DNA from: a virus
DNA length: 26,544 nucleotides
Strand: one strand, 5' to 3'
Virus record (IMG/VR): IMGVR_UViG_3300030419_004657
Coordinates: 1-26,544 of that record
Shown: positions 1 through 26,544 of the stretch, piece after piece
Position numbering within the stretch: position 1 is the first letter of the stretch
How the letters are laid out: each line of letters begins with the position of its first letter
Translations under genes and position numbers: made by a program
Notes under the pieces: generated by a model
The model's database searches: none
What the model saw: the letters and a program-made list of their open reading frames with translations, nothing else
Told to the model about the DNA's origin: nothing

Positions 1-41
1 TGAAGATTGCAGCTGACGGAGTTTATAAATATGAGGAGTAA
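1..41 (+). CDS. 3' end of an upstream gene (partial)
   Basis: The reading frame starting at base 3 is open from the window edge and ends at a TAA at 39-41, encoding the last 12 residues KIAADGVYKYEE. It stops three bases before the next ATG, and its last codons (GAGGAG at 33-38) form the Shine-Dalgarno sequence of the downstream kinase gene. That spacing fits the end of a real co-transcribed gene. Too little is visible to say what it encodes. Confidence 0.5.
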   Translation, partial: KIAADGVYKYEE

Positions 42-44
42 CAG

Positions 45-575
45 ATGATATTAATACTTGAAGGCATTGATTGCGCGGGTAAAACTTGGATGGCTGAAAG
101 ACTATTAAAAGAATTACCAAATACTTATTTAATTAAGCATGGTAATAGGCCTACTGAAGACACTCCTGCTGCATCTTTCACACTATATAAAAACTATAAA
201 GCAATGTTAGATACTTATCAGTTTGCTATTAAACCGGCAGGAGGCACCCTAATTTTGGATAGATTTTATATGTCTGAATTAGTTTATGGGCCAATTACTA
301 GAAGATGTAATCTATTAACTCCGGACTACGAAAAAGAGCTAGAAGGCAGGATAAAAGAATTCCCTCATTTATATGTTGAAATTACTGCAAGCCGTGACCA
401 GATTATTGAGCGCATGAAAACAAGAGGTGAATTTTATTTAAAGGTTGAACACCTTGACAGTATTATGGAAGAATATGCCGAATTCTATGACGGCACTAAA
501 TTAAATAGAGCAAGAATAAAATCAGGAGAATCGAGTATTGATTTTCTAAAAAATGAAAGGCTAAAAGATGTTTAA
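45..575 (+). CDS. P-loop deoxynucleoside monophosphate kinase (thymidylate kinase-like)
   Basis: A 176-residue cytoplasmic P-loop kinase. Residues 7-14 (GIDCAGKT) are a Walker A loop at the very N-terminus. An Asp-Arg pair at 72-73 followed by a Ser and a Tyr (LDRFYMSELVYG) matches the DR(Y/F)..S motif of thymidylate kinases. Arg-rich residues around 114-132 fit the LID. At 176 residues it is slightly shorter than bacterial Tmk (about 205-215). The expected reaction is dNMP plus ATP to dNDP. The start at 45 has GAGGAG six bases upstream. It opens a row of nucleotide-metabolism genes beside two thymidylate-synthase/hydroxymethylase homologues, so it could phosphorylate a modified dNMP, as T4 gp1 does for hydroxymethyl-dCMP. 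That substrate is inference. The alternative is ordinary dTMP kinase or deoxynucleoside kinase activity. Confidence 0.8.
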   Translation: MILILEGIDCAGKTWMAERLLKELPNTYLIKHGNRPTEDTPAASFTLYKNYKAMLDTYQFAIKPAGGTLILDRFYMSELVYGPITRRCNLLTPDYEKELEGRIKEFPHLYVEITASRDQIIERMKTRGEFYLKVEHLDSIMEEYAEFYDGTKLNRARIKSGESSIDFLKNERLKDV

Positions 576-729
576 TTATATTAATAGTTGGAAAAGTCGT
601 AAATCAGAGAAATGGAATATTGAATTTCGTTTAGGAAGACTTACACTATTGCAACTTCACTACGATGCAAAACAAAATAAATTTAGATTTATGTTGTTAA
701 ATATCGGATTTGAAATTGGAGGAAAATAA
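568..729 (+). CDS. Small hypothetical protein, 53 aa
   Basis: ATG at 568, stop TAA at 727-729. It overlaps the kinase gene by 8 bases and has AAAGG at 556-560 as ribosome binding site. The product begins MFNYINSWKS and is basic and aromatic-rich, with alternating hydrophobic residues in its C-terminal half that suggest beta strands. There is no signal peptide or membrane segment. The tight overlap on both sides and the good ribosome binding site are the main reasons to believe it. I do not recognise the family. Confidence 0.55.
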   Translation: MFNYINSWKSRKSEKWNIEFRLGRLTLLQLHYDAKQNKFRFMLLNIGFEIGGK

Positions 730-887
730 TGGGTAAGAAACAGAAAATGTTTTATGATCTTAATGATAAAGTAAATAAAGCTATTTATAATAAAGGTTAT
801 AGAGCTGGCTTTAAAGCAGGAAAGAAAATAGGCGCAGTTGGCTGGTTCTCTTGTTTTAAAAAATATATTAATTGGACGAGGAAATAG
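729..887 (+). CDS. Small basic hypothetical protein, 52 aa
   Basis: The ATG at 729 overlaps the preceding stop codon by one base (TAATG), with GGAGGA at 717-723 as Shine-Dalgarno. The stop TAG at 885-887 lies one base before the dUTPase start. The product begins MGKKQKMFYD and is rich in Lys, Arg, Gly and aromatic residues (for example YRAGFKAGKK around residues 24-33). A short region near residues 35-41 is mildly hydrophobic but too short for a membrane segment. It may bind nucleic acid given its charge, but that is only a guess. Family not recognised. Confidence 0.5.
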   Translation: MGKKQKMFYDLNDKVNKAIYNKGYRAGFKAGKKIGAVGWFSCFKKYINWTRK

Positions 888-888
888 T

Positions 889-1311
889 ATGCTAGAATTT
901 AAAAAATTACACCCGGATGCTATTATACCAACAAGAGCTCATAATTCTGATGCAGGGATGGATGTATATAGTGTTGAAGATATACGTATTCCAGCAAGAG
1001 GGGATATATTAACAGGTTTGGGGTTAGCTTCTAAATTTCCAAATGGACATGCTTTATTAGTATATAATAAATCAGGTAGAGCAACCAAACTTAAATTAGA
1101 TAAAGGCGCAGAAGTAATTGACGCAGGTTATAGAGGTGAAATACATGTTCACTTGTTTAATCATTCTGATGTGAATGTTGTAATTAAAAAAGGGGAAAAA
1201 ATTGCACAGCTAATTTTAGTACCAATTTGGGCAGGCCAACCTATTGAAGTTGATGAACTTGATGATACTGAAAGAGGCGATGGTGGCTTTGGAAGCTCAG
1301 GCATAAAATAA
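889..1311 (+). CDS. dut: dUTPase (dUTP diphosphatase, trimeric family)
   Basis: Hydrolyses dUTP to dUMP and pyrophosphate, keeping uracil out of DNA and supplying dUMP. All five motifs of the trimeric dUTPase family are present in the 140-residue product: DAGMDV (21-26), NKSGRA (60-65), VIDAGYRGEI (76-85), KGEKIAQLI (101-109) and the C-terminal glycine-rich RGDGGFGSSG (129-138). I chose the ATG at 889, with GAGGAA at 878-883 upstream, over an in-frame TTG at 838, because 889 directly follows the previous stop and gives the usual family length. It sits with a dCMP deaminase gene further along and a uracil-DNA glycosylase domain in the polymerase, so the phage appears to police uracil closely. 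Confidence 0.93.
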   Translation: MLEFKKLHPDAIIPTRAHNSDAGMDVYSVEDIRIPARGDILTGLGLASKFPNGHALLVYNKSGRATKLKLDKGAEVIDAGYRGEIHVHLFNHSDVNVVIKKGEKIAQLILVPIWAGQPIEVDELDDTERGDGGFGSSGIK

Positions 1312-2079
1312 ATGTTTGTCCAAGTTACAGGCAAAAACATGTCTGAACTTTGGTTCAACCTTTTAGTACATACTGCCACAGGCAATCAACATTCTTATTA
1401 TTATCCTACTATGTATTCTCGAAGAGTATATGGTTTTACGGAAGGAATACATTTTGATGATACGATTATAGAAAAAGATTTCTATAAGTATTCAGGATAT
1501 AATAAAGATATGAAACTTAATAGACTTAGAGAGAGTTATTTTGGCCCAAAGGTTGAAAAACAATATGATTTATTAGTTTCCCAAATTAGACAATTACAAC
1601 CAAGACAGGCTAGAGGATTAATTAGTTTTTCTGAGCCAGCTTTTAATAGAACTGATAGACTTAAATGTTTAGACAGTTTATATATACAAAAGTCAACTAT
1701 GACTGAATATGAAGCTTTGATTGTATTTAGAAATACAGAAATATGGCCAAAGACTTATATGGATTTTGAATTTTTAAATGAAATGTTAGAAGGATTTGTA
1801 GAACAACGAGTTAGATGTACTTTATTTTCATGCTTTATGACCTCGTCATTTATAAATATGCACCAGGCTCCAACTGCCGCAATGATGATGAGGAAATATG
1901 GTATTAGAGACTGGAACTCATCATTTAAAGAAATGCTTCTGAGATTTAAAGACAAATTCGGTGATCCTTCTTGTTTAGAGACTGTTAAAATGCAATGGAT
2001 TAAAAGAGTATTAACAAGAACATATAGACTGTTTGAAGAAGACGGTGTTGATATTGATATGTTGATAGAAGGTAAATAA
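1312..2079 (+). CDS. Diverged thymidylate-synthase-fold protein (putative pyrimidine hydroxymethylase paralogue A)
   Basis: A 255-residue protein. Residues 85-165 follow the core of thymidylate synthase. Cys119 (LKC) lies where the catalytic Cys is expected. It is followed 21 residues later by Arg140 (FRNTEIW), matching the phosphate-binding Arg166 of E. coli ThyA, with Glu143 at the Asp169 position. Asp151 then falls exactly at the Asn177 position, the residue that separates dUMP from dCMP recognition. His184 (INMHQ) is a reasonable match to His207, but the following Tyr is lost. The N-terminal 80 residues and C-terminal 70 residues are not recognisable. It resembles the second homologue at 3839 more than any host-type ThyA. 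It could be an active hydroxymethylase, an inactive partner subunit, or an enzyme acting on a related nucleotide. The start at 1312 abuts the dUTPase stop; Met10 is an alternative. Confidence 0.55.
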   Translation: MFVQVTGKNMSELWFNLLVHTATGNQHSYYYPTMYSRRVYGFTEGIHFDDTIIEKDFYKYSGYNKDMKLNRLRESYFGPKVEKQYDLLVSQIRQLQPRQARGLISFSEPAFNRTDRLKCLDSLYIQKSTMTEYEALIVFRNTEIWPKTYMDFEFLNEMLEGFVEQRVRCTLFSCFMTSSFINMHQAPTAAMMMRKYGIRDWNSSFKEMLLRFKDKFGDPSCLETVKMQWIKRVLTRTYRLFEEDGVDIDMLIEGK

Positions 2080-3095
2080 TGGAAAAATTTGCTATTTCAA
2101 CTTTAACTTCTAGAAATAAAATTGGCTTTCTAACTGATTTAGTAAATAGTATGGAAGGTTTACCTAAATTTCCTTGGTACATTTATTCTAATGGTAGTGA
2201 TGAAAAACAAGAACAATTTTTAAAATCCCCATTTATTACTAACCGCTGTATAGTAAAATTTGGCCAGGAAAATAAAGGTGTAGGCTATGGGATTAATCAA
2301 GCTGCAGAAATGGTAAAGCATTATAAATACACTTTATTTATAGAAGATGATTGGTATCATTTGCCCGTTGGGCTCACAGGCTACAAAATTAGTTGGCTCT
2401 ATGATTGTATAGACTATTTAGATGAAAACCCTGATGTTGATGGAATTGTCTTAAGGAAATATATTTGGAGGTCAGAGGTCTCTATGCACAATCACCATTT
2501 GGCTTTTAATTCTGAAACTGATAAGATTATTAAATACCAAGGAATACAAATCATCACTACTAATTTTGATTATGCTAACAGTCCCCACATTAGAAGGAAT
2601 AAATCTTGTTATGAAAAAGGTATTTTTCCACAAATAGAACACCCGGAAGAAACTAAACCTGTTGGAGCTAATTGGGCGGGTAATATACCTGATAAAATAG
2701 CCGGTCATTTTGGTAGTGAAGGTCAAGCGGTCCAAAAGGGAAAAGAAAATGGTTTAAAATTTGTTGGATTATTAAATGGGATTTTTACTCATGAATATGA
2801 TAGTAAAAAATGGAAAAATAAAGATTTAGGCTGTGGTGAATATTCAGTAGGGGAATCTACTTGTAAATATGGCTTTTTTGATAGAGAAGATGTCTTTTGT
2901 CAAGTATGTTCTAATAAAGAAGATTTAACTTATTATAAAGAGCATTTTGAGCGGTTTTACCAGCTATTAGATCTATATGATAACAATAAACAAAATGCTA
3001 TCAGTTATATCCGCTCAAAGATTAAAGAAGAGGATAGTACTATGGATCTAAAGTTTGAACATTCACATTTTACAACAAAAAAGAGGGGCGTATGA
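2079..3095 (+). CDS. GT-A fold (GT2-like) glycosyltransferase
   Basis: A 338-residue putative glycosyltransferase. The N-terminal part shows GT-A features: a strand plus SNGSDE at 37-42, the NKGVGYGINQAAEM block at 65-78 typical of family 2 enzymes, and FIEDDW at 87-92 as the metal and nucleotide-sugar binding acidic motif. The C-terminal half contains several Cys residues (for example CQVC) and many aromatics and is not recognised. There is no membrane segment, so it should act in the cytoplasm. It lies between two thymidylate-synthase-fold genes and next to an Nmad1-like gene, with a one-base overlap upstream and ATGA overlap downstream. That suggests a sugar is moved to a hydroxymethylated base or nucleotide, but a virion or cell-surface target cannot be excluded. 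Confidence 0.65.
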   Translation: MEKFAISTLTSRNKIGFLTDLVNSMEGLPKFPWYIYSNGSDEKQEQFLKSPFITNRCIVKFGQENKGVGYGINQAAEMVKHYKYTLFIEDDWYHLPVGLTGYKISWLYDCIDYLDENPDVDGIVLRKYIWRSEVSMHNHHLAFNSETDKIIKYQGIQIITTNFDYANSPHIRRNKSCYEKGIFPQIEHPEETKPVGANWAGNIPDKIAGHFGSEGQAVQKGKENGLKFVGLLNGIFTHEYDSKKWKNKDLGCGEYSVGESTCKYGFFDREDVFCQVCSNKEDLTYYKEHFERFYQLLDLYDNNKQNAISYIRSKIKEEDSTMDLKFEHSHFTTKKRGV

Positions 3096-3433
3096 AAGAG
3101 TATGAGAAAGTAGCAAAAGAAATCGGCAAGTTAGTTGCTGAAAAAAACAAAGCTTATGGAGACTCATTTGGACAAGCACATCGAATTTTAAAGGTATTAT
3201 ATCCTAATGGTATTAAGCCTGATGGTTATATGGATTTTTTAACTATAACACGAATTATCGATAAGTTGTTTAGATTAGCTAATGAAAAGGAGGCTTTTGA
3301 GGAGAGCCCTTGGCGAGATATTGCAGGTTATGCTATATTAGGGGCTGCAAATGATGAGGCAATATTAACAGAAGAAGATGGTGACTCAGATATGAGTTAC
3401 GATATAAAAGGAAAGGCAGAAACAAATGACTAG
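3092..3433 (+). CDS. DUF1599 / Nmad1-like (nucleotide modification associated domain 1) protein
   Basis: A 113-residue, largely helical protein. The pattern of an N-terminal helix, then KNKAYGDSF (residues 18-26), an RIIDKLFRLAN helix around 54-64, an acidic patch and DIAGYAILGA around 75-84 matches my recollection of the DUF1599/Nmad1 family. That family was proposed from gene neighbourhoods to take part in nucleotide or base modification and often travels with thymidylate-synthase-like enzymes. Its biochemical role is not firmly known. Residues 88-113 form a charged, probably flexible tail. It overlaps the glycosyltransferase gene by ATGA and the nuclease gene by 8 bases, inside the putative modification cassette. 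A search against PF07659 would settle the assignment. Confidence 0.6.
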   Translation: MKEYEKVAKEIGKLVAEKNKAYGDSFGQAHRILKVLYPNGIKPDGYMDFLTITRIIDKLFRLANEKEAFEESPWRDIAGYAILGAANDEAILTEEDGDSDMSYDIKGKAETND

Positions 3434-3803
3434 ATATTTTTATCAAGCAAAATTATTAAGAGTTGTAGATGGTGACACTATTGATGCTCTTATTGATGTG
3501 GGATTTGATATTTGGGTAAAGAAGCGTATCCGCTATATGGGGCTGGATACTTGGGAATCTCGAACAAGAGATTTAGAAGAAAAGAAAAAAGGCTTAGCAG
3601 CAAAAGCTAGAAATAAAGAATTACTTGAAGGTAATGATAGTAAATTTTTAGTTCAAAGTCATGGATTAGGTAAATATGGAAGACTTTTAGGTGAAGTATT
3701 TATTGGTGATGATGATGCTCCAATGAGTGTTAACCAAATCTTAATCCAAGAAGGCCACGCTTATGTATATGATGGCGGTACCAAGAAAGTTTTTGGTGGA
3801 TAA
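3426..3803 (+). CDS. Micrococcal (SNase-type) nuclease
   Basis: A 125-residue thermonuclease-fold protein. VVDGDT (13-18) matches the first active-site strand. Arg36, Asp41, Thr42 and Glu44 in RYMGLDTWE line up with Arg35, Asp40, Thr41 and Glu43 of staphylococcal nuclease, and Arg86 in KYGRLLGEV lines up with Arg87. All catalytic residues are therefore present, and the expected activity is calcium-dependent phosphodiester cleavage of DNA or RNA. There is no signal peptide, so it should act inside the infected cell or be packaged. Host DNA breakdown for nucleotide salvage is a plausible role, with modified phage DNA perhaps protected; that part is inference. It is slightly shorter than secreted homologues. 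Confidence 0.85.
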   Translation: MTRYFYQAKLLRVVDGDTIDALIDVGFDIWVKKRIRYMGLDTWESRTRDLEEKKKGLAAKARNKELLEGNDSKFLVQSHGLGKYGRLLGEVFIGDDDAPMSVNQILIQEGHAYVYDGGTKKVFGG

Positions 3804-3838
3804 TCATATATTAATTAATAACTAATCACGGAGAATTA

Positions 3839-4573
3839 ATGACGAAACCTGTACACGAGTGTATTGAAGAAGCTGTTTTAGACTTATATAAAAATGGCAA
3901 CGAAGTAAAACCTCTTAAATGGCAATCAACTGAAGTTGAGTACCCAATGATTGAGGTAACTCAACGTTTTTATCAAATGAAAATGCCAAGTAATATAACT
4001 ATACTTCAAAGTCAAACAAAAGCTGACCAGCCTTGGGCAGAAGACCACTTTCAAGAACGTGTATCAGGAGAACCATTAAACCCAGGTAATCAATATTATA
4101 ATTGGCCTTATTATGATCACGGTAAAGATAATGACCGTTTTCGTGAAGGAGATAAACAATTTAGCCATTCTTATATGGAAAGATATTGGCCCCCTCGTGA
4201 TTTAAAAGGTATACGTTATAATTATGGTGATTTAGATCATCTTATTGAGCGTATGAAAAAAGATCCATTAACTAGACAAGCTTATCTTTCGGTATGGTAT
4301 CCGGAAGACCAAGTTGATGTTGGAGAAAGAGTACCATGCACATTGGGATATCATTTTATGATACGAGATAACAGGTTACACTGTACTTATCTAATTCGTA
4401 GTTGTGATATACGTAGACATTTTAAAAATGATATTTATATGACAATTAGATTAGCTCAATGGGTACAGGATAAGCTTGAAATGGATTTACAAATGGGTGA
4501 TTTAAATATGTGGATTGGTTCTCTACATGCTTGGGCCTTCGAAAGAAACATGTTAAAGAACGGTACTGTTTAA
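3839..4573 (+). CDS. Thymidylate synthase family enzyme, putative dCMP/dUMP hydroxymethylase (paralogue B)
   Basis: A 244-residue member of the thymidylate synthase/pyrimidine hydroxymethylase family. VPCTLGYHF holds the catalytic Cys167. Exactly 20 residues on, as in E. coli ThyA, comes IRSCD with Arg187, Ser188 and Asp190 (Arg166, Ser167, Asp169). Asp198 falls on the Asn177 position, and an Asp there is the signature of dCMP-using enzymes such as T4 gp42. DLQMGDLNMWIGSLHAW aligns without gaps to the ThyA segment ending HLY, giving His230 for His207 and Trp232 for Tyr209. The likely reaction is transfer of a one-carbon unit from methylene-tetrahydrofolate to C5 of dCMP, leaving hydroxymethyl. 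A gap of 35 bases with GGAG precedes the start. The gene overlaps the methyltransferase start by one base. Confidence 0.8.
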   Translation: MTKPVHECIEEAVLDLYKNGNEVKPLKWQSTEVEYPMIEVTQRFYQMKMPSNITILQSQTKADQPWAEDHFQERVSGEPLNPGNQYYNWPYYDHGKDNDRFREGDKQFSHSYMERYWPPRDLKGIRYNYGDLDHLIERMKKDPLTRQAYLSVWYPEDQVDVGERVPCTLGYHFMIRDNRLHCTYLIRSCDIRRHFKNDIYMTIRLAQWVQDKLEMDLQMGDLNMWIGSLHAWAFERNMLKNGTV

Positions 4574-5541
4574 TGAACGCAGGAGGAATATATGGTGGTA
4601 TTGGTGGTGCCTTATTAGGAGCTCAATGGGCCGGATTTGATATTAAATTTAATATTGAACCTCGACCTTTTTTTAATACTGAGACCTTTAAACATAATTT
4701 TGAGAAAGCTAATTTTACTCAATCATTTGAAAAGCATACAGATTTAACAGGTAAGAATATTCAATTAATAATTGGTTCGCCCGATTGTAAACAGTTTAGT
4801 AATTTAGGTACTAAAAGAAAAGACAAAGGTAAATTACATGAGTTAGACCCTTTTGATTTTGATTATGTAAAATTTTTAAGGGCTATGAATATTATAGAAC
4901 CAGACTGTTTTATTTTAGAAAATGTACCGCAGATTTTAAAGACTTTATGGTTTGAAGAAAATAAATTGAAATTTAAAGGTAGTGAAGAAGCTATTTATCT
5001 TTTACCAAAATATGATATCCAAACTATTATATTAAATGCTAAAGATTTTGGAGTACCCCAGAGCCGTAAAAGGGCTTTTATAATTGGTAGTAAAAAATTT
5101 AAACCAGAATTTAGTTTTGAGGCTTTAGAGAAAATGGGATTTGTAGACTTAATTAGAGAACACTATAAAGGAAAAATATTAAAAGATGTTTTAAACATTC
5201 CAGAAGGTGTAGCAAACAATAAGCCGCCAAGACATTCTGTTAAAAGGGTTGAAGGTTTCTCTAAATTAAAAATTGGAGAATCTTATTATGGTACTCAGAA
5301 CAATTTAAGATTAGATCCCAATAAACATTCAGGGACTATTGCTTCTCATTGTTCACGTTTTGTTCACCCCTCTGAAAGTAGAGTTTTAACGGCAAGAGAG
5401 AATGCTAGAATTATGGGATTTCCCGATGATTTCATCTTTTATGGAAATGAATCTGGGCAATTAGACCAAATTGGAAAATCTATTGTCCCCCAAGTATCAA
5501 TGGGAATTGCTTATTATATTAAAGAGATGCTAAATGGCTAA
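4573..5541 (+). CDS. DNA (cytosine-5-)methyltransferase
   Basis: A 322-residue C5-cytosine methyltransferase that should transfer a methyl group from S-adenosylmethionine to cytosine in a specific DNA site. Motif I is GGIYGGIGGALLG (4-16). Motif IV is GSPDCKQFS with catalytic Cys72 (the family norm is PPC or PC, so PDC is unusual). Motif VI is ENV at 116-118, motif VIII QSRKRAF, motif IX TARENARIMGFPDDF and motif X GQLDQIGKSIVPQ. A target-recognition region of modest size lies between VIII and IX. The start at 4573, overlapping the hydroxymethylase stop by one base, places motif I at the usual distance; an upstream in-frame ATG at 4510 would add 21 unmatched residues. No restriction enzyme gene is visible, so it looks like a solitary phage methyltransferase, probably for evading host restriction. 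Confidence 0.92.
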   Translation: MNAGGIYGGIGGALLGAQWAGFDIKFNIEPRPFFNTETFKHNFEKANFTQSFEKHTDLTGKNIQLIIGSPDCKQFSNLGTKRKDKGKLHELDPFDFDYVKFLRAMNIIEPDCFILENVPQILKTLWFEENKLKFKGSEEAIYLLPKYDIQTIILNAKDFGVPQSRKRAFIIGSKKFKPEFSFEALEKMGFVDLIREHYKGKILKDVLNIPEGVANNKPPRHSVKRVEGFSKLKIGESYYGTQNNLRLDPNKHSGTIASHCSRFVHPSESRVLTARENARIMGFPDDFIFYGNESGQLDQIGKSIVPQVSMGIAYYIKEMLNG

Positions 5542-7189
5542 ACACGACTCAACAGAATTATTTGCTTTAGTACGTATTGAAGACGTAATTAAAGATTATT
5601 TACCAATTCAAAAAATTGGAGAGAACTATAGATGTAAATGTCCGTTTCACCATGATGCTGACCCGTCATTAGTCATATCTCCGAAATTAGGCATTTTTAA
5701 ATGCTTTGGTTCCGGTTGTGGTGAAACGGGCAATGCCGCTTCTTTTATATCAAAGTTTGATGATATACCTTACCCATTAGCTTTAGCAAAATTAGCAGAA
5801 AAAATTGGTAGGCCAGATCTTGCACCAAAGGCCAAAGGTAAACAGTTTACTAGTGTTCTAGAAATAAATGAAATGGCTTTAAGTCTTTATTCAAAAGCCT
5901 TATTTACTAAAGATGATTTAAGTGCTAATGCTAGAATGGCTCTTAGGGAACGAAGAATTACTCAAGAGACCGCTAAACTATTTCAATTAGGATATTCACC
6001 TAATTCATGGACTTGGTTAGTGGATCAGCACTTAGATAATGAATTACTTGAGAAAGCTAACTTAATATTAAAGACTGAAGCGGGCCACTATCGTGATTAT
6101 TTTAAAAATAGAATAATCTTTCCAATCTTTCATCAAAAGAAATTAATTGGATTTACAGGTCGTACTTTGGGAGTATCTCAAAAGATTCCTAAATATTTAA
6201 ATTCTAGAGACAGTGATTGGTTTAAAAAATCTCAATTATTATATGGGTGGGCTCAAAATGCACAACAAATAAGAAGACAGAAAGAGATTGTAATTACTGA
6301 AGGACAGTTTGATGTATTACAACTTCATCAAAGAGGTATTCAAAATGCTGTTGCAGTATCGGGTAGTTATTTTGGACCTGACCAAGCTAATTTATTTCAA
6401 AAAGCTGTAAAGAGAGCTACTATAATGAGCGATGGTGATAAGGCGGGTGTTGAAGCAGTTATTAGAATTGGAGAATTTTTAATTGAAAGAAATATAGACC
6501 CTCATATTATTCATGTTGAAGGTAAAGACCCTGATGATTTAGCACGATATAAACATAGGTTTGATTGGAAAAAACTTAATACTAAATATGGTTACAGTTT
6601 TGTAGAATTTTGTCATGAACAAAAGGGACTAGAATCTACTTTAAAAAGAATTTCTGGGCACCGTAATAAATTAAAACTTAGCCAGGATTTAAGACAATTA
6701 AGTGAACTATCAGGTTATGATGAAAAACATTTAGAACATTGGCTTATTCAATATAAGAAAGCTCCTATGCTAGAGATAGTTGATATTAATAAAGACCAGT
6801 TGAAATTAGAAGATGAGCTAATGTTATTATATGCTGTAAATGGGGTTGATGTTCCGATAAATGGATTTTTAAAGAAAAGATTAAATACTGAGTTAGTTAA
6901 TAATATTACAAATAAGCCTGATGGATTGGCTCAAGATCTAGCAAGAAATCAAAAATTTGCTACTAGATTATCTATACTTGATAATATTAAAGATAAAACA
7001 CAGTATGCTAAAGATTTGATTATTAAACTTAATTTGAAGTACATGAAAAAAGAAGTAAATCAAAATAAGCAAAAATACAAAGAAACTAATGATGCAAAGT
7101 ACTTAGAAAAAGTAGAGTCATTAGTTAAGAATATGAACAAAATGAAATTAAAGGTGAGAAATGGACAAAGTTATAGCTCTTCGATTTGA
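5534..7189 (+). CDS. dnaG: DnaG-type DNA primase
   Basis: A 551-residue primase that makes RNA primers at the replication fork. The N-terminal CHC2 zinc-binding domain has Cys36-Pro-Phe-His39 and Cys57/Cys62 (CFGSGC). The catalytic core follows, with FPIFHQKKLIGFTGR typical of the DnaG RNA-polymerase domain, and a TOPRIM fold with TEGQFDVLQLHQRG near residues 253-266 and MSDGDKAG near 298-305. Residues beyond about 400 are Lys-rich and helical, consistent with a helicase-interaction region, but no helicase is fused. It overlaps the methyltransferase gene by 8 bases. No DnaB-type helicase is seen in the window, so that partner is either elsewhere in the phage or supplied by the host. Confidence 0.92.
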   Translation: MAKHDSTELFALVRIEDVIKDYLPIQKIGENYRCKCPFHHDADPSLVISPKLGIFKCFGSGCGETGNAASFISKFDDIPYPLALAKLAEKIGRPDLAPKAKGKQFTSVLEINEMALSLYSKALFTKDDLSANARMALRERRITQETAKLFQLGYSPNSWTWLVDQHLDNELLEKANLILKTEAGHYRDYFKNRIIFPIFHQKKLIGFTGRTLGVSQKIPKYLNSRDSDWFKKSQLLYGWAQNAQQIRRQKEIVITEGQFDVLQLHQRGIQNAVAVSGSYFGPDQANLFQKAVKRATIMSDGDKAGVEAVIRIGEFLIERNIDPHIIHVEGKDPDDLARYKHRFDWKKLNTKYGYSFVEFCHEQKGLESTLKRISGHRNKLKLSQDLRQLSELSGYDEKHLEHWLIQYKKAPMLEIVDINKDQLKLEDELMLLYAVNGVDVPINGFLKKRLNTELVNNITNKPDGLAQDLARNQKFATRLSILDNIKDKTQYAKDLIIKLNLKYMKKEVNQNKQKYKETNDAKYLEKVESLVKNMNKMKLKVRNGQSYSSSI

Positions 7190-7346
7190 TAATATAAAAG
7201 AGATTTCAGTTGTTAAATCATTAATAGAGATTGGATTACAGGACCCAGAAATAAGCCCTGGTGAGGCTATTACTGGCAGAGAAATCATTAAACAATTAAA
7301 TAAATGCGCAACATTAATGCAAAAACAAAATGAGTCGGCTAAATAG
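7161..7346 (+). CDS. Small hypothetical protein, 61 aa
   Basis: ATG at 7161 overlaps the primase 3' end by 29 bases and is preceded by AAAGGTGAG. The product begins MDKVIALRFD and is acidic to neutral, predicted alpha/beta with a C-terminal helix around GREIIKQLNKCATLM. It overlaps the deaminase start by 17 bases. No membrane segment or known motif is visible. The position inside a continuous overlapping gene string and the ribosome binding site support it, but I do not recognise it. Confidence 0.55.
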   Translation: MDKVIALRFDNIKEISVVKSLIEIGLQDPEISPGEAITGREIIKQLNKCATLMQKQNESAK

Positions 7347-7761
7347 AAAAGAATATTTTATGTCTATAGCAGAACTTGCAGCTAAAAGGGGTACATGCCC
7401 TAGAGCTCAAGTAGGTTGTGTGTTAGTTGATGAAAGGAACCGAGTTAAAGCTACAGGCTATAATAGTAGTCATCCGGGTTCTTGTCATTGTGATGATCAC
7501 GGTTGTTTAGTTATTGGTGACCATTGTATTAGAACTATTCATGCTGAAGTAGCCGCAGTATTAAATCTAGAAAAACAATATAAGAATTTAACTGCTTTCG
7601 TAACTCATGAGCCTTGTATGAATTGCTATAAAGTAATAACTGCGGCAGGAGTCACTAAGATTTATTATAAAGAAGCTTATGGTAATCACCCCGAAGAGTA
7701 TTATGAATTACAAAATGAAATAGGTGTTGAAATGATAGAGTATAATAATGTCCCGTTTTAA
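7330..7761 (+). CDS. dCMP deaminase (zinc-dependent)
   Basis: A 143-residue cytidine/deoxycytidylate deaminase family enzyme that converts dCMP to dUMP. The zinc site is HAE (His71, Glu73 as proton shuttle) and PCMNC (Cys96, Cys99). The segment TCPRAQVGCVLV (22-33) and the Cys-rich loop before HAE (Cys52, Cys54, Cys59, Cys66, then IRTIHAE) are typical of phage and eukaryotic dCMP deaminases rather than of guanine or tRNA deaminases. It would feed dUMP to thymidylate synthesis. If one of the hydroxymethylase homologues uses dCMP, the two enzymes compete for the same pool. The start at 7330 overlaps the upstream small ORF. Confidence 0.9.
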   Translation: MSRLNRKEYFMSIAELAAKRGTCPRAQVGCVLVDERNRVKATGYNSSHPGSCHCDDHGCLVIGDHCIRTIHAEVAAVLNLEKQYKNLTAFVTHEPCMNCYKVITAAGVTKIYYKEAYGNHPEEYYELQNEIGVEMIEYNNVPF

Positions 7762-8032
7762 AATAAAAGAAATGATTGAGATGATTGATTTATCAATCCA
7801 GACTTTAGAAAATTTAAAAGAAGAACTTCAAAGTAATGAAAAGGATTTGCTTAAATTTTATAAAAGGGGTAGCAAAAGAGCTGGAGTAAGGGTAAGAAGA
7901 TTATTAAAAAGATTAATGGACAGCGCACAGACTGTTAGACTAGATATATACAGACTATACAAAGAAAGAGACATATTTAAAGGAACTGAATTTGACAAAG
8001 ATTACAAAAGAGATAAACCTTCCGCTGAGTAA
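7748..8032 (+). CDS. Histone H1-like (Hc1-like) basic protein
   Basis: A 94-residue, Lys/Arg-rich helical protein. The segment FYKRGSKRAGVRVRRLL (residues 37-53) followed by a second basic helix matches the pattern of the chlamydial Hc1 family (an acidic or neutral N-terminal helix, then K..K.AG.RVR and a second amphipathic helix). A shorter paralogue with the same core lies at 11550. Such proteins bind DNA in bacteria; in phages the role is unknown, perhaps DNA compaction or host nucleoid remodelling. It overlaps the deaminase gene by 14 bases and the polymerase gene by 41. Assignment is by pattern only. Confidence 0.5.
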   Translation: MSRFKIKEMIEMIDLSIQTLENLKEELQSNEKDLLKFYKRGSKRAGVRVRRLLKRLMDSAQTVRLDIYRLYKERDIFKGTEFDKDYKRDKPSAE

Positions 8033-10415
8033 TTGCGGTGAATGTACTTTATATGATGAAAAAGCATATCACCCTCATAATTACTGGGGCAATCTAAATC
8101 AACCCGATGTATTATTCATTGGTGAAGCACCTGGACAGGCAGAAAAAACGACAGGATTAGCTTTCCAAGGTAGAGCGGGTAAACTTCTACAAAAAACTTT
8201 AAAAGAAATTGGAATTGATAATTTTGCTATTGCTAATGTAGTTGCTTGCAGACCCGAAGGTTTAAATGCTTATGGTAAAGTAGTTGATAGAAAACCAACT
8301 TCTACAGAAATAAGACATTGTGGAGAAAATTTAGATGCGATTATTAATCATATCAAGCCAAGATATATTGTAGCTTTAGGTGCTACTGCTTGTTCAAGAT
8401 TAAAAGTAAAAGGGGGAATTACATCAGTTAGAGGAGTAATGTCTGAAACACCGTATGGTAAAGTATTACCAATCTTCCACCCTGCTTATATATTACGCTC
8501 ACCAAATTTTAAAGTTGAGTTTAAACAAGATTTGAATTTATTAAAGAATTTTATTGACGGGAAAGTTGATATTAAAAAACCGCAAGGTGATTATATAATT
8601 ATTGAAGATCCAACTGAAATGGAAGCTCTTGAGAAAGATATGGCTTCAAGAAAAGCTTTTGCTTTTGATATTGAAACGGATGGATTAAGATTTTATAAAG
8701 ATACTATTATGGGAATTGGATTTTGTAATCGGGTTGGTCAAGCTTATTACGTACCTCTTTACCAATCAGTTAGTAAAGATCCTTATTGGGGTGAGCACCA
8801 AGCGAGGGTGTTAGAATCTTTAAAAAGGATCATGACCAACCCGGTTAAGAAAATTGCCCATAATGGTAAATTTGATATTAAGTTTATAGACCATCAGTGG
8901 GGTATTCAAACTAAAAACTTTGCAGTTGATACAATGTTACTTCATTATATACTTGATGAAAACCGTCCACACGGTTTAAAAACATTGGCAGGTTTTTATT
9001 TTCCTGAAATGAAAGATTATGATAAGCATTTACGTCAAGCTCTAACTATTAAAGATTTTGATGAAGAAAGTTTTGGTAATGTTCCTGTTGAAGTTTTAGG
9101 GCCTTATTGTGCTATGGATTGTGAAACAACCTATAGACTGGCAAAGAAGTTAGTACCAGAACTTAAAGGTAAGTTAAAGAAATTATTTTATAATTTTTAT
9201 ATGCCCCTATCAAAAGTCTATCAAGCAAGTGAATTAGTTGGAGTTAAAATTGATGTACCTTATATCAAAAAGATTTATAAAGAGAATTCAGAAAAACTTA
9301 TTGAAGTTGAAGCTAAAGTCTATGAATTAGCTGGCCGGGAACTTAATGTAAATTCTCCTAAACAATTAAATGAAGTATTATTTGAGAAGTTAGGATATCC
9401 AGTTTTGTTAGAAACTGCTACAAAAAAACCGAGTACTTCAGAGCTTGCTTTAAAGCTTTTAATAAAGAAGCTTGGTAAGAAAGCTCCAATTATACCTCTT
9501 ATTCTTGAATTTAGAGGGTTGAAAAAAATGAACACCACATACCTAAAACCTATGTTAGAGAAAGTAGATGGTAATGACCGCATTCATCCATCCTTTCTCT
9601 TGCATGGGACCGTTACAGGGAGGGTTTCTTCTAAAGGGCCTAATATTCAAAATATCCCAAGAGACCCCCGAATTAAAGGAATGTTTATACCTGAAGAAGG
9701 TTATAGATTTGTAGAAATTGATTATTCTCAAGCTGAATTAAGAGTTATGGCTTATTATTCAAAAGATAAATTAATGACTGAACAATATATAAATAGACAA
9801 GATATTCATCTTGCTACAGCTTCTTTTATATTTATGAAAGAACCAAAGGATGTAACTAAAGATGAACGTAAAACAGCAAAGCTTGTTAACTTTGGTTATC
9901 TTTATGGAGCTACACCTCAAAAAGCACATTCAAGTATTAATGAAAGGGTAGCTGCTGAAAAAGAAGTAATTACATTAAGAGAAGCTAAAATATTTAGAGA
10001 AAAATTCTTTGCTAATTACTTTGGTATAAACCGGTTTATTCTAAATACACGCAGGAATATATTAAAAACGGGTGAAATCAAAAGTTGTTTTGGTAGAATA
10101 AGAAGATTACCACAAGTAGAAAGCCCCCTTGAAGAGAAAAAAGCTGAAGCTCAAAGACAAGGCTTAAATGCTCTAATTCAAGGGACGGCTTCAGACCTTA
10201 CACAGCTTGCACTGATAAGAGTACACAAATTTCTCTTACCTTATAAATCAAGGTTCTTATTTACAGTACATGACGCTATAGTACTTGAGATTCATAAGAC
10301 TGAAGAACATTTAATTGAAGAAATAAAAGAAATTATGGAACAAAAAGTTAAAGGGTTTGATTTTCCACTTGAAGCTGATGTTGACATATTTAATAACCGT
10401 TGGGGCAATGATTAA
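7992..10415 (+). CDS. polA: Uracil-DNA glycosylase (family 4)-DNA polymerase I fusion
   Basis: An 807-residue replicative polymerase with three parts. Residues 10-190 are a family-4 uracil-DNA glycosylase: iron-sulfur ligands Cys15, Cys18, Cys86 and Cys110, motif GEAPGQAEKTTG (44-55), GRAGKLL (60-66) and HPAYILRS (163-170). Residues 220-385 are a DEDDy 3'-5' exonuclease: DIE (226-228), AHNGKFDIKF (289-298) and YCAMDCETTY (372-381). Residues 400-807 are the PolA core: motif A DYSQAELRV (577-585), motif B RKTAKLVNFGYLYG (626-639, Phe634 at the E. coli Phe762 position) and motif C VHDAIVLE (759-766). There is no 5'-3' exonuclease domain. The start is TTG at 7992 with AAAGGA upstream; no in-frame ATG precedes the first Cys ligand. 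Confidence 0.93.
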   Translation: MTKITKEINLPLSNCGECTLYDEKAYHPHNYWGNLNQPDVLFIGEAPGQAEKTTGLAFQGRAGKLLQKTLKEIGIDNFAIANVVACRPEGLNAYGKVVDRKPTSTEIRHCGENLDAIINHIKPRYIVALGATACSRLKVKGGITSVRGVMSETPYGKVLPIFHPAYILRSPNFKVEFKQDLNLLKNFIDGKVDIKKPQGDYIIIEDPTEMEALEKDMASRKAFAFDIETDGLRFYKDTIMGIGFCNRVGQAYYVPLYQSVSKDPYWGEHQARVLESLKRIMTNPVKKIAHNGKFDIKFIDHQWGIQTKNFAVDTMLLHYILDENRPHGLKTLAGFYFPEMKDYDKHLRQALTIKDFDEESFGNVPVEVLGPYCAMDCETTYRLAKKLVPELKGKLKKLFYNFYMPLSKVYQASELVGVKIDVPYIKKIYKENSEKLIEVEAKVYELAGRELNVNSPKQLNEVLFEKLGYPVLLETATKKPSTSELALKLLIKKLGKKAPIIPLILEFRGLKKMNTTYLKPMLEKVDGNDRIHPSFLLHGTVTGRVSSKGPNIQNIPRDPRIKGMFIPEEGYRFVEIDYSQAELRVMAYYSKDKLMTEQYINRQDIHLATASFIFMKEPKDVTKDERKTAKLVNFGYLYGATPQKAHSSINERVAAEKEVITLREAKIFREKFFANYFGINRFILNTRRNILKTGEIKSCFGRIRRLPQVESPLEEKKAEAQRQGLNALIQGTASDLTQLALIRVHKFLLPYKSRFLFTVHDAIVLEIHKTEEHLIEEIKEIMEQKVKGFDFPLEADVDIFNNRWGND

Positions 10416-11017
10416 TGAAAATAGGACAAAAAGACCAAAAGAAAAAATTAGTTCATGATAAGAATACTTTTATAGATCCCGCTTTCTTTCAAATTCAATT
10501 TTCTATTAATGGTAAAGTATTTAAACAAGCTGTTGATGGTTTATTATCTTTTGAGACTGAAAATCTTGATGAACTAACTGATGAAGATTTAGATAAAGCT
10601 TTAGACCAATGCTCTTATTATAGATTTACATTTTTAGCGGCGGGAGCTGAATTAGAAACAGCTATTGCTAGAAAACAAAGAGAGTTTGATACCTGGTATG
10701 CTGAAGCAGCAACACAGGCTAGACAAATGCTAATTGAAGAAAGACAGATATTAAAAGCAGATAAAAAAATTCCAAATAATTGGCTAGGATCCATGACCAA
10801 AGAAGAAATCCGCGGTAAAATTTTAACTAATCCAGTATTTAAAGAAGAATTTGAAAGCTATACAAACACTATTGACGACATGACAAAACAAAAACAATTA
10901 TGCAACGGTTTACGAGACATACTTAATGAACGAGGAAGACATTTACAATCACTTGGGAAAAGACGTCTTGAAAATCGAAGAATGAGCTTCGGAGTAAAAG
11001 ACTATGGGAGCGTATAG
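10415..11017 (+). CDS. Hypothetical protein, possibly UvsY-like recombination mediator
   Basis: A 200-residue hydrophilic protein. Residues 1-70 contain a short beta-rich part (FQIQFSINGKVFKQ) and an acidic stretch. From about 70 onward it is a long charged helix, and the C-terminus is a basic helix (GRHLQSLGKRRLENRR). The order of a long helix with REFDTWYAEA, a LTNPVFKEEF segment and a final helix with N-terminal Arg and His resembles T4 UvsY, which loads UvsX on DNA coated with gp32. The gene sits in the same unit as a UvsX/RecA and a single-stranded-DNA-binding protein. I cannot show homology by eye; a generic coiled-coil protein is equally possible. It starts one base into the polymerase stop. 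Confidence 0.5.
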   Translation: MKIGQKDQKKKLVHDKNTFIDPAFFQIQFSINGKVFKQAVDGLLSFETENLDELTDEDLDKALDQCSYYRFTFLAAGAELETAIARKQREFDTWYAEAATQARQMLIEERQILKADKKIPNNWLGSMTKEEIRGKILTNPVFKEEFESYTNTIDDMTKQKQLCNGLRDILNERGRHLQSLGKRRLENRRMSFGVKDYGSV

Positions 11018-11255
11018 GCTTATTAAATATTTAACTAAAAAGTCATTAGAAAGTAATATCGTAGGAGGTAAAGTTAGACTTGATACTCTTGAGGTAGGAG
11101 ACCATTTTTATCTAGATGTCTATAATGGAATAATTGGAAGAGTAGAACAACTTGGTATTAATATAACTGTTAAATGGTTAAACCACCCTGAAAAGGGAAA
11201 AAGATCAGAATGGATTTCAGCAGGAACATCAGTCAATAAATATAATCATGAGTAA
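11004..11255 (+). CDS. Hypothetical protein, 83 aa, predicted small beta-barrel
   Basis: ATG at 11004 overlaps the previous gene by 14 bases. The N-terminus is a basic helix, and residues 25-75 alternate hydrophobic and polar residues with VGDHFYLD, GIIGRVEQLG and NITVKWLNH, which looks like a small SH3-like barrel. No catalytic motif is visible. It lies between the possible mediator gene and another unknown gene in the replication unit. Family not recognised. Confidence 0.6.
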   Translation: MGAYRLIKYLTKKSLESNIVGGKVRLDTLEVGDHFYLDVYNGIIGRVEQLGINITVKWLNHPEKGKRSEWISAGTSVNKYNHE

Positions 11256-11553
11256 AACTAGAAAAATAACTATAACAATCGCTGAAAACATAAGAAGTAA
11301 ACCTTATGAAATTTTAAAGCCAACTATATCGGTGGAATATGAAGTACCAGATGGTTGGGAGGTTCAGGAATATTATGAATTGAAGTATCGAGAGGTAAAA
11401 AGAATCTGGAATATGCACTTATATAATATGGTATATAATACAGAAAAGCGTACCGAGATTGGAGACATTAAGGAATACGCTAAAGAAATGGTATTGGGGA
11501 AGGAATCTTTTCCAGTATTTAAGTTAACCAAAAAAGGAGACGATAAACCATGA
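11248..11553 (+). CDS. Hypothetical protein, 101 aa
   Basis: ATG at 11248 overlaps the previous gene by 8 bases; the stop overlaps the next start by ATGA. The N-terminal 40 residues look beta-stranded (KITITIAENI, then TISVEYEVPDGWEVQEYY), and the rest is mixed helix with a basic C-terminus. No membrane segment or known motif is visible. The four-base overlap on the downstream side supports translational coupling with the Hc1-like gene. Function unknown. Confidence 0.6.
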   Translation: MSKTRKITITIAENIRSKPYEILKPTISVEYEVPDGWEVQEYYELKYREVKRIWNMHLYNMVYNTEKRTEIGDIKEYAKEMVLGKESFPVFKLTKKGDDKP

Positions 11554-11735
11554 ACTTTGATGATATCGTATACAACATTAAACGCCACGTAGAAGCTATT
11601 GAATTAGATCAGGAAAAGCTAAACAAAGGCGTTAAAAGAGCAGGTCGTACTGTTAGAAAACATCTATCAGAAGTGTCTAAACTTTGTAAACAAGGTAGAA
11701 AGACAGCTCTTGAAATGACCAAGAAAGAACAATAA
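11550..11735 (+). CDS. Small histone H1-like (Hc1-like) basic protein, paralogue of the 7748 gene
   Basis: A 61-residue helical protein with an acidic first helix and a strongly basic second half. KLNKGVKRAGRTVRKHL (residues 24-40), then SKLCKQGRKTAL (43-54), follows the Hc1 pattern (KGNKAAAQRVR... then KVYRKE) closely in spacing and charge. The core KRAGxxVR is shared with the 94-residue protein encoded at 7748. The likely role is DNA binding. It is the last gene before a 31-base gap and the single-stranded-DNA-binding protein gene, and GGAG at 11537-11540 acts as ribosome binding site. Confidence 0.55.
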   Translation: MNFDDIVYNIKRHVEAIELDQEKLNKGVKRAGRTVRKHLSEVSKLCKQGRKTALEMTKKEQ

Positions 11736-11766
11736 CCGCGTAATTAATAAAAGGAGAAACCGCGAT

Positions 11767-12774
11767 ATGGAACTAGGACAACCTAAACACCTAAAACAAA
11801 ATAAAGATGGAGGTGGATTAATCCGCACCCGTCTTGAAGAGGGCGATAACGTACATAGAGTATTGTTTGGCCCTGTAAAGATCAGTCTTCAATATTATCC
11901 AACATTAGTTGAAGACGCCACAACTGGCGAAATGGTTCAACGAATGAAAGTTATTCGTAGAGGCAATGCTGGTACTCCACTTGATACTTTATCCTCTTTA
12001 GAAAAGAGAATAAGAACAGGTAGAGGAGAACAAAATGCTAGCTCTTCATTAAATCCATCTAACAAATGGCTTTATCTTGTAATGGATAAAAATGATGAAG
12101 ACTATCCATCAGTAAAAATAGCTGAATATCCATATACTGTTTACAAAAAGCTTATTGAGCTTGAAGCAGCAGTATCTACTAAAGATAGTTCAAAATTAAG
12201 ACATGGACTTATCTTTATGTGGGATGCTATTATTACTAAGAATGTTGATAAATCAAAGGGTATTCGTTTTGGAACAAGCTATGATGTTACAGTAGACCCC
12301 GAAAATGACTTTTCAGGTAAAGTACCTGTTAGTTATTTAGGCGCTTCAACTGCCGAGCTTGGGGAAAAACTTGACTTAGCAAAGTTTTTTACTGAAGATG
12401 AATATGCCGTAATTCAAGCTGCTGAATTAGATCTAGAGAAAGAAGGTGCACCACACACCGCTGAAGAGGTTAAACAACTTCTTGCAGATTTCCCTATCTA
12501 TTTAGGGGCTACAAACCCAGACGGATCTTATCGTTTTCCATCTATTGAGCAGTTCCAAGAACAGCTTGAGAAAATGGGAATTGATTTCTTATCGGGAGAA
12601 GCAAATGCTCCACAATTAGAGTCACCTAAAACTGACCCAGTGGAAATTCCAACAACAAAAGCTGAACCAGTAGCTGAAGAAGTAACTGAAGAAGCTCCAA
12701 CTAAAGTTGATGAGGAAAAACCTGCTGATCCTGACAAGAAGGACTCTGATGATGAGGACTTTCCTGAATGGTAA
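11767..12774 (+). CDS. Single-stranded DNA-binding protein with acidic C-terminal tail
   Basis: A 335-residue protein. Residues 1-230 contain beta-rich segments (for example GPVKISLQYYPTLVE, NKWLYLVMD, KIAEYPYTVYKKLIELE) typical of phage OB-fold single-stranded-DNA-binding proteins of the T4 gp32 functional class, though zinc ligands like those of gp32 are not evident. Residues 275-335 form a disordered acidic tail rich in Glu, Asp and Pro, ending DSDDEDFPEW; such acidic ends recruit replication and recombination partners. The start has AAAGGAG at 11750-11756 after a 31-base non-coding gap, a likely place for strong independent translation. The stop overlaps the recombinase start by 7 bases. 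Confidence 0.72.
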   Translation: MELGQPKHLKQNKDGGGLIRTRLEEGDNVHRVLFGPVKISLQYYPTLVEDATTGEMVQRMKVIRRGNAGTPLDTLSSLEKRIRTGRGEQNASSSLNPSNKWLYLVMDKNDEDYPSVKIAEYPYTVYKKLIELEAAVSTKDSSKLRHGLIFMWDAIITKNVDKSKGIRFGTSYDVTVDPENDFSGKVPVSYLGASTAELGEKLDLAKFFTEDEYAVIQAAELDLEKEGAPHTAEEVKQLLADFPIYLGATNPDGSYRFPSIEQFQEQLEKMGIDFLSGEANAPQLESPKTDPVEIPTTKAEPVAEEVTEEAPTKVDEEKPADPDKKDSDDEDFPEW

Positions 12775-13733
12775 AAAAGGCTAAATCATCTCAGCCTGTT
12801 GATAATATTGCTGCCGCCCTTGATGTCTTGGGCGGTAGTGGTACATTAGCTTCTGAAACAAGAAAGCTTGATGTTATCCCAACTGAAATAGAAGGTTTTA
12901 ATAGTTCTGTACTCGGTTGTGGAGGATTACCAAGAGGAAGAATAATTGAAATGTATGCAAAGCCATCTGTAGGTAAATCTACATTGGCTTATTGGTTTAT
13001 GGGCCAGGTTCAAAAACAAGGCGGTGTTGCTGCTTTATTTGATGCTGAAGGTTCATACTTACCTACATACGGAGCAGCTTGTGGTATTGATAATGAAAAA
13101 CTAATCTTACCTGAATTCAATTTAGGTGAAGATGCTTTATATAAAGCAAAGTTATTATTAGCTGCTGATGCTTGTGATATTATTGTGTTCGATTCTATGC
13201 CAGCTTTACAGCCAGGTGGTATGAGTGAGCAAACAGACGCTAGTTCATTAAAGATGAACCAAAGATTAGAACGAGCAAAAATGTTTACTATCTTTTTTAA
13301 TGATTTAATGGGTGGCTTTAAAGTCAAATCACCTATAAAAGGGAAGGGCTTTGTTAAAGATGAGAACGGCAATGACGTTCATAAAATCTATAACAAAAAA
13401 GCCACCGTTATTTTCATTAATCATGCTAAAGATAAAATTGGGGTTATGTTTGGTGAAAGAACATATACACCAGGTGGTGATGCAATTAACTTTGCTTCAT
13501 CAATTAGACTTGGTATGAGTTATATGAAAAAATCAAGACAGAAAGATGAAAATGGACAACCATTATTTAAACAAGTTAGAGTTAAAGCTCCAAAGAATAA
13601 GCTTGCTCCCCCTCTTTGTGAATATGATATTAAATTATGGAGAGATGGTAGAGTTGAACCATTAGAAGAAGAAATGACTTATGGTGAAGAAGCTGAAATG
13701 TTCGAAGAGCTTAATAAAGAAACCGAGGAATAA
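12768..13733 (+). CDS. uvsX: UvsX/RecA-like recombinase
   Basis: A 321-residue RecA-family strand-exchange ATPase. GGLPRGRIIEMYAKPSVGKST (52-72) contains the Walker A loop, DAEGSY (92-97) carries the catalytic Glu94 equivalent to RecA Glu96, and CDIIVFDSMPAL (136-147) is Walker B with Asp142. TVIFINHAKDKIG and a TPGGDAINFASS segment match the RecA loop L2 region and the following core. The C-terminus is acidic (MTYGEEAEMFEEL...), as in UvsX. It should form filaments on single-stranded DNA and drive recombination-dependent replication with the adjacent binding protein. Overlaps: 7 bases upstream, one base downstream. Confidence 0.92.
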   Translation: MVKKAKSSQPVDNIAAALDVLGGSGTLASETRKLDVIPTEIEGFNSSVLGCGGLPRGRIIEMYAKPSVGKSTLAYWFMGQVQKQGGVAALFDAEGSYLPTYGAACGIDNEKLILPEFNLGEDALYKAKLLLAADACDIIVFDSMPALQPGGMSEQTDASSLKMNQRLERAKMFTIFFNDLMGGFKVKSPIKGKGFVKDENGNDVHKIYNKKATVIFINHAKDKIGVMFGERTYTPGGDAINFASSIRLGMSYMKKSRQKDENGQPLFKQVRVKAPKNKLAPPLCEYDIKLWRDGRVEPLEEEMTYGEEAEMFEELNKETEE

Positions 13734-13990
13734 TGGATTCTAAAATCAAAAGTACACTTATTGATATGATGCTAATAGATTATAGTTTAAATACTTATCA
13801 AAAAGCATGTATTCAAAAAGTGATTGATGGTTGTGTTGACTTGGCTTCTTATCAAGCTGGTAAAAGCGGTTTACAGGAAAAAGATGTAGACACTATAGCT
13901 GACTTGATAAGAGGTCATATTATTAATATTTTAAACGTATTGGAAATAAAGAAAGATGGCAAAAGAAGATTTAAAGAAGCTCAGAGCTGA
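13733..13990 (+). CDS. Small hypothetical helical protein, 85 aa
   Basis: The ATG at 13733 overlaps the recombinase stop by one base (TAATGG), and the gene overlaps the next by 35 bases. The product begins MDSKIKSTLI, is almost entirely helical (MLIDYSLNTYQKACIQKVIDGC, LIRGHIINILNVLEI) and ends in a basic tail. There is no membrane segment, signal or known motif. A role beside the recombinase is suggested only by position. Confidence 0.6.
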   Translation: MDSKIKSTLIDMMLIDYSLNTYQKACIQKVIDGCVDLASYQAGKSGLQEKDVDTIADLIRGHIINILNVLEIKKDGKRRFKEAQS

Positions 13991-14936
13991 TAAACCTGTT
14001 GGGGACTATCCTTGGTGGGACGGCCAAGTTAAAGATGAAGTAAAATTACATATATCTTTACCTACTTATGATGGTAGTCTTAATTTGACACAGGATAGTG
14101 CTTTAAAATTTGCATTACAAAATTCTGTATTAAAAGATAAACTTAAAGTTGAATTTAATTTCTTATCAAATGATAGTTTAATTTGTAGAGCTAGAGATAA
14201 ATTAGCTTCTGCTTTTTTAGCTAGTGATTGTGAATGGCAATTACAGATTGATAGTGATATTATATTCCCTTATGGTATTGGCCATGATTTAGCTCAATAC
14301 TACGCAAACTGGATGGATGAAGAAACATTCAGCTTATTTTTAAATGAAGGTGTATTTAGACTTGCTTTAAATATGAATGCTATTGATGAAATACTTAGAA
14401 GTGGTATTCAAGATGGTAAGAAAGTTGTAGGGGGTTACTACTTCTGGAGAGGTGGTAATAAAAACTTTAATGAAGCTGGTTCATTATTCGACCCATTAAA
14501 TGAAGAGAAATGGGAAATAGAATATAAACTACGCCCGGATAATTATATTAAAACTGATAGACTTGCTACAGGGTTTTTATTAGTACACCGTTCAGTTTAT
14601 GAAGCTATGGATAAAAAATACCCAGAACTATCTTATAATTTACCGGCTATTATGCCAGGTAAAGATACAATGGCTTATTATACTCCAATGATTACTAATG
14701 ATAGTTATGAAGGTAAAGATGTTAGGTTTTACCGCTCAGAGGATTATGCTTTTGGCTATAGAGCTAAAGAATGTGGGTTTGACCCTTGTCTAAATATGAA
14801 TCTATTATTAGGCCATGAAGGTAACACTATTTATTCTTGGTTTGATAGACCAGTTTTACAAAAATTGATTTTATCAGAATTTAATAATCCCAGACATTTT
14901 ATACAAAAAACACCAGGTGATGATGATGCTAAATAA
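13956..14936 (+). CDS. GT-A fold glycosyltransferase (second in window)
   Basis: A 326-residue protein with the hallmarks of phage GT-A enzymes: HISLPTYDG (32-40), SLICRARDKLASAFLAS (74-90), then QIDSDIIFP with DSD at 99-101 as the metal-binding motif. TGFLLVHRSVYEAM comes at about 202-215 and SEDYAFGYRAKECGFDP at about 260-276, followed by a LGHEG segment. The SED and His motifs fit the C-terminal acceptor and metal region of such enzymes. There is no membrane segment. It lies between recombinase and SbcDC-type genes, far from the other glycosyltransferase. A base-modifying role is possible given the hydroxymethylase homologues, but a role in decorating virion proteins or host envelope is equally open. 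Confidence 0.75.
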   Translation: MAKEDLKKLRADKPVGDYPWWDGQVKDEVKLHISLPTYDGSLNLTQDSALKFALQNSVLKDKLKVEFNFLSNDSLICRARDKLASAFLASDCEWQLQIDSDIIFPYGIGHDLAQYYANWMDEETFSLFLNEGVFRLALNMNAIDEILRSGIQDGKKVVGGYYFWRGGNKNFNEAGSLFDPLNEEKWEIEYKLRPDNYIKTDRLATGFLLVHRSVYEAMDKKYPELSYNLPAIMPGKDTMAYYTPMITNDSYEGKDVRFYRSEDYAFGYRAKECGFDPCLNMNLLLGHEGNTIYSWFDRPVLQKLILSEFNNPRHFIQKTPGDDDAK

Positions 14937-15282
14937 AATTGTGAGCATAGCGGGGATGTGTTGTATACTAACCGCTCAAAGTAACATTGCTACTAGTACT
15001 GATGGTGATGTTTATTTAATTTGGGATACAGGCCAAACAATCATGTTTGAGTCAGTAACTACAGGTAATACTTTACAAATAGAGAAGGAAAACTATGTTG
15101 AAAGCAGTTATAACGACGGACATACATTTGAGAACAACAGACAAATATGGAAAAATCTTACCGAACGGGAGAAGCTCAAGACTCCAGGATTGTCTGGATC
15201 ACTTGACAAAGAGTGTAAACTATGCAATAGAACACAACGCGACTCATTGGATATGTCTGGGCGACGTATTCGACAAGATTAA
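14926..15282 (+). CDS. Possible overlapping ORF with hydrophobic N-terminus
   Basis: An ORF of 118 codons from ATG 14926 (further in-frame starts at 14917, 14920 and 14923) to 15282. It fills the otherwise gene-free 158 bases between the glycosyltransferase and SbcD-like genes, then runs 188 bases into the SbcD-like gene in another frame. The N-terminus MLNKIVSIAGMCCILTAQSN looks like a weak signal or membrane-targeting segment, followed by plausible beta-strand sequence (GDVYLIWDTGQTIMFES). The SbcD-like frame uses unusual G/C-ending codons exactly over the overlap, which could reflect dual coding. It may also be only the remnant of a gene whose 3' end was lost. Family not recognised. Confidence 0.35.
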   Translation: MLNKIVSIAGMCCILTAQSNIATSTDGDVYLIWDTGQTIMFESVTTGNTLQIEKENYVESSYNDGHTFENNRQIWKNLTEREKLKTPGLSGSLDKECKLCNRTQRDSLDMSGRRIRQD

Positions 15283-16162
15283 TCCCGCTGAAAGCTTAAG
15301 GAATGCTTTTGTTGAAACATTAGCCCCTCTTGTCCAAAATAAAATACCAATTATTGTATTGATTGGTAACCACGATACTGATGCTAAAGTATATAGCTTG
15401 ATGACTGAATCTTCAATTTTTAATATGTTAGATTCTGAAGCTATTACTGTATTAGACCAACCTTGTGAAATGGAATTAAATGGAGTTGAAACATTAATGA
15501 TTCCTTGGACAACTGATGATGTTGTAGCTGATTGGCTAACTAAACATAAAAATAAAATTGTATTTGGCCACTGGGGAGTTGATGGTGCTCTTGTATCTGG
15601 GACTGAATTTGTTTTAAGTTTAGGGGTTAGTCCAAAATTATTCGACCATCACCGTTATACTTATTTAGGTCATTATCATAAACCACAAGCTACAAAAAAG
15701 TGGATGTATATTGGTAGCTTACATAAGGTTGATTTTGGGGAACGTAATGATAAAAAAGGTTTTCTATGGCTTGAAGCTACTAATGATAAAATTGAACATA
15801 AATTTATTGATGTAAACGATAGACCATTTTTTCAACATACAATTACTGAGGCAGAAGACCCTAACTTTGAACAATTATATAAATGGGAGAGTTTAGAAGA
15901 TTATGTCGTTAAGTTAATATTTGTTGGAGAGGAAGACTGGTATTTAAGGTTTAATATGGGAGAAGTCCGAAGTAGAATATTAAAGTCTTTAGGGGCACAT
16001 AAATTATTTTTTGAACATAGAGGTTTACATGAATCTCGTATTAGAGTACCTGAAATAAATGCAACAACTTCATGGCAAGAAGGTGTTGAAGTTTATTGTA
16101 AAAAACAACAAAGACCCGATATGGTAGATTTAGGAATGGATATTTTAAAAGAAGTATTATGA
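15095..16162 (+). CDS. SbcD/gp47-like recombination nuclease subunit (metallophosphoesterase)
   Basis: A 355-residue calcineurin-like phosphoesterase. The di-metal site motifs are complete: DIH (9-11), GDVFD (56-60), GNHD (91-94), FGHWG and LGHYHKP at about 195. This order is that of Mre11/SbcD and T4 gp47. It should form the nuclease of a complex with the SbcC-like protein encoded immediately downstream (ATGA overlap), processing DNA ends for recombination and repair. The start at 15095 has AGAAGGA upstream and a stop codon shortly before it in the same frame. About 29 of the first 63 codons end in G or C, against about 13 of the next 61, by hand count. Confidence 0.9.
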   Translation: MLKAVITTDIHLRTTDKYGKILPNGRSSRLQDCLDHLTKSVNYAIEHNATHWICLGDVFDKINPAESLRNAFVETLAPLVQNKIPIIVLIGNHDTDAKVYSLMTESSIFNMLDSEAITVLDQPCEMELNGVETLMIPWTTDDVVADWLTKHKNKIVFGHWGVDGALVSGTEFVLSLGVSPKLFDHHRYTYLGHYHKPQATKKWMYIGSLHKVDFGERNDKKGFLWLEATNDKIEHKFIDVNDRPFFQHTITEAEDPNFEQLYKWESLEDYVVKLIFVGEEDWYLRFNMGEVRSRILKSLGAHKLFFEHRGLHESRIRVPEINATTSWQEGVEVYCKKQQRPDMVDLGMDILKEVL

Positions 16163-18267
16163 GAATAAAGCATTTAAATATAACGAATTTTGGCGCATTT
16201 GGTGAAGACGTTAATATTGATTTTGATAGATACGACCCAAACGACAAGATACTAATAATAGGAGAGAACAATGATGCAGCGGGTGCTGACAGTAATGGAG
16301 CAGGCAAAAGTACTTTGCTTAACGCTATTAGCTGGGCTATTTTCGGCCGTTTGCCTAATAGCATTGACAGTGACGATGTTATCCGTCGGGGTACTACTAG
16401 CGTTCGGGTTTGTTTACGACTTCTTGATGAGCAAGAAAGAGAAATACAGATTGTTAGGAAAAGACAACTAAAAGGTAAACATGATTTACAATGGTTTATT
16501 GATGGAGAGAGTGAAACTCAACGGACGATGAAACAAACTCAACATTCTTTATTAAATTATTTTGGGATATTAGAGAATAATACTGAATATTTTTCAGACT
16601 TCTTAAATACTACATACTTTAGTGTTGATGCTGTAAAAGCTTTTGCAGGGAAGAAGTCTACCTCTAAAGATAGAATGGATTTAATTTCTAGGTTTTTAAA
16701 TTTAGAAGTTTTAGAAAAATCTACTTCTAAATCTAAAATTTATGCTAATAGATTAAAAAGTGATTTAAAAGTAATTCAAGGTAAGGTTGAGTTTTTAAGA
16801 AATAAATTAGACGAAGGCTTTAATAAAGAACAGATAGAGTCTGATATTCAAGAGTATGAAAGTAGTAAAAAAGTAATTAAAGCTGATATTAGAAAATTAA
16901 AACAACAACATGAGGCTGCTTTACATTATGAAGATATTAGCAACCAAATAGTTGATGTAGATAGTCATATAGAGCATTATAATAATGAATTGAAGACTAT
17001 TGTAGATCTTTATCAAAATCAAATAAAAGATCTAGAAAATAAGCTGTCTAATTCAAGCGCTATCAAAGAAAATATAGAAAAGCTACAAGAACAATCAATA
17101 GCAAAAGCTGACGCTCTTAAAGACAAAGATTTAGATAAATTTACTACTTGGCTTGAAAAAGGTAAAACTAAGTGGAATCATCTTTCAAAAGAGATGCTTC
17201 AATTAAAGCCACAATTACGAAAACCGCAATATTGCCCGGATTGTAATACTGAATTAATGGTTGAAGACGGAGTTATTAAAGCTTATGATAGTAAAGATAT
17301 TGAAGCTAAGCTGGATAAGTTAACGGGAGAATTAGATAAAACAAAAAGCTTAGTAGATGAAAAACAAGCTGAATATGATGGTCTAATAAAAACGCAGGAT
17401 GAAGTAGTAAAACTTCAAAATGATATTAAATATAATTATAAATTATTAGAGGGCGTCCAAAACATACCATCTGATATACAAGATTTAAAATCTAAAATTA
17501 CACAAAAGCAAGAATCACATAAAGTTGATGTTAAAGAATTATCTAAGAAGAAATTAGGATTAGAACTTAAACTACGTAAGTTTAATAAAGATGATGACCT
17601 TACTACTTATGACTTAGAAAGAGGTATAGAATCTGCTAAGAAGAAAGCTTCTGATATTACTGATGAAATCGCTCGATTAAAAGCACAACTAGATAGTAGA
17701 GCTCACGACCAGGATGCATTAGATAAAATGGTAGAAGAAGAATCAGGCTTTTTAGAGAAGATTGCTAATTATACATATTGGGTTGAAGGTTTTCCTGCTA
17801 TACGCCGTTGGATGATTGAAGCTTTTTTACCTTCATTTGAACAACAAACTAATGGATATTTAAATAAGATGGAAGTAGGTATGAGATGCCGCTTTGATAC
17901 TTTAACCGAAAAGAAATCAGGTAAAGGTGAATTTAAAGAAGCTTTTGATTTAGCCATTATTGATGAAAATAATGAAAAAAGAGATTTAGAAACCTATTCT
18001 TCAGGTGAAGCTAAGCGTATTGGGGTCTGTGTAGGTTTTGCATTAAGAGAATTGACTTTAACGAAAGGATATTCTAATTTTAATTTTCTAATGATGGATG
18101 AAGTTATCGATTCATTAGATGAAACGGGAATCGGGGAGTTTTTTAATTTACTACAAAGTATTTCTGGTATGAAATTATTAATTACTCATAACTCTGATTT
18201 AAAGACTCGTTTCGCGAATACTATAATAATTAGAAAACAGGACGGTGTTTCAACCGTTATACAATAA
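16159..18267 (+). CDS. SbcC/gp46-like recombination ATPase subunit
   Basis: A 702-residue Rad50/SbcC-type ABC ATPase. Residues 42-54 (GADSNGAGKSTLL) are Walker A. A long coiled coil occupies roughly residues 200-540 and is interrupted by a zinc hook, CPDC (Cys359, Cys362), that dimerises two complexes. The signature YSSGEAKRIG is at about 613-622, and Walker B LMMDEVIDSLDE at about 644-655. It pairs with the upstream SbcD-like nuclease, as T4 gp46 does with gp47. The protein is shorter than bacterial SbcC (about 1000 residues), as usual for phages. A start overlap of four bases indicates coupled translation. Confidence 0.92.
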   Translation: MRIKHLNITNFGAFGEDVNIDFDRYDPNDKILIIGENNDAAGADSNGAGKSTLLNAISWAIFGRLPNSIDSDDVIRRGTTSVRVCLRLLDEQEREIQIVRKRQLKGKHDLQWFIDGESETQRTMKQTQHSLLNYFGILENNTEYFSDFLNTTYFSVDAVKAFAGKKSTSKDRMDLISRFLNLEVLEKSTSKSKIYANRLKSDLKVIQGKVEFLRNKLDEGFNKEQIESDIQEYESSKKVIKADIRKLKQQHEAALHYEDISNQIVDVDSHIEHYNNELKTIVDLYQNQIKDLENKLSNSSAIKENIEKLQEQSIAKADALKDKDLDKFTTWLEKGKTKWNHLSKEMLQLKPQLRKPQYCPDCNTELMVEDGVIKAYDSKDIEAKLDKLTGELDKTKSLVDEKQAEYDGLIKTQDEVVKLQNDIKYNYKLLEGVQNIPSDIQDLKSKITQKQESHKVDVKELSKKKLGLELKLRKFNKDDDLTTYDLERGIESAKKKASDITDEIARLKAQLDSRAHDQDALDKMVEEESGFLEKIANYTYWVEGFPAIRRWMIEAFLPSFEQQTNGYLNKMEVGMRCRFDTLTEKKSGKGEFKEAFDLAIIDENNEKRDLETYSSGEAKRIGVCVGFALRELTLTKGYSNFNFLMMDEVIDSLDETGIGEFFNLLQSISGMKLLITHNSDLKTRFANTIIIRKQDGVSTVIQ
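16271..16471 (+). CDS. Possible embedded ORF, two-helix membrane protein, inside the SbcC-like gene
   Basis: A 66-codon ORF in the +1 frame relative to the SbcC-like gene. It has AGGAG at 16260-16264 six bases before its ATG, an ideal spacing. Residues 13-53 are strongly hydrophobic and could form two membrane helices, followed by a basic tail (MSKKEKYRLLGKDN), a holin-like layout. Against it: the ribosome-binding-like bases also encode the conserved glycine-glutamate before the Walker A loop, and third-position pyrimidines naturally produce hydrophobic residues in this frame. Treated as a candidate only. Confidence 0.2.
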   Translation: MMQRVLTVMEQAKVLCLTLLAGLFSAVCLIALTVTMLSVGVLLAFGFVYDFLMSKKEKYRLLGKDN

Positions 18268-18276
18268 GGAGCTAAA

Positions 18277-18627
18277 ATGGCACAAAAAAAGAAAAAGACC
18301 GTAACAGCTACTAAAATTACTCCAGTACTAGCGGATGGTACGTTAGAGAATGCTGATGAGCAAATAGACGTAAAAAAAGAAACAAAATCTCAACAGGATT
18401 TTCAACAGTTATGCTTAGACATTGCTGAAGTATTAAGATCTGACTCTGGTAATAAATTAAGTTGCCGTATCAAGGTGTTAGTAGAAGACTCATCTGCTGT
18501 AATATATCAGGGGATGTTAAGTAATGTTTGGGGTAGAGTAAAAGCTGACGGAAGACATGCAATATATCGTCATGCTTTAAAGCAAGTTTTATTAGAAGAT
18601 CCTCGAACGGCACATCTTTGTGATTAA
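18277..18627 (+). CDS. Hypothetical protein, 116 aa
   Basis: ATG at 18277 with AAGGAG at 18266-18271 upstream, 9 bases after the SbcC-like stop. The N-terminus is very Lys-rich (AQKKKKTVTATK), residues 15-45 are polar and probably flexible, and residues 45-116 look folded, with a helix (DFQQLCLDIAEVL) and strands (KLSCRIKVLVED, SAVIYQGML). No known motif or membrane segment is visible. It ends LCD. The 45 bases after it contain only a short inverted repeat and the next ribosome binding site. Confidence 0.65.
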   Translation: MAQKKKKTVTATKITPVLADGTLENADEQIDVKKETKSQQDFQQLCLDIAEVLRSDSGNKLSCRIKVLVEDSSAVIYQGMLSNVWGRVKADGRHAIYRHALKQVLLEDPRTAHLCD

Positions 18628-18630
18628 ATT

Positions 18631-18649
18631 TGGGTGACACTTTAACCCA
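18631..18649 (+). repeat. Short inverted repeat between two small genes
   Basis: TGGGT (18631-18635) and ACCCA (18645-18649) could form a 5-base stem with a 9-base loop just after the stop of the 116-residue gene and before the next ribosome binding site (AGGAGA at 18660-18665). No T-run follows, so it is not a convincing terminator. It could be chance. Confidence 0.2.
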
Positions 18650-18672
18650 TTAAAATCACAGGAGATAAATTA

Positions 18673-18951
18673 ATGAAACAGGTAATACTAAAAATGATTG
18701 CAGATCACATGTTTAACGAAGAAACAAAAGGTAAGATTATTACTAAACTTAATGAAAACGTTGACATTCCAATCATTGGCGAAGGAACCGAGCAGAAGAT
18801 CTTAGAGGCTTTATATGAAACTATTGAAGCAACTATGAAAGAAGTACTCTTCGAAGAAGAAATGGAAGAACCAATGGAAGATCTAGAAATAGAAGAACCA
18901 GTGGAAGAACCAATCGAAGAAGAAATAGCTGAAGAAGACGCCGAAGAATAA
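18673..18951 (+). CDS. Small acidic protein, 92 aa, with Glu/Pro-rich tail
   Basis: ATG at 18673 with AGGAGA at 18660-18665 as ribosome binding site. Residues 1-58 are a probable helical domain (QVILKMIADHMF, KIITKLNENV, IPIIGEGTEQKILEALYETIEATM). Residues 60-92 are extremely acidic, with repeats of Glu-Glu-Pro, ending EEDAEE. It is the last plus-strand gene before the convergent terminator. Acidic tails of this type occur in DNA mimics and in proteins that bind basic partners, but nothing more specific can be said. Confidence 0.65.
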   Translation: MKQVILKMIADHMFNEETKGKIITKLNENVDIPIIGEGTEQKILEALYETIEATMKEVLFEEEMEEPMEDLEIEEPVEEPIEEEIAEEDAEE

Positions 18952-18953
18952 TT

Positions 18954-18976
18954 CAAACATACCTCCTATTTGTTTG
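18954..18976. repeat. Inverted repeat with ACCTCCT in the loop
   Basis: CAAACA (18954-18959) and TGTTTG (18971-18976) form a 6-base stem around an 11-base loop. The loop reads TACCTCCTATT on the plus strand, an anti-Shine-Dalgarno-like sequence, and AGGAGGT on the minus strand. It lies directly after the last plus-strand stop and before the main terminator hairpin. Its role, if any, is unknown. Confidence 0.3.
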
Positions 18977-18982
18977 TAAAAA

Positions 18983-19015
18983 GAGAAACCCCGGCCATTA
19001 TGGTCGGGGTTTCTT
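18983..19015. terminator. Strong hairpin terminator between convergent gene blocks
   Basis: GAAACCCCGGCC (18985-18996) pairs with GGTCGGGGTTTC (19002-19013) through a 12-base stem with one G-T pair and a 5-base loop ATTAT; flanking bases can extend it by one or two pairs. Read on the minus strand the stem is followed by TCTCTTTTTA, a good U-tract, so it should terminate the minus-strand virion transcripts. On the plus strand the tail is weak (TTTCTTGG), but the stem alone may slow polymerase. The position at the junction of convergent blocks fits a shared terminator. Confidence 0.85.
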
Positions 19016-19019
19016 GGTG

Positions 19020-19049
19020 ATACACGGTTAGGGAAGGGAGGTCGTGTAT
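19020..19049. repeat. Inverted repeat with purine-rich loop next to the terminator
   Basis: ATACACG (19020-19026) and CGTGTAT (19043-19049) form a perfect 7-base stem around a 16-base loop that contains GGGAAGGGAGG on the plus strand. It lies between the main terminator and the stop codon of the minus-strand structural gene, so minus-strand transcripts would carry this hairpin upstream of the terminator. It could stabilise the mRNA end or be a protein site; function unknown. Confidence 0.4.
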
Positions 19050-19054
19050 AAAAT

Positions 19055-20146
19055 CTATTTTTCGTCGGTATCTAGTTCTACATCTTGAGTTTTAGATTGA
19101 GAGTTATTAGTAAATGTAATAGTCCTAGTTTCTCCCGGAGTGTCAAAAGCAGCAGGATTATATAAAACTTTAACATAGTAAGTTCCCGTAAAAGAGGAAC
19201 TATGTGTAATAGTTTGAGTAGTACCACTTACTGCATTAGTATCGGTTGATGTAGGATAGCCCGTAGTACTTACTAAAACTTTTAAAGTTCCACCTTCTAT
19301 AGGTGCTTGCCACGTGATAACTGTATTACCACTTCCATTAGTTAATGGGACTGTAAAGCTTGTTGCATCCCAAGAAGCTATAGTGAATGGATTTAATAAA
19401 GGTGTAGTTCCATGAACTGAAGTATTACCCCATGAAGTACTTCCACCTCCACTTACTGCCCCACCAGGACTAACCGTAAAACTATTTGTTGCAAATCTAG
19501 GATGCGCCATTGGTATACCCGTAAAAAACATCTGTTGACCCCCACTAGTACCTGCATATTGAGCGTGATTCCAAAGGTCAAACCAAGAATCGGGATTAGT
19601 AGGGTGAACTAATGTAGGTCTTAATACAAAAAGGTCTTGAATACGTCCTGCATGATTAATACTATGCATTCCGATTGTATTTTCAGCCCAAGTACTATTA
19701 CTACCATAAGAAACATACTCACTGGCGTTTGCAGTATCACTATCTGCTGAAGCAATATAATCGTATTGACCAATCTCTCCCGCATACATGAAAGTACTTC
19801 TATAACTACCTTCATGAAATTTCTCAGCTGTAGTTCCACTACCTATAGTAAATTCTGGGGAAGGCATAGAGAAATTAAAACAGAAATGATGATAGCCTGT
19901 ACGACAGTCTTTTTTAACACAAGCATTTTCAAAAGCTATCCCTTGTAGTGTAGTATACATACCAAGAAAATGATGCCAACCATTATGAGTTGATGATACA
20001 TGTAATCTATAAGCAACCGAAGCAAAAGTTCTACCTCGATTATTAAAAGCGTTATATCCAACTTCAGGCGTTCCAACTACCCCTCCATAAAAATTATCAA
20101 TCTGTGAAGAGGAAGGAGTAAAGTCTGTCCAATGTGATACTCTCAT
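19055..20146 (-). CDS. Virion structural protein with Ig-like C-terminal domain (tail or fibre)
   Basis: A 363-residue protein rich in Ser, Thr, Gly and aromatic residues, as expected of phage surface proteins. Residues 1-225 are probably a beta-rich domain with many His and Trp (HNGWHHFLGMY, GYHHFCFNFSMP, WFDLWNHAQYAG). Residues 230-363 look like one or two Ig-like domains (GNTVITWQAP, GTLKVLVSTTGYP, GTYYVKVLYNP), ending in an acidic tail. It is the last gene of the minus-strand block, overlapping the small membrane-protein gene by ATGA. A host-recognition or tail-decoration role is likely from composition and position, but no specific family is recognised. Confidence 0.65.
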   Translation of the reverse strand: MRVSHWTDFTPSSSQIDNFYGGVVGTPEVGYNAFNNRGRTFASVAYRLHVSSTHNGWHHFLGMYTTLQGIAFENACVKKDCRTGYHHFCFNFSMPSPEFTIGSGTTAEKFHEGSYRSTFMYAGEIGQYDYIASADSDTANASEYVSYGSNSTWAENTIGMHSINHAGRIQDLFVLRPTLVHPTNPDSWFDLWNHAQYAGTSGGQQMFFTGIPMAHPRFATNSFTVSPGGAVSGGGSTSWGNTSVHGTTPLLNPFTIASWDATSFTVPLTNGSGNTVITWQAPIEGGTLKVLVSTTGYPTSTDTNAVSGTTQTITHSSSFTGTYYVKVLYNPAAFDTPGETRTITFTNNSQSKTQDVELDTDEK

Positions 20147-20394
20147 TTCTTATCCTTTGCTTTATTTGAATGCTTGAACCAGAAATCAATTACTTTTCCA
20201 AACATTGCTATAAACCCACCTAATAATATATTCAATAAATCTCTATGAGTGTCATCTAATTCTAAAGTAGGATGGAATAATAAATATAATACCCAAGCAA
20301 ATAACGCAAACATCAGTAAACTGATAGTAAATTGCATCCAATCAGGTAATCCATCCCCTTGATGTATTACATCTCTATCTTTAATATTTTTCAT
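20143..20394 (-). CDS. Small two-helix membrane protein, possible holin
   Basis: An 83-residue protein with two predicted membrane helices: residues 20-41 (MQFTISLLMFALFAWVLYLL) and 53-73 (LLNILLGGFIAMFGKVIDFWF). A charged N-terminus (MKNIKDRDVIHQGDG) precedes them, an acidic loop (ELDDTHRD) separates them, and a Lys-rich tail (KHSNKAKDKK) follows. Size, topology and basic tail fit phage holins, which time lysis by making inner-membrane holes. No endolysin gene is visible nearby, so the role rests on topology alone. It overlaps the giant tail protein gene by 14 bases, with AGGAC upstream of the ATG. Confidence 0.6.
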   Translation of the reverse strand: MKNIKDRDVIHQGDGLPDWMQFTISLLMFALFAWVLYLLFHPTLELDDTHRDLLNILLGGFIAMFGKVIDFWFKHSNKAKDKK

Positions 20395-23300
20395 CTGTCC
20401 TAAATTTAACCGTAGTTTTCAATGCTTTAACATTGGTTGATATTTCTCTTAAATAACCTGATACTGAAAATTCTGATATTCCAGGGAACATAACTTCATC
20501 AATAATCTTTATTTTTCTCAATGCATTACCTGCTGGTACTGTAAAAGTTATTGTAGGATCAAAAGGTAAAGTAGCCTCAATAGCATACTTAGGATCTCCA
20601 TATTCTCTTAAATATTTTGAAGCCCAATATTCTGATTTATCATGTCTAATAAATCTATTATCTGGGAAGTTCCAATCTCTTTGACCATATTTAGCAATAG
20701 AGGTTGAATCTGCTGCTGTATAAATAGATCCTGAATCTTTTTCTAATCTAATTCCTTGGAATTTTAGATTAATAATATCTTTAGCATTAAATTTATCAGA
20801 AGTACTATCACATTTCCAAGACCAAGTCCCTAAACCTTCTGGTAGATCTTGTTGTAGAGAAGAATAAGGAGGAGGTTGTATAGCTCCATCTTCTGTTTGC
20901 AATATTAATGTGGCAGGAGCCATAGCATAATGAGCATTTAAAGTATCCCCCACTACAAAAGATGGATAAGTACCATTTAAATAAATATAAGCATTTTCTT
21001 CATCTATTGCTTTTATCCAAGCAGTCGGTCCTGAACTAAATATGCTAGTAGCAGCATTTGTTGTAGCTGTAGGTGAAGCACTATCTGCTTGGTCGGGTAA
21101 AGTTACGGTTTGTAGTTGTGATGTAGAAAGTGTAGTAACCAAGAATGAATAATGTTTATAGCTTTCTGGTGAATAAGAGGTAATCCTAGCACTAGCAAAA
21201 GGTCTAATATTATTTACTGTTAAACGAGTAACTGGCGTCCAAGTATGACCTGCACTTTCACAAGTAGATTTATCATTATAATGAGAATAGTTTCCTGCAG
21301 AACAAACCCCGTGGGAAGTATTTACATCATCTACTGCTGTAATCACTGTTACTCCTTCATCAGAATATCTTATACCATAATTTTTAACATTGGAACTTCC
21401 ATCACTATTAAGGTCACTTCCCGCATGGGCTGAAACAACGTTTATTGGAGTACCTGCTAATACTTCAAAACCTGGAGTAGATTCTAAGCTTAATTTATTT
21501 TTAGAAGTATCAACATCTGTTATGACTCTTCCTATTTGTTCATAGGTTGTAGGATTAGTAAATATTACTATTTCCCCTTTTTTAATAACTCTTTTTCCAC
21601 TAGCAAATAATGTATTTACATATACTGCAGCATCTGTAGTAGACATTTCTTTCATTACTACAACTTGTTTTGTTGGAGAGTGAGTTCTCCATTTAAATAA
21701 AGGTATTAATAGTCTACTACCTATATTAGTTATAGAATCTACTGCATTAGCTGTTGCTTCTGTTTCACTATCTTTAGTTAGTCTTCCCCCTCTAGTACAT
21801 ATTAAATTTACTGAAGCTTCTCTATGAGTTCTTGGAGTAATAGTAAATTCCCCATTAAATAATTGTTCATCAGTTAATACTTCTTCTCCTCCCACGTGTG
21901 TTACTTCCCACTCAATATCTTTAACCTGTGGTCTAAAAGGTTGAATAGAAATAACATTTCTAATATCATTATCAATGCCTTTTTTAATATCAATAACATC
22001 TCCATCAAGAGCATTTAAAGTGTGAGTGTTTGATTTCGAATCACGATTAATTAAGAAAAACTGTTCAACATCAAAACCAAATACCATATTGTTTGCTGTT
22101 GCCAATTTAGCTATAGCATCAAACCCTTTTAATCCTGTATAATCAGCAAGTTGTATTCTAGGATCAACTTCTCTATCATCAACTTTAAACCAGTGTTTAA
22201 TAGAGCCAAAAGCAAATTTAGATTTAGCTTTTTGAGAAGTCTGATACCAACCTCTATAATCATCAAATGCTGTAAATAGTGCTTCTCTTTCATTATCATT
22301 ACCTTTATCAACTAATCCCGTTACTACTTGACCGTGACCAATCATACCTTCATTACCATATAATTTTTTAGTAGTTGCAGGAGCTAAATCATCAATAAAA
22401 TTCCCCGCATTGAATGAACCTGCTGAAGCTGAATATAAATAATTTACTTTAATTCCAATCCCTATATTATCTCTAGTTGTAGAAGGAGATGGTGAAGCTT
22501 TTTGAATTCTGAAATATACGATACCATTATTAGTACCTATGTTTAAATCTGAAGCCCCAAACTTCCCTTGAGTATTAGTAAAACCTGTAAACCCTACTGC
22601 ATCATAACTTGTCCCATTTTGAATATCGTGATCTAAAACTTTTAAAGCATTACTTGTGCCTGCCCATACAAAAACTTCATGACAAGGTTCATAAGGACTA
22701 GAATCATTATATTCGGCTAATATAGAATCCCTTTTAAAACAAGTCCCAAATACTCCATTAGTACCATTGGTATTAGTACTCATATCACTGCTATAATGTA
22801 AGGTTAAGAATTTTCTAGTTTTATTATTAGCATTCCCTGCTGCATAATTAGCAAATCTTCCACTATCAGCACTGCCGTCCATATCTCCATTATAAACTGA
22901 AGCATCACTGGCTGAATCATAAATCTTTGTAGTACTAACAGAACCGGCAGAAAAACTACCTGTACCTAAAGCTACCCTATAAATATAACTACGGTTTAAA
23001 ATATCATCTTCATTAGATCCCGTGTATAAAGCACTGTGTGTTCTACTTTCATGAGTTGCAATATAAATATTACCTGATTCTCCACTACAAGCAGCAGTAC
23101 CATAAATTGGAACTACAGTATAACTGTGAGGTGTTACTGCTGATACACTTCGTGTAACAGGTGCAACATTTGTTGCTGTAATATCTGCAAGTGTTTTATC
23201 TTCACATTTATAAGAAGTCCATTTTAAATTGAAGTGGCCAGGGTTACTGGCTGTTGCGTCTGGATCCCAACGAAATCTTGAACCATCTGCAGGAGCAGTA

Positions 23301-26077
23301 CCGTCGAATTGTTGAAATACAATAACCCCTTTTCCTGAATCAGCTTCTTGATTAAATACAATACAGCCTTGTTGCCCATTTGTATATCTAACTGCTCCAT
23401 AAATTTCTTCTGTATCTTCTTCTCTTGCTGCTCTTTCTCCTAATCCTTGAACTACAACTGAACCATATCCAAAACCTTGATTACTTTTTTGTGCTGAGTT
23501 ATCATCAGCATTTAATCTTTGAATACCAGCACTAGGTGATGTCCCACTTCCAAAACCCTCTTGACCGGAAGTTTGATGAGGACCCATATCTGCAATAAAA
23601 GCTTCATTAGCATAAAAACTATCTGAGAATCCAAAATCATTACTTGCAGCAGTTGAATGATTAGTCATATCAATACTAGAATTATTATCAATATTTCTAG
23701 ACCCAACTTGTTGTCGAGTAGAAGTATCTGGTTGTAATCCATCTTCTAAATCATTAGGACCATACATTGGATGCATCCCGTCACTTCCAATTTGTGCAAT
23801 ATTACGTCTATCCTGTGCAATCCCATTAAACTCCATTACTAATTCTTCATTTCTTTGTCCCGCCCAAGTTAAAGCAGGTGAGCCCCACCCTGTATTTTGA
23901 AGATGGTTACTAACATCGTCATTTCTATATGGGGGTGGTTGTAAATCTTCTATATCTGTATGGCTTGTAGCTGTATACCCGGAACCCGCTGCAGATAATA
24001 CCTCATCATTTAATTTTGTAGTATATCCACTTTTATTATCCAAAATAATATCTCTATACTGATTATCAATTTGAGCTTGGGTTACAGTACCAGAAGTAAC
24101 CGAATCATTAAACATATTATAAAACCATTGATGTGGACCTGCATGTGAAGACCATAACCTTGAAGCCCCAGTTGATTGAGGTCCTGTGGTTTCTCCTTGA
24201 AATTGGTGAGTTGGTCTACGAATACTAGTTGCTCCAATAACTTTAGAATAATGTGTTAATGGTATATTTTCTGCTGCTTGTCTTGATAAATTATGCCAAT
24301 TATCCCAGTGATGAGCAAGTGCTAAACTAACATTAGTCATAACCACATCACTTGAATGATTTTCAGCTGTAATAAATACACTTAAATAGTCAGCGTTATG
24401 CCAACCTGATATTGCATTAGTCTCTAATGCTGCAAAATAATAATCTCCATTTCCAAAATCAGTTACTGTATAACCATCTGTGTTTGCCATTCCAATTGGT
24501 CCATAAACTTGAGAATCATCAACTGTTGATGAAGCAGAAGATGAATTAGAAACTTGAATTTTAAAATTAGTACCCGTAATCCTTAATTTATAAACTGACA
24601 TATTATTTACAGGAGCAGATAGAACAAATTTTACTCCATCAGAATCACTACTAGTACCCATTGTTAATACTTTAGTAGTACTATTTAAAGTGAAAGTACT
24701 TGACCCAACTCTTGTCCACCCTGTTGGTGCTGTAGTACCCCCACTAGTTGAAGCCCCTGTCCATAACGAGTTTCCATTTGTTGCAGTACCTGGTACTAAT
24801 TCTAATGTTTCTCCAAATATATCATTAGCAGGTCTTTGAGTATCATCAAATCCTGAAACTTGGGGATGCATCCAATGTGTACCTCTTCGAGCTTCATGGG
24901 TATTACTATATCCTTGCTGTCCAGCAGGGCCAAAGGGTAAAGTAGTATAACGATAAGCAGTAAAATTACCAACTGAAGCTCTACCATAAGATAATTTATG
25001 AGTTTCTAATTCTCCTGTCTTAACTGTTTCATTAGCAACTTGTGTATCAGTTTCTCTTGAAGCCCCTGCTTTACTAGAGTGGTCAAAAGGATACATCATT
25101 CTAAAGTCCCATTGGCCTGGCCAATAATTAGTTATATCTTGAGAACGAGTAGCATCATTTAAATAATGACCTGCTCCTATTGAATTTACTCCAGGCTTCC
25201 ATTTAAAAATAGTAGCAGGAGGGCAAACCCAATTTAATTTATGTGTCTTATTCTCAATATCAGTTTGAGTATCTCCAAAATCCTTCCAAATCGTTCCATA
25301 TAAAGTTTCGTCATAAGTGTTATACCATAAATTTTGGATAGGAGCAAATCTGAAATTGTCAGAACTCGAATCTGTGGTTGCTAGTTTTGTCCATTTATCT
25401 TCATCAATGTCATATTGCCACAATTCCGGTTGTCTGTCTTGACTGGTAACTGATAACCCGGCGGATGTATTATTAGTATTTACTCCACCAGTAGCTACGT
25501 AAATTATGCTCCTATCCTCATTTGTTGTTAAAGCAGTCATTGGGATAGCATTAGGAGATGGTGTAAAACTCTCTCCATCAAAACCAGGATAGGTGTCTAA
25601 ACTCCAATAACCTAATTTATCATCTATAGTTTTAACAGTTAATAAATCTGATGATACTCTTTTATCATCTGGTAAGTTATTCTGATTATCCTTAAATACT
25701 TCTATTAAAATAGTATTTAATAAAAAACTTAATTTTCTATTTTCATGATATTGGTCTCCATCTTTAACTTTCTCTGCATTTAAATCTGATAATGCTTTAT
25801 CCATTGATGATACTGTAATAGTAGCAGTTGGAGTGTTACGTGAAGTCTTAATATCTTGTATAATACCTGCACTAACTTCATAGGTTTCTGTTTTCCCGTC
25901 TGCAAAAGTTAATTCTAATCCTACCACAACTACATGATTTTGCCAATTTGTATTTGATCCCCCTTTAGTAGGTGAAAAAATAGCTTTATGACCTGTATCA
26001 GTTGTATAAGTTCTATCTATAAACCTATCAAACAGTCTATCATCTTCTCTTTTGCTTCTTTTAATTTTAACAGCCAT
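20381..26077 (-). CDS. Giant tail/baseplate hub-like structural protein, 1898 aa
   Basis: A very large secreted-type virion protein without a signal peptide. Residues 1-125 resemble the start of phage tail/hub proteins (ELTFADGKTETYEVSAGIIQ, TATITVSSMDKAL). Residues 178-290 contain kelch-like propeller sequence (RSIIYVATGG, ELWQYDIDEDKWTKLA). About 430-595 looks like a beta-sandwich or carbohydrate-binding module (LWTGASTSGG, GWTRVGSSTFTL, GDYYFAALETN). The middle is Ser/Thr/Gly/Asn-rich with further propeller-like strands. From about 1290 a hub-like block returns (GLKGFDAIAKLATANNMVF, EQFFLINRD) and runs to the C-terminus. Residues 1592-1614 hold a Cys/Trp motif. The start overlaps the upstream gene by one base. 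Exact function (hub, tail tip or receptor binding) is inferred. Confidence 0.75.
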   Translation of the reverse strand: MAVKIKRSKREDDRLFDRFIDRTYTTDTGHKAIFSPTKGGSNTNWQNHVVVVGLELTFADGKTETYEVSAGIIQDIKTSRNTPTATITVSSMDKALSDLNAEKVKDGDQYHENRKLSFLLNTILIEVFKDNQNNLPDDKRVSSDLLTVKTIDDKLGYWSLDTYPGFDGESFTPSPNAIPMTALTTNEDRSIIYVATGGVNTNNTSAGLSVTSQDRQPELWQYDIDEDKWTKLATTDSSSDNFRFAPIQNLWYNTYDETLYGTIWKDFGDTQTDIENKTHKLNWVCPPATIFKWKPGVNSIGAGHYLNDATRSQDITNYWPGQWDFRMMYPFDHSSKAGASRETDTQVANETVKTGELETHKLSYGRASVGNFTAYRYTTLPFGPAGQQGYSNTHEARRGTHWMHPQVSGFDDTQRPANDIFGETLELVPGTATNGNSLWTGASTSGGTTAPTGWTRVGSSTFTLNSTTKVLTMGTSSDSDGVKFVLSAPVNNMSVYKLRITGTNFKIQVSNSSSASSTVDDSQVYGPIGMANTDGYTVTDFGNGDYYFAALETNAISGWHNADYLSVFITAENHSSDVVMTNVSLALAHHWDNWHNLSRQAAENIPLTHYSKVIGATSIRRPTHQFQGETTGPQSTGASRLWSSHAGPHQWFYNMFNDSVTSGTVTQAQIDNQYRDIILDNKSGYTTKLNDEVLSAAGSGYTATSHTDIEDLQPPPYRNDDVSNHLQNTGWGSPALTWAGQRNEELVMEFNGIAQDRRNIAQIGSDGMHPMYGPNDLEDGLQPDTSTRQQVGSRNIDNNSSIDMTNHSTAASNDFGFSDSFYANEAFIADMGPHQTSGQEGFGSGTSPSAGIQRLNADDNSAQKSNQGFGYGSVVVQGLGERAAREEDTEEIYGAVRYTNGQQGCIVFNQEADSGKGVIVFQQFDGTAPADGSRFRWDPDATASNPGHFNLKWTSYKCEDKTLADITATNVAPVTRSVSAVTPHSYTVVPIYGTAACSGESGNIYIATHESRTHSALYTGSNEDDILNRSYIYRVALGTGSFSAGSVSTTKIYDSASDASVYNGDMDGSADSGRFANYAAGNANNKTRKFLTLHYSSDMSTNTNGTNGVFGTCFKRDSILAEYNDSSPYEPCHEVFVWAGTSNALKVLDHDIQNGTSYDAVGFTGFTNTQGKFGASDLNIGTNNGIVYFRIQKASPSPSTTRDNIGIGIKVNYLYSASAGSFNAGNFIDDLAPATTKKLYGNEGMIGHGQVVTGLVDKGNDNEREALFTAFDDYRGWYQTSQKAKSKFAFGSIKHWFKVDDREVDPRIQLADYTGLKGFDAIAKLATANNMVFGFDVEQFFLINRDSKSNTHTLNALDGDVIDIKKGIDNDIRNVISIQPFRPQVKDIEWEVTHVGGEEVLTDEQLFNGEFTITPRTHREASVNLICTRGGRLTKDSETEATANAVDSITNIGSRLLIPLFKWRTHSPTKQVVVMKEMSTTDAAVYVNTLFASGKRVIKKGEIVIFTNPTTYEQIGRVITDVDTSKNKLSLESTPGFEVLAGTPINVVSAHAGSDLNSDGSSNVKNYGIRYSDEGVTVITAVDDVNTSHGVCSAGNYSHYNDKSTCESAGHTWTPVTRLTVNNIRPFASARITSYSPESYKHYSFLVTTLSTSQLQTVTLPDQADSASPTATTNAATSIFSSGPTAWIKAIDEENAYIYLNGTYPSFVVGDTLNAHYAMAPATLILQTEDGAIQPPPYSSLQQDLPEGLGTWSWKCDSTSDKFNAKDIINLKFQGIRLEKDSGSIYTAADSTSIAKYGQRDWNFPDNRFIRHDKSEYWASKYLREYGDPKYAIEATLPFDPTITFTVPAGNALRKIKIIDEVMFPGISEFSVSGYLREISTNVKALKTTVKFRTDEKY

Positions 26078-26544
26078 TAATTTTTAACCTTTATACTAGA
26101 AAGGCTTATAGTAAAATTACCTTTATCGGTTTCCATTTTTTGAATAAGTGACCCTATTTCTTGTAATACATTAGGACCGCTTACTTCAAATCTATCAGAG
26201 AAGTCTACTTTTGATGGACCTCTTGGTACATCAAATTGAATAGTATGTAAAGCTTTAATTCTTGCTAAAGTTGTATTGGCTGCATCATTAGACAACTGCG
26301 CCATATAAATTTTTCCTGTAAAGTGTTGGTCAAAAAGAGGTGATGTACCTTGGGTAGCTACAAAATCTGTATTAGAAGCTTCAATTCTACAAGCCATAAA
26401 ACCGTTAGTATTACAATCAACTGCAGAACCTTCCATTGTCCCACTAGCACTACCTGTATATTTAATTCCATCAATATAAATACCTGTATTAGCTCCTGAT
26501 CCGAAAGTTTGTTCTCTATCAAATACTAAAGCAATATGATGTAA
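26077..26544 (-). CDS. LamG/concanavalin-like structural protein, C-terminal part (cut by window edge)
   Basis: The minus-strand frame is open from the window edge (26544) to the stop at 26077-26079, giving the last 155 residues. The visible part begins with HHIALVFDREQTFG and GIYIDGIKYTGSASG, a typical strand-turn-strand signature of laminin-G/concanavalin-like lectin domains (WHHIA...YVDG). The remainder (TGKIYMAQLSNDAA, LARIKALHTIQFD) completes the sandwich, followed by about 50 residues of hydrophilic C-terminus. A Met at 26436 lies inside the domain and is not the true start. It precedes and overlaps the giant tail gene by one base (TAATG), so both are probably co-translated virion components. 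Confidence 0.65.
   Translation of the reverse strand, partial: LHHIALVFDREQTFGSGANTGIYIDGIKYTGSASGTMEGSAVDCNTNGFMACRIEASNTDFVATQGTSPLFDQHFTGKIYMAQLSNDAANTTLARIKALHTIQFDVPRGPSKVDFSDRFEVSGPNVLQEIGSLIQKMETDKGNFTISLSSIKVKN

Follow-up and report, generated by a model that had tools for sequence, protein, structure and literature searches.

A probable two-level DNA hypermodification cassette directed at cytosine in a marine phage

Gene content of the cassette

The 26,544-nt stretch of viral DNA analysed here (the window) carries, between positions 45 and 7761, a run of genes whose open reading frame coordinates were borne out, with neighbouring genes mostly overlapping, in agreement with the short-overlap arrangement described by an initial sequence-only reading. 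The genes of this interval, together with two further downstream genes, are as follows.

45 to 575, plus strand: P-loop dNMP (thymidylate-like) kinase (PF02223 1.1e-6; phrog_761 4.5e-23)
889 to 1311, plus strand: trimeric dUTPase (PF00692 1.5e-29)
1312 to 2079, plus strand: TS1, divergent member of thymidylate synthase (TS)-fold family X, with invariant Y76, C119, R140 and D151
2079 to 3095, plus strand: putative GT-A type glycosyltransferase in a variable slot (PF00535 0.0022, below cut-off)
3092 to 3433, plus strand: small conserved protein, weak DUF6378 (phrog_1485)
3426 to 3803, plus strand: staphylococcal-nuclease-like (SNase-like) protein (PF00565 3.9e-10; phrog_452 4e-38)
3839 to 4573, plus strand: TS2, dCMP-type TS-superfamily enzyme (PF00303 1.3e-9; phrog_160 1.2e-27)
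4573 to 5541, plus strand: C5-cytosine methyltransferase (C5-MTase) homologue, its motif IV reading SPDC and its K302 aligned with N304 of HhaI (PF00145 1.1e-40)
5534 to 7189, plus strand: DnaG-type primase, a replication gene inside the cassette (PF08275 2.5e-28)
7330 to 7761, plus strand: dCMP deaminase (PF00383 1.9e-21; phrog_174 2.4e-39; HAE and PCxxC by eye)
7992 to 10415, plus strand: fusion of UDG, 3'-5' exonuclease and DNA polymerase A (PF03167 1.8e-27; PF01612 2.5e-27; PF00476 1e-97)
13956 to 14936, plus strand: second GT-A-like protein, conserved (phrog_1574)

The kinase, dUTPase and dCMP deaminase that had been named from the letters were all recovered by the family scans. A homologue of the kinase occupies the equal position in relatives whose contigs extend that far, and a modified dNMP would be its expected substrate; the dUTPase shares 70-90% identity with the relatives' copies, and phages carrying both X and TS2 are among the nearest cultured polymerases of the fusion protein. 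The earlier statement that no dCTPase is visible was upheld by scans with the MazG (PF03819) and dUTPase_2 (PF08761) models, which found none in seven records (the window and six relatives, possibly fragments), the dUTPase_2 scan having detected its positive control in just 1 of 14 genomes. The Nmad1-like identity proposed for the small protein at 3092-3433 was given up, as the Nmad1 Pfam model matched none of the eight family members at E<=10; the sole Pfam match of this family was DUF6378 (best 0.012, in 3 of 8 members). The SNase-like nuclease and the DnaG primase lie inside the interval and were missing from the earlier list of its genes. For the 1898-aa protein, a PDB search gave no match.

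The TS-like pair and its distribution

TS2 has C167, R187, D190 and D198, together with the non-canonical residues H70, H110, R164, R193 and H194. In the alignment with T4 gp42, the places of T4 C148, R168 and D179 are occupied by Cys, Arg and Asp, and the catalytic Cys and cytosine-selecting Asp (C167, D198) are kept in 45 of 45 TS2 sequences. In the TS superfamily, an Asp at the base-selecting position selects dCMP, and dCMP hydroxymethylases are recognised by an acidic residue, Asp or Glu, at -3 from the Cys (T4 D145) and by Ser/Thr-x-Tyr (T4 S94, Y96) (PMC6400193). The selecting Asp was found in TS2 (45/45), TS1/X (29/29), the TS3 proteins read and T4 gp42, and is missing from E. coli ThyA and the SPO1 and Vi01 enzymes. 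This published hydroxymethylase signature is absent from TS2: the T4 Asp145 place is R164 and Ser94-x-Tyr96 reads His110-x-Tyr112, each in 45/45, while the place of the catalytic Glu (T4 E60, E. coli E58) aligns by sequence with H70 in 44/45. The SPO1 and Vi01 enzymes, unlike TS2, keep the Asp at -3, and R164, R193 and H194 stand where E. coli TS has L143, L172 and G173.

The model of TS2 resembles AfhB, MilA and TS alike (Z ~19), with AfhB (9iqu) as its top VIA match at Z 19.4, a lead within tie range; structures missing from the VIA lists were not counted as evidence. TS2 also matches TS models, the best being the archaeal-type TIGR03283 (6e-16, below that model's cut-off).

TS1 gave zero Pfam or PHROG matches in the family scans, plain tblastn was unproductive in phages, and the family X profile found just weak, unrelated matches in the PDB. 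In the low-confidence model of TS1 (pLDDT 64), TS structures prevail among the matches listed (best Foldseek E 8.5e-3, Z 9.7), with AfhB (9iqu) as the top VIA match (Z 9.7) and second by Foldseek. Only four columns are invariant across 29 TS1/X sequences, namely Y76, C119, R140 and D151, which correspond by order and spacing to Tyr94, Cys146, Arg166 and Asn/Asp177, and the Arg-to-Asp spacing of 11 is that of E. coli ThyA and T4. Profile iteration, the low-confidence fold and these four positions thus indirectly support placing TS1 in the TS superfamily. Of the claim that the locus holds two hydroxymethylase-like proteins, the family membership of TS2 stood, and that of TS1 is indirect; a T4-type hydroxymethylase identity for both was dropped because the published signature is absent from TS2. 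Hydroxymethylcytosine is therefore unproven, and 5-hydroxycytosine or another product of the TS2/TS1 route is possible instead.

TS2 is nearly phage-only: it was found in 104 phage records (>=80% coverage), and its pattern occurred in 6 of 84,980 species genomes, at least one of these six being a phage contig from the group studied here. Family X matched 85 plus 18 cultured phage records, without one-to-one matching to the TS2 records. The survey covered 90 TS2 loci, some of them near copies, which comprised the window, the best 80 of 579 viral-contig matches, further viral loci and phage records. All 42 loci found to contain X have it on the strand of TS2 and upstream of that gene. Cultured phages with this arrangement include Muddy, Serratia phages and Pseudomonas phages, in which the order kinase, NTPase, X, TS2, deaminase and PolA recurs with small variations; most of the X genes listed are annotated as "hypothetical protein" and TS2 as "thymidylate synthase". 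The pair is also carried by Gordonia phages such as GTE2, by Serbin and Opt-155 among the Serratia phages and by Pseudomonas PMBT14.

AsnB-like (Asn-synthase) ligases mark a sister set of 31/90 loci, with none in the window-group loci of the survey, and X and Asn-synthase never co-occur (0/90). This exclusivity partly follows clades, the Asn-synthase label needing only 4 changes on the TS2 tree (77 rows after short and identical rows were dropped; L042, L049 and L050 hand-labelled as X, with TS2 of L049 and L050 missed by the ORF caller). Neither gene was seen in 17/90 loci, several of which are truncated where the contig stops; in at least one of them (Zuko, L042) the ORF caller missed the gene. 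In a limited literature search, no paper was found on the X-TS2 pair or on C5-MTases with the P[DE]C/Lys combination described below.

The C5-methyltransferase homologue and the exchangeable slots

The C5-methyltransferase of the earlier description belongs to that family, with ATG 4573 and not GTG 4510 as its best start; what did not hold is that it is an ordinary enzyme. A Lys at the HhaI N304 column, combined with P[DE]C for PPC, was present in 22 of the 22 C5-MTases of TS2 loci with the residue covered, whereas the same column reads N, N, M and N in four controls (of five fetched; L139 was cut and excluded). To our knowledge, Asn in motif X is near-universal among C5-MTases.

The enzyme shares a basic residue at this place with CmoX of the 5-carboxymethylcytosine system CmoX/CmoA/CmoY of Synechococcus phage S-B43 (PMC12783734), and AsnB-like ligases are common to that system and the sister set of TS2 loci. 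The CmoX carboxymethyltransferase is defined by SPPC plus Arg350, while the window has SPDC and K302; if the 67-residue stretches align gap-free, K302 would be chain index 351 of 8yf3, one off the published R350. The CmoA model (TIGR00740; Cx-SAM supply) matched 0/12 records, which are possibly fragments and for which a host CmoA could supply the donor, and the window-group loci surveyed yielded no AsnB-like gene. Membership in CmoX as published was dropped on the SPDC/K302 residues and the CmoA result. Nor was the Lys taken to demonstrate a carboxylated donor, since its partner could simply be the acidic residue next to the Cys.

The GT-A character claimed for 2079-3095 remains putative, suggested by a GT2 match of 18.4 bits against a curated cut-off of 23.3 and by motifs seen by eye, including the DxD-like FIEDDW. 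No relative was found in the phage or viral-contig collections, nor any PDB match, and the gene is absent from 12/12 relatives whose contigs cover the TS1-TS2 interval, so it was dropped as a core part. Its slot is empty in 8 of these 12 and holds other genes elsewhere. Relatives keep the core gene order while tailoring genes swap at fixed places, with GT25, CMP-sugar synthetase, galactose-3-O-sulfotransferase-like and TylF-like O-methyltransferase genes in or beside the slots. The candidate core glycosyltransferase is the protein at 13956-14936, present in 3/3 relatives reaching it (59-86% identity), with distant matches in 45 phage records, Synechococcus phages accounting for 43, and no match in the PDB search.

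Cytosine hypermodification and its alternatives

Because TS-like enzymes with a cytosine-selecting Asp occur with a kinase, a C5-MTase homologue and exchangeable sugar enzymes in a conserved, phage-specific arrangement, these marine-phage genes are best read as a cassette for the hypermodification of cytosine working on two levels, nucleotide and DNA, a reading to which we give a probability of roughly two in three. Gene identities, synteny, residue conservation and variable slots were observed, and from them the reactions are predicted. At the nucleotide level, TS2 would form a Cys-C6 adduct with dCMP and modify its C5 position, TS1 serving as its partner or carrying out a second step; the kinase would move the product onto the triphosphate route; the dUTPase, deaminase and UDG-polymerase would exclude uracil and steer the pools; and the polymerase would incorporate the modified base. 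At the DNA level, decoration of this base would fall to one or two glycosyltransferases together with the non-canonical C5-MTase-like protein, and gene swaps in the variable slots would alter it. Cytosine replacement is probably partial, since no dCTPase was found and the C5-MTase is retained. Against the cassette reading, a C5-MTase makes little sense if each cytosine already bears a C5 group, and the window glycosyltransferase is an orphan with a sub-threshold match and a mostly empty slot. In four marine phages (L106, L108, L115, L124) the stretch read holds TS2 but neither X nor Asn-synthase nor C5-MTase, with ribonucleotide reductase adjoining TS2 in L106, and these contexts, which also fit plain nucleotide metabolism, count against hypermodification.

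The T4-style route of the sequence-only reading thus survives as a conserved, phage-specific hypermodification cassette, and not in its details: the hydroxymethylase signature, a core glycosyltransferase, Nmad1 and an ordinary C5-MTase all fell away. With T4 (gp42, gp56 dCTPase, alpha/beta-GT) the window has in common a TS-superfamily enzyme with the dCMP-selecting Asp, a kinase, glycosyltransferases and a dCMP deaminase; it differs in the dCTPase and the signature, and in having the extra TS-fold family X, the non-canonical C5-MTase and other replication genes. A folate-dependent dCMP hydroxymethylase activity of TS2, TS1 or both, followed by glycosylation of hydroxymethylcytosine in DNA, is possible but doubtful: the TS fold, the Cys, Arg and Asp at the T4 places and the nearby kinase and glycosyltransferase-like gene fit it, while R164, His110-x-Tyr112 and His70, set against the published signature and the Asp at -3 retained by SPO1 and Vi01, and the lack of a dCTPase in the seven possibly fragmentary records speak against it. 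Slightly more doubtful is that TS1 or TS2 would act like the flavin-dependent AfhB/5-hodCMP synthase, a dCMP hydroxylase class placed in the TS superfamily (PMC13390438), with the glycan directly on the C5 oxygen. Common to the arabinosyl-5-hydroxycytosine systems (RB69-like, NP) and the window would be a TS-superfamily enzyme that modifies dCMP otherwise than by hydroxymethylation; AfhB is the best fold match of both models, and the Arg and His replacements in TS2 agree with such a change. Yet the lead of AfhB for TS2 is a tie, the TS1 model is poor, the AfhB stretch has Glu at -3 and Asn for D169, unlike TS2, no flavin enzyme was identified, and the window showed no recognisable set of arabinose genes.

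Two other explanations were considered. TS2 and TS1 may only help to make dTMP, with the glycosyltransferases and methyltransferases acting on surface sugars and plain m5C being formed; the kinase, dUTPase, deaminase and TS are the standard set, and the TIGR03283 match and the reductase of L106 agree. This is unlikely in view of the Asp at the base-selecting position of all three TS-like proteins, the annotated ThyX also present in two phages carrying X and TS2, and the Lys-type C5-MTase being limited to TS2 loci (a small sample, 22 against 4 controls). Less likely again is a detour in which the 5-substituted dCMP made by TS2 is deaminated to 5-substituted dUMP and incorporated as a thymine analogue. 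Phage deaminases can act on 5-substituted dCMP, a dCMP deaminase follows TS2 directly or within a few genes in most X-TS2 phages read, and cytosine C5 would stay free for the coexisting C5-MTase. However, phages often carry a dCMP deaminase to supply dUMP, none is annotated at that place in Muddy, Strzyga or MW202455, and the family scans found no known thymidine-hypermodification partner. In the thymidine systems (SPO1, Vi01, M6), as in the window, PolA and a kinase neighbour a TS-like enzyme, but the SPO1 and Vi01 enzymes that were compared retain Asp at -3 and an Asn of the uracil type, unlike those of the window.

Returning to the cassette reading, the X-TS2 pair and the non-canonical C5-MTase do not conform to the textbook T4 pathway. 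If a modified cytosine is made, X-TS2 phages, Muddy included, have altered DNA, with consequences for their restriction, sequencing and engineering and for targeting by CRISPR, and phage stocks already available make the question testable now. Sequences of the non-canonical C5-MTase group provide a marker for a DNA-modifying activity that is as yet undescribed. A bolder and tentative proposal, itself improbable though slightly less so than the plain dTMP explanation, is that TS2 (with TS1/X) is a TS-fold dCMP enzyme that has given up the hydroxymethylases' use of folate and whose pocket has been rebuilt with conserved His and Arg, and that the P[DE]C/Lys protein is no methylase: it would act in DNA on the C5-substituted cytosine supplied by TS2, or take a carboxylated donor, again through a Cys-C6 adduct, and install a handle for swappable glycosyl-, sulfo- and O-methyltransferases. 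This would constitute a third cytosine pathway beside T4 hydroxymethylcytosine and 5-hydroxycytosine, with its nucleotide-level part in >100 cultured phage records.

Gene content of the cassette

The window is a tailed-phage-like genome fragment of 26,544 bases, entered as a virus record. ORF calling places densely packed genes, all on the same strand, across bases 45-7761, where family scans find a thymidylate-type kinase, dUTPase, SNase-like nuclease, thymidylate synthase (TS) homologue TS2, C5-cytosine methyltransferase (C5-MTase), DnaG primase and dCMP deaminase.

1312-2079 (+): TS1, no family-model match
2079-3095 (+): candidate glycosyltransferase (GT), family match below threshold
3092-3433 (+): the 3092 protein
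3426-3803 (+): SNase-like nuclease
3839-4573 (+): TS2
4573-5541 (+): C5-MTase

The most economical account, with a probability of roughly two in three, is a cytosine-directed hypermodification cassette in which TS2/TS1 would carry out a nucleotide-level step, the unusual C5-MTase homologue a DNA-level step, and swappable genes would supply a glycan or tailoring layer. The sequence-only reading had called the 3092 protein Nmad1-like, an identity that the Pfam scan does not support, and had seen no dCTPase. The latter holds: searches of the window and of six relatives detected neither a dCTPase nor MazG, which makes partial replacement of cytosine likelier than complete replacement.

Past 7761, family scans find a UDG-exonuclease-PolA fusion, then RecA-like and SbcCD-like proteins. 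The fusion (7992-10415), in which a uracil-DNA glycosylase domain (PF03167 1.8e-27) stands N-terminal to DNA polymerase A, suggests together with the dUTPase that uracil would be excluded from the DNA of this phage. A small protein at 7748-8032 matches histone H1-like Hc1 (PF07432 5.4e-9) and lies beside the polymerase in relatives too. The 1898-aa protein at 20381-26077 (-), without a Pfam, PHROG or PDB match, has a homologue of 1801 aa (44%) in the related contig G001.

The TS-like proteins and their probable substrate

The TS2 model is good (pLDDT 88, pTM 0.89) and has the TS fold, with matches tied between AfhB (Z 19.4, rmsd 2.5, 196 aligned), MilA (19.0, 2.6, 217) and thymidylate synthases. 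The cytosine-selecting Asp is D198 in TS2 (45/45) and is also present in TS1, T4 gp42 and those products read of TS3, a third TS-like gene in relatives; dCMP-type recognition by TS2 is therefore likely from its residues. E. coli ThyA has Asn at that position, as do the SPO1 and Vi01 enzymes after a loop one residue longer. Plain dTMP supply is improbable. The T4 dCH structural study gives the hydroxymethylation signature as Asp or Glu three residues before Cys plus Ser-x-Tyr, and names Glu60 as conserved (PMC6400193). TS2 lacks this signature, with Arg164 and His110-x-Tyr112 at its places, and by alignment has His70 at the Glu60 place; hydroxymethylation is one of several candidate reactions. 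A hydroxymethylcytosine route, with about one chance in four, nonetheless heads the alternatives, closely followed by a similarly unlikely 5-hydroxycytosine route; a route through a deaminated product is the least probable. Near the folate, E. coli TS L172 and G173 correspond to TS2 R193 (44/45) and H194 (43/45).

TS1 is related to X, the family encoded upstream of TS2: profile comparison with hhalign gave a probability of 57% (E 1.1e-4), and an HMM built from X alone recruited TS1 in the second and third searches (E<1e-3). Only four columns are invariant across 29 TS1/X sequences, Y76, C119, R140 and D151, which by order and spacing would be equivalent to E. coli TS Tyr94, Cys146, Arg166 and Asn177. 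TS structures prevail among matches of the TS1 AlphaFold model, which is weak (pLDDT 64); its best VIA-align match is AfhB (Z 9.7, rmsd 3.9, 169 aligned). In cultured phages with TS2 homologues, X is an unassigned gene that immediately precedes TS2; the gene order is kinase, then dUTPase or NTP pyrophosphatase, then X and TS2, followed by PolA, usually with a dCMP deaminase in between. By tblastn, X was found in 85 phage records with the Muddy gp47 query and 18 with the Yersinia P744 protein query, and TS2 at ≥80% query coverage in 104 records.

Among 90 TS2 loci (the best 80 of 579 viral-contig matches plus other viral loci, phage records and the window, some being near copies), X occurs in 42, an Asn-synthase-like amidotransferase in 31, neither in 17 and both in 0. 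X lies upstream on the same strand in 42/42, 15 of them within 150 bases. On a TS2 tree built from 77 rows, the Asn-synthase label requires 4 changes and is found in at least 2 separate places. These distributions hint that X and the amidotransferase substitute for each other, with clade structure accounting for part of the pattern. Loci with the amidotransferase near TS2 and X absent include L060-L065, L068-L070 and L104.

The unusual C5-MTase

All C5-MTase genes detected in TS2 loci encode P[DE]C in place of PPC (23/23), and all with the residue covered have Lys at the HhaI Asn304 place (22/22). They occur in four settings: the window group (the window with its relatives), L062-L065 and L123 with the Asn-synthase, L093/L118, and L100. 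Four phage MTases outside TS2 loci, found by similarity, have PPC and N, N, M and N at that place. In CmoX, Arg350 stands at the HhaI Asn304 place and binds the Cx-SAM carboxyl group, and an engineered Asn-to-Lys enzyme accepts Cx-SAM as well (PMC12783734); by analogy, a carboxylated donor is possible for the Lys-type C5-MTases. CmoA was found in 0/12 records searched. Alternatively, the Lys may be paired with the acidic residue that replaces Pro in P[DE]C.

Fixed core and exchangeable slots

TS1 at 75-97% identity is encoded on 12 viral contigs, and synteny was compared across 15 group contigs and 2 outgroups. The window's GT is present in 0/12 group contigs spanning the TS1-TS2 interval, which in 8/12 (L002, L004, L006, L008, L009, G003, G005, G006) holds only the 3092 and SNase genes and in L011 adds just two small ORFs of 49 and 108 aa. 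A cellulase-like protein is encoded in the slot of both G004 (PF12876) and G002, accompanied by a 2OG-Fe(II) oxygenase in the former and by a TylF-like methyltransferase in the latter; G001 (69 kb) is without the 3092 and SNase genes. Elsewhere, a GT25 gene lies between deaminase and PolA (G004, L035), and in G002 a 2OG oxygenase gene separates the kinase from the dUTPase. In G001, TS1 is preceded by a sulfotransferase-like gene and TS3 by a gene of the CMP-sugar-synthetase type; in L009 a methyltransferase gene precedes the C5-MTase. In L125, a further group member, TS1 is flanked by a GT2-like gene upstream and a TylF-like gene downstream. Since these tailoring genes vary while core order is kept, the cassette is a fixed core with exchangeable tailoring genes. 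The GT-like gene found at 13956-14936 has a counterpart in 3/3 relatives with contigs that extend so far, and TS3 lies upstream in 5/6 relative records searched, the sixth starting past that point.

L125 (NZDU01000008.1) was assigned to a Candidatus Pacearchaeota MAG, probably by mis-binning; an archaeal host is possible. In L019, a sigma-70 region 2 protein (9730-10353) and a DnaB helicase (7354-8682) adjoin TS3 upstream of the cassette, a region outside the window. Cellulase-like proteins with strong PF12876 matches (E about 1e-75) occupy a putative DNA-modification slot in two phages (L034:7509-8507, L012:9706-10683).

Follow-up and report, generated by a model that had tools for sequence, protein, structure and literature searches.

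A putative two-gene module of the thymidylate synthase superfamily for cytosine deoxynucleotide modification in phages

Thymidylate synthase-fold enzymes acting on cytosine nucleotides

Replacing Asn by Asp at the base-specificity position switches thymidylate synthase (TS) to dCMP, and Asp177 is a mark of phage contigs whose cytosine is modified (PMC8670742). In the dCMP hydroxymethylase of phage T4, Asp145 is said to activate the water that forms the hydroxymethyl group (PMC6400193). This enzyme, gp42, has the TS fold, the nucleophilic Cys148 followed by Thr149, Tyr96, Arg124, Arg168 and, at the base-specificity position, Asp179. T4 also has a dNMP kinase, a dCMP deaminase and a dUTPase. Asp at the specificity position is likewise found in AfhB, the dCMP hydroxylase (5-hydroxy-dCMP synthase) of Mosigvirus phages (PDB 9iqu and 9iqc), and in MilA, a CMP hydroxymethylase of mildiomycin biosynthesis. 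To our knowledge, no conserved partner gene has been described for AfhB, and none resembling protein A below for T4.

The locus and its gene surroundings

The window analysed here is a stretch of 26,544 nucleotides, positions 1 to 26,544 of the IMG/VR virus record IMGVR_UViG_3300030419_004657, given as one strand. Two genes in it, A and B, had been assigned the TS fold in a sequence-only reading; their open reading frames were confirmed. The features concerned are the following.

45..575, + strand: dNMP (thymidylate-type) kinase (PF02223, 1.1e-6; phrog_761, 4.5e-23)
889..1311, + strand: dUTPase (PF00692, 1.5e-29; phrog_135)
1312..2079, + strand: gene A, putative minimal TS-superfamily protein of 255 aa (family invariance, profile searches)
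Key residues of A, + strand: Tyr76 (1537-1539), Cys119 (1666-1668), Arg140 (1729-1731), Asp151 (1762-1764)
2079..3095, + strand: cargo gene between A and B, possible family-2 glycosyltransferase (PF00535, E = 0.0022, below the Pfam cut-off)
3092..3433, + strand: cargo gene matching a PHROG of unknown function (phrog_1485, 3.7e-8)
3426..3803, + strand: Staphylococcal-nuclease-like protein (PF00565, 3.9e-10; phrog_452, 4e-38)
3839..4573, + strand: gene B, predicted dCMP-type TS-superfamily enzyme of 244 aa (PF00303, E = 1.3e-9, above the cut-off; phrog_160, E = 1.2e-27)
Key residues of B, + strand: Tyr112 (4172-4174), Cys167 (4337-4339), Arg187 (4397-4399), Asp198 (4430-4432); further Arg146, Arg164, His230 and Trp232
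4573..5541, + strand: C5-cytosine DNA methyltransferase, overlapping the end of B (PF00145, 8.4e-41)
7330..7761, + strand: dCMP deaminase (PF00383, 1.9e-21; phrog_174)
7992..10415, + strand: family-A DNA polymerase with an N-terminal uracil-DNA-glycosylase domain (PF03167, 1.8e-27; PF01612; PF00476, 1e-97)

The stop codon of the dUTPase directly abuts the start of A. The possible glycosyltransferase had no blastp match in any of 176 other loci, and a dCMP deaminase was found in 113 of 157 A-bearing loci. The C5-cytosine DNA methyltransferase also adjoins B in relatives of the window lineage.

Protein B

On its family matches, B is a member of the TS superfamily. The structure prediction proposed as a check gave an AlphaFold2 model (pLDDT 74) that matched the PDB 396 times at E <= 0.001, with members of the TS superfamily ranking first; its best Foldseek matches were AfhB (9iqu/9iqc), TS and MilA. 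The likeness to AfhB is one of fold, at about 15% identity. By sequence, the PDB protein that the B profile matches best is MilA (E = 7e-7), which also comes first for the profile labelled C.

Cys167 to Asp198 of B aligns with Cys146 to Asn177 of Escherichia coli ThyA without a gap, just as the sequence-only reading had it. That Asp198, rather than Asn197, occupies the Asn177/Asp179 position follows from the alignment with ThyA and gp42: all 61 non-redundant B relatives carry Asp in column 198, and column 197 varies between Asp and Asn. Cys167, Arg187 and Tyr112, equivalent to the TS Cys, phosphate-binding Arg and Tyr94, are kept in all 61. With ThyA, B shares the fold, Cys146, Arg166, Tyr94 and His207, and with gp42 Tyr96, the Cys148-Thr149 pair, Arg168 and Asp179. 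The Asn expected at position 177 of a true TS converting dUMP to dTMP is replaced by Asp in A, B and C alike. Across B, TS Arg127 (gp42 Arg124) has become Gln and His147 Thr or Ser. B also differs from the hydroxylating and hydroxymethylating enzymes three residues before the Cys, where Arg164 is found in 61/61 relatives at the position of gp42 Asp145; AfhB has Glu there and MilA, whose substrate is CMP, has Asp. The Trp232 that had been singled out in B does lie at the Tyr209 position of ThyA, but the weight given to it was not borne out: Phe stands there in 56 of the 61 relatives and Trp in two, which makes it a lineage detail. Residues correlated with the presence or absence of A, such as His172 versus Trp, track the tree and were left unused. 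B is probably a dCMP-type enzyme modifying cytosine nucleotides, and we infer dCMP as its substrate.

Protein A

Taken by itself, the A protein of the window has no match in Pfam, PHROGs or the PDB, and a tblastn search with it against 50,697 phage records returned none, even at E = 10. An alignment of 42 A relatives, whose columns average 17% identity, has just four invariant positions, Tyr76, Cys119, Arg140 and Asp151, the last three being those that had been pointed out in the window. The quartet corresponds to TS Tyr94, Cys146, Arg166 and Asn177, with the match of Tyr76 to Tyr94 taken from chain order rather than from an aligned profile, and with one residue more than in ThyA between Cys and Asp. 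Taken bare, the spacing Cys-x18-22-Arg-x10-Asp/Asn turns up in 11% of shuffles of A and in 13 of 195 unrelated ORFs of similar length; being so common by chance it is no evidence from A alone, and it is the family invariance that makes it evidence.

Profile comparisons point the same way. A profile of A built without the window lineage recovers the window's A at E = 5.4e-7, and when the independent profile was run against 3,402 ORFs the first seven non-A matches were all B proteins. Against the PDB the only matches of the A profile below 0.1 were the TS-fold entries 9iqc and 9iqu (E = 0.035 and 0.066), with Cys, Arg and Asp in register. These residues are also in register in the hhalign comparison of A with B, whose score of 34.7 exceeds those of a reversed control (24.5) and of all 40 column-shuffled ones (20.7 at most; P = 5e-4, probability 31% for A with B). 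By the cut-offs customary for a single search, the HMMER and hhalign matches of A to the TS superfamily fall short of significance (hhalign probability 18-31%), and with close relatives only the A-B probability was 0.2%, the comparison becoming informative once the wider family had been built. Since its four invariant residues correspond to TS residues, A is strongly indicated to be a minimal TS-like protein of that superfamily. The dCMP-type Asp proposed for both proteins is thus supported, for A through its family and the profile comparisons.

The earlier description of A as eroded has to be abandoned: dN/dS is 0.03-0.08 for A and 0.06-0.14 for B, and A is the better conserved protein among relatives (77% vs 58% in L012). 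As judged from these alignments, A is a large, previously undescribed and separately conserved phage family under strong purifying selection. Three A queries matched 97 records, or roughly a hundred phage isolates of the collection searched. Two PHROGs of unknown function, phrog_13667 and phrog_34294, recover 16 and 22 family members, respectively, out of 42; the window's A matches neither below 0.01.

Pairing of A and B across phages

B lies downstream of A on the same strand in 104 of the 107 loci found through A alone. Conversely, A lies upstream of B on the same strand in 49 of 66 loci found through B with room upstream. The distances within the two families correlate (Mantel r = 0.68, n = 47, 0/2000 permutations as high). 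By order and co-inheritance, A and B form a conserved module, found among others in Muddy, Streptomyces phage Zuko, Gordonia phage Gibbous, Polewnik, YenM_P744, ctfzr933 and Almagne; in Mycobacterium phage Muddy, A and B are gp47 and gp46. That A almost never occurs without B suggests joint work on the building blocks of viral DNA. B does not always need A, given about 19 loci with B and without A. An asparagine-synthase-like gene lies near B in 17 of these 19 loci versus 1 of 157 with A, and in none of 18 A-bearing records. A separate ThyX is encoded in 7 of those 18 records, where the pair is therefore not needed for dTMP.

A search for A-B fusion proteins found none, and in the literature collection searched no TS pair or heterodimer in phages turned up. 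Stenotrophomonas phage AXL3 was rejected as evidence for the pair, its gp29 being a kinase without similarity to A and its gp28 only a remote relative of B. AXL3 DNA is resistant to enzymes whose sites contain G/C.

Proposed mechanism and alternatives

The reading that we favour, with a probability of roughly 0.6, is that A and B constitute one phage module altering a cytosine deoxynucleotide before polymerisation, with A most likely a heteromer partner of B. In B, Cys167 would attack C6 while Arg187 holds the phosphate, and Asp198 would read and protonate the cytosine; dCMP would then be modified at C5 before replication. The quartet of A may bind and activate a cytosine nucleotide, A working with B most likely in a heteromer. 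The A family has no invariant equivalent of B's invariant Arg146 (Arg126 of E. coli TS), a phosphate contact made in trans, so that Arg146 of B could complete the phosphate site of A; the window's A has Arg98-Gln99 at the position of Arg146-Gln147 of B and may thus do without B's Arg in this lineage. The nucleotides would be provided and phosphorylated by enzymes of the same operon, namely the dNMP kinase, dUTPase and dCMP deaminase. Several points speak against this module: besides the sub-significant scores of A, the loci with B but no A and the lack of A-B fusions, the C5-methyltransferase of this phage requires some unmodified cytosine, and B is without the Asp145 used by T4 dCMP hydroxymethylase.

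The sequence-only reading had offered a heteromeric enzyme or two different modified nucleotides. These are still the right alternatives, and the conserved pairing favours joint action. The two proteins may nevertheless be sequential enzymes, B making a C5-modified dCMP and A carrying out a further step, either on what B has made or on another cytosine nucleotide. This is a possibility to be kept in mind, though a clearly lesser one. A retains Cys, Tyr, Arg and Asp and may be catalytic, its dependence on B is what a later step would show, and the asparagine-synthase-like gene near B where A is missing looks like an alternative second step. Strict gene order, frequent overlap and a shared fold suit a complex at least equally, and a homodimeric A would be expected to need its own residue for the trans phosphate contact. 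Bolder than the favoured module, and rather unlikely, is an obligate heteromeric TS-superfamily enzyme of one complete and one pared-down subunit that would build an undescribed C5-substituted dCMP, its nucleophile held by the invariant Arg164 of B in place of the water of T4 dCMP hydroxymethylase.

It is improbable that B is an ordinary TS making dTMP from dUMP, with A as an unrelated accessory protein. In most public records B does go by 'thymidylate synthase' and A by 'hypothetical protein', and the neighbouring dUTPase and dCMP deaminase would supply dUMP; the universal Asp at the Asn177 position, the loss of Arg127 and His147, the phage dCMP hydroxylase as best Foldseek match and the separate ThyX all argue against it. 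Least probable of all is that A stands outside the superfamily, as some other conserved partner of B with a coincidental match of Cys, Arg and Asp. Chance spacing would allow it, PF00303, against which A was to be checked, gave no match below 0.1 in any of the 42 members, and the AlphaFold model of the window's A, which drew on only nine close relatives, is helical, though unusable (mean pLDDT 43.7). Against this stand the TS quartet as the only invariant residues of diverse proteins, independent searches of ORFs and PDB that rank TS-superfamily proteins first, and two public records that label A homologues 'pyrimidine hmase'.

Significance

If the favoured module is correct, phages with the pair would rely on two TS-superfamily genes to modify cytosine, with a bearing on restriction and on modification-dependent defence. 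The A-bearing phages already isolated have A nearly always filed as a hypothetical protein. Muddy gp46 and gp47 make the question directly testable in a host, Mycobacterium smegmatis, that is easy to handle. Known members of the TS superfamily are homodimers; on this reading the superfamily would gain either a second subunit that is conserved or a reaction step new to it.

Gene content of the window

The window covers the whole of an IMG/VR virus record (26,544 bases, 33% G+C), which is probably a piece of a genome. Phage replication genes are present (primase, family-A DNA polymerase, RecA-like recombinase and SbcCD-like nucleases). The first part is filled by a tightly packed nucleotide-gene operon that encodes, in order, a dNMP kinase, a dUTPase, protein A, a possible glycosyltransferase, a small protein of unknown function, a nuclease, protein B, a C5-cytosine methyltransferase, a primase and a dCMP deaminase.

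1312-2079, plus strand: A, putative diverged relative of thymidylate synthase (TS), 255 aa
3839-4573, plus strand: B, TS-superfamily protein of apparent dCMP type, 244 aa
7748-8032: Hc1 (histone H1-like) small protein (PF07432, 5.4e-9), directly ahead of the polymerase
7992-10415: DNA polymerase of family A carrying a uracil-DNA-glycosylase (UDG) domain at its N terminus; at least 66 ORFs of the collected loci are similar UDG-polymerases
20381-26077, minus strand: 1,898-aa protein without PHROG match

Protein B

By its match to PF00303 (1.3e-9), B belongs to the TS superfamily. The best structural match of its AF2 model (pLDDT 74, weak at 97-129 and 154-164) is the phage dCMP hydroxylase AfhB, followed by TS and MilA. 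Residue equivalences were established from an alignment that combined 61 non-redundant B relatives, ThyA from E. coli and gp42 from T4. Cys167, Arg187, Tyr112, Arg146 and His230 (ThyA Cys146, Arg166, Tyr94, Arg126 and His207) are kept in 61/61 relatives, as is Gln147 at the ThyA Arg127 position; Thr168 occupies the ThyA His147 position (Thr or Ser). The Asp that the sequence-only reading had placed at the ThyA Asn177 position was confirmed as Asp198, and all 61 relatives carry it. Trp232 does align with ThyA Tyr209, as had been proposed, but the position is mostly Phe among the relatives.

In TS, the replacement of Asn177 by Asp changes the specificity to dCMP, and cytosine-modifying phage TS genes are told apart from ordinary ones by positions 177 and 147 (PMC8670742). 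In T4 gp42, cytosine is recognised by Asp179, and the water molecule that becomes part of the hydroxymethyl group is activated by Asp145 (PMC6400193). At the Asp145 position (ThyA Leu143) B has Arg164, and 61/61 relatives share this Arg. On these residues B looks like a dCMP enzyme, and a plain hydroxymethylase seems disfavoured by the one diagnostic residue that was testable.

Protein A and its pairing with B

Searched alone, A gave no match, and the Cys/Arg/Asp spacing by which it had been read as a TS paralogue is not rare in a single protein (11% of shuffles, 13/195 unrelated ORFs). The claim fared better at the level of the family. When 3,402 ORFs from the collected loci were searched with a profile of A's close relatives, the top outside matches were ORFs of about 260-300 aa from unrelated phages, mostly directly upstream of B homologues (including L129, E=8.5e-4, L118, L081, L135 and L098). 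Iteration with all sequences of B and of a third homologue, C, excluded converged at 50 proteins. In the reverse test, a profile built from 38 family members, none of them from the lineage of the window, recovered the window's A (E 5.4e-7), and each of its next seven non-A matches was a B protein (E 0.0065 to 0.041). Four columns of the 42-row A alignment are invariant, Tyr76, Cys119, Arg140 and Asp151. When this alignment was searched against 177,635 PDB sequences, only 9iqc and 9iqu (the TS-fold dCMP hydroxylase AfhB) fell below 0.1, and their Cys, Arg and Asp line up with those of A. Comparison of A with B by hhalign gave a score of 34.7; the 40 column-shuffled controls reached no more than 20.7, and the control with reversed columns reached 24.5. 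These scores are weak by conventional thresholds; it is their agreement, together with the invariant quartet, that argues for a TS-superfamily origin of A. Members of the family match phrog_34294 (22) and phrog_13667 (16), both of unknown function.

A was found in twelve relatives, all environmental viral contigs, and in one further contig that had been assigned to an archaeal MAG. Starting from B, A lies upstream on the same strand in 49 of the 66 loci having at least 1.5 kb upstream. Starting from loci gathered by patterns derived from A alone, B lies downstream on the same strand in 104/107, within 200 bases in 83. The pair also occurs in isolates, where it was confirmed by profile search: Muddy (gp47/gp46), Zuko (gp75/gp76), Gibbous (gp43/gp42), Polewnik (770/760), YenM_P744 (ORF027/028) and ctfzr933. 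In Pseudomonas phage Almagne, a tblastn match to A precedes an annotated thymidylate synthase, and three A queries matched 97 phage records in all. Distances of A and of B are correlated over 47 pairs (Mantel r 0.68).

The 1.8 kb separating A from B in the window is explained by cargo genes intervening in its lineage. This cargo site, between or beside A and B, varies among close relatives (window 2079-3095; same region of L009, L011, L012 and L046) and holds a possible glycosyltransferase, a weakly sulfotransferase-like protein, methyltransferase-like proteins and a cellulase-like sugar-binding protein (PF12876, 2.8e-75).

Relatives also encode C, a TS-superfamily protein of about 296 aa. Its gene lies roughly 6 kb upstream of A, beyond the start of the window fragment. 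C has Asp at the N177 specificity position (LLPYD) and is nearest to MilA and AfhB.

Loci encoding C
L002: 2007-2897
L004: 2512-3402
L009: 1853-2743
L011: 2116-3009
L012: 857-1756

Proposed roles of A and B

Most likely, B would modify dCMP at C5 before replication, with A acting jointly with it. In TS, Arg126 crosses to the phosphate site of the other subunit. Since its equivalent is kept in B and no invariant counterpart is seen across the A family, an A-B heteromer would be the simplest joint arrangement; the main rival is that the two proteins act sequentially. The C5-methyltransferase gene adjoining B implies that part of the cytosine remains unmodified. In another locus, L134:940-3102, an intein that includes a homing-endonuclease-like domain appears to interrupt such a methyltransferase.

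In about 19 loci B stands without a nearby A. Whole-record search for A in 19 such records found none in 18, and found it in the record of L131. Mapped on the B tree, the absence of A requires three changes. An asparagine-synthase-like gene, whose product has glutaminase and Asn_synthase domains, lies near B in 17/19 loci without A versus 1/157 with A (by record, 4/6 versus 0/18); examples are L094:4639-5952, L117:161-1600, L084, L087, L093, L079, L097 and L134. The association partly reflects lineage, yet it recurs in separate branches. The presence of this gene in place of A suggests two alternative partners, either of which may handle the product of B.
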